Positions 1 to 64,000 of a stretch of 64,000 nt of DNA are shown one piece after another (within the stretch, counting starts at the first letter, position 1; each line of letters starts with the position of its first letter). The DNA lies in the NCBI RefSeq assembly GCF_002156705.1, contig NZ_CP019893.1, positions 2,604,001 through 2,668,000 of the forward strand. The letters run 5' to 3'. Origin of the DNA: Natrarchaeobaculum aegyptiacum. Its GTDB lineage: Archaea > Halobacteriota > Halobacteria > Halobacteriales > Natrialbaceae. Both the position numbers and the translations under genes were made by a program. The notes beneath the pieces were generated by a model. The model worked only from the letters and a program-made list of their open reading frames with translations. It had not been told where the DNA came from and did no database searches.

Positions 1-447
1 CTCCGGAAGATGCAACGCTCGCTCGTCGCGGGAGAGCCCCCGACAAACCAGCTCCTCGACGGTGGGCTGCTGATCGCCGCCGGGGCGTTCCTGCTTACGC
101 CCGGTCTCGTCACGGACATCCTCGGGTTCCTGCTCGTCGTCCCGATCACCAGAGTTCCGATTCGGATGGGGCTCAAACGGTTCGTGATCGTCCCGTACCT
201 CGACCGGAAGGCCGACGGGCTCGTCAGTGGCACCGTCTGGACTGCTGGCTTCCCCGACGAGACGATGGCCGGACAGGGGACGGCCGACTCGAGTGGCACC
301 GGTGGCGGTGCTGGTGGCACCTACGACCTCGGCGCGGACGCCTACTCCGTCGACAGCGAGGGCCGCACCACCTACACCGTCGACCTCGGCGACGAGCGGA
401 CCACGGATCGGTCGGACGACGAGGACGACGACCCCTCCGCTCGGTAG
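1..447 (+). CDS. FxsA-family membrane protein, 3' part
   Basis: The reading frame is open from the first base of the window, so the true start lies upstream; 148 codons are visible. The stretch with GGLLIAAGAFLLTPG followed by LVTDILGFLLVVP is the hallmark of the FxsA family (small cytoplasmic-membrane proteins named after an E. coli protein that affects phage exclusion). These two hydrophobic segments are followed by a basic patch and a long acidic, Gly/Ser/Asp-rich tail typical of haloarchaeal soluble extensions. The physiological role in archaea is unknown. The gene ends about 75 bases before tRNA-Ile on the same strand. Confidence 0.8.
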   Translation, partial: LRKMQRSLVAGEPPTNQLLDGGLLIAAGAFLLTPGLVTDILGFLLVVPITRVPIRMGLKRFVIVPYLDRKADGLVSGTVWTAGFPDETMAGQGTADSSGTGGGAGGTYDLGADAYSVDSEGRTTYTVDLGDERTTDRSDDEDDDPSAR

Positions 448-475
448 CGATTCGCACCCCTCCTCAGGAAGGAAA

Positions 476-487
476 CGCTTAAACCTT
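476..487 (+). promoter_or_regulatory. TATA-like box of tRNA-Ile
   Basis: The sequence cgcttaaacc lies about 40 bases before the mature tRNA 5' end, where haloarchaeal tRNA promoters commonly sit. Assigned by position and base composition only. Confidence 0.4.
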
Positions 488-523
488 CCACCCGGCAACG
501 ATAGGATGCGAAGCACGAAACGC

Positions 524-597
524 GGGCCGATAGCTCAATCAGGTTGAGCGCCACTCTGATAAGGTGGAGGCTCTCGGTTCAAATCCGAGTCGGCCCA
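524..597 (+). tRNA. tRNA-Ile (anticodon GAT)
   Basis: A full cloverleaf can be drawn. The acceptor stem is gggccga pairing with tcggccc, followed by discriminator A. The anticodon stem is ccact/ggtgg with loop ctgataa, giving anticodon GAT. The T arm is ctcgg TTCAAAT ccgag with the usual TTCAA loop. There is no intron, and the 3' CCA is not encoded (the next bases are tgt), so it must be added after transcription. The 3' half of this gene is partly duplicated at 681-702, which suggests that it has served as an integration site. Confidence 0.95.
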
Positions 598-931
598 TGT
601 TCTTGTCGTGAGCAAATCGGCGAGCGGAAGGTATCGAATTCAACTCGGATTCGAATCAGGGAGGAGTGTGCTCCGACCGTGGTTCGAATCCGAGTTGGCC
701 CACTCAGTTTCTGAACGGTTCGTAGACACCCGGTACCGCTAGGTTTAGCGTTCAACAGTTCCGTTCACGGCGGTTGGGGAAATCGGTGCCCCCTCGATTT
801 CGCCGCTTAGTTGATTCAACTTTGAACGCGGGTCACCTCCGTCTCGGGATTCCGGTTAGCCCAAACGATAAATCGAGTGATAAAACTAGGGGTGGTATTC
901 GTTGAAACGGTGCCTCTTGACCTATTCGGGT
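598..931. other. non-coding stretch after tRNA-Ile, left edge of accessory island
   Basis: No convincing gene is visible. It holds the tRNA-Ile 3'-end copy (681-702) and a perfect palindrome gattcgaatc near 649. From here to about 11.4 kb, base composition drops towards AT and the content becomes transposons and toxin-antitoxin genes. Confidence 0.5.
681..702 (+). repeat. partial copy of tRNA-Ile 3' end (candidate att remnant)
   Basis: The 22 bases starting ggttcgaatcc and ending ttggccca match tRNA-Ile positions 576-597 at 20 of 22 bases. The 5' side of the T stem is not preserved, so this is a fragment and not a second tRNA. A copy of a tRNA 3' end a short distance downstream is the usual scar of site-specific integration by a tyrosine recombinase. 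Confidence 0.6.
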
Positions 932-1328
932 CTATTCCGTGGCGAGTGCTCGCTCGCAAAAGTCCGGGCTGGTCATCGATGCGTTGCTCGCCTGCTCTGT
1001 CGATTTTCTCTCTGGCGCTGATCTCTCAAAGTAGTCGTTGACAACTTCTGCACGCCTCATGGCTCATGGCAGCGCGCAAGAGCCCCACTGACTCGATCGA
1101 TTCGCCCTCCACGAGATCAAATCTGGTTCTCTCGATTGGTTTTGTCATCGCTCGACCGAACGGTCTCATTGCTCCGAGCTCGGTGCTCTCGAACCGCTCG
1201 CTTATCGGGTCGAGCACGCTCGAACCGTATCGGTAGACAAACTCAATGTGCCCGTGGGTGTCTACTTTAGCCGGTTTCGACTGCCAACTGATTTCTGCCT
1301 TGGAATCACCGACTCGCTGAAATTTCAC
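932..1328 (-). pseudogene. possible frameshifted hypothetical gene
   Basis: Two minus-strand frames abut. One (1026-1328) encodes about 100 residues beginning MKFQRVGDSKAEISW. The other (932-1060) encodes 43 residues beginning MRRAEVVNDYFERSAPE. The second takes over in another frame just where the first ends, which would fit one gene broken by a frameshift. I do not recognise either part, and both could be chance frames. It lies in the decayed left part of the island. Confidence 0.25.
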
Positions 1329-1418
1329 GGAATACTGAGTGGGGGGTCGTCGATTCGAACCCGTACTTTGAGTACGTTGCTTCGTAGGCTCGCTAGACGA
1401 TGCTTGATTTCGGCGTTT

Positions 1419-2167
1419 TCACTCACTCTGCCATCCGGCGGAGCCGAGCGTGCGCTTGATCGACGAGAAGCCAGTCTCACCCATCCAGCGGTGGGTGTAC
1501 CAGCGGCTACTCATTCGGGCGTTATGTGCTCGGTCGAGCGAGGAGTAGATCCGATGCGTGATTGACAGGCAAATGCCGTCTGCACGAAGATCGTCGCGGA
1601 ACGGCTTTCGGTCGTAGCCACGATCAGCAGCCAGTGACGGAAGGTCTGCGGCGTTATGCCGCGCGACCTGTGGCCCGATCTTCGTGTCGTGTTTCTTCGT
1701 CGTCGTACAGTGAACGTCGAAGATGTACAGTGTTTTCACGTCCGCGAGGGCAGTGACTGTGAGCGAGCGAATCCGGGGTGTGCCCGCTGTGCGTAGTGAC
1801 GAGACGGCTGATGACGATCGAAGCCAGTCGTTTCGATCGCCGCGTGGCCAGTGCGTTTCTCGGCTGATTCGCCGAGAAACGCACGGTAGGTCTCCATCGA
1901 GATGGTCTCGAACCAGTCGCGGAGCACGGTGAAATGAGGAAGGCACGTAAGCCCGATTTCGTCGAGAATGCCGGGCATCTCGCTGAGGAGATCGATCGTC
2001 TGGCGGTAGGACTTCGCCAGCTCGATTCGGAGTGCTTGCAGGGTGAGCATCACCCACTCGGCGAACCCGCCACCCCCTTCGGGGTCGGCGGGTTCGTCTG
2101 GGTTCTCGACAACGTCTTTAGCTTTCGTGACGCATTCTCGGGTGAAGAGGCGGATTTCGGATGTCAA
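1419..2167 (-). pseudogene. decayed IS5-family (ISH1-like) transposase
   Basis: Read on the minus strand, the N-terminal part (1736-2167) has the haloarchaeal IS5-type sequence around ALRIELAKSYRQTIDLL, LPHFTVLRDWF and MSMETYRAFLGESAEKRTGH. The downstream part lies in another frame (1419-about 1800) and continues with LADVKTLYIFDVHCTTTKKH, DTKIGPQVARHNA, LAADRGYD and the end motif FSSIKRTLGSA. The frame change at about 1790 and the loss of everything after GSA (the arginine-rich tail of intact copies) show that the gene cannot make active transposase. I find no clear terminal repeats, so the ends of the element appear to be lost. Confidence 0.75.
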
Positions 2168-2258
2168 ACCAGTCTGCCTCTTCGCTTTCTACGGAGATAA
2201 CACAGTCGTAGCGACGCTGTCTAGCGATCCTACAGAGCAGATTAAACAAATATGTTCA

Positions 2259-2507
2259 TCAATCAATAGTAAGTTCGGGATGGGCGTCACGAACCGAACG
2301 GATAGCCTCTTCCAATGACGTTGGAAGTTCATCATTTGCGGAGGCTTTAAATCCATGATGAGTGGCGACTAGGGAAAACATTACATCGTCACCTTTCTCC
2401 TCAATGCGAACGCGGTGGTGAGGGCCAAACTCAATCTCTACAAATGAGTCTTCGGTGTCCGTAATGCTAAGATCAACGTTCCGGATGCCGTTGGCATCTG
2501 ATGTCAT
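2259..2507 (-). CDS. small hypothetical protein
   Basis: Starting at the ATG at 2507 gives 82 residues, MTSDANGIRNVDLSI to HPELTID, acidic with a regular beta-rich then helical pattern (VEIEFGPHHRVRIEE, then TSLEEAIRSVRDAHPEL). The frame is open 22 codons further upstream, but that extension is rich in Arg/Gly/Cys and unlike the rest. No family recognised. It sits alone between the IS5 remnant and the toxin-antitoxin-like pair. Confidence 0.5.
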   Translation of the reverse strand: MTSDANGIRNVDLSITDTEDSFVEIEFGPHHRVRIEEKGDDVMFSLVATHHGFKASANDELPTSLEEAIRSVRDAHPELTID

Positions 2508-2691
2508 GTTAGAACACGGCACACCTGGTCTTATTAGCGTTTCTCTGTTACCCGCGGCCCCTCGCCTTGACATGAGAAGTGACTATGTACCGTTCCAAAC
2601 GTAGGGTGATGCGTCGAACTGATGTGCACTACGGGAGTTCGCTCCTTCAAATTAGGCTCGAAACACCACAAAGAGCCAATACATAGTGAAT

Positions 2692-3528
2692 TCACTCGTT
2701 GAACGCATCACGTTTTCCCGTGTCAACAAATCCTGCGTCTGTCTGCTCGACGTACCCGTATGCTTCGAGCTGCTGTAGCTGCTCTGTAACATAGTCCCGA
2801 TGGAGATCGCGCTCTTCAGCAATCGCGTCGACCGACAGGGGATTGTCCTCACTCAAGACGAGTCTGATCTCCAACGTCTTCATATACTGCGCGTAGTATT
2901 CGTCGATAGCGCTTTCCAGGGGAGTCTGAACCTCGTATTGCTCGTACAACTCATCGAGCGACTCGCGGATATGCGTCGTGAACTGTTTCCCCTCCAGTAA
3001 CTCAATCTGTGCCGCGATCTCGTGCTCGATCGCCCCGAAGTCCAAGCTCGTCTGTACCAGCGTGTTCATGTCGTCAATATCGTCAGGACGCTTGGCGACC
3101 GTCTTGAACAGGAAAATATCTTCCAGCGCGGTTAACCGGACAGATAGCGCACCGGACGTGAGGTACTCCTCGCCTCGCTGTTGCATCCCGTTGCTGAAGA
3201 TGAGTTTGTTGGCAACCTGTCGGTTGAACACGTCGATCCGACATCCATCGTCGTTCTCGACACACAGTCTGGCTCCCAGCTGTTGGTACGTCTCGTCGAG
3301 TTCGGACACTTCCTCGTACCCCTGGTCGCCCAACGCAGCGAACAGTCGGTCGAACTCGGCTTCGGTCGTGACCACCAGGTCGATATCCTTGGTTGTGTCC
3401 TTTAGCCCTCGAAACGCCATTGCTCCGCCTCCGATGAGAAAGGGCGCGACCTCGGCGTGTAACCTATCGCCGAGCTCCTGCAGCTCGCCCTCGATATATT
3501 CAGAGTCGAACTGTGGACGTGGCGTCAT
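2692..3528 (-). CDS. nucleotidyltransferase-fold protein (AbiEii-like toxin) with C-terminal winged helix
   Basis: 278 residues. The N-terminal domain carries the nucleotidyltransferase signature: LIGGGAMAF (Gly 33-35) followed by KDIDLVV, placing the metal-binding Asp at 48 and 50, and a third candidate Asp at 99 in CRIDVF. The middle is helical. The last about 60 residues (PLSVDAIAEERDLHRDYVTEQ onwards) look like a winged helix. Its start overlaps the stop of the upstream HTH gene by four bases (ATGA), the arrangement of two-gene toxin-antitoxin and abortive-infection AbiE modules. AbiEii-type toxins transfer nucleotides to RNA or protein targets; that activity here is inferred from the fold. 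The alternative is a DUF6036-type nucleotidyltransferase with a housekeeping role. Confidence 0.7.
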   Translation of the reverse strand: MTPRPQFDSEYIEGELQELGDRLHAEVAPFLIGGGAMAFRGLKDTTKDIDLVVTTEAEFDRLFAALGDQGYEEVSELDETYQQLGARLCVENDDGCRIDVFNRQVANKLIFSNGMQQRGEEYLTSGALSVRLTALEDIFLFKTVAKRPDDIDDMNTLVQTSLDFGAIEHEIAAQIELLEGKQFTTHIRESLDELYEQYEVQTPLESAIDEYYAQYMKTLEIRLVLSEDNPLSVDAIAEERDLHRDYVTEQLQQLEAYGYVEQTDAGFVDTGKRDAFNE

Positions 3529-4475
3529 ACGGATATATCGTAATCAGCGGCCGTCGATTTGAACGTGTCCCATTCCGGGAGCTTCTCTCCTGACACCGCA
3601 CCATTGGATTCGAGGTACGCACAGAGCTCTTGGATAATGTTGCTGAGATCTATCTCGGCTTCTCGATCATACTGGCCGGCTGACCGCGCAAGTACGTTTG
3701 CGTCGATCTCACAGGAAGCAATCAGTAGCAGACAGTACGATCGGTACCGAGCGCCGTCGTCGATGAGCAGCAGTTGGCACACGAGGTCTTCAGGAGCAAG
3801 TTCTGTCCGGTCTTCGGAGCGGAAATAGTACCGCCCCTCTCGCGTCAATAGAGAGATACCGTACTGATCGAGCGCGTCCGGGCCAGTCTGGTGGAACAGT
3901 GGCGCAGTCACCTCAGTCCGGCAGCTGAACAGATACTCATCTACATCGGTCCAGATAAGCCGGACGCCAGCAGCGTGGTCACTCGCTTCCTGCCGATGCA
4001 GATGACGCACGAGCGACCGCGCGAAAGCGGCTAATTCTTCGAATTGCTTCGTCAAGGCAAATTGACTGTCGCGTTTCGTGACGATACCGACGTTCCGTAA
4101 CTGTTTGAGCCGGCGGTAGACTGTCGCTCGACTCACTGTAGACCTTTCCGTGAGTTCCGCTGCAGTTCGCGTAGCATCCAAATAGTACAGGAGCTGGATC
4201 GAGGGACCAGCGAGGAGTTCGGGAAAATCGACATGTGGGAACTCGCGTGTGAGATCAGCGAACCGCTCGGTCGGCTCAGCGTTCGACAGTGATATCCTGT
4301 ACCGGCCGTTTCGTTGCTCTCTGATGATCAGCTCGCGCTCTGCGAGTTTCGATACAACGCGAGATGTATGGCCCGGATCCCAGCTGAGTTCGTCAGCTAA
4401 CTCCCGCTGTATCAAGCCCTCCTCTGTGTGTGTGCTTAGATGTGAGAGGGCAGTGAGTTCCGATTCTGAGAGCAA
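3525..4475 (-). CDS. winged-helix regulator / AbiEi-like antitoxin
   Basis: 316 residues with two winged-helix units: a MarR-like one at the N-terminus (residues about 5-60, QRELADELSWDPGHTSRVVSK) and a second at about 95-150 (AAELTERSTVSRATVYRRLKQ). An acidic C-terminal domain of unknown fold follows. A TGA lies in frame just upstream, so TTG at 4475 is the first possible start; a TATA-like box lies 22-33 bases before it. It is the first gene of a two-gene unit with the nucleotidyltransferase, overlapping it by 4 bp. By analogy with AbiE, it should bind its own promoter and neutralise the partner; this is inference. Confidence 0.7.
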   Translation of the reverse strand: MLSESELTALSHLSTHTEEGLIQRELADELSWDPGHTSRVVSKLAERELIIREQRNGRYRISLSNAEPTERFADLTREFPHVDFPELLAGPSIQLLYYLDATRTAAELTERSTVSRATVYRRLKQLRNVGIVTKRDSQFALTKQFEELAAFARSLVRHLHRQEASDHAAGVRLIWTDVDEYLFSCRTEVTAPLFHQTGPDALDQYGISLLTREGRYYFRSEDRTELAPEDLVCQLLLIDDGARYRSYCLLLIASCEIDANVLARSAGQYDREAEIDLSNIIQELCAYLESNGAVSGEKLPEWDTFKSTAADYDISV

Positions 4476-4496
4476 TCTGTCTCAGAATAGGCAATG

Positions 4497-4508
4497 TATT
4501 TATAAATA
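4497..4508 (-). promoter_or_regulatory. TATA box of the HTH/nucleotidyltransferase unit
   Basis: Read on the minus strand, tatttataaata is a strong TATA box located 22-33 bases before the TTG at 4475, the distance expected for a leaderless haloarchaeal transcript. Confidence 0.55.
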
Positions 4509-4584
4509 TCTTGCCTTTTTTGAGACACTGCATCCGGCTGGTGGACCTCCAAATGCGCGTCTAGTATCCATCAAAATTTATGCA

Positions 4585-4600
4585 TTGAGTAATAACGCTT
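4585..4600. promoter_or_regulatory. shared 16-bp motif, copy 1
   Basis: ttgagtaataacgctt matches 11026-11041 at 15 of 16 bases. Both copies stand upstream of HTH genes of toxin-antitoxin-like pairs. It could be an operator or a common promoter element. It lies between the HTH gene and the DUF429 gene, about 110 bases before the HTH start and 64 before the DUF429 start. Confidence 0.35.
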
Positions 4601-4663
4601 AGCATCACCTGATCCCGGCTATTGACTCAAAGCTTCAATAGCTGGCACTACAAGGAGAGACAC

Positions 4664-5404
4664 ATGTACATCGGCGTCGATGGGTGCTCGGCGGGATGGG
4701 TCGCTGTCCAGTTCGACGAGGATGGCTACGAAGGCACCGATCTATACGAAGATATCCAAGAACTGTGGACGGTTCACGGCCATGCGGCAGAACAAATATT
4801 AATCGACGTACCAATCGGTCTCCGAGAAAACTCAAACGCGAAGCGCCCGTGTGACGATGCCGCCCGCAAGAAACTCAGTCCCAACCGCCACTCCAGCGTG
4901 TTTCCCGTTCCCGTACGGGCTGCCGTTCACGAAGGGAGCTACGAGGATGCAAAGAAGACGCAGGAGAAGCGCACTGATGGTAGTCTCGGCGTTCAGTCGT
5001 GGGGTATAGCCGATAAGATCGCCGAACTTGATTCATTCCTCTGCGAGACAGAGCCAGATGCTGTTGGAACGATCCGTGAGGCCCATCCCGAAGTCTGCTT
5101 CTGGGCGCTGAACGATGAATCCGCCACGGAGTACTCAAAGACTGGAAAACCGGCAGCAGCCTTCTGGGAACGGATCGGGATACTCGAAGCCATCGATGAA
5201 GCGATTATCGATGACGTCCGTGACGCATCATTGAATCTCGATGCTAAGGTTGGAAATGATGACGTCATCGATGCGTTTGCATTAGCGCTTATTGCCAGCC
5301 CAAAGACCGGACCACCACGAACGCTTCCTGACGAGTGGCCAGATAACGATACAGGTGATCCAACTGATAAACTCCCGATGGAGATGGTCTACGCCTATCC
5401 GTAG
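4664..5404 (+). CDS. DUF429 domain protein (predicted RNase H-fold nuclease)
   Basis: The ATG at 4664 follows a good Shine-Dalgarno (aaggagag) and begins MYIGVDGCSAGWVAV, the conserved N-terminus of DUF429. An upstream TTG (4622) would add 14 unlike residues. 246 residues. Conserved acids include Asp6 in GVDG, Asp48 in LIDVPIGL, and the C-terminal DDVIDAFALAL, the pattern of an RNase H-like active site. DUF429 proteins are predicted nucleases of unknown substrate, often in defence or mobile contexts. The gene converges on the broken gene at 5406; the two stop codons are almost touching. Confidence 0.85.
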   Translation: MYIGVDGCSAGWVAVQFDEDGYEGTDLYEDIQELWTVHGHAAEQILIDVPIGLRENSNAKRPCDDAARKKLSPNRHSSVFPVPVRAAVHEGSYEDAKKTQEKRTDGSLGVQSWGIADKIAELDSFLCETEPDAVGTIREAHPEVCFWALNDESATEYSKTGKPAAAFWERIGILEAIDEAIIDDVRDASLNLDAKVGNDDVIDAFALALIASPKTGPPRTLPDEWPDNDTGDPTDKLPMEMVYAYP

Positions 5405-5405
5405 C

Positions 5406-5599
5406 CTACCCGGACTCCCACTCATCCTCCTCGACGAATTCTGGCAACGTGTCTTGAAGTGGGCCACTCGCTTGAGAAACGAACTCGTCGAGTGGTTCAC
5501 CAGTTCCACCGCCTGGCATCGGACCGTAATGATCCCACGTGGTAGCGAATCGAACAACAACCTGCACGTCTTCACCGTGCCCGGATTCGGTATTGAACC
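5406..5599 (-). pseudogene. 3' half of a gene split by the ISH8-type element
   Basis: On the minus strand this piece reads FNTESGHGEDVQVVVRF, continues through GPMPGGGTGEPLDEF and ends DTLPEFVEEDEWESG-stop. It is in frame with the piece at 7229-7359 when the element and one copy of the 10-bp duplication are removed. The rejoined protein is 95 residues from the ATG at 7332, acidic, family not recognised. Confidence 0.75.
5590..5599 (+). repeat. target-site duplication, left copy
   Basis: gtattgaacc directly abuts the left end of the element and is repeated exactly at 7229-7238. A 10-bp duplication fits ISH8-group IS4 elements. Confidence 0.9.
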
Positions 5600-7228
5600 C
5601 ATCCGTTCTAGTTTAACAGGTCGGGGTATCCAGAGACGCCAAGCTAGAATCGTCAGTAACTAGGAATGTGAGAATCCGGTGGGAAGTGTGTACAAACCAC
5701 CGGATTCAGTAGTTGTGAACCGAATTCAAAGAGCGTTTCCATCCGATGAGTTGCGCGAGCGTGCTCGCGCAACGAATCTTATCCAGCGAGAGCGGAAACT
5801 CGACGTCGTCGCGTTGTTTTACACGCTCTCCCTCGGCTTTGCCGCTGGTTCTGATCGATCCATTCAGGCGTTTCTCGAACGCTACGTCGAGATGGCTGAC
5901 TGCGACGAACTCTCGTATGCGACGTTTCACGGCTGGTTCAAACCAGGGTTCGTCGCACTCCTTCGAGAGATTCTCGATGAGGCCATCGAGAATCTCGACA
6001 CCGGCCAAACCGAGCTGAGCGGACGTCTCGAACGATTTCGAGACGTCCTCATCGTCGACGCGACGATCATCTCGCTCTACCAAGACGCCAAAGATGTCTA
6101 CGCACTCGATGATGACCGAGCCGGGGCGAAACTCCATCTCACCGAATCGCTCTCAACGGGACTTCCAACGCGATTTCGGACGACCGACGCGAGCACCCAT
6201 GAACGGAGCCAGCTACCCACCGGCGAGTGGGTAGCTGGCGCCCTCATTCTGTTCGATCTCGGCTACTACGATTTCTGGCTGTTCGACCGCATTGACGCCA
6301 ATGATGGCTGGTTCGTCTCTCGCGTCAAAGAAAACGCAGACTTCGAAATCGTCGAAGAACTCCGGACGTGGCGAGGGAACAGCATTCCGCTAGAAGGCCA
6401 GTCGCTGCAGGCCGTCCTCGACGACCTGAAGCGACAGGAAATTGACGTACAGATCACGCTCTCGTTCGACCGCAAACGAGGGTCGGGCGCCAGCGCGACC
6501 CGAACCTTCCGATTAGTCGGCGTTCGCAACGATGACAGCGGCGAGTATCATCTGTACCTGACGAATCTGGAGAGAGACGACTACCGCGCGCCCGATATCG
6601 CACAGCTCTATCGGGCGCGCTGGGAGATCGAACTGCTGTTCAAAGAACTCAAATCACGGTTCGGTCTGGACGAGATCAACACGACCGACGCCTACATCAT
6701 CGAGGCGCTGATCATCATGGCAGCACTCTCGCTGCTGATGAGCCGGGTTATCGTCGACGAACTCCAGAAACTGGACGCAAAGCAGCGAGACTGCGCCGAC
6801 GACGCCGCGGCGTCGTCGACGCGGCTTCCTCGACGACGATGTTCACACGCTGTCGAACGCCACGCTCATCTGATCCAGTTGTACCTGATGTTGGATCTGG
6901 GGTACGAGCTACCGGATCTCGATTCGTTGTTGCTGTGGTCGTCACGAGATCCAAATCCACACCGTCCGAGGTTACGTGAACAGGTGGAGTCAGGCGAGTT
7001 CTGGTAACGAACTCGCCTGACGAGACGGGCTGGATCGCCCAGGCTGGTCAGCGACGGCTCTGGAACGGCGGCGCACTCACGACTGCGAGTGCGCCGCCTT
7101 CGACGGGAGACATGACCAAGAACCGGCTGGTTTGCTTGAGCAGCAGCTATCTCGGTATGATTGCGGTGAGACTCGACGCATTTTCGGCGTGATCACCGTC
7201 TCAGTTAGTCGCTAAGCTAGAACGGATG
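5600..7228 (+). mobile_element. ISH8-type IS4-family insertion sequence, 1629 bp
   Basis: The left end starts catccgttctagttta and the right end, read inward, is catccgttctagctta: a 16-bp terminal inverted repeat with one mismatch. Exact 10-bp direct repeats flank it (5590-5599 and 7229-7238). It carries one transposase gene (5679-7007) and about 220 bp of non-coding DNA at the right end. Removing it restores an open frame on the minus strand, which confirms the boundaries. The perfect duplication suggests a fairly recent insertion. Confidence 0.92.
5679..7007 (+). CDS. IS4-family (ISH8-type) transposase
   Basis: 442 residues with a GTG start. The DDE triad can be placed: Asp127 in VLIVDATII, Asp193 in ALILFDLGYYDF, and Glu318 within the IS4 YREK signature (Tyr311, Arg314, Glu318, Lys325 in YRARWEIELLFKELK). 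No frameshift is seen, so it may be active. The Arg-rich segment near residue 395 (ASSTRLPRRRCSHAVE) is poorly conserved in such proteins but keeps the frame. Confidence 0.92.
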   Translation: MGSVYKPPDSVVVNRIQRAFPSDELRERARATNLIQRERKLDVVALFYTLSLGFAAGSDRSIQAFLERYVEMADCDELSYATFHGWFKPGFVALLREILDEAIENLDTGQTELSGRLERFRDVLIVDATIISLYQDAKDVYALDDDRAGAKLHLTESLSTGLPTRFRTTDASTHERSQLPTGEWVAGALILFDLGYYDFWLFDRIDANDGWFVSRVKENADFEIVEELRTWRGNSIPLEGQSLQAVLDDLKRQEIDVQITLSFDRKRGSGASATRTFRLVGVRNDDSGEYHLYLTNLERDDYRAPDIAQLYRARWEIELLFKELKSRFGLDEINTTDAYIIEALIIMAALSLLMSRVIVDELQKLDAKQRDCADDAAASSTRLPRRRCSHAVERHAHLIQLYLMLDLGYELPDLDSLLLWSSRDPNPHRPRLREQVESGEFW

Positions 7229-7238
7229 GTATTGAACC
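7229..7238 (+). repeat. target-site duplication, right copy
   Basis: gtattgaacc is identical to 5590-5599 and directly abuts the right terminal repeat of the ISH8-type element. Confidence 0.9.
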
Positions 7239-7359
7239 GGTTGTAAATCCGGTGAAGCCCGAGAACGACGATACGTCCGTGCTCATCGTGTTCGTAGAAT
7301 CGATTCGCCTCTATGAGCATACCCGCAACCATTCGGGCAACGCTCAAAACTGCACGGGT
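7229..7359 (-). pseudogene. 5' half of the gene split by the ISH8-type element
   Basis: Minus-strand frame beginning at ATG 7332 (MVAGMLIEANRFYEH) and running into the right copy of the target duplication, where it continues at 5599. An in-frame TAG stands at 7360-7362, so the reading could begin up to nine codons earlier (RAVLSVAR), and more N-terminal sequence may have been lost by an older rearrangement. Confidence 0.7.
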
Positions 7360-7362
7360 CTA

Positions 7363-7549
7363 GTGTCCTTACTGGATCCGCAGTAGAGTCAATAGAGATC
7401 GGCTCTGTGGCCACGCGATGAAATCTACCTGATTTGATTCTGCCCGCTGTTCAACCTCGTCTAAGCCCACTCAACAGACCAGAAACAATTGGCTCCGGCC
7501 TTGTTGAAACCCTCAATTGGTGATGGGTTTCAGCGGACTTGCTGACTCG
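7363..7549. other. gap between the interrupted gene and the IS110-family element
   Basis: No gene seen. It contains an 8-bp stem (tgaaaccc at 7505-7512 pairing with gggtttca at 7525-7532) and one arm of a 16-bp inverted match to 9999-10014. It looks like the debris of another mobile element. Confidence 0.4.
7500..7515 (+). repeat. 16-bp inverted match, left arm
   Basis: cttgttgaaaccctca is the exact reverse complement of 9999-10014. The two arms face inward around the IS110 element and the vapBC pair. The right arm sits where the PIN pseudogene loses its normal C-terminus. Confidence 0.5.
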
Positions 7550-7683
7550 ATGGAAATTCTGCTATATCCCATGAGAGCGTGAAACAAGTATGGGACGCAA
7601 GAGACCGAGCTGTATTCCGTGCCCGAGAGCACGTGCTGCTGACTGGTCCGAGTGCGTAGGAAGCCGAGTCCTGGGCATTACAG

Positions 7684-7712
7684 CCCGACTGCCGCCAGGA
7701 GCGGCAGTCGGG
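7684..7712 (+). other. 12-bp perfect hairpin upstream of the IS110 transposase (bridge-RNA candidate)
   Basis: cccgactgccgc (7684-7695) pairs perfectly with gcggcagtcggg (7701-7712) around a 5-base loop. It sits in the long leader 56 bases before the transposase start. IS110-group elements encode a structured bridge RNA in this position; alternatively the hairpin may only control transposase expression. Confidence 0.5.
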
Positions 7713-7767
7713 AAAGCCCGCATAGGTGAATCTCTGTTTCACGCACCGGCGTTCCAAGGTGAGCCCA

Positions 7768-8766
7768 ATGTTCATTGGAATCGACGTACACAAGCGGTAC
7801 TCACAGATCGCAGTACTGGACAAAAACGGTGAGATCGTCGAAGAGGTTCGCGTCGAAAACGCGAACCTCGACGACTTTGCCCAGCGGTACGCTGGGTCCA
7901 AAGCCGCGCTTGAAGCCACCAGCAACTACTACCACATCCACGATACGCTTTCAGCGTATCTGGATGTGACTGTCGCTAACCCCGGCGAATTGAAGCTGAT
8001 CTCTGACTCGGATAAGAAAACTGACCGCGTTGATGCGAAACAACTCGCTCGAATGCTTCGGTTAGGCTCGGTTCCAGAAAGCTACGTTCCAACCGACGAG
8101 GTTCGGCAAGCCCGCGCACTCGTGCGCGGGCGCCAGAAACTCGTTGAGAACCGGACTGAGTACGCGAACAAGATCCATGGCTTGTTGAGTGACCACGGTA
8201 TCACCCGTGAGGTAAAGCCGTTGAGTGTGGAGGGACGAGAGTTCCTGGCGGAACTCTCGCTCCCGGCACCGTGGGACGCGTTGTTGGAGTCGTACCTGGA
8301 ACTGATTCAGGTGCTCACCGAGCAAATCGAATCGTTAGAAGCAGAGATCGAGGAGCGGGCTGGGTCTCTGAAGGAGACCCAGCTCCTGATGACGATTCCT
8401 GGTGTGAGTTACTTTACGGCGTTGACGATTTACGCGGAGTTGGGCGAGGTCAACCGGTTTGACCGGGCCAAGGAAGTTGTTAGCTACTTCGGGTTGAACC
8501 CGATAATCCGCGAGTCTGGCGACTCGCGGTTTGAGGGAAGCATCTCGAAGCGAGGGTCAGGACGGGTCCGGTGGCTGCTCGTTCAAGCGTCGTACACAGC
8601 GGTTCATACATGCGAAGACGAGTACCTTAGCCGGTTCTACAACCGGTTAGCTCGAAAGAAGAACTCGAAAACAGCGATTGTGGCAACCGCTCGGAAGTTG
8701 CTGGTTTCAATGTATCATATGCTGGACCGTGAGGAGGTGTACGATCCACCAGGGGTGAGTGCCTGA
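7768..8766 (+). CDS. IS110-family transposase (DEDD recombinase)
   Basis: The ATG at 7768 starts MFIGIDVHKRYSQIAV, the standard IS110 N-terminus; 332 residues. The RuvC-like DEDD residues are Asp6 (GIDVHK), Glu49 (ALEATSNYY), Asp86 and Asp89 (TDRVDAKQLARM). The C-terminal domain contains TIPGVSYFTALTI and EGSISKRGSGRVRWLL, the serine-containing second active site. No disruption is visible. Confidence 0.93.
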   Translation: MFIGIDVHKRYSQIAVLDKNGEIVEEVRVENANLDDFAQRYAGSKAALEATSNYYHIHDTLSAYLDVTVANPGELKLISDSDKKTDRVDAKQLARMLRLGSVPESYVPTDEVRQARALVRGRQKLVENRTEYANKIHGLLSDHGITREVKPLSVEGREFLAELSLPAPWDALLESYLELIQVLTEQIESLEAEIEERAGSLKETQLLMTIPGVSYFTALTIYAELGEVNRFDRAKEVVSYFGLNPIIRESGDSRFEGSISKRGSGRVRWLLVQASYTAVHTCEDEYLSRFYNRLARKKNSKTAIVATARKLLVSMYHMLDREEVYDPPGVSA

Positions 8767-8786
8767 GCGCCGCCGGGGCGGCGCTC
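8765..8786 (+). terminator. GC-rich hairpin directly after the transposase stop
   Basis: gagcgccgcc and ggcggcgctc form a near-perfect stem that begins within the stop codon. It is likely a terminator or part of the structured right end of the element. Confidence 0.5.
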
Positions 8787-9125
8787 ATTGGCTGGCTGGT
8801 GGCAGCGTGAGTGATTACTCTCGCAAACAGGAAGTCCCCCGCCTGATGGTTGTGACAGTAGCCACCGGTTCGCCGGTTGTCGATTCTAGGCCAGAAAACC
8901 ACAGCAAGTCCTTGTCGCCCGAAGAATTATCTTGGCAAACGTGGTTTGATCGATTAGCAGAATTTCCATAGGTGAATATAGAGGGAGAGTGCAGCACCGC
9001 GACTCTGTTTCTTTCGCGCCGGAATCGCTGAACTAGCCGCCCACTACACCTGCGAACTGATCAGCATTTCGAGTGGCGCAAGAGTTTTGTATGTCAGCAT
9101 AGTAGTGGGAATTAGGTGATTCAAA
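8787..9125. other. right flank of IS110 element and vapBC leader
   Basis: No gene seen. It contains accgg-ttcg-ccggt (about 8862-8875), a short stem closed by a TTCG tetraloop, then the right inverted repeat (8955-8969). The bases before 9126 form the vapBC promoter region. Confidence 0.4.
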
Positions 9126-9395
9126 ATGGGAAGGTCTGCATCTGAAGCGAACAGCGGGGAAGAACTCACACTCACAGTGGACGATAGAGGGCGGGTAACA
9201 CTCCCAAAAGAGGTTCGGGACCGATTAGGAATCGAATCAAACGATGAGGTTCCTGCAACCCTCGTCGGGTCGGTCCTTGAAGTCAACCCCAAACCAAGCT
9301 CGAAATTAGAAACAGCAACAGCCGGTCAGAAGAACTGGGAGAACACGACACCAACTGATGCCGGAGAAACCCTCTTCGGGCCGATGGACCAGTGA
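9126..9395 (+). CDS. AbrB/SpoVT-type antitoxin (VapB-like)
   Basis: 89 residues. The swapped-hairpin AbrB core is clear: LTLTVDDRGRVTLPKEVRDR followed by LGIESNDEVPATLVGSVLEV (residues about 14-55). The C-terminal 30 residues probably wrap the toxin. Its stop overlaps the GTG start of the PIN gene, so the two are translationally coupled. It is expected to repress the operon through the AbrB domain. Confidence 0.85.
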   Translation: MGRSASEANSGEELTLTVDDRGRVTLPKEVRDRLGIESNDEVPATLVGSVLEVNPKPSSKLETATAGQKNWENTTPTDAGETLFGPMDQ

Positions 9396-9886
9396 GCGAC
9401 TATCCGATGACTGATTCTCTCCCTACTGAAGTGACAGTTCTCACTGACGTGAACGTACTAGCAATCGCGCTCACCGATGATCATCCTGCACATGACGATG
9501 TGTATCCGTGGGTCCAAAACGCAATTGATGGGCCAAACGTCTTGCTCGTGTTTGATTATTATCCGTTGCGAGCGCAGTATCTGATGACGAGCAATTTTGG
9601 AGTAGACGCAGTTGATGCTCGAAATGCTATCCAATCACTTGTTCGTAGCCCTGCACGAATCGTCAGTGCCACCGAGACAACGCTGCTTGAGGCGTACGAG
9701 ATTAGCGCTGAGAAAAACCACGACGTGTACGATTCGTTCATCGTTGCGCTTGCACGAGCATATGACGCCGATTACTTGATTACAACTGACGGCGATTTCG
9801 ACGATCTTTGTGACGACGAAGATGTGAAATACGTCAATCCAATCCCAACTGAGACACGTGAGAAATTAACCCTAATTGATGGATAG
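9392..9886 (+). CDS. PIN-domain toxin (VapC-like ribonuclease)
   Basis: Up to 164 residues from GTG 9392; an in-frame ATG at 9407 is an alternative. PIN acidic residues are visible in VLTDVNVLAIAL, in TETTLLEAYEIS, and in HDVYDSFIVALARAYDADYL plus ITTDGDFDDL. VapC toxins are Mg-dependent RNases, commonly cutting tRNA. It directly follows the AbrB antitoxin with a 4-base overlap. Confidence 0.85.
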   Translation: MSDYPMTDSLPTEVTVLTDVNVLAIALTDDHPAHDDVYPWVQNAIDGPNVLLVFDYYPLRAQYLMTSNFGVDAVDARNAIQSLVRSPARIVSATETTLLEAYEISAEKNHDVYDSFIVALARAYDADYLITTDGDFDDLCDDEDVKYVNPIPTETREKLTLIDG

Positions 9887-9987
9887 TATGGTCTGTGATG
9901 CATATGCGGCCTGCACTGACCGATCAGTGCCTTCGCAAATCAAGCCACGCTTTGTGTGACATTCGCGCTGTGTATTCCCTATAAAAA

Positions 9988-10412
9988 CTATCGTCGCCTG
10001 AGGGTTTCAACAAGACCATCCTTCTCTAAAAGTTGGACTGCGACAGCTGCAAGCGCGGCATCTGCCTTCTCGATTTGGTCTTCGGTCCGGTTTGACGAAC
10101 GAGCGATGAACGTTCGGACATCATCCATCACTCGTGAAACCGTCCCCTTCGTGGAGTCGGGTTCGGTAGCGATCTGGACCCACTCGGCGTCGATCGCGCT
10201 GTTGATCGGCGTCTGTCCTGGAGTGCTACGGTCCGGTGCTCCGCCCAGTTCGTCGTAGACGCGCTGTGGAACACAAACGTGAGATCGTTCTGTGCCGCGA
10301 ATCGTTCGAGTGCAGCGTACGTGTTGTTCTGCTGTCGGCCACAGGCGATAAACAGACCCGAATCTGCTATCCAGGCTACGGACCCCTGAAACGGGTCGAA
10401 AGACTCACTCAT
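9988..10412 (-). pseudogene. PIN-domain gene, frameshifted and 3'-truncated
   Basis: The minus-strand start is intact (MSESFDPFQGSVAWIADSGL; Asp17 is the first PIN acid). Near 10266-10272 the frame must change to continue into VPQRVYDELGGAPD, EWVQIATEPDSTKGTV and KADAALAAVAVQLLEKDG, all PIN-like. One missing base after TTT GTG explains it. The protein then ends after LVETLRRR without the usual TTD block of PIN domains, exactly at a sequence that has a 16-bp inverted match at 7500. The toxin is thus very likely inactive. It follows its HTH partner by 12 bases. Confidence 0.7.
9999..10014 (-). repeat. 16-bp inverted match, right arm
   Basis: Reverse complement of 7500-7515, located at the truncation point of the PIN pseudogene. 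Confidence 0.5.
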
Positions 10413-10424
10413 CGTTTCCGCCCC

Positions 10425-11006
10425 TCATTCATCTGCAACCGGTTGATCACGAGCGTTACGGATGTCTTCGAAGTAGGGATCTACCACCTTCATATCCTGC
10501 ACGACATCTCCCAGTGCTTGGAGAACGGCAATAGCAAACGCGTATTGAAGATCGAGTTCCCGGGCAGCGATTCGTTCGGGCATTTCTCCCTCGGCGTACG
10601 GTATCGCGTATGTGAGAGCAGCTGCGAGCTTCCCGAGCCCGTGTTTTTCGATTAGGAGGTCAAGGTCCTGATCTTGGGGCGAGCACCCGAACGCTTCAAC
10701 GAGCGTTGGGGTGACCGTATATTCGTCTCCGTCGAGGTTCGCGGTGAGTGTAACTGGAATCGCCGAATAGGTGTGCGTCTTCTGCTCCTCATCTCGGGTC
10801 AGCACGCCGAGTTCGACGAGCGTCCCTGTGTCCGAGTACGCCGTAGTGCGTGGCATCTCCAGTTTGTCGACAATATCGTCGATAGTGACATCTCCCTCTC
10901 GCAGGACAAACGTGTAGAGACGAGCCAGTCGCGGCTCTTCCAGGAGCTGTGCGACCGACATGAGACCGTTGATCGCTCGTTCGGGGTCACCGGCGGCCTC
11001 CGACAT
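10425..11006 (-). CDS. winged-helix regulator paired with the PIN pseudogene
   Basis: 193 residues from ATG 11006 (MSEAAGDPERAINGLMS). An ATG at 11015 is also in frame, but 11006 fits better with a TATA-like AT-rich box 20-35 bases upstream. The winged helix spans residues about 25-90 (EGDVTIDDIVDKLEMPRTTA, TLVELGVLTRDEEQKTH). A C-terminal helical domain follows. This kind of HTH gene just ahead of a PIN-domain gene is a common haloarchaeal pairing, so it is probably an orphaned antitoxin or repressor. Confidence 0.75.
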   Translation of the reverse strand: MSEAAGDPERAINGLMSVAQLLEEPRLARLYTFVLREGDVTIDDIVDKLEMPRTTAYSDTGTLVELGVLTRDEEQKTHTYSAIPVTLTANLDGDEYTVTPTLVEAFGCSPQDQDLDLLIEKHGLGKLAAALTYAIPYAEGEMPERIAARELDLQYAFAIAVLQALGDVVQDMKVVDPYFEDIRNARDQPVADE

Positions 11007-11025
11007 ACAATTCATGATTTGTGTG

Positions 11026-11041
11026 TTGAATAATAACGCTT
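11026..11041. promoter_or_regulatory. shared 16-bp motif, copy 2 (promoter of HTH/PIN unit)
   Basis: ttgaataataacgctt, 15/16 identical to 4585-4600. On the minus strand it contains ttattatt about 25-30 bases before the ATG at 11006, so here it probably includes the TATA box. Confidence 0.4.
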
Positions 11042-11133
11042 GGGGAGAGAGAGAAGATCGTTTGGTTGATTCACTTCAACGCCAAGTGACTCACACGAGC
11101 TACATTTCGGGCCAAGAGGCATTTGGAGCACCA

Positions 11134-11460
11134 CTACTCCAAGTATCTTCGGCGTTGCTCCATTTTCGTTTTCTCGCTTCGTTTGTCGTAATGGATTTCC
11201 AGAACTCGTGAGCTGACGTTCATCCGGTTACTGACGACATCTGTCGGGACGTCCTGAGTGAGATGGTACGTTATTGATCCACGTCGTATCGCGTGAGGGG
11301 GAACTGAAGACGGGCAGAGACTCGGCGATTTCTGGGTATCGTTGAGGGCTTCGCAAGTAGCGAAGTCCCTGTTGTGGGGACAGACCCCGGTGTATACGCA
11401 GGGACGAGTCCATCGGTAGATAGTAATCCGAAGTGTATTCTTATTATATAATTGGCCATT
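11134..11460 (-). pseudogene. tyrosine integrase, C-terminal fragment
   Basis: The frame on the minus strand contains IYRWTRPC, a cysteine cluster (CPHNRDFATCEA), SVPPHAIRRGSITYHL, DVPTDVVSNRMNVSSRVLEI, HYDKRS and finally KMEQRRRYLE. This matches the end of haloarchaeal phage-type integrases: the catalytic HxxR (HAIR) and the nucleophilic Tyr in HYD are present. The N-terminal and the first half of the catalytic domain are absent; sequence above about 11460 is unrelated. It reads back towards the island, so it is likely the leftover integrase of the element inserted at tRNA-Ile. Confidence 0.75.
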
Positions 11461-11671
11461 GGCACGGGCCGTCGCCAGAATATGGCTGTAACGCTGAATA
11501 TGGTACGTCTCCCCGTGGGCGGTGGGTCGAGGTGGGTGAAACTGGAGTCGATCGAGTCGAACTGATCCCCAGTGCACATGCCCACGTCATTCTGTGCTCC
11601 GACGACCGAGAACGCCCGCTCGAGCGTACCGTGGGCGAGTGAAGGACGCTGTCCTCGAGCCTCGAGCCCCG
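11461..11671. other. junction between island and GC-rich core
   Basis: No gene seen. Base composition rises sharply. No copy of the tRNA-Ile 3' end was found here, so the right attachment site appears deleted. Confidence 0.4.
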
Positions 11672-12406
11672 TCAGGCGGCCTGACTCGTCGCCGACCGAT
11701 ACTGGCCTTGCCAGCCGAACTCGAGCCAGGCCACACTGAGCGTGACCATCGCGGCGCCGACGACGTCCACGTAGCCGCCACCGTGGCCGACGACGACGAG
11801 GGGGATGCCGGCGAGCAGGAGGACGGGAACGAGCGGCGCCCCGGAGCGCCGGAGCAGGACGCCGAGAGCGATCGTCGAGACGGTGATCCCGGCCGATCCG
11901 ATCAGTACGAGGGCGGCGACCAGTGGGTCCGTGGCCATCGCCTCGAGGGCCGCGGCGACGCCGGCCTGTTGTTCGCTCGGCAGCCCCTGGCCGGATCGAA
12001 CCAGGAGCCCGGTTGCGAGTCCGGCGATCGCCTCGAACGCGAGGTAGGCGACGAGGTAGACGGCGACGCCGATCCGTCCGATCGTCGCCAGTCGTCCCGC
12101 GTACTCCGCGAGGAGGAGGTACACGCTCACGCCGAGGAGCCCGAAGAGGGGGAGCAACGCGACGTGGACGTGGAACCACTGGTCTGCGACGGGTGTGAGA
12201 CTCTCGTAGAGGTTCTCGCCGCCGTGGGGGTGGACCGCCAGGACGACACCAAGAGCGATCGGCGTCCCGAGGAGGACGAGCCAGCGTATCGCGTTGGTCA
12301 CTGGCCCGGGTCGGCCATCGAGCCCCGTGCCGGGGTAGCGCCTACTACCGGCACCGGACGCGAGCGTCCCGTCCCCGTCGCCGGCGGATGAACGACGTTC
12401 GGTCAT
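11672..12406 (-). CDS. multi-pass membrane protein, unknown function
   Basis: 244 residues. After a Gly/Arg-rich N-terminal tail there are about six hydrophobic segments (for example WLVLLGTPIALGVVLAV, VALLPLFGLLGVSVYLLL, IGVAVYLVAYLAFEAIAGLA, PLVAALVLIGSAGITVSTI, LVPVLLLAGIPLVVVG). A His-rich loop (HPHGGEN) follows the first segment. Its start codon overlaps the stop of the methyltransferase gene (ATGA), so the two are cotranscribed. No family recognised with confidence. Confidence 0.75.
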   Translation of the reverse strand: MTERRSSAGDGDGTLASGAGSRRYPGTGLDGRPGPVTNAIRWLVLLGTPIALGVVLAVHPHGGENLYESLTPVADQWFHVHVALLPLFGLLGVSVYLLLAEYAGRLATIGRIGVAVYLVAYLAFEAIAGLATGLLVRSGQGLPSEQQAGVAAALEAMATDPLVAALVLIGSAGITVSTIALGVLLRRSGAPLVPVLLLAGIPLVVVGHGGGYVDVVGAAMVTLSVAWLEFGWQGQYRSATSQAA

Positions 12407-13161
12407 CGGTCGACACCCCGGTGATCGCCGTCGGGTGGCTCACAGACGATTCCCGTGATGCGACCGAACTGGGCGGTTTCGACCTCCGCGACGGGGAGGC
12501 CCGCCCGGTCGACGACCTCGAGTGGCTCCTGGGTCAGCCGACAGCCGGACTGTTCGTAGTGGGCGTCGGCGCGCCACTCCTGAACGCGAGCGAGGAGTGG
12601 GTTGTCGCTGCGGCCGTGCTCGAGCAAGAGGATTTGTCCGTCTGGCTGACAGACCCGGCCCATCTCCCGGAGGGCTGCCTCCTGGTCCGGAAACGTACAC
12701 GTCGAAAACGACGAGATAACGGTGTCGAAGCTGTCGTCGTCGAATTCGAGCGCCTGGGCATCCATCCGTTCGACCGTGCCGTCTCGGTCGAGGGCCTCGA
12801 GTTCCGCGCGAGCCTGTTCGATCAGCGGCTCGCTGATGTCGATACCGACGATGTCGGCTGCCTCGGGCAGGTACCGGAAGTTCGATCCCGATCCACAGGC
12901 CACGTCGAGCACGCGACCCTCGGCGGAGTCGAACTGACGGCGACGGTAGCGGCCGGTGAGCAGGTGGTCGAGCCACCCCAGTCGGTCGATCCAGGGTGCG
13001 TTTCGCGCGTAGACGTCCTGAACATCCTCGAGCGTCATCGTTCCGGTCTTCGCCGACTCCGTGTGCGGAGACGCCACTTCGTCGGGCGAGCGTGCGTCGG
13101 TCGGTCCTGAATCGGGTGGCTGTGAACTCTCGAGCGCGTCGTGTGGTTCGTATCGGGTCAT
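12403..13161 (-). CDS. class I SAM-dependent methyltransferase
   Basis: 252 residues. An acidic 45-residue leader precedes the methyltransferase core. Motif I is VLDVACGSGSNFRYLP, the acidic loop IVGIDISEPLIEQA binds the SAM ribose, and ERMDAQALEFDDDSFDTVIS covers motifs II-III. This is the Methyltransf_11/UbiE-like class; the substrate cannot be predicted. It overlaps the downstream membrane-protein gene by 4 bp. Confidence 0.85.
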   Translation of the reverse strand: MTRYEPHDALESSQPPDSGPTDARSPDEVASPHTESAKTGTMTLEDVQDVYARNAPWIDRLGWLDHLLTGRYRRRQFDSAEGRVLDVACGSGSNFRYLPEAADIVGIDISEPLIEQARAELEALDRDGTVERMDAQALEFDDDSFDTVISSFSTCTFPDQEAALREMGRVCQPDGQILLLEHGRSDNPLLARVQEWRADAHYEQSGCRLTQEPLEVVDRAGLPVAEVETAQFGRITGIVCEPPDGDHRGVDR

Positions 13162-13358
13162 TGGTGGTCACCTCGATCCTCGTTCGACCAGACGCCGATC
13201 CGGCCCTTAAATATTATCGAATAATTGATATATTACCGGCTCGCTTGCAAAATCGTCGTTGAGCCATCGACTGCGATCCCGAGCGACTGACTCCATTCGA
13301 GGTGGTTCACGAGGAAATGGTGTCCGTGGCGCTCAACGGTGCTTTTGTAACGATTGTG

Positions 13359-14288
13359 TCACGGTTCGGTCAGTCGCCCCCCTCGTCCGCGCACGCGCTC
13401 GGTCCGGATGGTTCGGGCGTCGTCGTCGAGGAACATCCGTAGCTCCGCGTTTCCGTGGCGAAAGACGACGCGGTACTCCGCTGGGTCGGTCGCGATCCGA
13501 TCGGCAGTCCACTGGCCCGCCACGAGGTGGTCGTAGAGTTCCCACCAGCCGTGCTGGACGAGGTCGACGCCGTGGTCCCAGTGAAAGGCGATCGGCGGCG
13601 TGCGGAACGCGGCGGCGTAGGCAAGCGGTCCGCTGAATCGTCGGAGGCACGCTTCACACTCGTGCATCGTGAAGTGTGAAATCGGCACCTCCTCGAGCGT
13701 CGCCAGATCGTCCACGCTGTAGACGTCGGTTTCGACTCGTCCGGCACACTCCGGGCAGACGCCCGCCTGGACCAGTCCGAACTCTGCCCACTGTTTGCGC
13801 GTGAGCGACTCCAGCAGTGCCTCTCCAGAGGAGGCGCGCGCCTGGGCGGGCGTGACGATGTAGCCGGTTACCGGTCGATCACAGGCCTGACAGCGGACCA
13901 CGAAGTACTGGTCGTCAAGCCCTGCCTCGAGTGCGGTCTCCTCGCAGTAGAAACAGGTCCCGTCGGTCTCGATGGTGCCGACGTCGGTCGGTTCGTGGAA
14001 GTTCTCCGCGAGAATGAACCGGACGATCTGGTCACCGGCGTGGGTGAGTGCGTAGCCGTCGTCGTCTTTTCGCAGATACGTTCCGGTGAGCTCGCCGAGG
14101 TGGTACGACAGTTTCGAGGTGTTGTCGACGTCGACGCGGTCGTAGATCTCGGAGAACGCCAGCGACTCGAATCCCGGGCTCGAGGGGTCCTGTTCGTACT
14201 GAGCTACGGCGACTGCCCGGAGGATGGTCACCCGGCTCGGATCGGAGAGGAGAGCGAACGCGTCGGCCGCCGTCTGCGCAGCGGTCAT
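13359..14288 (-). CDS. ArsR-like winged-helix regulator with cysteine-pair motifs
   Basis: 309 residues. The N-terminal winged helix (FALLSDPSRVTILRAVAVAQ, then DVDNTSKLSYHLGELTG) is ArsR/HTH_20-like. The middle has CxxC pairs typical of zinc ribbons (CFYCEE, CQACDR, CPECAG, CEACLR), followed by a mixed domain rich in Trp and His. It is a common haloarchaeal regulator type without a known ligand. It is divergent from the metallophosphoesterase gene. Confidence 0.8.
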   Translation of the reverse strand: MTAAQTAADAFALLSDPSRVTILRAVAVAQYEQDPSSPGFESLAFSEIYDRVDVDNTSKLSYHLGELTGTYLRKDDDGYALTHAGDQIVRFILAENFHEPTDVGTIETDGTCFYCEETALEAGLDDQYFVVRCQACDRPVTGYIVTPAQARASSGEALLESLTRKQWAEFGLVQAGVCPECAGRVETDVYSVDDLATLEEVPISHFTMHECEACLRRFSGPLAYAAAFRTPPIAFHWDHGVDLVQHGWWELYDHLVAGQWTADRIATDPAEYRVVFRHGNAELRMFLDDDARTIRTERVRGRGGRLTEP

Positions 14289-14382
14289 ATCTACCCGGCC
14301 AGTGTGTGACGAGTTGAATCTATGGGGGTTGAACCCATGGGTGCGACCATCTCGTCTCTCGCGTCCCTGCGAACGGGCACCT

Positions 14383-14392
14383 TTTTTACGCG
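14383..14392 (+). promoter_or_regulatory. TATA-like box of the metallophosphoesterase gene
   Basis: ccttttttac lies 22-31 bases before the ATG at 14414, fitting a leaderless transcript. Confidence 0.4.
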
Positions 14393-14413
14393 CAGGACAG
14401 AGGGTGGGAGACG

Positions 14414-15784
14414 ATGGGAACCGACGGCGACGGGAGTGGGGACGGCCGCGTCTACTACGTCATCAGCGACCTCCACATCGGCGGTGACGAGCAACTCGAG
14501 GAGGTCGAGTTCTTAGACGAGCTACTCGCGTTCCTCGAGCGCCTCGAGGAGACCGACGAGGACGCCGAGTTGATAATCAACGGCGACGCGTTCGGGCTCT
14601 GGGAGTTCACGCAGGTCGAGGGCATCGAGAAGTTCGAGATGCTCGAGGAGACGTATCCAGAGCTGTTCGAGCAACTGCGCGCGACGGGTGAGAACGTTCA
14701 GGTCACGCTGTTGCCGGGGAATCACGATCACGAACTCGCGGCCTACGACGAGTACGTCGAGCGCTTTGCAGCCTACAACGTCGACCTCTGTCAGGAGCAG
14801 TCGATCACGCGGCCGGTCGGCGAGCAGGCGATCCACTTCGAGCACGGCCACCAGCACGACCAGAACAACCGGATCGAAGACTGGGGCAATCCCCACGCGA
14901 CGCCGCTTGGGTACTACTACAACACGCTCGTGACGAGTCGGGCGGGCAAGCTCTCCGACCGCGGACGGTACAACTGGCTGAAAGACGTTCAGGCGGTGAC
15001 GCCGACCGAGCGGATGCCGGTCTGGCTCTTCTCGAAGTACTTCTACCGGGAGATGAACCCGCTCTTGCGGTATTCGCTGGTGCCGTTTCTCCTGCTGTTC
15101 AACATCAGCGCTCTGCTCGCGATCCTCGCTGGCCTCGACTTGCTCGGGATCTACTCGATCCCGACCGAGCAGGCCGCCGACGCGTTCAGCCAGTTCGGAC
15201 GCGCGGGCGCGGCTGCCTGGTTCCTTCTCTCGCTCAACGTCACCGTCGTCGGCCTGTTGCTTCTCGTCGGCATCCCGCTGTACTTCATTCGACGGGACGT
15301 TCGCAAGACGATCAACCGCTTCGGCGTCTTCGAGACCGAGTTGACCGTCGACCCGGAGACGCCCTACTACGACGCCGCTCGAGCGGTCTTCGCCGAGCAA
15401 CCGGAGACGACGATCTACTGCTTCGGTCACACGCACCGTCCGACGATTCAGGAGGTCGACGGCGGGATCCTCGTCAACACCGGAACGTGGCTCAAACGTC
15501 TCCACCGCCGTGACGGCATCATCGGCATCCTGCCACCGGTCTTCTATCCGTCCTACCAGCTCGCGTCCGTGCGCATCGAAGCCGACGCGGAGGAAGATGG
15601 CGTCGTCGTCGAGTTCGAACGGATCACCAAGCCCAGTCCCGCGACGGAGGAACTCACCAGAACGGAACGATTCTTCACCGTCGGCAGGGAGCCCGAACCC
15701 GAGTTCCCTGATCGGTACGTCGTCCCAAACGACGAGATGAGAACGGAGACGGAACGAGCAGTGTCGACGGACGCTCCGTCGTGA
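14414..15784 (+). CDS. membrane-anchored metallophosphoesterase
   Basis: 456 residues. All calcineurin-like metal motifs are visible: SDLHIGGDE (18-26), NGDAFG (56-61), GNHDHE (102-107), HGHQHD (144-149) and GHTHRP (338-343). Between the fourth and fifth motifs lie two strong transmembrane segments (about 219-245 and 264-292), so the catalytic domain is interrupted by a membrane hairpin. The start codon fits the TATA-like box. Substrate unknown; related proteins hydrolyse UDP-diacylglucosamine or other phosphoesters. Confidence 0.85.
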   Translation: MGTDGDGSGDGRVYYVISDLHIGGDEQLEEVEFLDELLAFLERLEETDEDAELIINGDAFGLWEFTQVEGIEKFEMLEETYPELFEQLRATGENVQVTLLPGNHDHELAAYDEYVERFAAYNVDLCQEQSITRPVGEQAIHFEHGHQHDQNNRIEDWGNPHATPLGYYYNTLVTSRAGKLSDRGRYNWLKDVQAVTPTERMPVWLFSKYFYREMNPLLRYSLVPFLLLFNISALLAILAGLDLLGIYSIPTEQAADAFSQFGRAGAAAWFLLSLNVTVVGLLLLVGIPLYFIRRDVRKTINRFGVFETELTVDPETPYYDAARAVFAEQPETTIYCFGHTHRPTIQEVDGGILVNTGTWLKRLHRRDGIIGILPPVFYPSYQLASVRIEADAEEDGVVVEFERITKPSPATEELTRTERFFTVGREPEPEFPDRYVVPNDEMRTETERAVSTDAPS

Positions 15785-15805
15785 CTACCCCGACCACCGC
15801 CCCAC

Positions 15806-16894
15806 TCAGAACGCTCGCAGCCCCTCGAGCACTGCCTCTGCACTGCCGTCGGCGAGCACGTCACGTGCGCGCTCGAGTCCCGTCTCGAGGTCGTCGACGT
15901 CGCCGCGGGCGTAGATCCGAAACGCGCCGTTGAGGGCGACGGCGTCGGCGAAGTGGTCCTCGCGTTCACCGGCCAGTACGGATTCGGTGAGCGACGCCGA
16001 ATCGGCGGTCACGTCCTCGACGGCCAGATCCCCCCGTTCGACGTCCATCCCGTAGGCCGCGGTTTCGATTTCGTAGTCCTCGAGTTCGCCGTCGACCTCT
16101 CCGGTACTGCCATCGGAGCTCCACTCGGCGACCTTGGTGTACCCGGGTCGGATGTCGTCGTAGCCTTCCATCCCCTGGAAGAAGATCGCCCGGGAGTACT
16201 CGAGTTCGTCACTCTCCTGGATGCACTCGGCCATCTTTTTCGCGAACGCGAGGTGGTAGAACGAGCCGAGGTGGACGTCGGCGTTGGTTGGATTCGCGAG
16301 GGTCTCGATCGTGTTGACGAACGTCCGGACCCCCATCTCGTCGCGGCGCTCGATCAGGTCGTCGACCGCAGGGTTGAACGCCGGCTGGTAGTAGAAGCCA
16401 AAGCCGGTCTGGTCGACCATCTCGGCGCTCTCGGCTGGCTCGAGTTCGGTGCGAACGTCGAGGGCGTCGAGGACGTGTTTGTACGCCGTTGCCTTCTGGG
16501 TCGGAACCCGATCGCCGGAGTGGACGACGACAGGTGTGCCAGCGGCGGCAGCGACGACGCCGGCGGCGACGCCCAGCAACGCGGTGGTGTGTTTCCCGTC
16601 GTAGTTGGCCCCGCAGTCGACGGGGTCGACGCCGGGTTCGGCGGTTATCACCGACTGCTCGCGCATGACGTCGACGTAGGCACCCAGTTCCTCGGGCGTG
16701 TTTCGTTTCCAGCGGTTTGCCAGCCAGAACGCACCGAGGGTCGTCTCGTCGGGATCGCCCGCGAAGATGCGCTCGAGCGCCTCACGAGCCTGTTCGCGGG
16801 TCATGTCTTCGGCGGACTTGTGTCCCGAGCCGACGACCTCGGTCATGAGTCGTTTCACCGGCCACTCGTCTCCGGTCTGCGAGTCGTCTGTCAT
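15806..16894 (-). CDS. anthranilate phosphoribosyltransferase-like protein (TrpD2 type)
   Basis: 362 residues from ATG 16894 (MTDDSQTGDEWPVKRLM); the frame is open 20 codons further, but that extension is poorly coding. The layout follows the TrpD/nucleoside phosphorylase class II fold: a helical N-terminal domain (EDMTREQAREALERIFAGD), then VDCGANYDGKHTTALLGVAA in place of the usual PRPP loop, and VVHSGDRVPTQKATAYKHVL. The altered glycine loop suggests TrpD2, a paralogue that binds nucleic acid or has unknown activity, and not a tryptophan-pathway enzyme. No trp genes are nearby. Confidence 0.7.
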   Translation of the reverse strand: MTDDSQTGDEWPVKRLMTEVVGSGHKSAEDMTREQAREALERIFAGDPDETTLGAFWLANRWKRNTPEELGAYVDVMREQSVITAEPGVDPVDCGANYDGKHTTALLGVAAGVVAAAAGTPVVVHSGDRVPTQKATAYKHVLDALDVRTELEPAESAEMVDQTGFGFYYQPAFNPAVDDLIERRDEMGVRTFVNTIETLANPTNADVHLGSFYHLAFAKKMAECIQESDELEYSRAIFFQGMEGYDDIRPGYTKVAEWSSDGSTGEVDGELEDYEIETAAYGMDVERGDLAVEDVTADSASLTESVLAGEREDHFADAVALNGAFRIYARGDVDDLETGLERARDVLADGSAEAVLEGLRAF

Positions 16895-16972
16895 TGCTGG
16901 CGACTCGAGAGCCGCCCGCAAAAGGATCCCGTTCTGTCCAGTCGTTGCCGCCATCTCGGAGACGGCGCGCCG

Positions 16973-17848
16973 TCAGGTCCCCGGGGCCGGCCCACCGTCG
17001 TGCCAGGTCGCCCCCTCGAGATCGACGTCCCGCAAGCGCGCGCTCTGGAGTCTCGCCCCCTCGAGGTTCGCCTCGCGGAGCGTCGCGCCGGTCAGGTCGA
17101 CCGTCCGGAGGTCGGCGTCGACGAGCGTCGCCCGCTCGAGGGTGGTCTCCGAGAGGTCTGCTCCCGACAGATCAGCGCCGGTGAGGTCGGTCCCGGAGAG
17201 ATCGGTTCCGGAGAGGTCCTCCCCGGAGAGGTCGACGCTCCCGACGACGGCCCCGGTCAGGACCACACCGTCGAACGACGCCCCCTCGAGCGTCGCCCCC
17301 TGCAGGTCGGCGTCGGTGAGATCGGCGTCGTCGAACGCGGCGTCGGCGAGGTCGGCGTCGGTGAGGTCGGCCTCCGAGAGGTCGGTCCCGGAGAAGTCGA
17401 CCTCGGCGAGGTCGGCCTCCCGAACCGTTACGCCGCGGAGATCCAGGCCGGAGAGGTCGACCCCGGGGAACGACGCCCCCTCGAGCGTCGCGCCGCGAAC
17501 GGAGGATGCGGATCGAAGGGACCTCGAGAGCATCGCTGCGTCGGTGAGATCGGCGTTGCTGAGGTCTGCGTCCTCGAGGTCGGCGAGAAACAGGTCGGTG
17601 CCGGTGAGGTCGGCTCCAGACAGGGTTGCGCCAGAGAGATCGGCGTACGCGAGGTCACAGCCGGAGAGGTCCACACCAGAGAGGTCGGCGCCGGGTTCGA
17701 TCGCGTGCCCGTTGCAGGACGTCGCTCTGCCGTCGCCACGGGCGAGACAGCCGGCGAGGCTACCGGTGGCCGTCGCGACGGCGGCGAGACTCGTCCGACG
17801 TAACAGGCGTCGTCTGGTCGGGCTCGAGTCCGGGTCGCTCGCGGGCAT
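16973..17848 (-). CDS. exported pentapeptide-repeat lipoprotein
   Basis: 291 residues from ATG 17848. The N-terminus has a Tat motif (RRRLLRRTSLAAVATATG) and a lipobox (SLAGCLARG), so it is predicted to be exported and lipid-anchored outside. The rest is almost entirely A(D/N)LxG-type pentapeptides (DLSGVDLSGCDLAYADLSGA and so on), which fold as a right-handed quadrilateral beta-helix. The repeats are rich in Asp. Function unknown; exported pentapeptide-repeat proteins may act as surface spacers or binding scaffolds. The regular DNA repeats come from the protein repeats. Confidence 0.85.
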   Translation of the reverse strand: MPASDPDSSPTRRRLLRRTSLAAVATATGSLAGCLARGDGRATSCNGHAIEPGADLSGVDLSGCDLAYADLSGATLSGADLTGTDLFLADLEDADLSNADLTDAAMLSRSLRSASSVRGATLEGASFPGVDLSGLDLRGVTVREADLAEVDFSGTDLSEADLTDADLADAAFDDADLTDADLQGATLEGASFDGVVLTGAVVGSVDLSGEDLSGTDLSGTDLTGADLSGADLSETTLERATLVDADLRTVDLTGATLREANLEGARLQSARLRDVDLEGATWHDGGPAPGT

Positions 17849-18001
17849 GGATGGTCTGCCGGAAGCAGGACGCTCGGGTGGCAAATCTCTTGTGATCGAT
17901 CCGGTTCTCGACCGACGCGGTGACGGAGCCACTACCTGTGGGCAGCGATCCACCGAACGTGCGGCCCGCCCGCCTCCTGCGGGGGGACCGCCGCCGGTCG
18001 A

Positions 18002-21000
18002 TTACCGCGGGGGAAGGGCCTCGGCGAGGACTTCGACGGGGGTCGGTGGCTCCCCGCTCGCACCGGGTCGATCCCCGAGTTGCGTTCGACAGGAGGAACC
18101 GGGGGCGACGACGCGGTCACCGGGACTGTCTGCGACCTGTTCGTAGAGGACCTCGCCGATGGCGCGGCTCATCGAGTAGTGTTCGGCCTCGTAGCCGAAG
18201 GAGCCGGCCATCCCACAGCACGTCGAGTCCAGCGGGTCGACGGCGTAGCCGGCCCGCCGGAGGACGCCGACGGCGTGGTGATCTCTCGCGTGGGCCTTCT
18301 GGTGGCAGTGGCCGTGGTAGGTGAGGTGCTCGTCGGACGCGTCGAAGTCGATCCCCTCGTCGAGGTCGAACCGGTCGAGGTACTCACAGACGCCGTAGGT
18401 GTTCGCGGCGACCGTCTCGACGGCCTCGCCGGCGTACAGGTCCAGGTAGTCGGCCTGGACCATCACCGCGTCGGAGGGCTCGAGCACGAGCAGGTCCCAG
18501 CCGTCGTCGACGCGGGGAACGAACGTCTCGATGGCGTCACGGGCCCGTTCGGCGGCGTCCTCGAGCAGTCCCTTCGAGAACGCCGGTCGCCCCAGGTCGC
18601 GAGGGGCTGCGACCTCGACGTGGACGCCCGCGGCCTCGAGTACCTCGAGTGCGGCCTCGCCGGCGCCGGGATACTCGTGGTTGGTGTAGATGTCGGGGAC
18701 GAAGATGGCCTGTCGGGGTGCCTCGGCGGCGGGGACGGCCGGTTCTCGCTCGGCGACGCGCTTCGCGAACGTCCGTCGGTGGAACGTTGGGAGGTCCCGT
18801 TCGCTGGCGATTCCGAGGGTTTTCTCGCCGATCAGCCCGGAGCCGGGGAGACTCGAGAGCCAGTTCGAGACGGGGGCGGTCGCGGAGCCGAGGCGGGCGA
18901 GGTGTTCGAAGTCGGCAAAGAGGCGGTCCCGGAGCGAGGTGCCGTGGCGCCGGTGGTGGGCGTAGGAGACCTCGGCTTTGAGTTTCGCGAGGTCGACGCC
19001 GCTCGGGCAGTCGTGTTTGCAGCCCTTACAGCCGATACAGAGGTCCAGCACTTCCCGAACGAACTCGTCGTCGGTGGGGTCGTCGGGCAGGTCGCCGCTC
19101 ATCGCCTGTCGGAGCATGTTCGCCCGGCCGCGCGTCGAGAGGATCTCCTCGTCTTCGGCGCGGAAGGTCGGACACATGACGCCGCCAGTGGTCGACTGCT
19201 CGCCGCGACAGCCGCCACAGCCGTGACAGAGTTCGGTCATCCCCTGGAACCCCTGTTCGGTCTCCCAGCGCAGCACGGGATCGAACCCGGCGTCGAAGTC
19301 GTAGTCGGGACCGAACCGGTGGTCCTCGGTCATGTCGGTCGGATCGTCTTCGCGATAGACGACCTGTCCGGGGTTCAGGAGCCAGTCCGGATCGAACGCC
19401 GACTTCAGGTCGCGGAAGGTCTCCCAGAGTTCCTCGCCGTAGCGCTTCCGACTCCACTGGGTGCGAGCGCGGCCGTCCCCGTGCTCGCCGGAGACCGAGC
19501 CGTCGTACTCGAGTGCGAGATCCGTCACGGCGTCGGCGATCGACTCCATCGTCTCGAGGCCGTCTCCGGTCTTGGTGTTCACGAGCGGGCGGACGTGGAG
19601 AACGCCGGGACCGGCGTGGGCGTAGAAACTCGCGTAGGTGTCGTGCGCCTCGAGAATTTCCTGAACGTCGGCGACGTACGCCCGCAGATTCTCGGGCGGA
19701 ATCGCGACGTCTTCGACGAACGCGACGTGTTTCTCGTCGGTCGTCCGCGAGAGCAAGATCGGCAGGCCCGACTTGCGGAGCTTCCAGAACTGTTCGCGTC
19801 GGCGCTCGTCGTGGGCCTCGAGGGCGTCGAACGCGACGGGGTCGGCCCCGGTCACCGTCCGTTCCTCGGGCGGATCGGAGTCGACGGACGGCTCGACGGC
19901 CGGGCAGCGATCGGCGAGCAGGTTCGCGACCTGCCGCTGGCCGTCTTCGGGATCGTCGGCGTAGAACTCCACGAGCAAGGCGGCAGTCGTTCCCCCCGGT
20001 AAGAGCTCCGTCACCGGCCCAAACTCGGGCGTCTGGCGTGCGAGGTCGAGCAACACGTCGTCGATGGCCTCCACTGCCGCCGGGCCGTGCTCGACGATCC
20101 GGGGGACGTCAGCCATCGCCTCGAGCACCGTCTCGTAGGCCAGCAGTGCCATGCTCTTCTCTGCCGGGATGGGCTCGAGGACGACGGTGGCCTCGGTGAC
20201 GACCGCGAGGGTTCCCTCGCTGCCACAGAGCAGTTTCGCGACGTTGACCGTGCCGGCCTCGGCGTCTGGTTCGCCGACTCCGCGTTTTGCCCCACGCACA
20301 CCTTCGACGAGCCAGTCGAGATTGTACCCCGAGACGTTCCGTTTCAGGTCTGGATAGACCTCCTCGATGCGATCACCCTGCTCCTCGACAATCCGGGTGA
20401 CTTCGGCGTAAATCTGAGACTCGAGGTCGTCACCCGTCGAAAGTTCGGGCAGTTCGTCGACGGCGACCTCGCCAAAGGTGGTGACGGTGCCGTCTGCGAG
20501 CACCACCGTCACCGCTTCGACGTAGGCGTCGGTCTTCCCGTACTGTAGCGAGTGCGCCCCCGTCGAGTTGTTCCCGATCGCCCCTCCCAGCGCGCTCTTG
20601 TCGCCCCAGGAGGGATCCGGCGCGAACTTCAGCCCGTGGGGAGCAACCGCTTCGTTCAGCGTCTCGAGGTAGATTCCCGCCTCGGCCGTGACACGGGCGT
20701 CGGCGGGGTCAACCGAGACGACGTCGTCCATGTGCCGGGTGAAATCGAGGACGACGGCCTCGTTGACTGCTTGCCCGGCGAGGCTCGTTCCGCCGCCTCG
20801 TGGGAGGACCGGAATGTCCCGGTCCGCACAGTAAGAGACGACCGCCGCGACGTCCTCTGTCGACGTCGGGAAGACGACGCCGATCGGGGTTACCTCGTAG
20901 ATCGAGGCGTCGGTCGCGTACAGCTGTCTCGAGTAGGAGTCGAACCGGACCTCGCCCTCGACGAGGCGCTCGAGGTCGGCGACGAGCCCCGGTCGGTCGA

Positions 21001-21076
21001 CGTCCTCGCTGTGGTAGTCGTAGCGCGCTCGCTCGTCGGCAGCCGGGTCGGTCTGGTCAGGTGGACTCGAGGTCAT
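18002..21076 (-). CDS. FAD-linked oxidase fused to Fe-S/CCG subunit (D-2-hydroxyacid dehydrogenase type)
   Basis: 1024 residues. The N-terminal part is a PCMH-type FAD domain (VLPRGGGTSLAGQAVNEAVV near residue 95) with the GlcD/Dld C-cap ending in SGEHGDGRARTQW. The second part is GlpC/GlcF-like: Fe-S motifs CHGCGGCRG and CIGCKGCKHDCP, then CCG domains (HGHCHQKAH and DSTCCGMAGSFGYE). Such fusions oxidise D-lactate, glycolate or D-2-hydroxyglutarate and pass electrons to quinone. It is close in length to other archaeal fusions of this kind. No lactate permease lies next to it, so the substrate is open. Confidence 0.88.
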   Translation of the reverse strand: MTSSPPDQTDPAADERARYDYHSEDVDRPGLVADLERLVEGEVRFDSYSRQLYATDASIYEVTPIGVVFPTSTEDVAAVVSYCADRDIPVLPRGGGTSLAGQAVNEAVVLDFTRHMDDVVSVDPADARVTAEAGIYLETLNEAVAPHGLKFAPDPSWGDKSALGGAIGNNSTGAHSLQYGKTDAYVEAVTVVLADGTVTTFGEVAVDELPELSTGDDLESQIYAEVTRIVEEQGDRIEEVYPDLKRNVSGYNLDWLVEGVRGAKRGVGEPDAEAGTVNVAKLLCGSEGTLAVVTEATVVLEPIPAEKSMALLAYETVLEAMADVPRIVEHGPAAVEAIDDVLLDLARQTPEFGPVTELLPGGTTAALLVEFYADDPEDGQRQVANLLADRCPAVEPSVDSDPPEERTVTGADPVAFDALEAHDERRREQFWKLRKSGLPILLSRTTDEKHVAFVEDVAIPPENLRAYVADVQEILEAHDTYASFYAHAGPGVLHVRPLVNTKTGDGLETMESIADAVTDLALEYDGSVSGEHGDGRARTQWSRKRYGEELWETFRDLKSAFDPDWLLNPGQVVYREDDPTDMTEDHRFGPDYDFDAGFDPVLRWETEQGFQGMTELCHGCGGCRGEQSTTGGVMCPTFRAEDEEILSTRGRANMLRQAMSGDLPDDPTDDEFVREVLDLCIGCKGCKHDCPSGVDLAKLKAEVSYAHHRRHGTSLRDRLFADFEHLARLGSATAPVSNWLSSLPGSGLIGEKTLGIASERDLPTFHRRTFAKRVAEREPAVPAAEAPRQAIFVPDIYTNHEYPGAGEAALEVLEAAGVHVEVAAPRDLGRPAFSKGLLEDAAERARDAIETFVPRVDDGWDLLVLEPSDAVMVQADYLDLYAGEAVETVAANTYGVCEYLDRFDLDEGIDFDASDEHLTYHGHCHQKAHARDHHAVGVLRRAGYAVDPLDSTCCGMAGSFGYEAEHYSMSRAIGEVLYEQVADSPGDRVVAPGSSCRTQLGDRPGASGEPPTPVEVLAEALPPR

Positions 21077-21808
21077 TGCTCGGCGACCGTGGTGGTCGAT
21101 ACTCGCCTACCACGTGGTGACGGGTCAATGTGTGGGCCGACTCTCGCTCGCTGCGGTCCGCGTGGAGATGCGCTGTCGCAGTCATAAATATCGATAGAAT
21201 GTATATCTTCTAAAAATGGTACTACGGGACAAGCACGTACGTTGGAATATATATTGAGTCGATCGATGTTTCCACCCGACGACTTCCTGTTCCGGATTGC
21301 CGTGTCGATTTTTCGAGCAGTGCTGTGGATCTCTAAACGCACGATATTGGCAGAACGTGGCCCCGGTGTCTCGTCCACCGAGGAATATATTGTAATGTTG
21401 ATTGGTCCATTCTGCGATGAACCCCGGACGGTCGGTCACGTCGTTCACTCCCGGACCCACTCTCGAGCCTCGCCGATAGGGGGTGAGAGGAGCGTCCTCG
21501 ACGGGACCCTGCCCCGGCGTCTCACGTTGAACTGGGCTGGGGGCACTGGTGATCTGGTACGATCGATTACCATTCTGGACTAACCATCTATCTGTGTCTG
21601 TTCTTCTATACTTTCGCCCAAATATAGTGCTTATTCTATATCTGTGGACGTCGTCTCGCGCCGGCGGCCGACTGGCTTCGTGAGCTCACTCGAGCGGCCG
21701 TTTCGAGAACCGGATTCGATCGTCTACGGTGCTCCTTCCGGGAGGGCCGCACGAATCGGTTTCGGATCGGAGACTATACGGCCCGGGTGCGTGTACTGTT
21801 CTCTCACG
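21077..21808. other. 732-bp intergenic region
   Basis: No supported gene. The middle (about 21185-21440) and 21595-21640 are AT-rich with several TATA-like stretches (atatatattgag, attctatatctg), unlike the GC-rich surroundings. It could hold the promoters of the FAD oxidase (leftward) and the thiolase (rightward), or a remnant insertion. Short frames here use rare codons and look accidental. Confidence 0.4.
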
Positions 21809-22951
21809 ATGAGCGATAGCCAACCCGTTATCGTCGACGCAGCCAGAACACCGCAGGGAAAACACGGCGGCGTCTACGCCGACCTCGGGAGTGAGGAACT
21901 CTCGGTGCCACTCGTCGACACGATGCTCGAGCGGACGGGTCTCTCGAGCGACGCGGTCGACGACGTTCGCTGGGGCTGTGCCAAGCAGGTGAACGAACAG
22001 AGCAACAACATCGCGCGCGTCATCGCCCTCCTGTCGGAGCTCGGCGAGGACGTGCCCGGGACCACGATCGATCGCCTCTGTGCGTCCTCGGCGGAGGCCA
22101 TCGCGAGCGCGAGCGACGCAATCCGGGCTGGCCAGCGCGAGGTGATCGTCGCCGGTGGCGTCGAGAACATGACCCGGAACGAACGGCGGAAGGGGATCGA
22201 CGCGTACGACGGGATCGCCGAGCAGTACGACGCTGCAGGGCTTCAGATGGGGCAGACGGCCGAGACGGTCGCCCGCGAGTACGACATCAGCCGCGAGGCA
22301 CAGGACGCCTACGGCGCGCGCAGCCAGCAGCGCGCAGTCGAGGCGACCGACGACGGTCGGTTCGACGCCGAGATCGTCCCCATCGACACCGGTGACGAGG
22401 TCGTCGAGGAAGACGAGGGACTGCGTCCCGCCACGACGAAAGAGAAGATCGCAGACCTCCCACCGGCGTTCGTCGAAGACGGCACCGTCACCGCCGCGAA
22501 CGCCTCCCAGATCTCAGACGGTGCCGCGGGCGTCATCGTCACCTCACGCGAGTTCGCCGAAGCACACGGCCTCGAGATTCGCGCGGAGATTCTCGATCAC
22601 GCGGTCACCGGCGTCGATCCGCGCGTGATGGGAATCGGTCCCGTTCCCGCCGTTCGCAGCCTCTGGGAGCGAACCGGCCGCTCGGCCGCAGAGTACGACC
22701 TCGTCGAACTCAACGAGGCCTTCGCCAGCCAGACGCTCTACTGCCAGCGCGAACTCGGCTTCGACGACGACGTCTTCAACGTCAACGGCGGCGCGATCGC
22801 GATCGGCCACCCGCTCGGTGCCTCCGGCGCTCGCCTCCCCGTGACACTCATCCACGAACTCGAGCGCCGTGGCGGCGGCCTCGGGCTCGCGACGATGTGC
22901 GTGGGTTACGGGCAGGGGATGGCCACGGAGTTCCGCGTCCCCGAGCAGTAG
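21809..22951 (+). CDS. acetyl-CoA C-acyltransferase (thiolase)
   Basis: 380 residues from ATG 21809 ([17 protein letters not shown]); an upstream frame would add 55 unlike residues. Catalytic residues are recognisable: the nucleophilic Cys in [13 protein letters not shown], His in [12 protein letters not shown], and the second Cys in [10 protein letters not shown]. It is the degradative/biosynthetic thiolase class of about 390 residues. With the acyl-CoA dehydrogenase and ligase that follow, it fits fatty or branched acid beta-oxidation. Confidence 0.92.
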
Positions 22952-23121
22952 CTCCTGACCCCGGTTCCGTTCCCGGGGCGGTCACACCGACGCCACGGGA
23001 GTCGAGTCCGATAGTGATCCGAGAAAGCGATGGGGAAGTGAACTCGAGAAGACCGCGAGCACGCTCCGGGCTCGAGCGGGTAGCGCGAAAAATCCGACGG
23101 GACCGATCCGTCGCGAGTGCG

Positions 23122-24261
23122 TTACAGTACGCGGTCGGCGATGATGCCCTTCTGGATCTCGCTCGTGCCCTCGTAGATCTTCGTGATGCGGGCGTCGCGG
23201 TAGTAGCGTTCGGCGGGGTAGTCCGTGACGTAGCCCGAGCCACCGTGGACCTGGATGCCCTCGTCGGCGACCTCGACGGAGATCTCGCTCGCGAACAGCT
23301 TCGCCATGCTCGAGTACTTGGCGGCGACGTCCTGATTCTCCTGTTCGACCTGACTCGCAGCGCGGTAAGTCAGCGAGCGGGCGGCTTCGACCTTCGTCGC
23401 CATCTCGGCGATCTTGTGCTCGATGGCCTGGAACTCGCCGATCTTCTGGCCGAACTGTTCGCGCTCGTTGGCGTAGTCGACGGCTGCGTCGAGTGCACCC
23501 TGGGCGGCACCGACGGCCTGGGCGGCGACGTTGGTACGCCCGGAGGCGAAGAACTCCATCAGCTGGTAGAAGCCCTTGTCGACTTCACCGATGACGTACT
23601 CCTCGGGAATGCGCACGTCGTCTAAGATGACTTCCGCAAGGTCCGAGGCGCGGATACCGAGTTTGTTGTCGATCTTCTCTCTCGAGATTCCGTCCCAGTC
23701 CATCTCGACCAGGAAGGCGGTGATGCCGCGGTGGCGCTCGCCGGGGCTGGTCTTTGCCATCAGGACGCCGACGTCGGCGACGGTCCCGTTGGTGATCCAC
23801 ATCTTGTTCCCGTTGACGACGAACTCGTCGCCGTCCTTCTCGGCTACCGTCTCCATCCCGGCGACGTTCGAGCCGTGGGCTGGCTCGGAGATCATCGAGA
23901 CGGACGCGACCTCACCGTCGGCGATCTTGGGCAGCCACTCTTCTTTCATCCACTCGTCGCCGAACTCGATGATCATGTTCGAGCCGAAGCCGGCACTGCC
24001 GATCGCAGAGCCGATCCCCGGGTCTGCACGCCAGAGTTCCTCGGTGACGATGGTGCTCGAGACCTTGTCCATCCCGGCACCGCCGTACTCGAGCGGGATG
24101 CTCGGTGCGACGAAGTCGTACTCTGCGGCCTTCTTGCGCAGGTCTTCGGGGTAGATCTGTTCCTGATCGTACTCCTCGGCGACGGGTTTGATCTCGTTCT
24201 CACCGAACTCGCGAACGGCGTCGCGAATCGCCTTCTGCTCGTCGGACAGACTGAATGCCAT
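23122..24261 (-). CDS. acyl-CoA dehydrogenase
   Basis: 379 residues, the standard length of the flavin-dependent family. Family motifs: SMISEPAHGSNVAGM with KMWITNGTVAD in the middle domain and YEGTSEIQKGIIADRVL at the C-terminus, where the Glu of EGTSE is the usual catalytic base of short/medium-chain enzymes. It catalyses the first oxidation of beta-oxidation. It stands alone on the minus strand, 170 bp from the convergent thiolase. Confidence 0.93.
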   Translation of the reverse strand: MAFSLSDEQKAIRDAVREFGENEIKPVAEEYDQEQIYPEDLRKKAAEYDFVAPSIPLEYGGAGMDKVSSTIVTEELWRADPGIGSAIGSAGFGSNMIIEFGDEWMKEEWLPKIADGEVASVSMISEPAHGSNVAGMETVAEKDGDEFVVNGNKMWITNGTVADVGVLMAKTSPGERHRGITAFLVEMDWDGISREKIDNKLGIRASDLAEVILDDVRIPEEYVIGEVDKGFYQLMEFFASGRTNVAAQAVGAAQGALDAAVDYANEREQFGQKIGEFQAIEHKIAEMATKVEAARSLTYRAASQVEQENQDVAAKYSSMAKLFASEISVEVADEGIQVHGGSGYVTDYPAERYYRDARITKIYEGTSEIQKGIIADRVL

Positions 24262-24414
24262 ATCTAACGATTGTGTGCGAAATACAAAACAGCTTCGGAT
24301 GTAATCGAACGATGCAAACTAAAATCGCCTGTCAGTAAACGTTGTTAAGATACACTGTCCAGTCTCCTCGGGGATGAACGACGGCCTCGGATCGCCGAGA
24401 CGGTACTTCAGCAG

Positions 24415-25968
24415 CTACTCCTCGTCGCTGATCTTGAACTTCTGAACCTTGCCCGTCGTGGTTCGCGGGAGTTCGTCGACGAATTCGACCTCGCGTGGGT
24501 GCTTGTACGCCGCGAGATGCTCGAGGCAGTACTCTTTGATATCTTCTGGTGTCGCCTCGGCGTCTGGAGTTGGAACGATCAGGGCCTTGACGGTCTCGCC
24601 CCGTCGGTCGTCTGGAACCCCCACTACTGCTGTGTCAGCAACGTCCTCGTGTTCGAACAACAATTCTTCGATTTCGCGCGGGTAGACGTTGTAGCCGCCG
24701 GTAACGATCATGTGTTTCTCCCGGTCGACGACGTAGAAGAAGTCGTCTTCGTCCCAGTACCCGACGTCGCCGGTGTGGAACCACGTTTTGCCGTCGGCCT
24801 CGGTGAATACTTCCTCGTTGGCCTCCGGAAGGCCGTAGTAGCCCTGCATGACGTTTGGTCCGGAAATGACGATCTCGCCGGTGATTTCGTTCAGATCGAC
24901 CTCTCCTTCGTCGACTGGCCCTTCCTCGACGCGTGGGACCTCCTCGAAGTCCTCGTCGACGACCTTCGCGTCCATGCCGTCGAATGGCTGACCGATACTC
25001 CCCTTTCGGCGAGCGTCCGGTGCGTTCGCGTGAGTCGTCGGGCTGGTCTCGGTGAGCCCGTACCCCTCGTAGAGGGTGACACCGAACCGCTCCTCGAACT
25101 GTGCGAGAACCTCGAGCGGGAGGCTCGAGCCGCCGGAGTTGACAAAACGGAGCGAGGAGAGGTCGTACTCTCCGGCATCGGGCTGGTTGATCATGTCGTT
25201 GAACATCGCCGGGACGCCGAACATGATGGTGATGCGCTCGTCTTCGATCAGGTTCATGACGTTCTCGGCGTCCCACTCCGGGACGGGGTAGTAGCTCGCG
25301 CCGTTGAATAGTCCGCCGTTCATCACGACGGACATTCCGTAGATGTGGAACAGCGGCAGGGTCCCGATCATTTTGTCCTCGGGCTCGATGCCACCAATGA
25401 GGTCTGCGTTCGCCTTGGCCGTCCACGCGAGGTTGTCGTGGGAGAGCAAGACGCCCTTCGGCGTTCCAGTCGTCCCGCTCGTGTAGGGCTGGACGGCGAT
25501 ATCGTCGTCCTCCCGGTCGACGACGTCGAGGGATTCGTCGGCCAGGAAGTCTTCGAACGCGGTGGCCCCGTCAGCGTCGCCACCGACGGAAACGATCTGT
25601 TCGACGTCCGTCTCCTCGAGAACCTCGCGCACTTCAGGGACGTTGTCGGCGAGTGAGACGACCGCCTTTGCACCGCTGTCGCCAAGGAGGTGTCCGATCT
25701 CGCGTGCCTTGTACTGGGGATTCATCGGGACGACGATACCGCCAGCACGCAACGTCCCGTGGAACGCGGTCACGAACTGTGGGAGGTTCGGCAGGTATAT
25801 CCCGACCCGGTCGTCTGCGCCGATACCGCAGTCTGTGAGTGCCTGGGCGAATCGACCGGCACGCTCCCAGAATCGTTCGTAGGTCGTCGTCTCGCCGTCG
25901 AAGACGATCGCCGGTGCGTCGGGTGTCGATTCGACCGAATCAGCTACGTTCGTCACGAGATTAGTCAT
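24415..25968 (-). CDS. long-chain/medium-chain acyl-CoA ligase (AMP-forming)
   Basis: 517 residues from ATG 25968 (MTNLVTNVADSVESTPD); a GTG nine codons upstream is possible. ANL-family motifs: the P-loop YTSGTTGTPKGVLLSH, EGYGLTETSPTTH, the hinge HTGDVGYWDEDDFFYVVDRE and the catalytic Lys in PRTTTGKVQKFKI. It activates carboxylic acids to acyl-CoA. Its neighbours are an acyl-CoA dehydrogenase and the TRAP transporters, so an imported acid is a likely substrate. Confidence 0.9.
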   Translation of the reverse strand: MTNLVTNVADSVESTPDAPAIVFDGETTTYERFWERAGRFAQALTDCGIGADDRVGIYLPNLPQFVTAFHGTLRAGGIVVPMNPQYKAREIGHLLGDSGAKAVVSLADNVPEVREVLEETDVEQIVSVGGDADGATAFEDFLADESLDVVDREDDDIAVQPYTSGTTGTPKGVLLSHDNLAWTAKANADLIGGIEPEDKMIGTLPLFHIYGMSVVMNGGLFNGASYYPVPEWDAENVMNLIEDERITIMFGVPAMFNDMINQPDAGEYDLSSLRFVNSGGSSLPLEVLAQFEERFGVTLYEGYGLTETSPTTHANAPDARRKGSIGQPFDGMDAKVVDEDFEEVPRVEEGPVDEGEVDLNEITGEIVISGPNVMQGYYGLPEANEEVFTEADGKTWFHTGDVGYWDEDDFFYVVDREKHMIVTGGYNVYPREIEELLFEHEDVADTAVVGVPDDRRGETVKALIVPTPDAEATPEDIKEYCLEHLAAYKHPREVEFVDELPRTTTGKVQKFKISDEE

Positions 25969-26034
25969 TCGTTCTGTGCGTCGTGTTAACGTCACAAAAA
26001 CGTTGTCTTCCCGGCGGCGTGCACGCGTTTCTGG

Positions 26035-28242
26035 TCACTCGGCTGATGTCTGCTCGACGGGTGTCGAGTCGCGATCGAACTCGTACCCAACCACCATGGT
26101 GGCGTAGACGAGGCCCGCGACGATGATGGCAGCACCGACGACCTGAACGCCGACATGGACGATCGAGCCGAACATAGCGACGAACGCGAGTGTACCGTAG
26201 GCCGCTCGCCACGGCACCGAGAGGGTTCTTGCACCGTCGAATCCCACGGTTGCGACGACGAGGCCTGCTGTTCCTGCAAGTACCACCGGGAACGCTATTA
26301 GTGTTTCGGGGAACGACCAGTAGATGAGGCTGTTATTCGTGACGAACGCGAACGGGATGACGAACCCCGGGGCGCCAATACGCATCGCCTGGACACAGGA
26401 CCTGGTGAAACTCGCACCGGCAATACTCGAGCCGATCGCGACGGAGACGGCGACCGGTGGTGTAATCGCCGACAGCATGGCGAAGTAGAAGACGAACATG
26501 TGGGCCGTGATGTCGGCGACTCCCATCGCCGTCACGCTCGGCACGATCAACATCGCGACGAGGACGTACGCCGCAGGGGTGGGCATCCCGAGTCCAAAGA
26601 GGATGCTCGCGAGCATCGCCATGATCAACAGGAAGATCAGTACACCACCGGCGAGCGAGACCATCTGTTGACTGATTGCGCCGGCAAGGCCGGTCCCCTC
26701 GATCAACTGGAGGACGACCCCGAGCGAAGCGAGGATCCCGACGAGCGGAGCCATCTCGACGGCACCCTGCTTGAACCCCTCGATCGTCTGTAAGACCGTC
26801 CGGAACAGACTCGAGCCGAGTCGTCGAACCGGAAACTCCGTCAGTCCGCGTGCGACCGCGGCGAGTGCCTTTGGGACTGTCGCGAGCAGTGTGACGGCGA
26901 CGGCGGATTTCGAACCGGCGTCGCTCAGGTCCTCTCTGGCTGTCTCGCCGACACCGAAGACTTCGACCAGTGGATTTCGAAGGAACATGACGACTACGAT
27001 CGTGATCGTCGTGTAGAGCCCCGCTGCAAGCGGCGTGTATCGGAGGTAAACGAGCGTGTAGAGCAACACGGCGAGCGGAATCGCGAAGTGAAGTCCGCCG
27101 AGCAACGAGGTGAAATCAAATCGCTCGATCTCGTCGGTGGTCCACCCGAACTTCAAGACGATGAGATACACCGCGAAACCGACGCTCAGGTAGAACAGCG
27201 CGGCTGGAACGATGCCTGCCTGGACGATCGACAGGTACGGCACACCTAGTAGATCGGCCATCAGAAAGGCAGCGACACCCATCACGGGGGGAAGCATCTG
27301 TCCACCGGAGGAAGCTACCGCCTCGATCGAGGCGGCGAAGTCGTCGCGGACGCCCTGTTCTTTGATCATCGGGATCGTAAAGCTTCCCGTCGTCGCCGTG
27401 TTTGCGGCCGCGCTCCCGGTGATCGACCCCATGATCATACTCGAGACGACAGCCATCTGGACGACGCCAGTTCGGAGGCTCTTGCCGACCTCTCGGCCCA
27501 CCTCGAGGACGTAGTCGAGCGCGCCGAACGCTTTGGCAATCCCGGCGAACATGATGAAGATCGCTACCCACGTCGATCCAATCTCGAGAATAAAGCCGTA
27601 GGTTCCCTGCAGGGAGATCGCGCCTTCGCGGGCGATCCGACTCGGGCTCATTCCGCTGTGGTTCAGGATGCCGGGTAACAGCGGCCCGACGTATGCATAG
27701 ACGATCGCGAAGACGACGACCGACGTGAGCAGGTTCCCGAACGCTCGTCGCGTCGCGTCGGTCACCAGGAAGACGATCAAAAGCCCCACGAGAATGTCCA
27801 TCGTCGTATAGCCGACGAGGTACGCTTCCTCGAGTCGCCCGAAGTGGACGTGGACGTATCCGGCGGCGGCGAGCGACAGCGCAGCCGACACGACCGCGAC
27901 TGTCGGGACGGCGAGCGCTGCAATTCGGCGGAGGAGGGGGCTGACGCGCTCGAGGCGGCCGCCCGCGAACGGGTTTCCGGTGAGTCCCTCACGGGCCTGC
28001 AAGATGTAGAACAGCGCGAGCCCCATCCCGAGAAATACGTTGGCGTACTGGGTAGGATCGGAGAACGGCAACGCGTAGGCGTAATAGACCGTCAGACTGG
28101 TCAGTCCGACCCCAAATAGGTATACGAGTACCGTCAGGATTCCCGCGAGGGTCACGTCCCCCGGCGATGGCAGGTCCTCTCGGGTCAGCTCGTGTAGCCC
28201 GGGCCTGTCGCCTCCATCTCGAACGGATACGTCGTCACTCAT
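26035..28242 (-). CDS. TRAP transporter fused permease (TAXI type), copy A
   Basis: 735 residues with about 16-18 hydrophobic segments: an N-terminal small-subunit-like part and a DctM-like large part in one chain. Signature regions are GSITGSAAANTATTGSFTIP and GLGMPTPAAYVLVAML. TRAP carriers import organic acids driven by an ion gradient, using a soluble or lipid-anchored binding protein. The matching TAXI binding protein (28252-29316) is immediately upstream with a 9-bp gap. A second, related system follows the same order at 29442-32541. The first 30 residues are hydrophilic and cytoplasmic. Confidence 0.92.
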   Translation of the reverse strand: MSDDVSVRDGGDRPGLHELTREDLPSPGDVTLAGILTVLVYLFGVGLTSLTVYYAYALPFSDPTQYANVFLGMGLALFYILQAREGLTGNPFAGGRLERVSPLLRRIAALAVPTVAVVSAALSLAAAGYVHVHFGRLEEAYLVGYTTMDILVGLLIVFLVTDATRRAFGNLLTSVVVFAIVYAYVGPLLPGILNHSGMSPSRIAREGAISLQGTYGFILEIGSTWVAIFIMFAGIAKAFGALDYVLEVGREVGKSLRTGVVQMAVVSSMIMGSITGSAAANTATTGSFTIPMIKEQGVRDDFAASIEAVASSGGQMLPPVMGVAAFLMADLLGVPYLSIVQAGIVPAALFYLSVGFAVYLIVLKFGWTTDEIERFDFTSLLGGLHFAIPLAVLLYTLVYLRYTPLAAGLYTTITIVVVMFLRNPLVEVFGVGETAREDLSDAGSKSAVAVTLLATVPKALAAVARGLTEFPVRRLGSSLFRTVLQTIEGFKQGAVEMAPLVGILASLGVVLQLIEGTGLAGAISQQMVSLAGGVLIFLLIMAMLASILFGLGMPTPAAYVLVAMLIVPSVTAMGVADITAHMFVFYFAMLSAITPPVAVSVAIGSSIAGASFTRSCVQAMRIGAPGFVIPFAFVTNNSLIYWSFPETLIAFPVVLAGTAGLVVATVGFDGARTLSVPWRAAYGTLAFVAMFGSIVHVGVQVVGAAIIVAGLVYATMVVGYEFDRDSTPVEQTSAE

Positions 28243-28251
28243 GGTAGCTGA

Positions 28252-29316
28252 TTACTCCCCGACGACGAAGTCGTCGTCCCAGACGCCGATCTCTTGGTAG
28301 AAGTCGGCTGCCGCGGGGTGGAAGGGGAAGTCATCGTACATACGCGACGTGAACCACTCGTCGTCCATGAAGTATCCCAGGTAGGCGTGGTCGTCTTCCA
28401 TCTCTTCGCGGTGTTCGTACAGCGTCTCGAGGAACTCGTAGACGACGTCGTACTCGAGGTCGTCGCGAACGACGAAGTTATACGGAATATTGATCGCGAC
28501 TGCCTCGTCGGGTACGTGGGCGTAGCCGTCGAGGTGGTCTCTGGTCATGTCGACCGTTTCGACTGGAACTCCGGGGTCGTTCTCGAGGTCCTCGACGACC
28601 TCCTCGGGCCACTCCAGAACGTACGTGTCGACCGTCTGTTTCATCTCCTGAATCCATGCTGCCTCGAAGTCGAAGTTCGAGATCGTCACGACGCCGACGT
28701 CCAGTTGCCCCTCTTGCATTGCACCCGCCTGTTCGCCGTAGGAGACGCTGATGGTTTCGTAATCGTCGAGGGCGTAATCGAGTGCGTCCGTCAGCGTATC
28801 TCTCGTCCCCGAGGACCCGGGCGTAGGAGAGATGGTAGCTCCGTCTTCGATCTCGTCGATCGATGTCCAGCCGTGGTTGTTCACGAGCAGCCACGGGAGG
28901 TCGTTGTAGTTGAGGATTTGCTGTGGTTCGTAGCCAAGGTCGTCGTATGGCGCTTCGCCCTCGAGAATGTCGAGCGCCGCGCGGTGTTGAATCATTCCGA
29001 TGTCTGCCTCGCCGCGTCCGAGACGACCGATGTTGTCGGAGGTTCCCTGACTCGGCTGGGCGTCGACGCTGATCATGTCACTGTTGGTGTCGACGGTCGA
29101 CGCAATCCCCTGGCTGGCGGCATAGGTCCCAGTTTCCGACTCCGAGGTGACGATCACGAGATCCGAATCGTCGCCGCTGCCACCAGTATCACCATTATCG
29201 TCTCCGAGTCCGCCATCGAGACAGCCTGCGAGTGCGAGTGTCGAACCGGCTCCTGCAGCGGCGAGGAACGTTCGTCGTGATGTACGAGGTACGCTGTTGA
29301 GTCTCCGATCTTCCAT
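28252..29316 (-). CDS. TAXI-family TRAP substrate-binding lipoprotein, copy A
   Basis: 354 residues. Tat signal RRTFLAAAGAGSTLALAGCL: twin Arg, hydrophobic stretch and lipobox Cys, so it is exported folded and lipid-anchored. A Gly/Asp linker is followed by the TAXI domain, with TGTYAASQGIASTVDTN near the start and ADIGMIQH in the ligand cleft. It delivers substrate to the permease encoded just downstream. Ligand unknown; TAXI proteins bind glutamate-like or other organic acids. Confidence 0.9.
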   Translation of the reverse strand: MEDRRLNSVPRTSRRTFLAAAGAGSTLALAGCLDGGLGDDNGDTGGSGDDSDLVIVTSESETGTYAASQGIASTVDTNSDMISVDAQPSQGTSDNIGRLGRGEADIGMIQHRAALDILEGEAPYDDLGYEPQQILNYNDLPWLLVNNHGWTSIDEIEDGATISPTPGSSGTRDTLTDALDYALDDYETISVSYGEQAGAMQEGQLDVGVVTISNFDFEAAWIQEMKQTVDTYVLEWPEEVVEDLENDPGVPVETVDMTRDHLDGYAHVPDEAVAINIPYNFVVRDDLEYDVVYEFLETLYEHREEMEDDHAYLGYFMDDEWFTSRMYDDFPFHPAAADFYQEIGVWDDDFVVGE

Positions 29317-29441
29317 ACGAACCTCTTATTAATTGACCGGATTTAACGATGTCGGTTACGCTTCGGGTAGCAGTTCCTCGTATACACTCCGGTAACTGGT
29401 CCTGCAAGAAAAGCGCGCGAGGGAATCGACGTCGTCCCGGC

Positions 29442-31499
29442 TCACTCGGGCGTCGACGAGGGTGATGCCACCCTGTTCGAGTCGTAGCCAACGACGAACT
29501 TCGCGTGTGCCAGCGTGGCGACGATGACCGTTGCGGCGACGAGCTGGACGCCGACGTGAAGGATCGACCCGTACATCGCTGCAAACGACAGGACGACGTA
29601 TGCACCGACCCATGGCAGTGAGAGGGTTCGCGCACCGTCGAACCGGACCGTTGCGACGATGATCGCGACGGTTCCTGCGAAGACGACCGGGAACGCGACG
29701 AGCGTCTCCATCGACCAGTAGATCAGACTCTCGTTCGTGATCAGGGCAAAGGGGATCAGGAAGCCCGGCGCACCGATTCGCAACGCATTGACACACGCCG
29801 TCATGAAGTCGGTGTTCGCAATCCGCGACCCCACGGCGACCGAGATTGCCACTGGAGGCGTGATCGCCGAGAGCATGGCGAAGTAGAAGACGAACATGTG
29901 TGTCGTGATCTCCGGAACGCCCATCTCCATGACTCCCGGAGCAACCAGCACGACGACGAGAACGTACGCTGCTGGCGTCGGCATCCCGAGCCCGAACAGG
30001 ATACTCGCGACCATCGCCAGAAGCAAGACGACGACCAGCAGCCCTCCGCCGAGCCCGACGATCATCGTGCTCGTCCGCTGGGCGAGCCCAGTCTGTGTCA
30101 ACATCTGGATGATGATCCCCATCGCTGCCAGCACGCCAACCAGGGGAGCCATCTCGAGGCCGCCACGGCGCAACCCGAGAACGACGGTCTCGAGTTCTTC
30201 GAGCGGTGCGCGAGGGGAAAGCTCGCTCTGATAGGCCTTTCTCGCGAGAGATACCACGATTCCGATGGCGAACATCACCGCGATCGTGTAGAGACCAGCT
30301 GTCAACGGTGTAAACTGCCGCCAGATGAGGAAATACAGCAAGACGGCTAGTGGAACGGCAAAGTGGATACCCTTGGTGAGGACTCGATAGTCGAACGACC
30401 CTGTATTCGGCGTCGTCCAGCCGAACTTGAGTACCAGGAAGTGGACCGCGATGCCGACGCTCAGGTAGAACAGCGCGGCCGGGATGATCCCTGCCTGAAT
30501 GATGGTGACGTACGGAACGTCGACGAAGTCAGCCATCAGGAACGCAGCGACGCCCATTACCGGCGGGAGCATCTGGCCGCCTGCAGACGCGACGGCTTCG
30601 ATCGAGGCTGCATACTCAGACCGGATGCCCTGATCTTTCATCATCGGGATCGTGAAGCTTCCCGTCGTCGCCGTGTTTGCGGCCGCGCTCCCGGTGATCG
30701 ACCCCATGATCATACTCGCGATGACGGCGATCTGGACGACACCTGTCCGAAGACTTTTCCCAAGCTCACGACCGACTTCGAGGACGAAATCCATCAACCC
30801 GTAGGCTTTGGCGATCCCGGCGAACATGATGAAGATCGCCACCCAGGTCGAACCGATCCCCATCAGCGTGTCGTGGTACACTCCGGTAAGTCCGACGGCA
30901 CCCTCGGTTGCGACGTCGGTCCAGTCGAGGCCAGTGTGACGGAGCAGCCCTGGTAGATTCGGGCCAATCAGGGCGTGAGCATACCCAATCGATGCTACCG
31001 TGACCATCGCAATTACCCAGCCGAACGCTCGCCGCGTCGCCTCGAGTGCCAGCCCAATCAGGATGAGTCCGACGGCGAAGTCTGCGAGTTCGAACCCGAG
31101 AAGGTGGACCTCTTCGTGGAGGCGCTGGAAGTTTATCCAGACGTAGGCGCTGGCCGCCAGCGAGAGGGCTCCGAGGACCATCGCCACGTATGGATCTACT
31201 CGCGCCCACAGCTGTTGAACCTCGTCGACGAGCCCGCTCTTTCCACCGTCCCCCATCGCCTCGACGTCCTCGGTTGGCGTGTCGTCTGACGACGGCCTGA
31301 AGTGTTTTCGCGCCTCGTCGAAGAAAAACGTCGCGAGCCCGAGTCCGAGAAAGATCACCGAGTACTCGAGTCTGATCGTCCACAGCGTGATCGCGTAGTG
31401 AAGCGTATACGCCGTGAACAGCACCGCGAGAACAGACGTCACTCCGTTCAATGCGACGTAGGACCGCGGTTGTGATTTCACCCGTGAAAGAACGTTCAT
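29442..31499 (-). CDS. TRAP transporter fused permease (TAXI type), copy B
   Basis: 685 residues, same architecture as copy A. It shares long blocks such as MGSITGSAAANTATTGSFTI and LGMPTPAAYVLVVVLVA. The N-terminus is a shorter basic lead (MNVLSRVKSQPRSYVALNG). A 64-bp stretch (30655-30718) is identical at DNA level to 27380-27443 in copy A. It lies 13 bp after its own binding-protein gene, so the four genes are two tandem two-gene units. Confidence 0.92.
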   Translation of the reverse strand: MNVLSRVKSQPRSYVALNGVTSVLAVLFTAYTLHYAITLWTIRLEYSVIFLGLGLATFFFDEARKHFRPSSDDTPTEDVEAMGDGGKSGLVDEVQQLWARVDPYVAMVLGALSLAASAYVWINFQRLHEEVHLLGFELADFAVGLILIGLALEATRRAFGWVIAMVTVASIGYAHALIGPNLPGLLRHTGLDWTDVATEGAVGLTGVYHDTLMGIGSTWVAIFIMFAGIAKAYGLMDFVLEVGRELGKSLRTGVVQIAVIASMIMGSITGSAAANTATTGSFTIPMMKDQGIRSEYAASIEAVASAGGQMLPPVMGVAAFLMADFVDVPYVTIIQAGIIPAALFYLSVGIAVHFLVLKFGWTTPNTGSFDYRVLTKGIHFAVPLAVLLYFLIWRQFTPLTAGLYTIAVMFAIGIVVSLARKAYQSELSPRAPLEELETVVLGLRRGGLEMAPLVGVLAAMGIIIQMLTQTGLAQRTSTMIVGLGGGLLVVVLLLAMVASILFGLGMPTPAAYVLVVVLVAPGVMEMGVPEITTHMFVFYFAMLSAITPPVAISVAVGSRIANTDFMTACVNALRIGAPGFLIPFALITNESLIYWSMETLVAFPVVFAGTVAIIVATVRFDGARTLSLPWVGAYVVLSFAAMYGSILHVGVQLVAATVIVATLAHAKFVVGYDSNRVASPSSTPE

Positions 31500-31512
31500 T
31501 GTCAGTGCCTGT

Positions 31513-32541
31513 CTATGGCTCGTCGGCGCGTTCGAACCCGTCAGCGAGCCCGTGCTCGTCCCAGAAGTCGTACGCTGCCGCGTGCATCGGCACGTCGTCG
31601 AACAGCAGCTCGGTCATGTTCTCTTCGGCTTCGAGCAACTCGAGGACGGCATGATAGTTCCCGAGCTCTTCGCGGTTCTCGTAGAGCACGTCGAGGAAGC
31701 CGTAGACGGTATCGTAATCGAGGTCGGTGCGACTGATGAAGTTGTACTCCATCACCGGTGTCGCGATTTCGTCCGGACCGTCCGCGATACTTTCGAGTTC
31801 GTCGGTGGGGAACGATTCAACGGCCATCCCGGGATCGGCCTCCCATTCCTCTCTGACGTCGTCCGGTACCGAGAGGATCTTGGTGTCGACCGTGCCGCCG
31901 ATCTCCTGAAGCCAGCCGGGTTCGATCGAGAAATTCAGATACGTACCGGAGCCGACGTCGAGTCGGCCCTCTTCCATCGCTGGTCCCTGCTCGCTGTATC
32001 CGTAGCTGACGCGTTCGTAGTCGTCGGCAGCGAACGATAGAGCGTGTTCCAGTGCGGGAGCGGTACCCGACCCTTCTGGTGTGGGGTTGACCTGGGTCTC
32101 TGGACCGATATCCGAGAGTGTCTCGAGTTCGTCGTCGGCGGTCAGGAAGAACCACGGCAGTGAGTAAAAGTGGAGAATCTGTGCAGGCTCGAAATTGACC
32201 TCGTGGAACGGTTCGACTCCCTCGAGGATCTGGTTCATCGTCCAGTTCTGGACGTAGACCATCTCTACGTCCTCGCGCATGAGTGCACCGATGTTTGCTT
32301 CAGAGCCCGCACTGGGCCGAGCTTCGACAAAAAGGTCGTCGGTGTGCTCGTTGACGACCGCGGCGAGTCCCCCGTTTGCCGCGTACGCGGTTGTTCCCTC
32401 CGTTGCCGTTTGCATCCGGATCGTCTGTTCATCTGTCCCCTCGGTATCGCTTCCACCGAGGCATCCTGCGACCGAGAGCGTCGTCCCTGCTGCTGCGCTC
32501 GCTAGAACCTTTCGTCGGCTCACGTACCTATCTCTGGCCAT
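31513..32541 (-). CDS. TAXI-family TRAP substrate-binding lipoprotein, copy B
   Basis: 342 residues from ATG 32541 (a GTG directly precedes it). Tat/lipobox signal: SRRKVLASAAAGTTLSVAGCL. The TAXI domain follows (TTAYAANGGLAAVVNEHTDD). It clearly parallels copy A (VNPTPEGSGTAPALEHALSF against ISPTPGSSGTRDTLTDALDY) but is diverged, which suggests different ligand preference. First gene of the four-gene transporter block. Confidence 0.9.
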   Translation of the reverse strand: MARDRYVSRRKVLASAAAGTTLSVAGCLGGSDTEGTDEQTIRMQTATEGTTAYAANGGLAAVVNEHTDDLFVEARPSAGSEANIGALMREDVEMVYVQNWTMNQILEGVEPFHEVNFEPAQILHFYSLPWFFLTADDELETLSDIGPETQVNPTPEGSGTAPALEHALSFAADDYERVSYGYSEQGPAMEEGRLDVGSGTYLNFSIEPGWLQEIGGTVDTKILSVPDDVREEWEADPGMAVESFPTDELESIADGPDEIATPVMEYNFISRTDLDYDTVYGFLDVLYENREELGNYHAVLELLEAEENMTELLFDDVPMHAAAYDFWDEHGLADGFERADEP

Positions 32542-32770
32542 CACAATGGAATCGAATTAATCGAGGTGGTTAAAGATGTCGATGCCCGCTTTCACGATCG
32601 CGTCAGACGCGGTCCCTTATGGCGATTATTACCTCGGCGCACAGTCCGTGATGACGCCGCTGAGGGCTAACTTGCCGGTCGCCTGTCACTCGAGTTTCTT
32701 ATACGCGTGTATCGCCGTCCGAAGCGATGGATTCCACAATAGCTAATGCACAGCCGGTAGAGGTACCAGT

Positions 32771-33934
32771 ATGCTCGACTACGTTCAGCTCGAGGAGGAC
32801 CTCGACCAGGAAGAGAGACTGATCCGGGACACGGCTCGAGACTTCGTCGAAGAACACATCAAGCCAGATATCGGCGAGCACTTCGAAAACGGCACGTTCC
32901 CGACCGAACTCATCTCCGAGATGGGTGAACTTGGCTTCTACGCGCCCAACCTCGAGGGCTATGGCTCCCCGAACGTCTCCGAGACTGCCTACGGCCTGCT
33001 GATGCAGGAACTCGAGGCGGGCGATTCGGGGCTGCGTTCGATGGCCTCGGTGCAGGGTGCGCTCGTGATGTACCCCATCCACGCCTACGGGAGCGAGGAG
33101 CAGAAAGAGGAGTGGCTCCCCGAACTCGGTAAAGGCGAGGCCGTCGGCTGTTTCGGCCTCACCGAACCCGAACACGGCTCGAACCCGTCGGCGATGGAGA
33201 CCTACGCCGAACGGGACGGTGATGGCTACGTCCTGAACGGCTCGAAAACCTGGATCACGAACTCGCCGATCGCCGACGTCGCCGTCGTCTGGGCGCGCGA
33301 CCGCTCGGCCGACGAGAATCCCGTTCGCGGATTCCTCGTCGAGACCGACCGCGACGGCGTCAGCACGAACAAGATCACGGAGAAGCTCTCGCTGCGCGCT
33401 TCCATCACCGGCGAGATCGGCCTCAACGACGTTTACGTGCCCGAGGAGAACGTCCTGCCGGGCGTCTCCGGGATGAAAGGTCCACTCTCGTGTCTCACGC
33501 AGGCCCGCTACGGCATCGCGTGGGGAGCCGTCGGCGCCGCACGGGACTGCTTCGAGGAGGCCCGCCAGTACGCACTCGACCGCGAGCAGTTCGGTGGCCC
33601 GATCGGGCGCTTCCAGCTCCAGCAGCAGAAACTCGCCGAGATGGCCACCCAGATTACCCTGGGTCAGCTGCTCGTCTACCGCGTCGCCGAGATCAAAGAA
33701 CGCGGCGACCTCGAGCCGGCACACATCTCGCTGGCCAAGCGAAACAACGTGCGCATGGCGCGCAACCAGGCCCGAATCGCCCGTGAGATGCTCGGGGGCA
33801 ACGGGATCACGACCGATTACTCGCCGATGCGTCACATGGCGAACCTCGAGACCGTCTACACCTACGAGGGCACCCACGATATCCACACGCTCGTCCTCGG
33901 CCAGGACCTGACTGGCATCCCCGCGTACGAGTAA
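32771..33934 (+). CDS. acyl-CoA dehydrogenase, glutaryl-CoA dehydrogenase-like
   Basis: 387 residues. Motifs: FGLTEPEHGSNPSAMETYA, KTWITNSPIADVAVVWA, and the C-terminal TYEGTHDIHTLVLGQDLTG. The EGTHDIH form (instead of EGTSEIQ) and the ending with GIPAYE are typical of the glutaryl-CoA dehydrogenase group, which both oxidises and decarboxylates glutaryl-CoA, an end product of benzoyl-CoA and lysine breakdown. It could also act on other acyl-CoAs. It is divergent from the TRAP block and followed by an IclR regulator on the same strand. Confidence 0.88.
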   Translation: MLDYVQLEEDLDQEERLIRDTARDFVEEHIKPDIGEHFENGTFPTELISEMGELGFYAPNLEGYGSPNVSETAYGLLMQELEAGDSGLRSMASVQGALVMYPIHAYGSEEQKEEWLPELGKGEAVGCFGLTEPEHGSNPSAMETYAERDGDGYVLNGSKTWITNSPIADVAVVWARDRSADENPVRGFLVETDRDGVSTNKITEKLSLRASITGEIGLNDVYVPEENVLPGVSGMKGPLSCLTQARYGIAWGAVGAARDCFEEARQYALDREQFGGPIGRFQLQQQKLAEMATQITLGQLLVYRVAEIKERGDLEPAHISLAKRNNVRMARNQARIAREMLGGNGITTDYSPMRHMANLETVYTYEGTHDIHTLVLGQDLTGIPAYE

Positions 33935-33950
33935 CTGGCACACTCCCGAA

Positions 33951-33965
33951 TTCCATTATGTGGAA
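33951..33965. promoter_or_regulatory. palindromic operator candidate 1 (IclR-type)
   Basis: ttccattatgtggaa is an inverted repeat TTCCA-N5-TGGAA, 101-115 bases before the IclR gene start at 34066. Confidence 0.45.
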
Positions 33966-34019
33966 CAGGCCGTCACCGGCGGCCCGGTCGACCCCGCCTC
34001 GTCCCGACTGACGAAGTCG

Positions 34020-34034
34020 TTCCACTATTCGGAA
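34020..34034. promoter_or_regulatory. palindromic operator candidate 2 (IclR-type)
   Basis: ttccactattcggaa is a second TTCC-N7-GGAA palindrome, 32-46 bases before the start codon at 34066. Same half-sites as candidate 1, centres 69 bp apart. Confidence 0.45.
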
Positions 34035-34065
34035 CATTGAACTGGCCGCCGACCGAGTGTCACGT

Positions 34066-34830
34066 ATGGCCAGCAAGGACGGTCAGGGGGACGCCGATGG
34101 GGTCTCGACGACCCGAAAGACCTTCGAGATCCTCGAGACCATCCGGGACGAGGAGGGGCTCTCGATCACGGAGTTGACCCGTCGGACTGGACTGCCCAAG
34201 AGTACCGTCTTCCGGCACGTCAAGACGCTCGAGGACCTCGGCTACCTCGTCGAACGCGACAGCGGTTACTACGTGGGACTGCGTTTTCTCCAGATCAGCG
34301 AGACGGCCCGGACCCGGCGCGTCGGCTACACTGCCGCCAAGCGTAAGGTGTTCGAACTCGGCCGCGAGACCGAGGAACGTGCCGTCTTCATCGTCGAAGA
34401 GGAGTACGACGCCGTCTACGTCCACCGGTACGGAAGCCTGGCGGACACGATGATCGGTGCGCGCCGGCCACTTCACACCATGGCCTCCGGGAAGGTCATC
34501 CTCGCCGAGTGGGACGACGACGACGTCCGGACGTTCCTCGAGGAGTCGGACCTCGAACCCGTTACCCGCAATACGATCACGGACCCCGACGACCTGTTCG
34601 AGGAACTCGAGTGCGTTCGCGAGCGGGGGTACGCGGTCAACGATCAGGAACACATGGATGGACTTCGCGGCGTCGCCGTCCCCGTGTACACGCCCGGAGA
34701 CGACCTTCTCGGGGCGCTCGGGGTCTTCGGGCCGACCAGCCGGCTCAAAGGAGAGTACCTCCACGACGAACTCACGACGCTCTTACAGGAGAAAGCCGGT
34801 GAGATTCGGGTGACGCTCGCCTACGGCTGA
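34066..34830 (+). CDS. IclR-family transcriptional regulator
   Basis: 254 residues from ATG 34066. N-terminal winged helix (TTRKTFEILETIRDEEGLSI, then TELTRRTGLPKSTVFRHVKT) and the C-terminal IclR effector domain (RRPLHTMASGKVILAEWDDD, ERGYAVNDQEHMDGLRGVAV). IclR regulators usually sense small carboxylic acids and control neighbouring catabolic genes. Two similar palindromes sit just upstream, so autoregulation and control of the preceding acyl-CoA dehydrogenase are plausible. Confidence 0.92.
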   Translation: MASKDGQGDADGVSTTRKTFEILETIRDEEGLSITELTRRTGLPKSTVFRHVKTLEDLGYLVERDSGYYVGLRFLQISETARTRRVGYTAAKRKVFELGRETEERAVFIVEEEYDAVYVHRYGSLADTMIGARRPLHTMASGKVILAEWDDDDVRTFLEESDLEPVTRNTITDPDDLFEELECVRERGYAVNDQEHMDGLRGVAVPVYTPGDDLLGALGVFGPTSRLKGEYLHDELTTLLQEKAGEIRVTLAYG

Positions 34831-35038
34831 CGAACTGACTCGGCCCCTCGCGTTCCGCTATGTGAAATTGGGTCTGGTGGAGCAGTTCGTCCCCCTCCTT
34901 TCGTCCCGTCGCTCGTCCGGCGGTTTCACCTCGTGAACTTGCTGCTCGTTTCCACCGATTAGTACAGGACGACTCGAGCGCTCGTAACGGGGCCGACCGA
35001 CCGAAACGGTTTTCGACCGCACGCCGTAACTGTAACCG

Positions 35039-35656
35039 ATGGCAGAGGAACGCGCCAGCCCGGGCCCCCGTCCGAAAGTCGCCCGGCTCATCGACCAGTA
35101 CGGACTCGAGGGCGTCGGCGACGAACTCGAGGCGAAGTGGACCGATCCCGGTGCGGACGAGAGCCTCCGAAGCCTCGCCGACTGGTTCAACGAACGGCTC
35201 CTCCGGACCGCGCTGTCGGAGGCCGGGGTCGACACCCTCTCGGAGGACGTCTCACGCCTCTACGCGGTCCTCGCTGGCGAAACGGGGAGTCGGGGCGAAC
35301 GAACACAACTCGAGCGCCGACTCGAGCGCGGGGGCGTCGACGTGGCGACCTTGACCGACGCGTTCGTCTCCTACGGCGCGATTCGCTCGTATCTTGTCGG
35401 TCACAGGAACGTCACGCCGCCGACGGCCTCACCCGGTCCCGATCGTGAGGATGCCGCGGACACGATCGAACGGCTCAGACAGCGGACCACGACCGTCACG
35501 ACGGATAAACTCGAGCGACTTCGAGAGACGGACGAACTGGACGTCGGGACCCACCGCGTGCTCGTCGACGTACAGGTCCTCTGTGAACGCTGTGGGAAGC
35601 AATACGAGGTGACGCGCCTGCTCGAGACGGGCGCGTGTGACTGTTTTCAGGCGTAG
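35039..35656 (+). CDS. rdfA: rod-determining factor RdfA
   Basis: 205 residues. The pattern ARLIDQYGLEGVGDELEAKW, then LADWFNERLLRTALSEAG, the central acidic helical part and a C-terminal zinc-binding CERCGKQYEV...CDC matches haloarchaeal RdfA. In Haloferax volcanii, RdfA is needed for rod-shaped cells. Here it converges on a gene for an archaeal SMC-like protein, a conserved pairing as far as I recall. Its mechanism is not known; it probably acts in a signalling or regulatory step upstream of the cytoskeleton. Confidence 0.75.
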   Translation: MAEERASPGPRPKVARLIDQYGLEGVGDELEAKWTDPGADESLRSLADWFNERLLRTALSEAGVDTLSEDVSRLYAVLAGETGSRGERTQLERRLERGGVDVATLTDAFVSYGAIRSYLVGHRNVTPPTASPGPDREDAADTIERLRQRTTTVTTDKLERLRETDELDVGTHRVLVDVQVLCERCGKQYEVTRLLETGACDCFQA

Positions 35657-35703
35657 GCCGTCTCGTAGCTCTCGGCTGACTCGAGAGCTGGTTCGACTAA
35701 CGT

Positions 35704-35725
35704 ATAACAGTGGTACTGCTGTTAT
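35704..35725. terminator. hairpin between convergent rdfA and SMC-like genes
   Basis: ataacag and ctgttat form a perfect 7-bp inverted repeat around an 8-base loop midway between two convergent genes, so it may act as a bidirectional terminator. Confidence 0.4.
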
Positions 35726-35787
35726 GGTATGGGGCCACCGTGTACCTCACCCCGCTGTCACGAAGAGAAGTCGGTGGTCCGAACCGG

Positions 35788-37767
35788 TTAGATCTCGGTG
35801 ATCCGGTCGTGTTCGTCGCCGATCGCGGCGGCGTCCTCGGGGAGCAACGCGACGACGAGGTAGTCGGTGTACTCCTCGAAGTAGTCGACGAGTTTGGCGA
35901 TGCGACTGGAGTCGAGTGCCTCGAGTGAGTCGAGCAGCATGAACGGAACGACCTCGTAGACCTCGTGGACGAGGTAGCCAGCGAGCGCGAAGATCAGGCC
36001 CGTCACTTCGCGTTCGCTCTCCGAGAGGTGGTCGATCGTGTCCTCGAAGGTGCGGCCGCCCTCGGTCGAGCGCACGATGTGGAGGTCGAAGGCGGTGCGT
36101 TCGACGGTACGTCGTCCCTCGCGAACGGTCCGGGCGACGCGTTCGATCCAGATCCGCTCGATGTTCTCGTACTCGAGCACCTCGAGGACGGCGTCCATGT
36201 GCTCGTTGAACGCCTCGACGGCCTCGCGTTCGATCCGGTCGATCCGGGTCCGAAGCTCTTCGAGTTCGTCTCGAACCTCCTCGAGTCGGGCCTCGAGGTC
36301 GTCCTCTTCGTCGAGTGCGGACTCGATCTCGTCGATCTCGTCGGTCGTCGTCTCGAGGTCGCGCTCTAAGCGACCTAGCGAGAACTCGAGTTCGTTCGCC
36401 TGGCGGTTGAGTTCGAGCAGGCTCTCCTCCTCGTCGTCTTCGCTCTCGTCGGCGTCCTGTGCGGCCTCGAGTGCTTCGGCCTCGGCCTCGAGCTCCTCGA
36501 TTTCGGCCTCGAGTTCGTCACGGCGCTCCTCGAGGTCTTCGAGGCGTTCTTCGCGGCGGTCGATCTCGGCGTCGACGTCCTCGAGACGGCTCTCGATTCG
36601 CTCACGCTGGGAGCGCGTCTGGTCGATCTCGCGGCGTTCAGATCGCAGCGATTTGATCTGGCTCTCGAGGTCGTCGCGTTCTGCGAGTTTCGACTCCTGG
36701 AGCGAGCGCAGCCGGTCGATCGTGTCTTCGATTTCGCCGCGCTCGACGGCGCTGCCACAGGTCCAGCACTGGACCGTTTCTTCGTCCGCCAGCAGTTGAT
36801 CGGTGACGTCGCTGTCGTCGCCGTCGCTGTCGGCGAGCAGTTCCCGTATTTCGGGATGGGCCCCCTCGAGCATCTCCTCGTTGAACTGGACGATGCTCTG
36901 GAGCTGGCTGACGACGCTGTCGATCGACTGGGACCGGCGCTGGAGGCGGTCGATCTCGTCGTCGACCTCGGCGCGGTTGAGCGAGCCCGGATCGGGAAGC
37001 TCTTCGAGCTCCTCCTCGAGTTCCTCGCGTTCGGACCGAAGGGCAGCGAGACTCTCGCGTTCGGTCTCGCGGTCGAACCGGACGTCGTCGAACGCCGCCC
37101 GCCGCTCCCGGAGGGTCGTGAGCTTCTCTTCGAGTTCGCCATCGTCGTCGTCGGTCGTGTCGTCGGCGGACTCGGCGGCCTCGATCGCGTCGGTGATCTC
37201 TGCGAGTTCGGCGCGTTTGTCCTCGATCTTGCCCTCGAGGTCGGTGCGCTCCTGTTCGAGTTTCGGAAGTCGTCCCTTGAGCGACTCGAGGCGGTCGAGT
37301 TCGTCCGTCAGTTGGTCTTTTTCGGACTGGAGCCGCCGGATGTTGGCCTCGATCTCGTCGGTGTCGACCGGCCGGAGGATGATCTCCCGGAGGTCGTCCT
37401 CGGTGGTGACCGCCCGGCGGGCCGGGTTCGATTCGAGCAAGAACGCGAAGAGTTCGGCCAGTTCCGGCTCGTCGAGGAACGGTTCCCCGCCCATGACGAC
37501 GGTATCGCCCCGCCGTTCGAGCGTTCGTCTGTACGTCTGATCGCCAATCTCGAGTTCGGCGGTTCCCTCTTCGGCATCGGCTTTCAGGGAGGCAGATTCG
37601 CCGCCGAGAGCCGCCATGAACGCCTGCAACAGTGACGTCCGATTGGTCGCGTTTCGCCCCGCCAGCACGGTGACGCCCGACTCGAGGCCGACGGTCGTTT
37701 CGTCGATACCCCCGACGTTGCGGGCGTGCAATCGTGCCTGCTGGGCGATCGGTTGCTGCGTAGCCAT
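35788..37767 (-). CDS. archaea-specific SMC-related protein (Rad50/SMC-like coiled coil)
   Basis: 659 residues. N-terminal ATPase half with a degenerate Walker A (AGRNATNRTSLL, residues 36-47; the usual Lys is Arg43). Long heptad-rich coiled coils run from about 140-325 and 345-545, separated by a CxxC zinc-hook-like motif (CWTCGS, Cys334 and Cys337). The C-terminal half carries an ABC-signature-like LSESEREV and a Walker B-like MLLDSLEALD, where the catalytic Glu is Ser. This is the short haloarchaeal SMC relative found with rdfA. The altered ATPase residues suggest weak or absent hydrolysis. A role in chromosome or envelope organisation is inference. Confidence 0.8.
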   Translation of the reverse strand: MATQQPIAQQARLHARNVGGIDETTVGLESGVTVLAGRNATNRTSLLQAFMAALGGESASLKADAEEGTAELEIGDQTYRRTLERRGDTVVMGGEPFLDEPELAELFAFLLESNPARRAVTTEDDLREIILRPVDTDEIEANIRRLQSEKDQLTDELDRLESLKGRLPKLEQERTDLEGKIEDKRAELAEITDAIEAAESADDTTDDDDGELEEKLTTLRERRAAFDDVRFDRETERESLAALRSEREELEEELEELPDPGSLNRAEVDDEIDRLQRRSQSIDSVVSQLQSIVQFNEEMLEGAHPEIRELLADSDGDDSDVTDQLLADEETVQCWTCGSAVERGEIEDTIDRLRSLQESKLAERDDLESQIKSLRSERREIDQTRSQRERIESRLEDVDAEIDRREERLEDLEERRDELEAEIEELEAEAEALEAAQDADESEDDEEESLLELNRQANELEFSLGRLERDLETTTDEIDEIESALDEEDDLEARLEEVRDELEELRTRIDRIEREAVEAFNEHMDAVLEVLEYENIERIWIERVARTVREGRRTVERTAFDLHIVRSTEGGRTFEDTIDHLSESEREVTGLIFALAGYLVHEVYEVVPFMLLDSLEALDSSRIAKLVDYFEEYTDYLVVALLPEDAAAIGDEHDRITEI

Positions 37768-37866
37768 CGTGTACGAGTATTAGCCAGCCAGGTGATAAAC
37801 CTTTGGAGGGAAAGAGGCGATTACAGCCGGAACCGACAGGGGACGCCGTGTCTGCGGACGCGTCCG

Positions 37867-38628
37867 TTACGTTCCGTACCGGTACTTGATCGTGATCGAA
37901 TCGATCGTTTCACGGAGTTTCTGGAGGAGCGTCTGCTGGTACGATTCGTCCTGCAGCCGTCCGGTCGGACAGGCAACGCCGACTGCGCCCTCGAGTTCGT
38001 CGTCGACGATGATCGGTGCGCCGACGATCCCCATTCCCGTCACTTGCTGGTCCCAGTCGACGGCGTAGCCCGCTTCGCGGATCGTTTCGAGTTCGTCGTA
38101 CAGCGTCGCCTCGTCGGTAATCGTCCGTTCCGTCACTTGCGTCAACCCGTCCGTTTCGACGATAGATTCGGTCCGATCCGGCGGTAAGAACGCTAACAGC
38201 ACCTTACCCGTCGCGTTCGAGTGAAGTGGCGTTATCATTCCGGGGTACATACCAAGATCTAATGAATTATTGCCCCGGACGAGGTGGAGGACGACGGATT
38301 TGCCGTCTTCTTCGATTACGAGTGTGATCAGCTCGCCGGTCGATTCGGCAAGTTCGTCCAGAAGCGATTCGGCTGCCTGATAGAGACGGTTTCGGTGCTT
38401 GAGTCTCGATCCAGTACCAAGAAACTGATAGCTCAACGAATAGGTTCCTTCGTCGTTCACGACGTAACCGGTCTTCGAGAGGGTCTGGAGGTAGATGTGG
38501 GCCGTACTTTTCGGAATGTCCATCCGTCGAGCGATCTCCGACGGCCCGGCGCCGCCGGTTTCCCAGAGTACGTCGATCACCTCGAATGCCCGGAGAACCG
38601 ACGTCATCGCCGACGTATTTTCGCTCAT
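37867..38628 (-). CDS. IclR-family transcriptional regulator
   Basis: 253 residues. Winged helix at residues 10-60 (RAFEVIDVLWETGGAGPSEI, ARRMDIPKSTAHIYLQTLS), then the effector domain (HSNATGKVLLAFLPPDRTES, EAGYAVDWDQQVTGMGIVGA). A TATA box (gatttatacc on the minus strand) sits 22-31 bases before the ATG. It may control the nearby Liv transporter genes; not shown. Confidence 0.92.
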   Translation of the reverse strand: MSENTSAMTSVLRAFEVIDVLWETGGAGPSEIARRMDIPKSTAHIYLQTLSKTGYVVNDEGTYSLSYQFLGTGSRLKHRNRLYQAAESLLDELAESTGELITLVIEEDGKSVVLHLVRGNNSLDLGMYPGMITPLHSNATGKVLLAFLPPDRTESIVETDGLTQVTERTITDEATLYDELETIREAGYAVDWDQQVTGMGIVGAPIIVDDELEGAVGVACPTGRLQDESYQQTLLQKLRETIDSITIKYRYGT

Positions 38629-38649
38629 ACCCTGTGTTCGGGTGCGTTC

Positions 38650-38659
38650 GGTATAAATC
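38650..38659 (-). promoter_or_regulatory. TATA box of the IclR gene
   Basis: ggtataaatc on the plus strand (gatttatacc on the coding strand), 22-31 bases before the start codon at 38628. Confidence 0.5.
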
Positions 38660-39380
38660 GTTCGATCATATTAGACGGCTCTCTCGAGCGACTGCCACTC
38701 CTCCAGCAGACGCCACCGCGTGGGAGATACATCTCGAAGCACATGTTTTCTGAACGGCATATTCCCAGGATAGATCTCGCTTCCGTCCGAATACCTGGAA
38801 TATAGCTACTAACTCGCCGTCGTTTCTCACGATCGTTTGTCGTGGTTTTGAACAGTCATCTCTTTTGACCGAGAAGCACACCGGCGTTGGGTGTGCGTCA
38901 TCGTTCAATCGAAGGGGGTGTTCTCGGCCTATCGTCGTCGACCTCTGCGTTCTATTACAGCGGTACCGGTGTAAGATACAGTCGACGAGGCTGGTTTCGC
39001 CCCACCGTCGAATTCCTCCGTCGCTGGTAGTTATTTGTCCACGATGTTTGGACGCGGTCGATCCGGTAAACCGGATGATTCTGACGGGTCGTCAGGTGCC
39101 CGAGGAGCGACGATTTCTGGCACGAGACGCTCGAGCAGGCGAACGCGTGACCGTCTATGCTGATTGAACGGGATGGTTACCGTACACGGCCCACGTGGGG
39201 TGAGTCGAGAATCCGGCGTCGACGAGGATTCGACACTCGTGGTCACCGTGGCCTCGACTCGGGCGGGTCGGCTCGTTTGGCAGGACTGCCAGACGGTCGT
39301 CCACCGCGGCTTCTGGCCGAACGTGACAGCTGGAAAACGACGTGATCGTTGGTGAGCGATGCGCGTGCCGTAATTTACGG
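38660..39380. other. 720-bp intergenic region
   Basis: No gene I can support; the short frames here have no family features. It separates the IclR gene from the end of livF and may contain decayed sequence. The left 250 bases are less GC-rich than the surroundings. Confidence 0.4.
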
Positions 39381-40088
39381 TTATCCGCCCATGAACGATT
39401 CGACGAACTCGGTGGACTGGAGGCCTTCGGGCGTCCCGGTCTGTCGGACCGTACCGTTTTCGAGCAGGTAGAGTCGGTCAGCGTGCTCGAGGGCGAAGGT
39501 GATGTTCTGTTCGCAGATCATCACGGTGACGTCGAGTTCGGTGATCTGGTGGAGTGCCTCGCTGATGTCCTCTAAGATGACGGGCGCCAGACCGATCGAC
39601 GGCTCGTCGAGGATGAGGAACTCGGGATCGCTCATCAGGCCGCGACCGAGCGAGAGCATCTGCGCCTCACCGCCGCTGAGCGTCCCGGCCTCCTGGTCGC
39701 GTCGTTCTTCGAGACGTGGGAAGAGGTCGAACACCTCGCGGAGCCGTTCGTCCTCGCCGTCTTCGTTGAGGTACGAGCCCAGCCGCAGGTTCTGTTCGAC
39801 GGACATGTAGTCGAACAGGTCCCGGCGCTCGGTGCAGTAGAAGAGACCGTCCCGGATCAGGTCCTGGGTCGAGGTTTCTGCGACTTCGACGCCGTTTACC
39901 CTGATCGACCCCTCGTACTCGAGGAAGCCGCTGACCGTGTCGACGAAGGTCGACTTGCCTGCGCCGTTGGGACCGATGACGCCGACGGTCTCGCCCGCGT
40001 CGACCTCGACGTCGACGTCGTGGAGGGCGGTCACCTTGCCGTACGTGACGCCGAGGTCCTCGACGGCCAGCACTGGCGTATCGCTCAT
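39381..40088 (-). CDS. livF: branched-chain amino acid-type ABC transporter ATPase LivF
   Basis: 235 residues, standard LivF length. Walker A GPNGAGKST near residue 40, signature LSGGEAQMLSLGRGL, Walker B FLILDEPSIGLAP, and the LivF-typical YLLENGTVRQTGTPE. It overlaps the stop/start of livG by 4 bp. In bacteria and archaea, HAAT-family systems of this kind import amino acids, amides, or aromatic acids. Confidence 0.92.
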   Translation of the reverse strand: MSDTPVLAVEDLGVTYGKVTALHDVDVEVDAGETVGVIGPNGAGKSTFVDTVSGFLEYEGSIRVNGVEVAETSTQDLIRDGLFYCTERRDLFDYMSVEQNLRLGSYLNEDGEDERLREVFDLFPRLEERRDQEAGTLSGGEAQMLSLGRGLMSDPEFLILDEPSIGLAPVILEDISEALHQITELDVTVMICEQNITFALEHADRLYLLENGTVRQTGTPEGLQSTEFVESFMGG

Positions 40089-40864
40089 TCGACGTCACCT
40101 CCGAGGTAGGCCTTCTGGACGACCGGATCGTCCCTGATCTCCTGTGGAGCGCCTTCGGCGATCTTCTCGCCGAAGGAGATCACGACGACGCGGTCGACGA
40201 GGTCGAGCAGGCCGTGCATGTTGTGGTCGATGACGACCAGCGTGGTGCCCTCTTCACGGAGGGACCGGAACAGGGAGGCCGATTCCTCGATCTCCTCGCT
40301 GGTGAGGCCGGCGAACGGCTCGTCGACCAGCAACAGGTCGGGGTCCGTGCCCAGCGCCCGGCCGATCTCGAGGCGGAGCATCCCGGCGTGGGGGACCTCC
40401 TCGGGCGTGAGGTGGGCGTACTCTTCGAGGCCGACGCGCTCACAGAGTTCCCAGGCGCGTTCGGTGGTGTCCGCCCGGAGGTCCGAGACCGAGAAGAGTT
40501 TGTCCGGCACCTGCGAGAGTTCGATGTTCTCGAGGACGGTGCGGTCGTTGAGCGGGCGGAACGTCTGGTAGGTACGGGAGATGCCCTTCTTGACGAGTTC
40601 GTACTGGGGCATGCCGGTGACGTCTTCGTCGCGGTAGTAGATGGTTCCCTCCGTCGGTGGGAACGACCCGGAGACGCAGTTGAACGTGGTCGACTTGCCG
40701 GCACCGTTCGGGCCGATGAAGCCGAGAATCTCCTGTTCGTGGACCGCAAAGGAGAGGTCGTCGACGGCGGTGACGTTCCCGAAGCGTTTCGTGACGTTCT
40801 CCAGGCGGAGGACGTCGGTACTCTCGTCCGGTGTGGTTGCCGTTTTGGTAGTTTGGGGTGTCAT
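40085..40864 (-). CDS. livG: branched-chain amino acid-type ABC transporter ATPase LivG
   Basis: 259 residues. Walker A GPNGAGKSTTFNCVSG, Q-loop region ISRTYQTFRPLNDRTVLENI, and Walker B LLLVDEPFAGLTSEE. The signature segment is unusual: VPHAGMLRLEIGRAL where LivG normally has L(S/P)xGxxRxLEIARAL, so the glycine pattern is shifted. A short Thr-rich N-terminus (MTPQTTKTATTPDES) precedes the domain. Lies 12 bp after livM. Confidence 0.9.
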   Translation of the reverse strand: MTPQTTKTATTPDESTDVLRLENVTKRFGNVTAVDDLSFAVHEQEILGFIGPNGAGKSTTFNCVSGSFPPTEGTIYYRDEDVTGMPQYELVKKGISRTYQTFRPLNDRTVLENIELSQVPDKLFSVSDLRADTTERAWELCERVGLEEYAHLTPEEVPHAGMLRLEIGRALGTDPDLLLVDEPFAGLTSEEIEESASLFRSLREEGTTLVVIDHNMHGLLDLVDRVVVISFGEKIAEGAPQEIRDDPVVQKAYLGGDVE

Positions 40865-40876
40865 TGTCTTTGATGA

Positions 40877-41935
40877 TTAGCTCGGTGTTGGGCTCTCTCG
40901 GCTCTCCAGAACGTCTCGGCTCCACTCGGTGGCCCAGGGGACGACGCCCTTGGGGAGGAAGAAGAGCACGAGGAGTGCGAGCAGGAAGAACAGGACCATC
41001 GAGACGTGGCCGACTGTCGTCCCGAGGATGGGGATGCCGACGTCGCTGGTCTGGAGGGCGTCGCGGACGAAGTAGTAGCCGATGCCGGCGATGGCGGGGC
41101 CGGTGATGGTGCCCATCCCGCCGACGATACTGATGATGACGACCTCGATGCTCAGCGTGAGCGCGAGGATTTCGCTGGGCAGCGGGTCACCGACGGGCAC
41201 GTGGACGAACGCGGCACCGGCGAAGCCACCGACGGCTCCGCTCATGGTGAACGCGAAGATCTTGAACTTCGCGGCGTTGATCCCCGCCGAGAGGACGGCG
41301 TCTTCGTCCTCGTGGATGGCGGTGAAGATCGTCCCGACGTACGAGCGCGTGAAGACGAAAAAGAGGGCGTAGATGCCCAGAAACAGCAGGAGGGTGAGGT
41401 AGTAGTAGACGAGTACCTCCTGTTCGAACGGCGACTCGAAGCCAAGTGGCGCGAGTGTGGTGCCGATGGTTTCGACGATGCCGTCCGAGAGCACGTCGTC
41501 GGGGCTCGGCAGACCGGCGTCACCACCGAGGACGCCCGGGAAGATGTTGACGATCTGCATCAACACGAGTGGCGCGATCAGCGTGATCAACGCCAGGTAC
41601 GGGCCCCGCAGTCTGAGCGCGGGGAACCCGAGAGCGAAGCCCACGACGCCGGCGAAGATCGTCCCAACGAGGATGGCGATAACTGGACTGACGTCCAGCT
41701 GAAGGTTGAGGACGGCGGCGGTGTAGCCGCCGATCCCGAAGAACATACTGTGGCCGAAACTGAGCTGGCCGGTGTAGCCGGAGACGTAGTCCCAGCTCAT
41801 CGCGAACATCCCCAGGAACATCGCGGCGGTGAGTTGTCTGAGGGTGAGAACATCGAGGACGAAGGGAGCTACCCCCAGTCCAACCAAACCGACGAGCCCG
41901 GCGATATACCGGGGTTCGAGGTCTAAACGTGTCAT
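40877..41935 (-). CDS. livM: ABC transporter permease LivM
   Basis: 352 residues from ATG 41935 (MTRLDLEPRYIAGLVGLVG); the upstream 14-codon extension is not needed. About ten hydrophobic segments and the family block SGYTGQLSFGHSMFFGIGGY, followed by SGAVGGFAGAAFVH and IVGGMGTITGPAIAGIGYYF. Head of the minus-strand livMGF unit, divergent from livKH, so all five parts of a HAAT transporter are present. Confidence 0.92.
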   Translation of the reverse strand: MTRLDLEPRYIAGLVGLVGLGVAPFVLDVLTLRQLTAAMFLGMFAMSWDYVSGYTGQLSFGHSMFFGIGGYTAAVLNLQLDVSPVIAILVGTIFAGVVGFALGFPALRLRGPYLALITLIAPLVLMQIVNIFPGVLGGDAGLPSPDDVLSDGIVETIGTTLAPLGFESPFEQEVLVYYYLTLLLFLGIYALFFVFTRSYVGTIFTAIHEDEDAVLSAGINAAKFKIFAFTMSGAVGGFAGAAFVHVPVGDPLPSEILALTLSIEVVIISIVGGMGTITGPAIAGIGYYFVRDALQTSDVGIPILGTTVGHVSMVLFFLLALLVLFFLPKGVVPWATEWSRDVLESRESPTPS

Positions 41936-42050
41936 GGCATCACTTACCCGTACACGATACAGGAAAAGCATCCTCATTATATCTTTCTATCCGGGGTACG
42001 ATACCACCGGCGAGGTACGTAATGTTCCGTCGTACCGGGGGACCAGTACC

Positions 42051-42062
42051 AGTACATTTATG
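42051..42062 (+). promoter_or_regulatory. TATA box of livK
   Basis: gtacatttatgt lies 26-37 bases before the ATG at 42088 and supports that start against an in-frame ATG at 42067. Upstream (about 41994-42006) is ggggtacgatacc, an imperfect palindrome that could be an operator shared with the divergent livM. Confidence 0.45.
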
Positions 42063-42087
42063 TGGTATGGACAATCTCTGTTATTCT

Positions 42088-43365
42088 ATGCGTGGGAATG
42101 CAACGCAAAGAATAGGACGTCGAACCTTCGTTGGGATGGCTGGTGCGGGAATTACCGCGTCGCTTGCGGGCTGTGCCGGCGGTTCGAACGGTGACGGCCC
42201 CGGTGACGACGGCCTCAGTATTGGCCTCCTCGCGTACGAACCAGGTGCCGCGCCGATGGGTACCGCCCAGGAGAACGCAGCCGAACTCGCCGTGCAGGAA
42301 CTCAACGACGAGGGCGGCGTCCTCGGCGAGGACGTCCAGCTCGACGTCGCGAACTATCAGGGTTCGGCGTCGACGGCGAGCGATCGCTACCTCGAGTTCG
42401 TCGTCGAGGACGACGTCGACATCACCGCCGGCGTCTTCCAGACGGAGGTCATGGTCGACCTCATGTCCGAAATCGCCAGCCACCAGACGATCCACATGAG
42501 CGGTGGACACACCTCTCCGGTCATCTCGGAGATGGTGGCCGACAACTACGACGACTACCGCTACCAGTTCCGGCCGTACGGGAACGCGGTCCACTGGATG
42601 CACTCGATCGCCGACATGTGTGGGTACATGCAAGACCAGGAGGGCTGGGAGCGAATCGCCCTGCTGAACGAGGAATTCGAGTGGACCCAGACGTTCACCG
42701 ACGACCTGCCGGACGAACTCGAGGACCTCGGTCTCGAGGTCGTGTTCAACGACCGATACCCGGCTGACACGGAGGACTTCTCGCCGCTGTTCGACTCGAT
42801 CGAGGCAGAAGATGCCGACGCGACGCTGATGGGGATGGCCCACACGGCAGGCCCGGCACTGCTCCAGTGGCAAGAACAGGAACGAGAGTTCGTCATCGGT
42901 GGCCAGATCGCCCAGATCGTTAACCCGGCGGCCTACGGTGACTTCGACGGCACCATCGAGTTCGCCATGAGTAACGCGCCGGCAGTCCACACGGCCGAAC
43001 TCACCGACGAGACGATCCCCTTCGCCGAACGATACTACGACGAGTTCGGCATCTACCCAAACGACGACTTCGCGTACGCGACCTACGACGGCATCAAGAT
43101 GTGGGCGGAAGTCGTCGAGGAACTGGGTACGGCCGATACCGAGGACGTCATCGAGGGTCTGCTCGATGCCTCCTACGAGGGAACCCGCGGCGTCGTCGAG
43201 TTCCAAGGTGAGAACGACGAGTTCCCACACGACGCTCGCTTCGGTGAGGGTTACCTCGAGCGCATCAACTTCCAGTGGCAAGAAGACGACGGCGAGGGCA
43301 TCCAGAACGTCGTCCACCCGGACCACCACGCGACGGCGGACTACCAAGAACCAGACTGGTACTAG
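42088..43365 (+). CDS. ABC transporter substrate-binding lipoprotein LivK-like
   Basis: 425 residues from ATG 42088. Tat plus lipobox signal GRRTFVGMAGAGITASLAGC, then a Gly/Asp linker and a periplasmic-binding Peripla_BP_6 fold (GLLAYEPGAAPMGTAQENAA, VVEDDVDITAGVFQTEVMVD, FNDRYPADTEDFSPLFDSIE). Binding proteins of this class bind branched amino acids, amides or aromatic acids; the gene context here favours organic or aromatic acids. It is 6 bp ahead of livH. Confidence 0.9.
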   Translation: MRGNATQRIGRRTFVGMAGAGITASLAGCAGGSNGDGPGDDGLSIGLLAYEPGAAPMGTAQENAAELAVQELNDEGGVLGEDVQLDVANYQGSASTASDRYLEFVVEDDVDITAGVFQTEVMVDLMSEIASHQTIHMSGGHTSPVISEMVADNYDDYRYQFRPYGNAVHWMHSIADMCGYMQDQEGWERIALLNEEFEWTQTFTDDLPDELEDLGLEVVFNDRYPADTEDFSPLFDSIEAEDADATLMGMAHTAGPALLQWQEQEREFVIGGQIAQIVNPAAYGDFDGTIEFAMSNAPAVHTAELTDETIPFAERYYDEFGIYPNDDFAYATYDGIKMWAEVVEELGTADTEDVIEGLLDASYEGTRGVVEFQGENDEFPHDARFGEGYLERINFQWQEDDGEGIQNVVHPDHHATADYQEPDWY

Positions 43366-43371
43366 ACAACA

Positions 43372-44232
43372 ATGGTCGATTTCGTTGGAATTGCGTCAAA
43401 CACGTTGATACTGGGATCGCTCTACGCGCTGATCGCGATCGGCTTTACGCTGATCTTCGGTGTCGCCGGGCAGGCGAACCTCGCTCACGGTGCGACGATT
43501 ACTATCGGCGCGTTTACCGCATGGTTCGTCGCCTCGCTCGGCCTGGGCGTCTGGGTCGGCCTGGCGGCGGCACTGGTCACGGGTGCGCTGTTCCACCTCG
43601 TGCTCTACCAGGTGTTCATCAGGCACATCGACGACCCGATCAACGTCCTCATTCTGACGTTGCTCGCGTGGTTCGTCGTGGAGTACGGCTTCCGGGCAGC
43701 CGTGGGGACAGAACCTCGGAGCGTTCCGTCCCTGTTCGCCGGCTACACCCCAGAGATTGCCGGCTTCTCGATCCTCTACAACAACCTGCTGATCGTCGTG
43801 CTCTCGTGGGTGTTCATCGTCGCCCTCTTCCTGTTCATCAACCGGACGAAGACGGGCCAGGCGATCATCGCCACCAGCATGAACGAGAAAGGGGCCGCGC
43901 TCGTCGGCGTCAAGACCGACCGAATCACACTGTTCACCTGGGTACTCGCCGGGCTCCTCGCCGGCTGTGCTGGCGTCCTCTACGCCACCTCGCGAAGTGC
44001 GACCTACAGCATGGGCGAGACGCCGCTCATCCTCGCGTTCGCCATCGTCATCCTCGGCGGCATCGGCTCGATCCAGGGCAGCGTCATCGCCGCCTACGTC
44101 GTCGGCTTCCTCGAGGTGTTTACCGTCTCTGCAGTCTCGCCACGACTCAGCGGCATGACGGCACTCCTGTTGATCGTGCTCGTCCTGCTATTCAAGCCGA
44201 CCGGCCTCTACGGTCGCGAACTGCCGGCCTGA
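43372..44232 (+). CDS. livH: ABC transporter permease LivH
   Basis: 286 residues with about eight membrane segments. LivH features: LGSLYALIAIGFTLIFGVAG near the start and the EAA-like ILGGIGSIQGSVIAAYVVGF near the end. It pairs with LivM in the membrane. Same strand as livK with a 6-bp gap. Confidence 0.93.
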   Translation: MVDFVGIASNTLILGSLYALIAIGFTLIFGVAGQANLAHGATITIGAFTAWFVASLGLGVWVGLAAALVTGALFHLVLYQVFIRHIDDPINVLILTLLAWFVVEYGFRAAVGTEPRSVPSLFAGYTPEIAGFSILYNNLLIVVLSWVFIVALFLFINRTKTGQAIIATSMNEKGAALVGVKTDRITLFTWVLAGLLAGCAGVLYATSRSATYSMGETPLILAFAIVILGGIGSIQGSVIAAYVVGFLEVFTVSAVSPRLSGMTALLLIVLVLLFKPTGLYGRELPA

Positions 44233-44634
44233 ATCCGGCCGATCCCACCGGTTCTGATTTCTCGCCAATCCAGTCGTGGGAGCGACGGTGCCATCGACTC
44301 GAGTTCACGGGTTCATCGTCGGAATCGCTGCCAACAGGTGCGTTCACCCCGGCTGTGACACCGGTGGACTGGGTCCCGGAGACGATCCTGACGAACACCA
44401 GCCGTATCCAGAACTCGGAGCTATAGTAGCCACTGAACGTCGGTGCACACCCGATCGCACGACAGCTTGCGATCGGTGTGGCAACCGTTTCGGTTGTTAC
44501 TATACCGCTGATGGGTCAGATCGTCCGGATCGACCCGACCAGCGCTGTTCGGGTCTGGAACTCGAGCGTGAACGCGACGTCGTCGATCAGAACTGGCTGT
44601 AAATGAACACTGCAAAAACTGGTCGGACGCCGGT
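44233..44634. other. 400-bp intergenic region
   Basis: A plus-strand frame at 44276-44602 contains CxxC-like pairs (ACDRCGNRFGC and a later Cys) and could be a small zinc-finger protein, but the rest is unconvincing, so I do not call it a gene. Otherwise only the ends of convergent livH and the acyl-CoA ligase. Confidence 0.35.
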
Positions 44635-46260
44635 CTACTGGTCGTCGACCGGCAGACTTCCGTACTCCTCGTCGAAGGAGTCACGGAGCGACTTCTTGTC
44701 GAACTTGCCGGTGGTGGTCTTCGGGATCGACTCACAGAACTCGATCACGTCCGGGAGCCACCACTTCGGGAACCGCTCGAGCAGGTGTTCCTCGAGTTCG
44801 TCTTCGTTGACGTCGTCTCCCGTGACGACGTAGGCGACGGGGCGTTCTTCCCACTTCGGGTGGTCGACGCTGATGACGGTCGCCTCCTCGACGGCGTCGT
44901 GAGCCATCAACTCGTTCTCGAGGTCGATCGAGGAGATCCACTCGCCGCCGCTTTTGATCACGTCGTCGAGTCGGTCGACGATTTCGAGATAGCCGTACTC
45001 GTCGATGACGCCGACGTCGCCGGTCTTGAACCAGCCGTCGTCGGTGAACGACGACTCGGTCTCTTCGGGGCGGGCGTAGTACTCGTCGATGAGCCACGGT
45101 GCCCGGGCCTGAATCTCACCGCTCGTCTCGCCATCGTGGGGCACCGGCTCGCCGTTGACGGTCCGGAGCCGGATCTGGACGCCCGGTGCCGGGAGTCCCG
45201 GTTTCATCTGTTGCTGGTAGCGTTCGCTTTCGGGCAGGTCGGCCACCTCGGTGGTCGTCATGGTGTTGACGAGGTGGGGTGCCGCCTCGGTCATGCCGTA
45301 GCCCTGGTGGATCGGTGCGTCGATCTCCTTGTCGAACTTCTCCATGAGCCACTCTGGTGGCGACGTACCGCCGATGAGAACGCGATTGAGACTCTCGAGT
45401 TCGACGTCGTCGCGCTCGTCGTAGAACTCCGCCATCTGGAGCCAGACCGTCGTCACCGCGGCGGTGACGGTCACGTCCTCGCGGTCGATCAGTTCGGCGA
45501 TCGCCTCGGCGTCGGTCTTCGGGCCCGGCAGGACCAGCTTCGCGCCGGACAGCGTCGACGAGTAGGGGAGTCCCCAGCCGTTGACGTGGTACATCGGGAC
45601 CACGGGCATCACGGCGTCGTTCTCGCTGATCTCGAAGACGTCGACGTGGCCGTGGGTAACCGCGTGGAGGTAGAGGTCCCGGTGGGAGTAGGCGGCTCCT
45701 TTCGGCAGTCCCGTCGTCCCGGAGGTGTAACAGATCCCTGCCTCGTCGTCCTCGTCGAGCGTGGGCCAGTCGTAGTCGGTGTCCTGTGCAGCTAGCAGGT
45801 CCTCGTAGGCGACGACGGGTTCGAGGTCGGTCTCGGGCACCTCGTCGTCCAGCACGACGTACTGTTCGACGGTCTCGAAGTCGTCGGCGACGGCCTCGAC
45901 GACGTCGACGAACTGGGGATCGACGAAGACGACCTCGTCTTCGGCCTCGTTGACGATCTCGACCAGATGCTCCTCGGGGAGCATGTGGTTGGTCATGTGG
46001 ATACTCCGGCCGCTGCAGGCGGGACCGAAGTACAGCTCGTAGTGGCGGTAGTGGTTGATCGCCATCACCGACACGCGCGAGCCGGCACCGACGCCGAGGT
46101 CGTCCAGCGCGTTGGCGAGCTGGCTGATGCGGTCGTAGGCGTCGTCGTACGTGTAGCGGTGGGTCGTCCCGTCCGGCAGTTCCGAGACGATCTCCTTGTG
46201 ACCGAACAGGTCGGTCGCCCGCTCGAGCAGCACCTGCAGGGTGAGTTCGTAGTCTTTCAT
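44635..46260 (-). CDS. AMP-forming acyl-CoA ligase
   Basis: 541 residues. ANL motifs: CYTSGTTGLPKGAAYSHRDL, QGYGMTEAAPHLVNTM, the hinge KTGDVGVIDEYGYLEIVDRL, DDVIKSGGEWISSIDLENEL and the C-terminal KTTTGKFDKKSLRD. The KSGGEWISS form is that of the medium-chain/aryl fatty-acyl ligase branch. First step for an imported acid. Last gene of a four-gene minus-strand operon with 2-bp spacing to the DUF35 gene. Confidence 0.92.
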   Translation of the reverse strand: MKDYELTLQVLLERATDLFGHKEIVSELPDGTTHRYTYDDAYDRISQLANALDDLGVGAGSRVSVMAINHYRHYELYFGPACSGRSIHMTNHMLPEEHLVEIVNEAEDEVVFVDPQFVDVVEAVADDFETVEQYVVLDDEVPETDLEPVVAYEDLLAAQDTDYDWPTLDEDDEAGICYTSGTTGLPKGAAYSHRDLYLHAVTHGHVDVFEISENDAVMPVVPMYHVNGWGLPYSSTLSGAKLVLPGPKTDAEAIAELIDREDVTVTAAVTTVWLQMAEFYDERDDVELESLNRVLIGGTSPPEWLMEKFDKEIDAPIHQGYGMTEAAPHLVNTMTTTEVADLPESERYQQQMKPGLPAPGVQIRLRTVNGEPVPHDGETSGEIQARAPWLIDEYYARPEETESSFTDDGWFKTGDVGVIDEYGYLEIVDRLDDVIKSGGEWISSIDLENELMAHDAVEEATVISVDHPKWEERPVAYVVTGDDVNEDELEEHLLERFPKWWLPDVIEFCESIPKTTTGKFDKKSLRDSFDEEYGSLPVDDQ

Positions 46261-46262
46261 AC

Positions 46263-46751
46263 TTACTCGCTAACTGGTTTGAACCGATAAAATACCCGGT
46301 CCTCGTCGGTCGGGCCGTCGATCTCGACGATCACCAGTTCGACCTCGTCGCCGATCTCGAGGTCGGCGTAGGCGACGTCGTCGATTCGCGCCGAGAGCCT
46401 CACTGGGCCGAGGTCGACCACGCCGAGCACGTACGGCGTCTCGTGGTCGGCGAGGCCGAGCGGGAGGCCGCCCCGGACTTCCGAGAAGGCGAGCACCTCG
46501 CCCGTGTGCGGCAGGTCGACGTACTCGAGGTCGTCGCTCATGCACTCGGGGCAGACGATCCGGGGTGGGAAGTGGATCTCGTCACAGTCCTGGCACTGGG
46601 TGGTCGTCAGTTGGCCGTCCCGGAGGTTGTCGTAAAACTCGGCGATCTGGGTGTGGTCGTCGGTCTGGAGTTCGTAGAAGTCGAGCATTCGTGGGAGCTC
46701 GATCTCCTCGGGCACCGAGACGCGCTTTCTGGTAGGTGTGTCGTCGCTCAT
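46263..46751 (-). CDS. DUF35 zinc-ribbon/OB-fold protein, thiolase partner
   Basis: 162 residues. After a helical lead (YELQTDDHTQIAEFYDNLRD) comes a rubredoxin-like zinc ribbon (CQDCDEIHFPPRIVCPEC) and an OB fold (TGEVLAFSEVRGG to VELVIVEID). Such proteins bind SCP2-type thiolases and supply an acyl-CoA channel or lid: in ChsH2/Ltp2 for aldol cleavage, in archaeal mevalonate thiolase/HMG-CoA synthase for substrate transfer. It overlaps the thiolase by 4 bp, so a complex is likely. Confidence 0.9.
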   Translation of the reverse strand: MSDDTPTRKRVSVPEEIELPRMLDFYELQTDDHTQIAEFYDNLRDGQLTTTQCQDCDEIHFPPRIVCPECMSDDLEYVDLPHTGEVLAFSEVRGGLPLGLADHETPYVLGVVDLGPVRLSARIDDVAYADLEIGDEVELVIVEIDGPTDEDRVFYRFKPVSE

Positions 46752-47938
46752 TGTGGATCACGGTCGAGGACCATCACGCTGTGGACGGAGGCGCTGCCAC
46801 TGAGGTTGTGGATCAGGCCCGTCGTGGGGTCGTCAACTTGCCTGTCGCTCGATACCTTCCCCTGGAACTGGTGGGTAATTTCCAGCGCCTGAGAGACGCC
46901 GGTCGCGCCGAGTGGGTGGCCACAGCCCAGCAGGCCACCGCGGGGGTTGACGGCGACGTCGCCGTCGATGTGGCTCCGGCCGTCCTCGATGAACTGGCCG
47001 CCTTCGCCGCGGTCGGCGAAGCCCAGTTCTTCGTACTCGATGATCTCACTGATCGAGAAGCAGTCGTGGACCTCCGCGACGTCGATGTCCTCGACGGGAT
47101 CCTCGATGCCAGCCTGCTCGTAGGCGTTCTGGGAGGCCTTGCGGGCCTGAGGCCAGGTCGACAGCGACGGCAGGTTGTTGATCGAGTTGCCCGCCATCGA
47201 CGACTGGCCGCTGCCGGTGATGTAGGCGGGTGTGTCGGTGACTTCGCGGGCTTTCTCCTCGCTCATGAGGATCGCGCCGGCGGCACCGTCGGTGATCCCG
47301 CTGCAATCGTAGAGGTACAGCGGGGCGGAAATCTCCGGCGAGTCGGTGACTTCCTCGATGGAACAGGTCGACTGGAACTGCGCGAAGTCGGTCTTCGAGG
47401 CGTTGGTCTTGTTCTTGGCGGCCACCATCGAGAGCTGTTCGCGGGTGGTGCCGTACTCGTGCATGTGGCGCTGGGCGTACCAGGCGAAGAAGGGTGGCGC
47501 GGCGAGGCCGTTGGCACCGTCGAACTCCCGGTCGAGGACGTTCGCCATCGACGCCTGCATCTCGGGCATGTACTCCCGGCCGAGGTTCATCTTCTCGACC
47601 CCGAGCACGAGCGCGACGTCTAACTGGCCGGCGGCGATGGCGAGCCACGCGTACCGGAGCGCAGCCTGCCCGCTGGCACAGGCCAGTTCCGTCCGGGCGG
47701 TCATCTCCGTGACTTCGATGCCGAGTAACTCGGCGACGAGCGGTGCGACGTGGGTCTGGTTGGCGAACCGTTCGGGCTGGACCGCGCCGACGAACAGCCC
47801 CTCGATGTCCTCGGGGCCGACCTCGGGGACGGCGTCGAACGCCGCCTTCCCGCCCTCCTGCGCGAGGTCCTTCCAGGTTGCGGCGCGCTCACCCCACTCG
47901 GAGTGGCCACCGCCGACGATTGCCACATTGCGCGTCAT
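46748..47938 (-). CDS. thiolase/SCP2-type acyl-CoA acetyltransferase
   Basis: 396 residues. The nucleophilic Cys lies in ELACASGQAALRYA, and GGLLGCGHPLGATGV carries the His/Gly loop; ALVLGVEKMNL is a family feature. SCP2-type thiolases without the classical second Cys can do thiolysis or, with a DUF35 partner, retro-aldol cleavage. It is translationally coupled to the DUF35 gene and 3 bp after the hydroxyacyl-CoA dehydrogenase/hydratase gene. Confidence 0.92.
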   Translation of the reverse strand: MTRNVAIVGGGHSEWGERAATWKDLAQEGGKAAFDAVPEVGPEDIEGLFVGAVQPERFANQTHVAPLVAELLGIEVTEMTARTELACASGQAALRYAWLAIAAGQLDVALVLGVEKMNLGREYMPEMQASMANVLDREFDGANGLAAPPFFAWYAQRHMHEYGTTREQLSMVAAKNKTNASKTDFAQFQSTCSIEEVTDSPEISAPLYLYDCSGITDGAAGAILMSEEKAREVTDTPAYITGSGQSSMAGNSINNLPSLSTWPQARKASQNAYEQAGIEDPVEDIDVAEVHDCFSISEIIEYEELGFADRGEGGQFIEDGRSHIDGDVAVNPRGGLLGCGHPLGATGVSQALEITHQFQGKVSSDRQVDDPTTGLIHNLSGSASVHSVMVLDRDPQ

Positions 47939-47941
47939 CGC

Positions 47942-49909
47942 TCACTCACCCTGAAAGTCCGGCTCGCGGTTCTGTCTGAACGCCGTGACACCTTCGTACA
48001 TGTCGTCGGTGGTCGCCAGCAGGCCGAAGGACTTCTTCTCCATCGCCAGGGCCGCCTCGAGGCCGGCCTCCTGGCCGTCGTGAATGACGTCCTTGGCGAG
48101 CTTGAGCGCGAGCGGCGCGTTGGCCGTGAGGTCAGAGACGACCTCGTCGACGAGCGCTTCGAACTCCTCGGCAGGAACAGCGTGGTTGACGATGCCCCAC
48201 TCTTCTGCCTGTGCGGCGTCGAACTGCATGCCGCGGAAGACCATCTCCTTGGTGCGAGCCTCGCCGACCAGTCGGACGAGGCGCTGGGTCGCACCGCCGC
48301 CGGGGATGACGCCGAGGGTGGTCTCGGGCGTGCCGATGAGGGAGTCCTCGGTGGCGATGCGGATGTCACAGGCCAGCGCGAGTTCGATGCCAGCGCCGAG
48401 ACAGAAGCCGTCGATCTTGGCGACCGTCGGTCGCTCGAACTCGTAGACGGTCTGGAACATCTCGTCGACCTCCATGATCTCGGTCGGCTCACCCGACGTG
48501 AAACCGGTGATGTCCGCGCCCGAACTGAAGGCGCGGTCGCCGGCGCCCTCGAAGACGACACAGGAGACCTCGTCCGTGTCGACGCTCGTGAGCAGGCGAT
48601 CGATCTCCATGAACATGTCCTCGGACATGGAGTTCATCCGCTCTTCGCGCGAGAGCACGACGTTCAGGACGCCCTCGTCGTCGATCTCCCACTCGAGGTA
48701 GTGGTACGGTGGGTCGGTGCGGTAGTCGTAGAAGCCCTTGCCGGCGTCCTCGCCGGTCCAGCCGTCCTCGACGAGTTCGATCAGGTACTCACAGGGCTCG
48801 AAGCGCTCGGCCCCGTACTCCTCGTGGAGGTCCTCGAGTTTTTCGAGGACGCGGTCGAGGCCGAGGCGGTCGCCGCGGCGACACATACCCTCGGGGAAGC
48901 TGCCGCCGAGCCGGCAGCCGGTGTCGATCGCTTCGGGGGTGGCGACGTCGTTGCCGATGAGCCAGGCGGCTTTGTTGATCATCACCGCCTCGGTGCGCAG
49001 CCAGTCGAAGTCGCCGGAGTCCTCGGGGAGGTAGTCGACGCCGTCGCCGTCGTCGTAATCGTAGAAGCCCTTCCCGCTCTTTTTGCCGAGGTTCTCGTTG
49101 TCGACTTTCTCCTCGACGACAGGCGGAACGGGCTGGTCCGATTCGGCGCGGAAGTGGTAGCCGATGTCGATGCCGCCGAAGTCGTTGAGTTCGAACGGCC
49201 CCATCGGGAAGCCACGCTCGTAGACCATCGTGGCGTCGGCTTCCTGGATCGTCGTCTCGTCCTCGGAACGCATCCAGGCGGCCTCCTCCATGAACGGGAC
49301 GAGGACGGTGTTGACGACAAAGCCGTGGACGTCCTTGCGGACGTAGATCGGCGTCTTGTCGATCGATTCGGCCCACGCGTAGGCGGTCTCGGCGGTCTCG
49401 TCGGAAGTGGCCTCACCGTAGGTGACCTCGACGAGGTCCATCTTCACCGGTGGGTTGAAAAAGTGCAGGCCGACGACCTGCTCCGGGCGGTCGGTCGCCG
49501 AGGCGATGTCCGAGATCGAGAGACTCGACGTATTCGACGCGAGGATCGCGTGATCGGGGGCGTGCTCGTCGACCGAGGAGAAGGTGTCTTCCTTGATGTC
49601 CATGACCTCCGGCACGGCCTCGATCACGAGGTCGGCGTCGGAAACGGCGGCCTCGAGGTCGGTCGTGGTGTCGACGCGAGCGAGGATGTCTTCGGCGGAC
49701 TCGTCCAGTCGACCTTTTTCCTCGAGCTTCTCGAGGCTCCACTCGATCTGGTCGTAGCCGTCGTCGACGAACTCCTGTTCGATGTCGCGGATGGTCACGT
49801 CGTAGCCACCCATCGCGGCTACCTCAGCGATACCATGTCCCATGCTACCTGCTCCGAGCACTGCTACTCGCTGCACTGTCTCTATCGTCATCGGGAACAT
49901 GTCCGTCAT
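47942..49909 (-). CDS. 3-hydroxyacyl-CoA dehydrogenase / enoyl-CoA hydratase fusion
   Basis: 655 residues. NAD domain at the N-terminus (RVAVLGAGSMGHGIAEVAAM) and the dehydrogenase C-domains through about residue 385 (GLHFFNPPVKMDLVEV, VLVPFMEEAA). A crotonase domain follows (about 400-655; FSSGADITGF, KIDGFCLGAGIELALACDIR, LGVIPGGGATQRL). This order, dehydrogenase then hydratase, is typical of archaeal fused beta-oxidation enzymes. A later ATG (MTIETVQRVAVLG, 49891) is an alternative start. First gene of the operon. Confidence 0.93.
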   Translation of the reverse strand: MTDMFPMTIETVQRVAVLGAGSMGHGIAEVAAMGGYDVTIRDIEQEFVDDGYDQIEWSLEKLEEKGRLDESAEDILARVDTTTDLEAAVSDADLVIEAVPEVMDIKEDTFSSVDEHAPDHAILASNTSSLSISDIASATDRPEQVVGLHFFNPPVKMDLVEVTYGEATSDETAETAYAWAESIDKTPIYVRKDVHGFVVNTVLVPFMEEAAWMRSEDETTIQEADATMVYERGFPMGPFELNDFGGIDIGYHFRAESDQPVPPVVEEKVDNENLGKKSGKGFYDYDDGDGVDYLPEDSGDFDWLRTEAVMINKAAWLIGNDVATPEAIDTGCRLGGSFPEGMCRRGDRLGLDRVLEKLEDLHEEYGAERFEPCEYLIELVEDGWTGEDAGKGFYDYRTDPPYHYLEWEIDDEGVLNVVLSREERMNSMSEDMFMEIDRLLTSVDTDEVSCVVFEGAGDRAFSSGADITGFTSGEPTEIMEVDEMFQTVYEFERPTVAKIDGFCLGAGIELALACDIRIATEDSLIGTPETTLGVIPGGGATQRLVRLVGEARTKEMVFRGMQFDAAQAEEWGIVNHAVPAEEFEALVDEVVSDLTANAPLALKLAKDVIHDGQEAGLEAALAMEKKSFGLLATTDDMYEGVTAFRQNREPDFQGE

Positions 49910-50327
49910 TGTATCTCATATATCTTTGGAACCGCGCGCGCGAAGCGGGGGTCGTCGCTCGATGCGGTCCCCGTGGCGTCGGCCACTTCCATCCGTACTC
50001 GCGTGCTCCTCGACGTTCGACAGGAGTGAACACGAATCAGGATACCAGTCGACAGGCTATCTTCCTCGTCTCCGGCACGGAACGGATCGAAATCGACCGC
50101 CTTACCGGAATCGTTCCGTCACACGCGTCGCCGTTCCGCGAGCGAGAACGGGATATCACAGGAATCGACGTTCAACAGTGGTGGATAATGTCGTCCAGAA
50201 TCGTGCCGACGGTGGGGTAGACGCCAATTCCGTCCAATAGAATTGGCACATTAGCTCGTCGCTTCCAGTCGCACCAGGGTGTCGGCAGTACCATCTGGCA
50301 CCGGCAACACGTATCGCTCGAGGGCGA
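49910..50327. other. 418-bp intergenic region
   Basis: No gene seen. It holds the promoter of the beta-oxidation operon (AT-rich bases right after 49909 on the plus strand) and the end of the chemoreceptor gene. Confidence 0.4.
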
Positions 50328-51680
50328 TCAGGAGAGCTGGGACTCGAGTTCGCGAACGTCTTCTTTGACCGTCTGGACCCGGTCGGCCTGTTCGGCGTTG
50401 GTCGCCGCGAGGGTCTGGACCTCCTCGGCGATGTCCTGGCTCGCTTCGACGGCCGATCCGAGCATGGAGGCGACCTCCTCTGCGGTCGCGGCCTGTTCGT
50501 CGGTCGCGCTCGCGATCTGGTCGATTCCGGCCGAGGCCTCGTCCACTGCGTTCTTGATCTCCGTCTGGTTCTCGTCGACGGCCTCGGCGTGGTCGATCGC
50601 CTCCTCGACGTACTCGAGGGTCGTCTCGACGCTTCGGGTCGTTTCGGCGGTAGTCTCGCGAACCTCGTCGACGATGTCCTCGATCGTCTCGACCTCCGCT
50701 TTCGACTGGTCGGCCAGTTCCTTGACCTCGTTGGCGACGACGCTGAACCCATCGGCACCACTGCCCACCTGTGCGGCCTGGATGTTCGCGTTGAGCGCGA
50801 GCAGGTTCGTCTCGTCGGCGATCCCGTCGATGACGTCGACGATCGTGTCGATCTCCTCGATGCGTTCTTCGAGTTCACGGCTGTTCGTCGCCAGCGCGTC
50901 CGCCGCTTCGCGGACGTCGTCGACGCTCGAGACGATCGCGTCGGTGGCCTCCTTCGACTCCTCGGCAAGGTCGGCGGCCGCCTCACTCTGACCGCTGACC
51001 TCCTCTGCGCTCGCGGCTACTTCCTCGACCGTCGCAGAGAGCGATTCCATCTGGTTCTGGACGGACTCGAGGGTCTCGACCTGGTCGTCGACCAGCGCCT
51101 CGAGTTCGGCGTTGGTGTCGGCGTTAGTCTCGGTGACCGCCTGCAGGTCCGCGACCGTCTCCGTGACCGTCTCGCTGATCGCCTCCTGGACCCGCCTCAC
51201 CTCCTCGCGCTGTTCGACGAGTTCCGTGACGACGCTGACGTACTCGAAGGCGCCGACGACCTCTCCGTCGGGGGTCCGAAGCGGTGCGCCTGCAGCACGG
51301 AGGTGCCAGCCGTCGTCTCCCCCGCCGGAGCGAATCCGACTCTCCCGGATCGATTCACCTGTGCGCGCGATCTCTTCTGCGAGGGTCTCCTCGACGCCGT
51401 CGGTCCCGAGGACGTCGATCGCCTGTTCGCCGAGTGCCATCTCGGCGGTGACGCCGGTCAACGGCTCGTGCTTGTCGTTCCAGTGTGTGATGGTTCCGTC
51501 GTCGTCGACGACCAGCGCCGGCTCCGGAAACGCGTCGACGAGGTCTTCGAAGAGGTGTCGCCAGAGGTCACGCTCGCGTTCTGCCCGCGTCAGGTCGTCG
51601 AGCTCCTCGAGGGATTCACCCGCCTCGGTCAGATAGTCCGCGAAGAGATCCCGATCCTCGATGAGGGTGCTGGGAGACAT
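50328..51680 (-). CDS. soluble methyl-accepting chemotaxis protein with PAS domain
   Basis: 450 residues with no transmembrane segment. After an acidic N-terminus there is a PAS domain (about residues 45-155: DLVDAFPEPALVVDDDGTIT, HWNDKHEPLTGVTAEMALGE). The rest is the coiled-coil signalling domain, with the receptor tip DETNLLALNANIQAAQVGSG and FSVVANEVKELADQSKAEVE. A cytoplasmic transducer would sense an internal metabolite, redox state or energy. It lies next to the aromatic-ring genes, but its ligand is unknown. Confidence 0.9.
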   Translation of the reverse strand: MSPSTLIEDRDLFADYLTEAGESLEELDDLTRAERERDLWRHLFEDLVDAFPEPALVVDDDGTITHWNDKHEPLTGVTAEMALGEQAIDVLGTDGVEETLAEEIARTGESIRESRIRSGGGDDGWHLRAAGAPLRTPDGEVVGAFEYVSVVTELVEQREEVRRVQEAISETVTETVADLQAVTETNADTNAELEALVDDQVETLESVQNQMESLSATVEEVAASAEEVSGQSEAAADLAEESKEATDAIVSSVDDVREAADALATNSRELEERIEEIDTIVDVIDGIADETNLLALNANIQAAQVGSGADGFSVVANEVKELADQSKAEVETIEDIVDEVRETTAETTRSVETTLEYVEEAIDHAEAVDENQTEIKNAVDEASAGIDQIASATDEQAATAEEVASMLGSAVEASQDIAEEVQTLAATNAEQADRVQTVKEDVRELESQLS

Positions 51681-51901
51681 TCACTCGGCGTATCTGGAGA
51701 CGAATGGCAAGAAGCTACTGGCCCAAGCGTTCGCTAATGGCGAACGAATTTCCCGAGATTGCGGCCCCGTCGGTCGATCATCGTCGATCGTGAACTTCTG
51801 AATCTGCGTTATTCGACGGGAATACCCGGCAAATAACGGGATTGGATGCGAACGTGGACCACAACAATTATGCCGGTTATTCAGCAATGTGAGAGCACAC
51901 C

Positions 51902-53137
51902 ATGAGCAGTGATACGACCGAGAAGCCGGCCCTCGTCGCTGGCGCGGGCCCAGTCGGGATGACGGCAGCGCTCGCGTTGCACGCACGCGGGGTCGATACG
52001 GCGATCCTCGAGGCAGAACCAGAGGATCGTGACCGCGACGGCAGTCGCGCGATCTACATTCACGGTGCGACCTGCCGAATCCTCGAACGCATCCACCCGG
52101 GGCTGGGGAAAGCCCTCGTGGACGACGGGCTGGTCTGGCCGACCCGACGGACCATGTTCCGGGGCAAAGAAGTCTTCAACCGAACCTACGACTCGCCAGG
52201 TGGCTCCGGTGACATTCCCCACTTCACTAGCCTCCCGCAGGTCGTCACCGAACAGCACATGCTGGACGCACTCGACGAAGCCGGGATCGAGATCCACTGG
52301 GAAGCGGCTGTCGAGACCGTCGACTCCTCACCCGACGGCGTCACCGTCGAGACGAGTGACGGCCGGACCTGGGAGACCGAGTACCTGATCGGTGCCGACG
52401 GCGGTGGCTCCACTGTCCGCAAGGAGATCGGCGCGGAGTTCTCCGGCGAACAGTCCGAGAACGCGTTCATCATCGCAGACATCCGTGACGATCAGGTCGA
52501 CGAGGACTTCGAGGGGTTAGAGCGTCTGTTCCACTACGACGCACCCGAAGCCGACGGCCGGAACGTCCTGCTGGTTCCCTTCACCGGCGGCTGGCGGCTG
52601 GACATCCAGTGTTACGACGACGACGATCCCGAGGAGATGGCCAGCGAGGAGACCATGCGTGAGTTCGTCCGTGACATCATGGGCGAGGAATACACCGACA
52701 AACTCGAGTGGATCTCGAGTTACTTCTTCCTGCAGGTCCAGGCCGACACGTTCGTCGACGAGCACCGTCGCGTCCTGCTGGCCGGCGAGGCCGCCCACCT
52801 GCTCGCACCCTTCGGTGCCCGTGGCATGAACTCCGGCGTCCCGGACGCCGACGAGGCCGCCTCGGCCATCGCCGTCGCGCTCGACGCCCGCACCGAGGCC
52901 GTCGCTCACGACGAAGTCGAACTGTTCGCCGCACGTCGCGAGAAAGCCGCCGAGTTCAACATCGGTGCCGCCGGCCAGGCCCTCGAGTACCTGCAGGGTG
53001 AGGACCCGGTCACCGTCCTGCGCAAGGAAGTCGCCGCCGAACTCGCCGACAGCTTCGAGGCCGCCGGCGAGTGGCTCGACGACGCTCCGTACGGCCCCCA
53101 CGAGGCCCCACCGATCGTCTCGAGCGGCAACTACTGA
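51902..53137 (+). CDS. FAD-dependent aromatic-ring monooxygenase
   Basis: 411 residues of the p-hydroxybenzoate hydroxylase/PheA-TfdB type. FAD-binding VAGAGPVGMTAALALHARG at residues 12-30, the middle motif YLIGADGGGSTVRKEIGAEF (DG), and LLAGEAAHLLAPFGARGMNS, where the usual GD motif has Glu in place of Asp. Expected to hydroxylate a phenolic acid or its CoA ester with NAD(P)H and oxygen. Given the gentisate dioxygenase downstream, plausible reactions are 3-hydroxybenzoate 6-hydroxylation, or hydroxylation of salicylyl- or 4-hydroxybenzoyl-CoA to gentisyl-CoA. Confidence 0.85.
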   Translation: MSSDTTEKPALVAGAGPVGMTAALALHARGVDTAILEAEPEDRDRDGSRAIYIHGATCRILERIHPGLGKALVDDGLVWPTRRTMFRGKEVFNRTYDSPGGSGDIPHFTSLPQVVTEQHMLDALDEAGIEIHWEAAVETVDSSPDGVTVETSDGRTWETEYLIGADGGGSTVRKEIGAEFSGEQSENAFIIADIRDDQVDEDFEGLERLFHYDAPEADGRNVLLVPFTGGWRLDIQCYDDDDPEEMASEETMREFVRDIMGEEYTDKLEWISSYFFLQVQADTFVDEHRRVLLAGEAAHLLAPFGARGMNSGVPDADEAASAIAVALDARTEAVAHDEVELFAARREKAAEFNIGAAGQALEYLQGEDPVTVLRKEVAAELADSFEAAGEWLDDAPYGPHEAPPIVSSGNY

Positions 53138-53427
53138 CCCCCGAATCGCATCGCGCGCTCGCGTTCACTTTCGGTTTCTCTACGCCGTCCCATCGGCAAG
53201 CGCCACCACCGTTCGACCGCGCCACAGGATTCACTCGAGCCGTCGGACTCGAGATCGGGTGTCCCAACCCCGGTAGCCGTCGAGGTGGTCGTCCGCCCAC
53301 TTCCTGTCTTTCCACGTGCTCGGACGATCGATACTTACGACTGTCCGGTCCGTCGATCGGCAACCCGGGTCGCACGTGGTGGAAGAAGGGAGAATCGGTT
53401 CGGTCTTGTCGGCCGAATCCGACCCGG
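53138..53427. other. 290-bp intergenic region
   Basis: Nothing recognised; sits between two convergent genes. Confidence 0.4.
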
Positions 53428-53751
53428 TCAGTGCAGGTCGAGTCGCTTGCCGACCCAGTGGTCGCGCGCGGCGAGCACGAGTTCCGATTCGTTCTCGAAG
53501 TCCGTATTCTCGGCGACGAACTCGTCCCACTCGCCCTGGCCGACGTACTCGAGGTCCGCGCCGCTGGCGGCGTCGGAGGGGCTGGCGGCGACCAGTTCGT
53601 CGAACGACTCGAAGTCGGTCGTCTCGGCGACGAACTCGTCGTCGAATACCTCCGTGACGGGGACGTCCTCGTCGACGTCGAAGACGTCCTCGGCGTCCGG
53701 TAGCGAGTCGGCGTCTGCTGCAGCAGCCTCTAGATCGGTCCCGTGTACCAT
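53428..53751 (-). CDS. small acidic protein with internal repeat
   Basis: 107 residues, strongly acidic. Two copies of a motif are visible: EFVAETTDFESFDELVAAS (about 39-57) and EFVAENTDFENESELVLAAR (about 77-96). The second copy ends with a basic DHWVGKRLDLH tail. No family recognised. It is read opposite to the surrounding catabolic genes. Confidence 0.55.
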   Translation of the reverse strand: MVHGTDLEAAAADADSLPDAEDVFDVDEDVPVTEVFDDEFVAETTDFESFDELVAASPSDAASGADLEYVGQGEWDEFVAENTDFENESELVLAARDHWVGKRLDLH

Positions 53752-54046
53752 ACTGGTAGACTGTGACGCGACCCTGTTAAATCATTCTGTTGGTCCCTCC
53801 GCGCTGGAATTTCGCCTTCCCATCGCCCGTCTCCTCGGCGGCTCTCTGTCCCGTCGAGACACTGCCGTCCCAAATCGTGATTATCCTCGCCGCCGATGGA
53901 CCGCTCGAAGACATGACCAATCGATACGAGTCCGACCGACCCGACCGATCCCGGTGCAAGCTTCACGTCCGACGACAGTCGTACCACGGTCCGAGAAGAC
54001 GTCGCCTGATGCAGGACGGGTGCGGTCGGTCCAGAGGTGAATCGCG
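53752..54046. other. 295-bp intergenic region before the SDR gene
   Basis: Nothing coding recognised; gaggtgaatcgcg just before the GTG at 54047 includes a weak Shine-Dalgarno. Confidence 0.35.
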
Positions 54047-54967
54047 GTGACCAACGCCGCCTACCTCGTAGTCGGCGGTGCCAGCGGACTCGGCAAGGCG
54101 ACGGCGGAGGCGCTCGCCAGTCGAGGCGCGAACGTCGTCGTCTCCGACCTCGGGACGTCCGTCTCGGGGGAGGGCGCGGACTCGAGCGTCGCTCGCGAGG
54201 CCGCCGCCGACATCGACGCTGCAGTCGACGGTACCTCCGTCGTCGCACATGCCGGTGACGCCGCCGACGCCGCCGACGCCGAGGAGGCAGTCGAGACGAC
54301 ACTCGAGTCGTTCGGTCGACTCGACGGGGTCGCCAACTTCGCCGGCATCCTCCGGGACGGCATGTGCTGGAATCTCACCGAGGACGACTGGGATGCCGTG
54401 ATTGATAGCCACCTGCGGAGCAACTTCACGCTCCTCCGTGCGGCCGTCCGCCACTGGCGAGCGGTCGACGACGGCTCTGCCGGAGGGGATGAGGACGACG
54501 GTGCCAGCGATGCCCACGGCCGCGACCGGTCGTACCTCGCGGTCAGTTCTCGCGGCGCGCTCGGGAACGTCGGCCAGCTGGCATACGCGAGCGCCAACGC
54601 CGGCATCCTGGGGTTCGTCCGATCGGCCTCGACGGAACTCCACCGGCAGGGCGTTCGCGTCAACGCACTGGTCCCGAACGGCTTCACCCGGATGACCGCC
54701 TCGATTCCCGAGGAACACCGCCCGTACACTCGCGAGGAGAAACCGCCCGAAGCCGTCGCTCCTGCTGCCGTCTCCCTGCTCACAGCGGCCGACGACGTCA
54801 CCGGCGTCACGCTGACCGCAGCGGGCGACGAGATCGGCGTTCTCTCGGACCCGCGGCAGGTCCGGACCGGCGTCCGCGAGGACGGCTGGACTGTCGACGC
54901 CATCGACGAGACGCTCGAGTCGGTCGCCGACGGCTACGCCCTCACCCGAACCGAACGGTTCCTCTAA
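54047..54967 (+). CDS. atypical short-chain dehydrogenase/reductase lacking the catalytic lysine
   Basis: 306 residues, GTG start. The Rossmann motif is intact (VVGGASGLGKATAEALASRG) and NVVVSDLG indicates nucleotide binding. The active site is altered: the region that should be YxxxK reads AYASANAGILGF, so Lys is replaced by Asn; the NNAG motif is replaced by NFAGIL. The serine (LAVSSRGALG) and Tyr remain. Oxidoreductase activity may be lost or changed. A second unusual feature is an acidic loop (GGDEDDGASDAHGRD). It is 71 bp before the gentisate dioxygenase on the same strand, so it is probably part of the ring pathway. Confidence 0.8.
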   Translation: MTNAAYLVVGGASGLGKATAEALASRGANVVVSDLGTSVSGEGADSSVAREAAADIDAAVDGTSVVAHAGDAADAADAEEAVETTLESFGRLDGVANFAGILRDGMCWNLTEDDWDAVIDSHLRSNFTLLRAAVRHWRAVDDGSAGGDEDDGASDAHGRDRSYLAVSSRGALGNVGQLAYASANAGILGFVRSASTELHRQGVRVNALVPNGFTRMTASIPEEHRPYTREEKPPEAVAPAAVSLLTAADDVTGVTLTAAGDEIGVLSDPRQVRTGVREDGWTVDAIDETLESVADGYALTRTERFL

Positions 54968-55038
54968 CGAGTATCGGAACGTCCCACGTGAGTGCCGTCT
55001 CCAGTACACTTATTGTGGTATTCGACGACTAGGCACGT

Positions 55039-56118
55039 ATGAGCCAGGAGGTCGAAGAGCGGCTAGAACTGAGTTCGGACACCGAGCAGTTACTCGAGGA
55101 GACGGACCTGCGGCCGCTGTGGGAGGTCGAAAAGAGCATGGGCAACGTCTACGACGACGTCCAGCCCCAGCTCTGGCAGTGGGAGGAGATCCAGCGGGCG
55201 ATCGACAGCATCGAGCAGGACGTTCCGATCGAGGATCTGCCGCCGGGCTTCCAGCGTCGGGTGGCGGTGCCGATCAACGTCGGGATGGAAAACGCCATCT
55301 CGAACACGATCTACCTCGGCGTGCAGACGGTCTCGCCCGGCGAGACCGCGCCGTCGCATCGCCACGGGGCCAACGCCTTGCGGTTCACGATCGACGGTCA
55401 CGAGGAGATGAAGACGGTCGTGGCCGGCGAGGAGTTCCCGATGCGCAACAACGACCTGATCACCACCCCGCAGTGGGAGTGGCACGACCACGTCAACGAC
55501 TCCGACGAGACCGCCGCCTGGTTAGACGTGCTGGACCTGCCGCTGGTGCTCGACTCGCTCAACGCCACCAACGTCTTCGAGAACCACGAACTCGAGCGCC
55601 AGCCGGTGACCAAAACGCAGGGCTACTGGGACTCCCAGTACGGGCAGGCCCGCCCGGCCGGTGAGAGCGACGATGGCTCCATTCCGGGTCCGTTCGAGGG
55701 CAACTGCGCGCCCACCCCACCGTACCGTTTCGGCTGGCAGGAGACCCTCGAGACGCTCCACCAGCGGGCTGACAACGACGATCCGGATCCGTACGACGGC
55801 TACAGCATGGCCTACGTCAACCCGAACACTGGGGAGCCGCCGCTGTTCCCGACGATGTCGTTCCGCGCGCAACTCCTGCAGGAGCCCACCGACGCCCACT
55901 TCCACAACGCCACGGAGGTCTTCTTCGTCATCGAAGGCGAGGGCGCGACCCACGTCGACGGCGAGGCACTCGAGTGGGGGCAGTGGGACATCTTCGTGGT
56001 GCCGCCGGACACGCCACACCACCACGAGCCAGACGACGAGGCAATCTTGCTGGGGATAACCGACCGGCCGGTGTTCGAGGCGTTCAACTTCTACGCCGAG
56101 GCCGACGCCAGCGAGTAA
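55039..56118 (+). CDS. gentisate 1,2-dioxygenase
   Basis: 359 residues, bicupin. The first cupin holds PSHRHGANALRFTIDGHEEM and ITTPQWEWHDHVND, giving the three iron-binding His. The second holds TDAHFHNATEVFFVIEGEGA and VPPDTPHHHEPDDEA. The pattern LRFTIDG between HxH and WxWHDH matches gentisate and related 1,2-dioxygenases. It cleaves gentisate to maleylpyruvate with oxygen. A 1-hydroxy-2-naphthoate or salicylate dioxygenase is a less likely alternative. Confidence 0.88.
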   Translation: MSQEVEERLELSSDTEQLLEETDLRPLWEVEKSMGNVYDDVQPQLWQWEEIQRAIDSIEQDVPIEDLPPGFQRRVAVPINVGMENAISNTIYLGVQTVSPGETAPSHRHGANALRFTIDGHEEMKTVVAGEEFPMRNNDLITTPQWEWHDHVNDSDETAAWLDVLDLPLVLDSLNATNVFENHELERQPVTKTQGYWDSQYGQARPAGESDDGSIPGPFEGNCAPTPPYRFGWQETLETLHQRADNDDPDPYDGYSMAYVNPNTGEPPLFPTMSFRAQLLQEPTDAHFHNATEVFFVIEGEGATHVDGEALEWGQWDIFVVPPDTPHHHEPDDEAILLGITDRPVFEAFNFYAEADASE

Positions 56119-56236
56119 CCAGACGGGCTGGAAGGCCTCTACGTTCTCGACGCGGTACGCTACCTGTGGGTTCGAGCACCGGCAGCGTCGGTGTGTCAAC
56201 AGTACGCTTATCACGTCGAACCAGCTAGTAGCCTGC

Positions 56237-56422
56237 ATGGCCGAGTTCGAGAACCCGTACGCCGAGTACGACCCGTTCGTTCGTGCGCACTTCGACTGCC
56301 TCGAGTGCGGCGGTAAACTCTGGGAGTACGCCATTCAGGAACAGATGTTCTGTGAGGACTGTCGCGCGACGTTCCCCACGGGACAGATCCACGAAACGTT
56401 CGTCGAGTCGGAAGCGGCCTGA
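56237..56422 (+). CDS. small zinc-ribbon protein
   Basis: 61 residues, MAEFENPYAEYDPFVRAHF, with CLECGG and CEDCRA CxxC pairs forming a zinc ribbon. A TATA-like cttatcacg lies upstream. It sits between gentisate dioxygenase and the FAA hydrolase on the same strand. Such mini-proteins are common in haloarchaea; a specific role in the pathway is not known. Confidence 0.75.
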   Translation: MAEFENPYAEYDPFVRAHFDCLECGGKLWEYAIQEQMFCEDCRATFPTGQIHETFVESEAA

Positions 56423-56507
56423 CGCTGGCCTCCGAGACGCGGCCGGTTATCGGGAGCCGGCGTAGCGGTAGCTCCAGTCTGCTGGATCCTCGCGACCGAG
56501 AGAGGAT

Positions 56508-56517
56508 GATTTATGTG
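56508..56517 (+). promoter_or_regulatory. TATA-like box of the FAA-hydrolase gene
   Basis: gatttatgtg lies 23-32 bases before ATG 56540, which supports that start over the upstream in-frame ATG at 56513. Confidence 0.5.
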
Positions 56518-56539
56518 TCGTCGCGGGAGTGTGGTGGGT

Positions 56540-57415
56540 ATGCGACTCGCCAGATTCAACGACGACCGACTGGGACTCGTAACCGAAGACGGCGTCGTCG
56601 ACGTCACCGACGACCTCGGACTCGAGACGAACGACCCGCTGAAGGAGTACGCCCGCAAGGACCTCGACGCCAGCGAGTACGCGGACGACGACCCGGACTA
56701 CGATCTCGAGGAGGTCACCCTTGAGTCGCCCGTCCGCCGTCCGGGCAAGGTCATCGCCGCGCCGCTGAACTACGAGAACCACGTCGAGGAGGCCATCGCC
56801 GACAAGGACATCGTTACCGAAGACTGGTTCACCATCGAGGACAAGGGTTACTTCCTCAAGGCCCCCTCGAGCGTCGCCGGCCCCGAAGACGGGATCACGC
56901 TCCCGTTCAACGACCGCCGCGTCGACCACGAGATCGAACTCGCCTTCGTCATGGGCGAGGACGTCAAGGACATCGAGGCCGAGGACGTCTGGGACGCCAT
57001 CCTGGGCTATACGATCCTGCTCGACGTCTCCGTTCGGGGCAACCAGGACCGCTCGAACCGCAAGTCCTACGACACCTTCACCATCGTCGGCCCGTGGGTC
57101 ACCACCAGCGACGAGATCGACGACCCCCACGACCTCGAGATGGAACTGCAGCTCAACGGCGAGACCAAACAGCAACAGAACACCGGCGGCATGATCTACA
57201 GCTGTGCCGACGTCGTCGAGTACGCCTCGATCGGTGCGACGATCGAAGCCGGCGACGTCATCACGACCGGGACCCCCGAGGGCGTCAGCCCGCTGACCGA
57301 CGGCGACACGATCGAAGCCGAGATCGAGCAGGTCGGCGAGATGACCGTCGAAGTCACCGAGCGCGACGTCGCCTTCGCAGACGTCGACGTCGAGAAGAGC
57401 CAGCAGGGCGAGTAA
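56540..57415 (+). CDS. fumarylacetoacetate-hydrolase family protein (fumarylpyruvate hydrolase candidate)
   Basis: 291 residues. N-terminal lead (MRLARFNDDRLGLVTEDGV), then the FAH core: KVIAAPLNYENHVEE, FLKAPSSVAGPEDGITLPF and DHEIELAFVMGEDVKDIEAE (metal-binding acids), then TGTPEGVSPLTDGD. After gentisate dioxygenase, the expected substrate is fumarylpyruvate (or maleylpyruvate directly), giving pyruvate plus fumarate or maleate. A maleylpyruvate isomerase gene is not seen in the window. Confidence 0.88.
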   Translation: MRLARFNDDRLGLVTEDGVVDVTDDLGLETNDPLKEYARKDLDASEYADDDPDYDLEEVTLESPVRRPGKVIAAPLNYENHVEEAIADKDIVTEDWFTIEDKGYFLKAPSSVAGPEDGITLPFNDRRVDHEIELAFVMGEDVKDIEAEDVWDAILGYTILLDVSVRGNQDRSNRKSYDTFTIVGPWVTTSDEIDDPHDLEMELQLNGETKQQQNTGGMIYSCADVVEYASIGATIEAGDVITTGTPEGVSPLTDGDTIEAEIEQVGEMTVEVTERDVAFADVDVEKSQQGE

Positions 57416-57440
57416 CGCGGATCGCTCTCGACGGTACGAA

Positions 57441-57455
57441 ACTGCGTTTTTTGGC
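57441..57455 (+). terminator. T-tract terminator after the FAA-hydrolase gene
   Basis: actgcgttttttggc contains a run of six T about 32 bases after the stop codon; archaeal terminators are T-rich tracts. Confidence 0.4.
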
Positions 57456-57533
57456 GCTCGATCGCTTCCGAGGAGCTACGGCCCTCAGCGACGACGATCG
57501 TCGAGTACGGCGTGAAAAGCGGTGAGTGGTTCC

Positions 57534-58241
57534 CTACTCGTCGGCGGACTCGAGGGTCACCAGCGCATCGAGTGCCACCGCGCCGTCGGACTGGGCGAGA
57601 AGCGGGTTGACCTCGAGTTCGGCGATTTCGTCACGCTCTGCGAGCAGGTCGCCGACGGTGACGATGGCCTCGGCGACTGCCTCGCGGTCCACGGCGGGGG
57701 AGCCGCGGTAGCCGTCGAACAGCGGCGACGACTCGAGGTCGTCGATCATCGCCAGCGCCTCGGCGGTCGAGATGGGTGCGAGGCGGTGGCTGGTGTCCTG
57801 GAGGACCTCGACGGCGACGCCGCCCAGGCCGACCAGTACGGTCGGGCCGAACGAGGGGTCACGGGTCCCGCCGACGATCACCTCGAGTCCCGCGTCGATG
57901 TCGACGCCGGCCTCGACGAGGACGGACGTCTCGATGTTCTGGTCGGCTGCGGTCTCGAGAATGGTTTCGGCCGCATCGCGAACTGCGTCGGCGTCAGTGA
58001 GACCCACGGCGACGCCAGCGCCGTCGCCCCACTCGCTCTTGTGCTGGACGGCAGGCGAGGCAACTTTGACGACGACGGGGGAGCCGATCGATTCGGCTGC
58101 TTCGACGGCCGCCTCGGCCGAATCGACCAGTTCGTTCTCCGGGGAGGCGAGGCCGTGCTCGGCGAGCAGCGCCTTCGCGTCGGCTTCCGTCAGTGCGCCG
58201 CGACCCGCTTCACGTGCGGCCTCGATCGGGTCGCCGCTCAT
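57534..58241 (-). CDS. ADP-forming acyl/acetate-CoA ligase, beta (ATP-grasp) subunit
   Basis: 235 residues. ATP-grasp subdomain: LTEADAKALLAEHGLASPEN, VVVKVASPAVQHKSEWGDGA, and the C-terminal AELEVNPLLAQSDGAVALDA. The enzyme makes ATP from acyl-CoA, ADP and phosphate. Haloarchaeal ADP-forming acetyl-CoA synthetases are usually one fused chain; here the subunits are separate genes, alpha first, overlapping by 4 bp. The acyl group could be acetate or an aryl acid. Confidence 0.9.
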   Translation of the reverse strand: MSGDPIEAAREAGRGALTEADAKALLAEHGLASPENELVDSAEAAVEAAESIGSPVVVKVASPAVQHKSEWGDGAGVAVGLTDADAVRDAAETILETAADQNIETSVLVEAGVDIDAGLEVIVGGTRDPSFGPTVLVGLGGVAVEVLQDTSHRLAPISTAEALAMIDDLESSPLFDGYRGSPAVDREAVAEAIVTVGDLLAERDEIAELEVNPLLAQSDGAVALDALVTLESADE

Positions 58242-59620
58242 CGGCTCACCTCCGTCTCCTCGGCGGCCGTTCTCGGTTTCCGATTTCGCCTGGCGTACTG
58301 GACGAGTCCGCCGACGGCGTCGGCTGCCCGCTCCGGCGTCCGGAACGTCGGGACGCCGAGGGCCTCGAGTTCGGCGACTTCCTCCTCGAGGACCTCGTTG
58401 GGGCCGGCGGTGCCGAAGACGATCGGCACCTCGAGGTCCTCGACGACGGTCTCGACGGCGTCGGTCGGGTAGCCGAGTGCGGCCTCGTACAGTTCGTAGA
58501 CGAGGACGACGTCGACGTTCTCGTCCTCGGCGACGGCCGTGACGACGTCGCCGAATTCGGGCATCGGGCGGCCGGTGTCGACCGGGTTGTCCGAGAACGT
58601 AATTCCGGGGAGGATCTCCTCGACGACCTCCTGGGTTTCCGGGGTCAGGTCGGGGAGGGTCGCCCCGAGGGCCTGCAGCCGGTCGGCGATGGCGATTCCC
58701 GGCCCGGCCTGAGCGGTGACGACGCCGACGTTCGGCCCATCGGGTTCGGGACAGTCGGCGAGGGCGTTCCCGGCGTCGAGCAGTTCCTGACTCGAGCCGA
58801 CCGTGGGGACGCCGTACTGGGCGAAGCCGGCCTCGTAGAGTTCGTACGAGCCAGTCAGTGCGCCCGTGTGGGACTCGGCGAACTCGCCGACGTCGTGTTC
58901 GCCGACGTTGTAGGCGACGATCGGCGTGTCGACGGCCTCGCAGGTCTCGAGCAGGCTACGGGCGTCGTCGCTCCCTTCGACGTGGAGGACGATCGCGTCG
59001 GTCGCCTCGTCGCCGTCGAAGTACTCGATGGCCTCCTCGAAGCCGACGGTGGCCCGGTTGCCGAGTCCGACCATCGCGGAGACGCCCCGGTCTTCGTTCT
59101 CCGAGCGGAACGCGAGCGCGTAGGCGAGCCCGCCGCTCTGGGCGACGATAGCGACGTTGCCGGCCGGGACGTGCTCGACGTCGGTGGCGAACGTCGCGTG
59201 AAGGTCCGAGCCGGGGACGAGGAAGCCGCTCGTGTTCGGCCCGAGCACTGAGACGTCGCCTTCGAGTGCGGTTTCGACGATCCGGTCTTGCAGCTGCTGT
59301 CCCTCAGGGCCGGCCTCGGCGAAACCACCGGCGAAGATGACCGCACCGCCGATACCGGCCTCGGCACACTCGTCGATCACGTCCGGAACGATCGGCGCCG
59401 GAACGCAACACAGCGCGAGATCGACTGGGCCGTCGATTTCGGTGACCGAGGAGACGAACTCCCGGTCCATCACGGTTCCCTCCGCCGAGGGATTGACCGG
59501 ATAGACGGGGCCGTCGAACCTGATCGCGTTCTGCATGGCCTCGTACCCGATCTTCCCCGGCGTCTTCGACGCCCCAACGACGGCTATGCCGCTGGGATCG
59601 AACAGACTCTTCGCTGGCAT
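58238..59620 (-). CDS. ADP-forming acyl/acetate-CoA ligase, alpha (CoA-binding) subunit
   Basis: 460 residues. CoA-binding domain (GIAVVGASKTPGKIGYEAMQ), CoA ligase domains (NVAIVAQSGGLAYALAF), and the phosphorylated His region ESHTGALTGS. A normal alpha-subunit length. It probably recovers the energy of thioesters made in the catabolic operons. Overlaps the beta-subunit gene (ATGA). Confidence 0.9.
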   Translation of the reverse strand: MPAKSLFDPSGIAVVGASKTPGKIGYEAMQNAIRFDGPVYPVNPSAEGTVMDREFVSSVTEIDGPVDLALCCVPAPIVPDVIDECAEAGIGGAVIFAGGFAEAGPEGQQLQDRIVETALEGDVSVLGPNTSGFLVPGSDLHATFATDVEHVPAGNVAIVAQSGGLAYALAFRSENEDRGVSAMVGLGNRATVGFEEAIEYFDGDEATDAIVLHVEGSDDARSLLETCEAVDTPIVAYNVGEHDVGEFAESHTGALTGSYELYEAGFAQYGVPTVGSSQELLDAGNALADCPEPDGPNVGVVTAQAGPGIAIADRLQALGATLPDLTPETQEVVEEILPGITFSDNPVDTGRPMPEFGDVVTAVAEDENVDVVLVYELYEAALGYPTDAVETVVEDLEVPIVFGTAGPNEVLEEEVAELEALGVPTFRTPERAADAVGGLVQYARRNRKPRTAAEETEVSR

Positions 59621-59728
59621 TGCATCGGTGTTTACGGAACAGCGTGATAGGGTTTTCCAAACGTCCGTGTTGGCTGTCCCATCGACGACGCACTCGAGGC
59701 CGACCTCGAGTCGCGGATCGACCGCCGA

Positions 59729-60352
59729 TCAGGGCTTGCCGACGAACTCGACGAACGACTCGAGCTTGTCGCTCGCACCCGAGGTCACCGACGAGCCGTG
59801 GAAGACCAGTCCCGTCTCGAATTCGTACTCGAGTACCGATGCGAGTGATTCGTCGGCCGCGGCGAGGTCTTCGGAGTAGAACGCCGTCGGGAGGACGAAG
59901 TACCCTTCCGGCAGGCCGCGTGCGTCGGAGCCGAAGACGGCGTCTCCCAGCACGGCGACGTCGGCGTCTTCGTCGATCAGGACGTGATGTTCGGGCGTGT
60001 GACCCGGTGTCGCGACCGCGGTGAACGGCTCGAGGGCGTCGCCGTCACCGAAGGACTCGTCGACGAGGTCGTCGTCGACGTCGCAGCCTTCCGGGGCGTA
60101 CACCGCGACGTCGTAGCGGTCGACGACGGCCTCGAGTCCGCCGACGTGATCGACGTCGCCGTGGGTGAGGATGACGCGTTCGGGGTCGACGCCGACGTCG
60201 CCTATCTCGTCGAACAGCGTCTCGGTCGTGTCCGGCAGGCCGGTGTCGACGAGCGTCTCCGGGCCGGTTCCGGTGAACAGAAACGCCCGGTAACGTGCCT
60301 CGTCGTCCGTCAGCGTCAGGTCGTACACGTCTGGCAGGATCTCCGTGGCCAT
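59729..60352 (-). CDS. MBL-fold metallo-hydrolase
   Basis: 207 residues. The metal motif HxHxDH region reads ILTHGDVDHVGG, preceded by GPETLVDTGLPDTTETLFDE and followed by TPGHTPEHHVLID. A TATA-like ctataagg (minus strand, about 60379-60388) stands 27-36 bases before the start. Glyoxalase II-like group; substrate unknown. A thioester hydrolase role in this cluster is possible. Confidence 0.85.
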   Translation of the reverse strand: MATEILPDVYDLTLTDDEARYRAFLFTGTGPETLVDTGLPDTTETLFDEIGDVGVDPERVILTHGDVDHVGGLEAVVDRYDVAVYAPEGCDVDDDLVDESFGDGDALEPFTAVATPGHTPEHHVLIDEDADVAVLGDAVFGSDARGLPEGYFVLPTAFYSEDLAAADESLASVLEYEFETGLVFHGSSVTSGASDKLESFVEFVGKP

Positions 60353-60464
60353 ACGCGTGGATACTCGCGTGCACCGCCTTATAGCGTGGGGAGGTGTGGC
60401 AGGGTTGCCGGCAGCGGGGAGCGGACGAAACGGACGAGAGGGTGGTGGGCCGATCCGGGACCGG

Positions 60465-61232
60465 TCAGCCGTAGACGAGCCGGAGTTCGACGTCGTCGAC
60501 GGCCTCGAGCAGCGGTTCGTGGAGTTCGTCCTCGATACGCTCTCTGGTCACGCGATTTGCGGCACCGGCGATCGTGAGTGCGGCGACCGGTCGACCGTCC
60601 CTGATGACGGGAGTCGCGATGGCGTGGAGTCCACGCAGATCCTCCTGGAAGTTCATCGCGTATCCACGCTCTCTGGTGGCCTCGAGGTCGTCGAACAGCT
60701 CGTCGCGGTCGGTGATCGTGTGTTCGGTCCGCGCGGGCAAGCCGTGGCGGTCGATGATCTCTTCGACCTCGTCTTCGGGGAGGTGGGCGAGGATGGCCTT
60801 TCCCGCGGAGTTTGCGTGCAGCGGGACCCACGTCCCGATCGTTCCGTCGAACGAGAACGATTCGTTCCGCGGGACACCGTAGATGAACATCCCGAGGCCG
60901 TTCTCGTGGACGATGAGCCACGTCGCCTCGTCGATTTCCTCGGCGAGTCGGTCGACCCGTTCTTTCGCTGCGTGGTAGACGTCGTACTGGTTACGGACGT
61001 CGACGCCGGTGCTGAAAAACTGCAATCCGAGACGGTAGGTCCCACACTCGTTGACCACGTAGCGGTTACGCTCGAGGCTGACGAGGTGCTTGTGAACCGT
61101 ACTCTTTGCCAACCCCAGTTCGTCGGCTAACTCGGTCACGCCAGCTCCGCCCGTCTCACGAAGGGCTTCGACGATAGCGAACAGCGTTCCGTTCGATTTG
61201 ATCGTTCGTCCATCGGCCTGGCGTCCAACCAT
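60465..61232 (-). CDS. IclR-family transcriptional regulator
   Basis: 255 residues from ATG 61232 (MVGRQADGRTIKSNGTLFAI); a TTG two codons earlier is also possible. HTH region ADELGLAKSTVHKHLVSLER; effector domain HANSAGKAILAHLPEDEVEE and RERGYAMNFQEDLRGLHAIA. Likely regulator of the ring or ligase genes around it. Confidence 0.92.
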   Translation of the reverse strand: MVGRQADGRTIKSNGTLFAIVEALRETGGAGVTELADELGLAKSTVHKHLVSLERNRYVVNECGTYRLGLQFFSTGVDVRNQYDVYHAAKERVDRLAEEIDEATWLIVHENGLGMFIYGVPRNESFSFDGTIGTWVPLHANSAGKAILAHLPEDEVEEIIDRHGLPARTEHTITDRDELFDDLEATRERGYAMNFQEDLRGLHAIATPVIRDGRPVAALTIAGAANRVTRERIEDELHEPLLEAVDDVELRLVYG

Positions 61233-61535
61233 GGTCAATACGAACGGCTGTAACTTACATAATCGTTACTACCCAGTTGCGTGGTTCACTCGCGTTCGAC
61301 CACCGGGTAATTCGCTCCTGTGAAACAATGGTCCGACGTCGACCGTCCGAAACTGCACTCGTCCGTCGACGACGGCCCTCGAACTGGACCCTCCTCTCTG
61401 CCGTATTCGTATCCCGCATCCGCCTCACGCGCTCGTGAATTTACACGTGTATGTCCGTAATTTTGATGAAGAATTCGGGGCGGGACGCGTCCGTTCCGTT
61501 TCCTGTGGGCGAACCCTCTGCAGGGGCACAGGAAC

Positions 61536-61937
61536 TCACTCGCTGGCGGTCTCGAGTGCCGCGCGTAGCTCGTCGGGGATCGGCGTGCTCGAGTCGCCGT
61601 CGACGGGGACGCACACCCGAAACTCGGTGCCGGTGAACACGACCTCGCCGTCGTGGGTGCCGGTGTACTCGAGTCGGACGCTCGAGTTGCCGACGTCGGT
61701 GGTGAGTTCGATCTCGACGTCGTCTCCCCCGTGGACCTGACTCTCGAAGTCGAAGTCCATCGAGACGAGCGGCAGACCGATCCCTTCCTCGTCGACGAGT
61801 TTCCAGAACGGCCAGTCGATCGACTGCATGAACATATCGGAGGTCTCGTGAATCGCGTCGATCATCCGGGGATAGTGAGCGATGCCAAAAGGATCGGTGT
61901 CCGAGAACCGCACAGTCCACGTTCGGGTAAAGCTCAT
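61536..61937 (-). CDS. 4HBT-type acyl-CoA thioesterase
   Basis: 133 residues from ATG 61937 (MSFTRTWTVRFSDTDPFGIA); the frame is open far upstream but the extension is non-coding in character, and a TATA box 25-32 bases before this ATG confirms it. Hot-dog fold of the 4-hydroxybenzoyl-CoA thioesterase type: FSDTDPFGIAHYPRMIDA carries the DxDxxGI motif. It hydrolyses acyl- or aryl-CoA thioesters. In this context it could release gentisate from gentisyl-CoA. Confidence 0.85.
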   Translation of the reverse strand: MSFTRTWTVRFSDTDPFGIAHYPRMIDAIHETSDMFMQSIDWPFWKLVDEEGIGLPLVSMDFDFESQVHGGDDVEIELTTDVGNSSVRLEYTGTHDGEVVFTGTEFRVCVPVDGDSSTPIPDELRAALETASE

Positions 61938-61961
61938 ACGGCCCACAGTCGCCGGGCAAGT

Positions 61962-61969
61962 GATATAAG
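61962..61969 (-). promoter_or_regulatory. TATA box of the thioesterase gene
   Basis: gatataag on the plus strand (cttatatc on the coding strand) lies 25-32 bases before the ATG at 61937. Confidence 0.5.
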
Positions 61970-62460
61970 CGTACTCCAACCTCCTGTGGCACGGGAGAGA
62001 CGGTCGAACTCGGCCAAGTGGCCCCACTGCAATCAACGCTCGCGTGAGGGTATTTCTCTGTTCGATCGACCGATCTGAGGCCGATTCGAACGAATCTCTA
62101 TACCTCGTCGAACACATTGCATAACAGTATATTATATTGATGGTTCGTGGAAATGGTCCCTCAGAGTGAGTCGTACCTGTACCGAATGATTCCGTACCTT
62201 GCCCCATATTCGGGGTATTTTGCGGGATTTGCCCTGTCTGACCGCACGCCTGCACGATTGGACTGCCGCCGGTCGAGAGCTGGCCTCAAATGACCGATAG
62301 CGCCCGACGTTCGCCCGAAGGACCACGAACTGCCATCGAGGTTGCTGAAACGCGCCTACTACTATAGTTCTGATATTTTTATCGAATGATATTCTTTCCG
62401 ACAAGATGTCCTCGTCGTCGTTCGATCCCGCCTCACCGCGGTCACAGAGGATAGACTCGA
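61970..62460. other. 490-bp AT-rich intergenic region
   Basis: No gene seen. It includes AT-rich runs (ttatattgatgg, ctgatatttttatcg), a short direct repeat gtacc at 62175/62194, and a small hairpin ccccatattcgggg (about 62203-62216) followed by tatttt. Confidence 0.4.
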
Positions 62461-62461
62461 G

Positions 62462-62471
62462 AATTTATATA
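62462..62471 (+). promoter_or_regulatory. TATA box of the DUF3006 gene
   Basis: aatttatata, 23-32 bases before ATG 62494; leaderless transcript expected. Confidence 0.55.
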
Positions 62472-62493
62472 CGAACGTGCGGCCAACGGGGCT

Positions 62494-62907
62494 ATGTCGC
62501 AACGACGACCACCAAGTCGCAGATCGTTCCTCGTCGGCGCCCTCGCGTCGAGCGTCATCGTCCCCACGGCTGTACGTGCACGGTCACCACCCCGAACGAT
62601 CGACTTCTCGGCCGAACCCTCGAGAGACGATTCGGAGTCCGACGATCCCGACGACGCTGACGGGGACGAAGACTGTCGAGACGACGACCGCCAGCGAGTC
62701 GAACTGTTCGTCGCCGTCGTCGACCGAATCGTCGACGGTGAACACGTCGTCTTGCTCCTCGAGGACGGTGGCGAGCTCGTCGACCAGCACGTCGAGCCCG
62801 TCGGGTCGTTCGAGGCGGTCGCCGAGAGCGATATCCTCTTCGTCGCACTCGAGGACGACGCCCTCCTCGCGTACCAACACCTCGAGGAACGACCGGCGAT
62901 ACGGTGA
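62494..62907 (+). CDS. exported DUF3006-type protein
   Basis: 137 residues. Tat signal RRSFLVGALASSVIVPTAV at the N-terminus, an acidic linker (DDSESDDPDDADGDEDC), then a DUF3006-like domain: AVVDRIVDGEHVVLLLEDGG, VDQHVEPVG. DUF3006 is a small domain that often follows secreted hydrolases; its function is unknown. There is no lipobox, so it is probably released or cleaved. Confidence 0.7.
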   Translation: MSQRRPPSRRSFLVGALASSVIVPTAVRARSPPRTIDFSAEPSRDDSESDDPDDADGDEDCRDDDRQRVELFVAVVDRIVDGEHVVLLLEDGGELVDQHVEPVGSFEAVAESDILFVALEDDALLAYQHLEERPAIR

Positions 62908-62994
62908 CGGACTCGAGGGTCTTTGCCGAACACTGTTCGGGCCATGCCCAGTTCGAAGAAACGATGGTTCGATTCGAACGGACAATCATGAACG

Positions 62995-63004
62995 AATTTA
63001 TGTA
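62995..63004 (+). promoter_or_regulatory. TATA box of the second SDR gene
   Basis: aatttatgta, 23-32 bases before ATG 63027; supports that start over the longer open frame from 62904. Confidence 0.5.
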
Positions 63005-63026
63005 TCAGTCGGCCGTTGCCGTGCGT

Positions 63027-63788
63027 ATGCGACTGGAAGACAAGACGGTGGTCATCACGGGTGCGGCATCGGGGATCGGACGCGAAACGGCACGCCGATG
63101 CGCCGAGGAGGACGCCCACGTCGTCGTGACGGACGTCGACACTGCCGGCGGCGAGGACGCCGTCGCCGAACTCGAGGAGATCGGGGCCGAAGCGACGTTT
63201 TACGAACTCGACGTCACCGACAGCGACCGTGTCCACGAGGTCGTCGACGAGGTCGCCGACACGATCGGTCTCGACGTGATGGTCAACAACGCCGGCACCG
63301 GACATCCCGGGGACAGTCTCGAGGACATCGACGACGGCGTTCGGGACTTCGTGATCGACATCAACGTCAACGGCGTCTGGAACGGCTGCCACGCTGCCTT
63401 GCCCCACATGAAAGAACAGGGTCACGGCTCGATCGTCAACGTCGGCTCGCTGGCAAGCATCCTCGGGCTTCCCAAGCAAGCCGCCTACTCGACGACGAAG
63501 GCAGCCGTCCTCAACCTCACCCGGACGATCGCCGCCGAAGCCGGCCCCTACGGTGTCCGTGCCAACGCCGTCTGTCCCGGCTTTACGGAAACCCAGATGC
63601 TAGAGCAGTACCTCGAGACCCAGGGTGACCCGGAGGCGGCTCGAGAGGCGATGGCCGAGCAGTACCCGCTCAAGCGGCTGGGTGAACCCGAGGAGATCGC
63701 CAACTCGATCCTGTTTCTCGCGAGCGACGAATCGTCGTTCGTCAGCGGGCACGGCCTCGTCGTCGACGGCGGGTTCTCGACCTGCTGA
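63027..63788 (+). CDS. short-chain dehydrogenase/reductase
   Basis: 253 residues from ATG 63027 (MRLEDKTVVITGAASGIGRE). Normal SDR motifs: TGAASGIG, NNAGTG, Ser in VNVGSLASIL, and the intact YxxxK in AAYSTTKAAVLNL. NAD is suggested by the Asp in VVVTDVDT. It contrasts with the altered SDR at 54047. Probable oxidoreductase of a hydroxy or keto acid; substrate not known. Confidence 0.9.
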   Translation: MRLEDKTVVITGAASGIGRETARRCAEEDAHVVVTDVDTAGGEDAVAELEEIGAEATFYELDVTDSDRVHEVVDEVADTIGLDVMVNNAGTGHPGDSLEDIDDGVRDFVIDINVNGVWNGCHAALPHMKEQGHGSIVNVGSLASILGLPKQAAYSTTKAAVLNLTRTIAAEAGPYGVRANAVCPGFTETQMLEQYLETQGDPEAAREAMAEQYPLKRLGEPEEIANSILFLASDESSFVSGHGLVVDGGFSTC

Positions 63789-63828
63789 CACCGACGACTC
63801 TCTGGGCGAGCAGTGGTCTCACAGGTCG

Positions 63829-63847
63829 GATCGAAACCGGTTTTTTG
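63829..63847 (+). terminator. T-tract terminator after the SDR gene
   Basis: Bases gatcgaaaccgg followed by six T (63841-63846), about 50 bases after the stop codon. Confidence 0.4.
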
Positions 63848-63895
63848 CCTCGGATCGTTTCACCAGAGTAACCAGTCCACAACTCCCCGTGACCT

Positions 63896-64000
63896 ATGAC
63901 CCTCACTCCAGCACTCGTCGACGTCGGTTCCACCCTCGAGGGGACGTCCGGCGTCGTCCAGTACCTCCTCGTCTTCGTCTTCGCGATGATCCCGTTGATC
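63896..64000 (+). CDS. membrane protein, 5' part (small multidrug export family candidate)
   Basis: Only 35 residues are in the window: MTLTPALVDVGSTLEGTSG then VQYLLVFVFAMIPLI. The pattern of a hydrophobic helix ending in AMIPLI at the N-terminus resembles the small multidrug export protein family (PF06695). The rest is cut by the window edge. Confidence 0.4.
   Translation, partial: MTLTPALVDVGSTLEGTSGVVQYLLVFVFAMIPLI

Follow-up and report, generated by a model that had tools for sequence, protein, structure and literature searches.

The 64,000-nucleotide stretch of DNA from Natrarchaeobaculum aegyptiacum analysed here (hereafter the window) encompasses two adjacent TAXI-type TRAP transporter units on the minus strand, each consisting of a solute-binding protein and a fused permease. 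Unit B, which lies upstream of unit A, encodes binding protein B (343 amino acids; 31513..32544; the listed start codon is GTG, and an ATG is present at 32541) and permease B (685 amino acids; 29442..31499), and unit A encodes binding protein A (354 amino acids; 28252..29316) and permease A (735 amino acids; 26035..28242). The binding proteins match TIGR02122 and PF16868, and their scores against the NCBIfam TRAP_TAXI model (91.6 bits for A and 89.0 for B; cut-off 84.35) place both in the TAXI family. The permeases match TIGR02123 and PF06808, with TRAP_fused scores of 413.9 (A) and 414.1 bits (B) against a cut-off of 320.65, so that each is a single fused membrane protein. An RR and an LAGC signal can be read in the sequence of binding protein A, and an RR and a VAGC signal in that of binding protein B. 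Comparison with PDB sequences yielded six and four matches for the two binding proteins, respectively, under the names TAXI (9oz4, 9ibo, 8s4j), "immunogenic protein" (9ibp, 8u79) and "putative GluR0 ligand binding core" (1us4); we take the latter two names also to denote TAXI proteins. TAXI is given as the sole TRAP type found in archaea and its membrane part as one fused chain in every case (PMC11574862).

The units are embedded in a cluster with the gene order thiolase (21644..22951, plus strand; TIGR01930, PF00108), acyl-CoA dehydrogenase (the second of the cluster, identified by a profile match and present in the clusters of relatives; 23122..24261, minus strand), AMP-binding acyl-CoA ligase (24415..25995, minus strand; PF00501), transporter unit, acyl-CoA dehydrogenase (32771..33934, plus strand; PF00441 and others) and IclR-type regulator (34057..34830, plus strand; PF01614, PF09339). 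The ligase and the latter dehydrogenase, which is 85-93% identical across the slot loci that carry it, form the two borders of what we denote the slot; the ligase lies beside the slot in relatives as well. Judging from the gene content, the cluster is probably responsible for the breakdown of a carboxylic acid via its CoA ester. Both units are predicted importers of an organic acid used by the neighbouring enzymes, which the ligase would activate and the dehydrogenases and thiolase would degrade. For the neighbouring enzymes and the regulator, no specific NCBIfam model was shown at or above its cut-off, with the exception of the general thiolase model, and therefore we name no substrate. Two further genes in the vicinity encode a 1024-amino-acid protein with FAD-linked oxidase, 4Fe-4S and CCG domains (18002-21076), relatives of which (67-79% identity) are present near several slot loci, and an archaea-specific SMC-related protein (35788-37767; NF045487, 676 bits) that is found near the cluster in several relatives as well.

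Contents of the slot and descent of the units

In a maximum-likelihood tree of 52 permeases, permease A groups with the permeases of loci L187, L043 and L152-154 (support 100/100), and permease B groups with L155 (100/100) inside a clade of ten rows (100/99); the two clades are parted by nodes with support of 99/96. Of the 80 loci found, 12 were used. In other genomes, relatives of A and relatives of B each occupy this slot as its only unit. We also observed an additional binding protein gene at locus L155 (11833-12927), 62% identical to that of binding protein B and with no adjacent permease match in the fetched stretch. Locus L186 (2799-9951) encodes a back-to-back pair of divergent TAXI-TRAP units, of which one is a distant member of clade A, and the fetched stretch shows no sign of the cluster border genes beyond a ligase of 34% identity.

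Occupancy of the slot was surveyed in 125 genomes of the family, with N. aegyptiacum represented by a single genome here as in all other comparisons. A ligase orthologue with at least 73% identity is encoded in 47 genomes, and in 41 of these the ligase is located near the dehydrogenase on one contig. The gap between the two genes is 157-303 bp, that is, empty, in 4 genomes and 3.46-4.20 kb, corresponding to one unit, in 36; a gap of 6.775 kb that accommodates two units is found in the N. aegyptiacum genome only. Each of the 29 single-unit gaps that were opened contains a unit, with a permease match in G233 that spans only about half of the protein; for the remaining seven genomes, a permease match falls within the gap. 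As for the six genomes in which the two genes were not paired, the listed dehydrogenase match is on a different contig than the ligase in four (G122, G373, G384 and G003), and no dehydrogenase match was detected at the cut-off used in the remaining two (G092 and G413). Direct comparison of 41 stretches (40 of the 50 fetched, plus the window) showed both border genes in 37, with a unit between them in 33 and none in 4.

Comparison of the slot contents with the history of the surrounding genes points to repeated change. We built a tree of the four flanking enzymes by a quick method (39 rows, 10 open forks; G037 and G015 were lost for lack of flank columns) and mapped the contents on it as type A, type B or type C (neither A nor B). 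At least 11 changes are required over the 38 labelled rows, a count that is low because C lumps everything that is neither A nor B. Type A alone accounts for 5 changes in 5 rows, and the starred branches by themselves force 5 changes each for A and B. The rows closest by path to the flanks of N. aegyptiacum, namely G003, which belongs to the same genus, and G024, both carry C-type units; the starred set that includes the N. aegyptiacum flanks consists of N. aegyptiacum itself, G003 and the distant G090.

Six pairs of loci were then inspected for the borders of the exchanged DNA. In G271/G183, the flank proteins are 94-98% identical, compared with 42% for the binding proteins and 60% for the permeases; the respective values for G277/G038 are 93-99%, 43% and 58%. 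In both pairs, DNA identity of 91-95% stops 40-55 bp outside the border genes. When the A-type slot of G406 is aligned with the empty slot of G407, DNA identity of 87-91% likewise stops, at 43 and 32 bp. Thus, three of the six pairs have sharp borders; of the other three, G415/G346 gives an alignment that continues across the permease, and two pairs (G028/G265 and G315/G007) show greater divergence. Conserved flanks with contents of different descent at one and the same place are what is expected of cassette replacement in situ, and these comparisons suggest cassette-wise exchange of the units, with a doubly filled slot in the window. Replacement by recombination in the flanks is the likely route, with which the positions of the borders are consistent, albeit without proving it. 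At the 125-bp junction between the two units (29317..29441, minus strand), which was read by eye, no scar or mobile element was recognised.

The intergenic borders contain two additional features. A short, near-palindromic motif like GGTATTGYGRTACC is located about 25-45 bases upstream of the border acyl-CoA dehydrogenase (window 32700-32770) and, as judged by eye, recurs whether the slot is of type A, B or C or is empty; it may be a promoter or an operator for IclR. The window copy of this motif is degenerate, with 3 mismatches, and the 3 matches there, against 7.45 expected, are not significant. On the opposite side of the slot, a stretch like GTAACAATCCTTTTGT precedes the ligase (about 25995-26034 in the window) in many of the listed loci, again by eye and whatever the slot content.

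The same distribution could in principle have been produced by a very old tandem, with A, B and perhaps other types together in the ancestral slot, of which all the remaining lineages later lost one or another. Such a history would account for the relatives of both units at the same place, but it fits poorly with the presence of two units in just 1 of 41 slots, and the differing units within flanking DNA of 91-95% identity would call for double slots that persisted until recently in several lineages. Given also the number of changes on the flank tree (at least 11), we regard the old tandem as improbable.

The sequence-only reading had proposed tandem duplication with local gene conversion or strong constraint. 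We considered this as duplication of a single TAXI-TRAP unit in this lineage followed by divergence, with the block described below kept alike by either process. The units do share order and orientation, and the two-unit slot is confined to the N. aegyptiacum genome. However, neither unit is the closest relative of the other: their permeases belong to two old, well-supported clades with relatives in other genera, and the binding proteins concur, with that of A being 75% identical to its L187 counterpart, that of B 57% identical to the protein encoded beside permease L155, and the two only 42% identical to each other over 339 residues. Because A and B belong to two old clades, each with lone occupants of the slot elsewhere, tandem duplication finds no support and appears very unlikely.

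A probable conversion tract within the permease genes

Superimposed on this deep divergence is a short block of perfect DNA identity, at 27380..27443 in permease A (residues SMIMGSITGSAAANTATTGS) and 30655..30718 in permease B (both minus strand), in which all 64 of 64 bases are the same. The permeases are otherwise 58% identical at the protein level over 667 aligned residues and use the same codon at 48% of their 370 shared residues (M and W excluded); after the block, the longest exact matches between the two genes are of 29, 26 and 26 bases. The original observation of identical blocks in diverged permeases is hence accurate, and within the N. aegyptiacum genome these two copies are the only matches to the block at E <= 0.001.

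The earlier reading had offered strong constraint at the transport core as one possible cause, and for the amino acids this is correct: all 21 residues of the block are present in 32 of the 52 distinct permeases and 20 of 21 in 14 more, and in a PDB search the block aligned with a TRAP permease of solved structure (7qha_B, chain sequence positions 99-118). Protein constraint nevertheless fails to explain the identity of the DNA because orthologues retain the residues and yet vary the codons. Synonymous identity is 0.585 in the block and 0.62 in the rest of the gene among clade A orthologues, 0.508 and 0.596 among clade B orthologues, and 0.518 and 0.535 in A x B comparisons; even the L187 permease, 76% identical to permease A, has just 11 of the 20 block codons in common with it. 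A search of 392 genomes from the order, in which no more than two candidates were scored for each, listed a G321 sequence of 95% identity as the best other DNA match to the block. The G321 permease (L167), although from another clade, has 17 of the 20 block codons in common with A and B, so that high similarity without a shared genome does occur; in general, the control searches scored the best two or three candidates per genome.

How surprising the run is depends on the null model. The block constitutes a run of 20 identical codons, a length that was reached in none of 20000 shuffles of the codon matches (mean longest run 6.4, maximum 17). We judged shuffling too lenient because codon variability differs between sites, and replaced it with a site-specific null calibrated on other permease pairs, which also superseded a simulation with independent sites (1/200000 and 0/200000). 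Exact runs of such length do turn up elsewhere in this family, whose codon usage is biased: among 1104 permease pairs with less than 80% identity (4 long-branch rows of the 52 dropped), 5 have runs of at least 20 codons, namely A-B and 4 pairs between different genomes, and it is for this reason that the null was calibrated. In the 738 pairs with less than 60% identity, the A-B run is the longest at 64 bases, followed by one of 56. The calibration set comprised 245 pairs, seven A-clade rows against 35 others (10 rows dropped), for each of which the probability of the longest run was computed from site-specific match rates scaled to that pair. The resulting p-values are near uniform, with 49% below 0.5, and show some excess at the low end (7.3% below 0.05 and 2.4% below 0.01); the A-B run has p = 6.8e-7, and the next-lowest pair 0.0022.

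An independent line of evidence comes from approximately unbiased (AU) tests of alternative trees, for which 5 rows were dropped. Over the 20 codons of the block (47 rows), the best tree places A beside B within clade B, and the permease tree trails it by 18.2 log units and is rejected (AU 1.9e-6); because the block was picked for its identity, this value can be multiplied by the 26 segments described below, giving p of about 5e-5. In the 60 codons upstream of the block, both conversion trees are rejected (AU <= 3.5e-4) and the permease tree is upheld, whereas the trees cannot be told apart from the 60 codons downstream, which leaves one end of the tract open. We further tested 26 segments of 20 codons that cover codons 142-661 of the 685 in permease B. 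The permease tree is the best in 20 segments and is rejected at the 0.05 level in 2, one being the block and the other lying at about codons 321-340. We considered whether the latter marks another conversion tract but, with an AU value of 0.021 in 1 of 26 segments, treat it as chance.

Collectively, these results support local gene conversion between permeases A and B over at least 64 bp, as had been suggested on the basis of the block: both copies reside in one genome, the identity is limited to a short tract, the phylogeny of that tract conflicts with the rest of the gene, and the run falls far outside the calibrated null. The donor was probably permease B and the recipient permease A, although the difference is not significant: the opposite placement (A into B) is 5.2 log units behind the best tree, with AU values of 0.13 and 0.87, respectively. 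Six codons of the block were found in none of the six A-clade orthologues and in 4, 1, 1, 0, 3 and 2, respectively, of the nine B-clade rows.

If there had been no conversion, selection on the protein combined with a common codon bias would have to have made the block identical by chance. The conservation of its residues in most of the 52 permeases, one pair from other genomes that agrees at 18 of 20 block codons, and the 4 other pairs out of 1104 with runs of at least 20 codons all speak for such a coincidence, but A-B is the sole pair with 20 of 20 (mean 10.7, standard deviation 2.4, next 18), and both the calibrated probability and the tree conflict weigh heavily against it, so that chance is a very poor explanation. 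Least credible of all is a DNA or RNA element inside the genes (a regulatory site, a structure or an antisense gene) that holds the 64 bases fixed, for although the block of permease A is overlapped by a 100-codon ORF on the plus strand (27212-27514), synonymous identity is not raised in the block among orthologues of either clade, and an RNA structure was rejected as the block folds no better than shuffled sequences (z 0.91).

A probable doubly filled exchange slot and its known counterparts

The census with one unit per slot as the rule, the differing units within near-identical flanks and the conflict with the flank tree together indicate that the window contains an exchange slot filled twice, in which a short conversion tract arose afterwards, a reading to which we assign a probability of roughly 0.8. 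Under this scenario, the cluster slot would normally hold one two-gene TAXI-TRAP unit, and units of different clades would replace each other, most likely through recombination of incoming with resident DNA at the conserved flanking genes, with joins that in the clearest pairs fall in the intergenic stretches beside the border genes. In N. aegyptiacum, a second unit would have been added without replacement of the first, bringing an A-type and a B-type unit into tandem, after which a short conversion would have transferred 64 bp or more within a strongly conserved region of the permease, most likely from B into A. The conversion was probably neutral, since it could have left the amino acids encoded by the block unaltered.

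A more far-reaching possibility, which we put forward tentatively and expect less than the reading above, is that this is a true exchange site, where selection and conserved flanks drive repeated swaps of the whole unit in haloarchaea while the enzymes are kept. The selection might favour new substrates, or evasion of viruses or toxins that use transport proteins at the cell surface for recognition; double slots would then be transient intermediates that allow hybrid permeases to arise by conversion.

What looked like a tandem duplication is better read as the outcome of transporters being exchanged repeatedly at a single slot of the chromosome. The empty, single and double states within one archaeal family form a natural series for asking how a metabolic cluster alters its uptake and yet keeps its enzymes. 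Conversion between paralogues and replacement in situ are each known in kind; we found no published account of the slot in the literature searched and, as far as that literature shows, a slot that occurs empty, singly filled and doubly filled represents a new instance.

The units themselves resemble Vibrio cholerae VcGluP and the 2-oxoglutarate TAXI system of Proteus mirabilis in combining a TAXI binding protein with a single fused permease (PMC11574862); unlike these systems, units A and B are set in a haloarchaeal cluster of CoA-ester enzymes. The block resembles concerted evolution between paralogues, in which a local stretch of one gene overwrites the other, and the tracts involved have been called rather short (PMC11276520). 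The intermolecular conversion of Haloferax volcanii operates between genome copies, with tracts that can span several thousand bases (PMC11276520), unlike that between permeases A and B, which are old, diverged forms united in one slot.

The locus also provides an archaeal example of a short and well-marked tract of conversion between paralogues of long standing. For the slot as such, the closest counterpart is xenologous gene displacement in situ, or the mosaic operon, where a distant homologue replaces a gene of a conserved cluster and the neighbours stay. The slot is similar in that a distant homologue appears to be swapped in with the neighbours kept. It differs from the displacement of one gene in that a whole unit of binding protein and permease would be exchanged, repeatedly within one family, and in that the slot is found in empty and doubly filled states as well.
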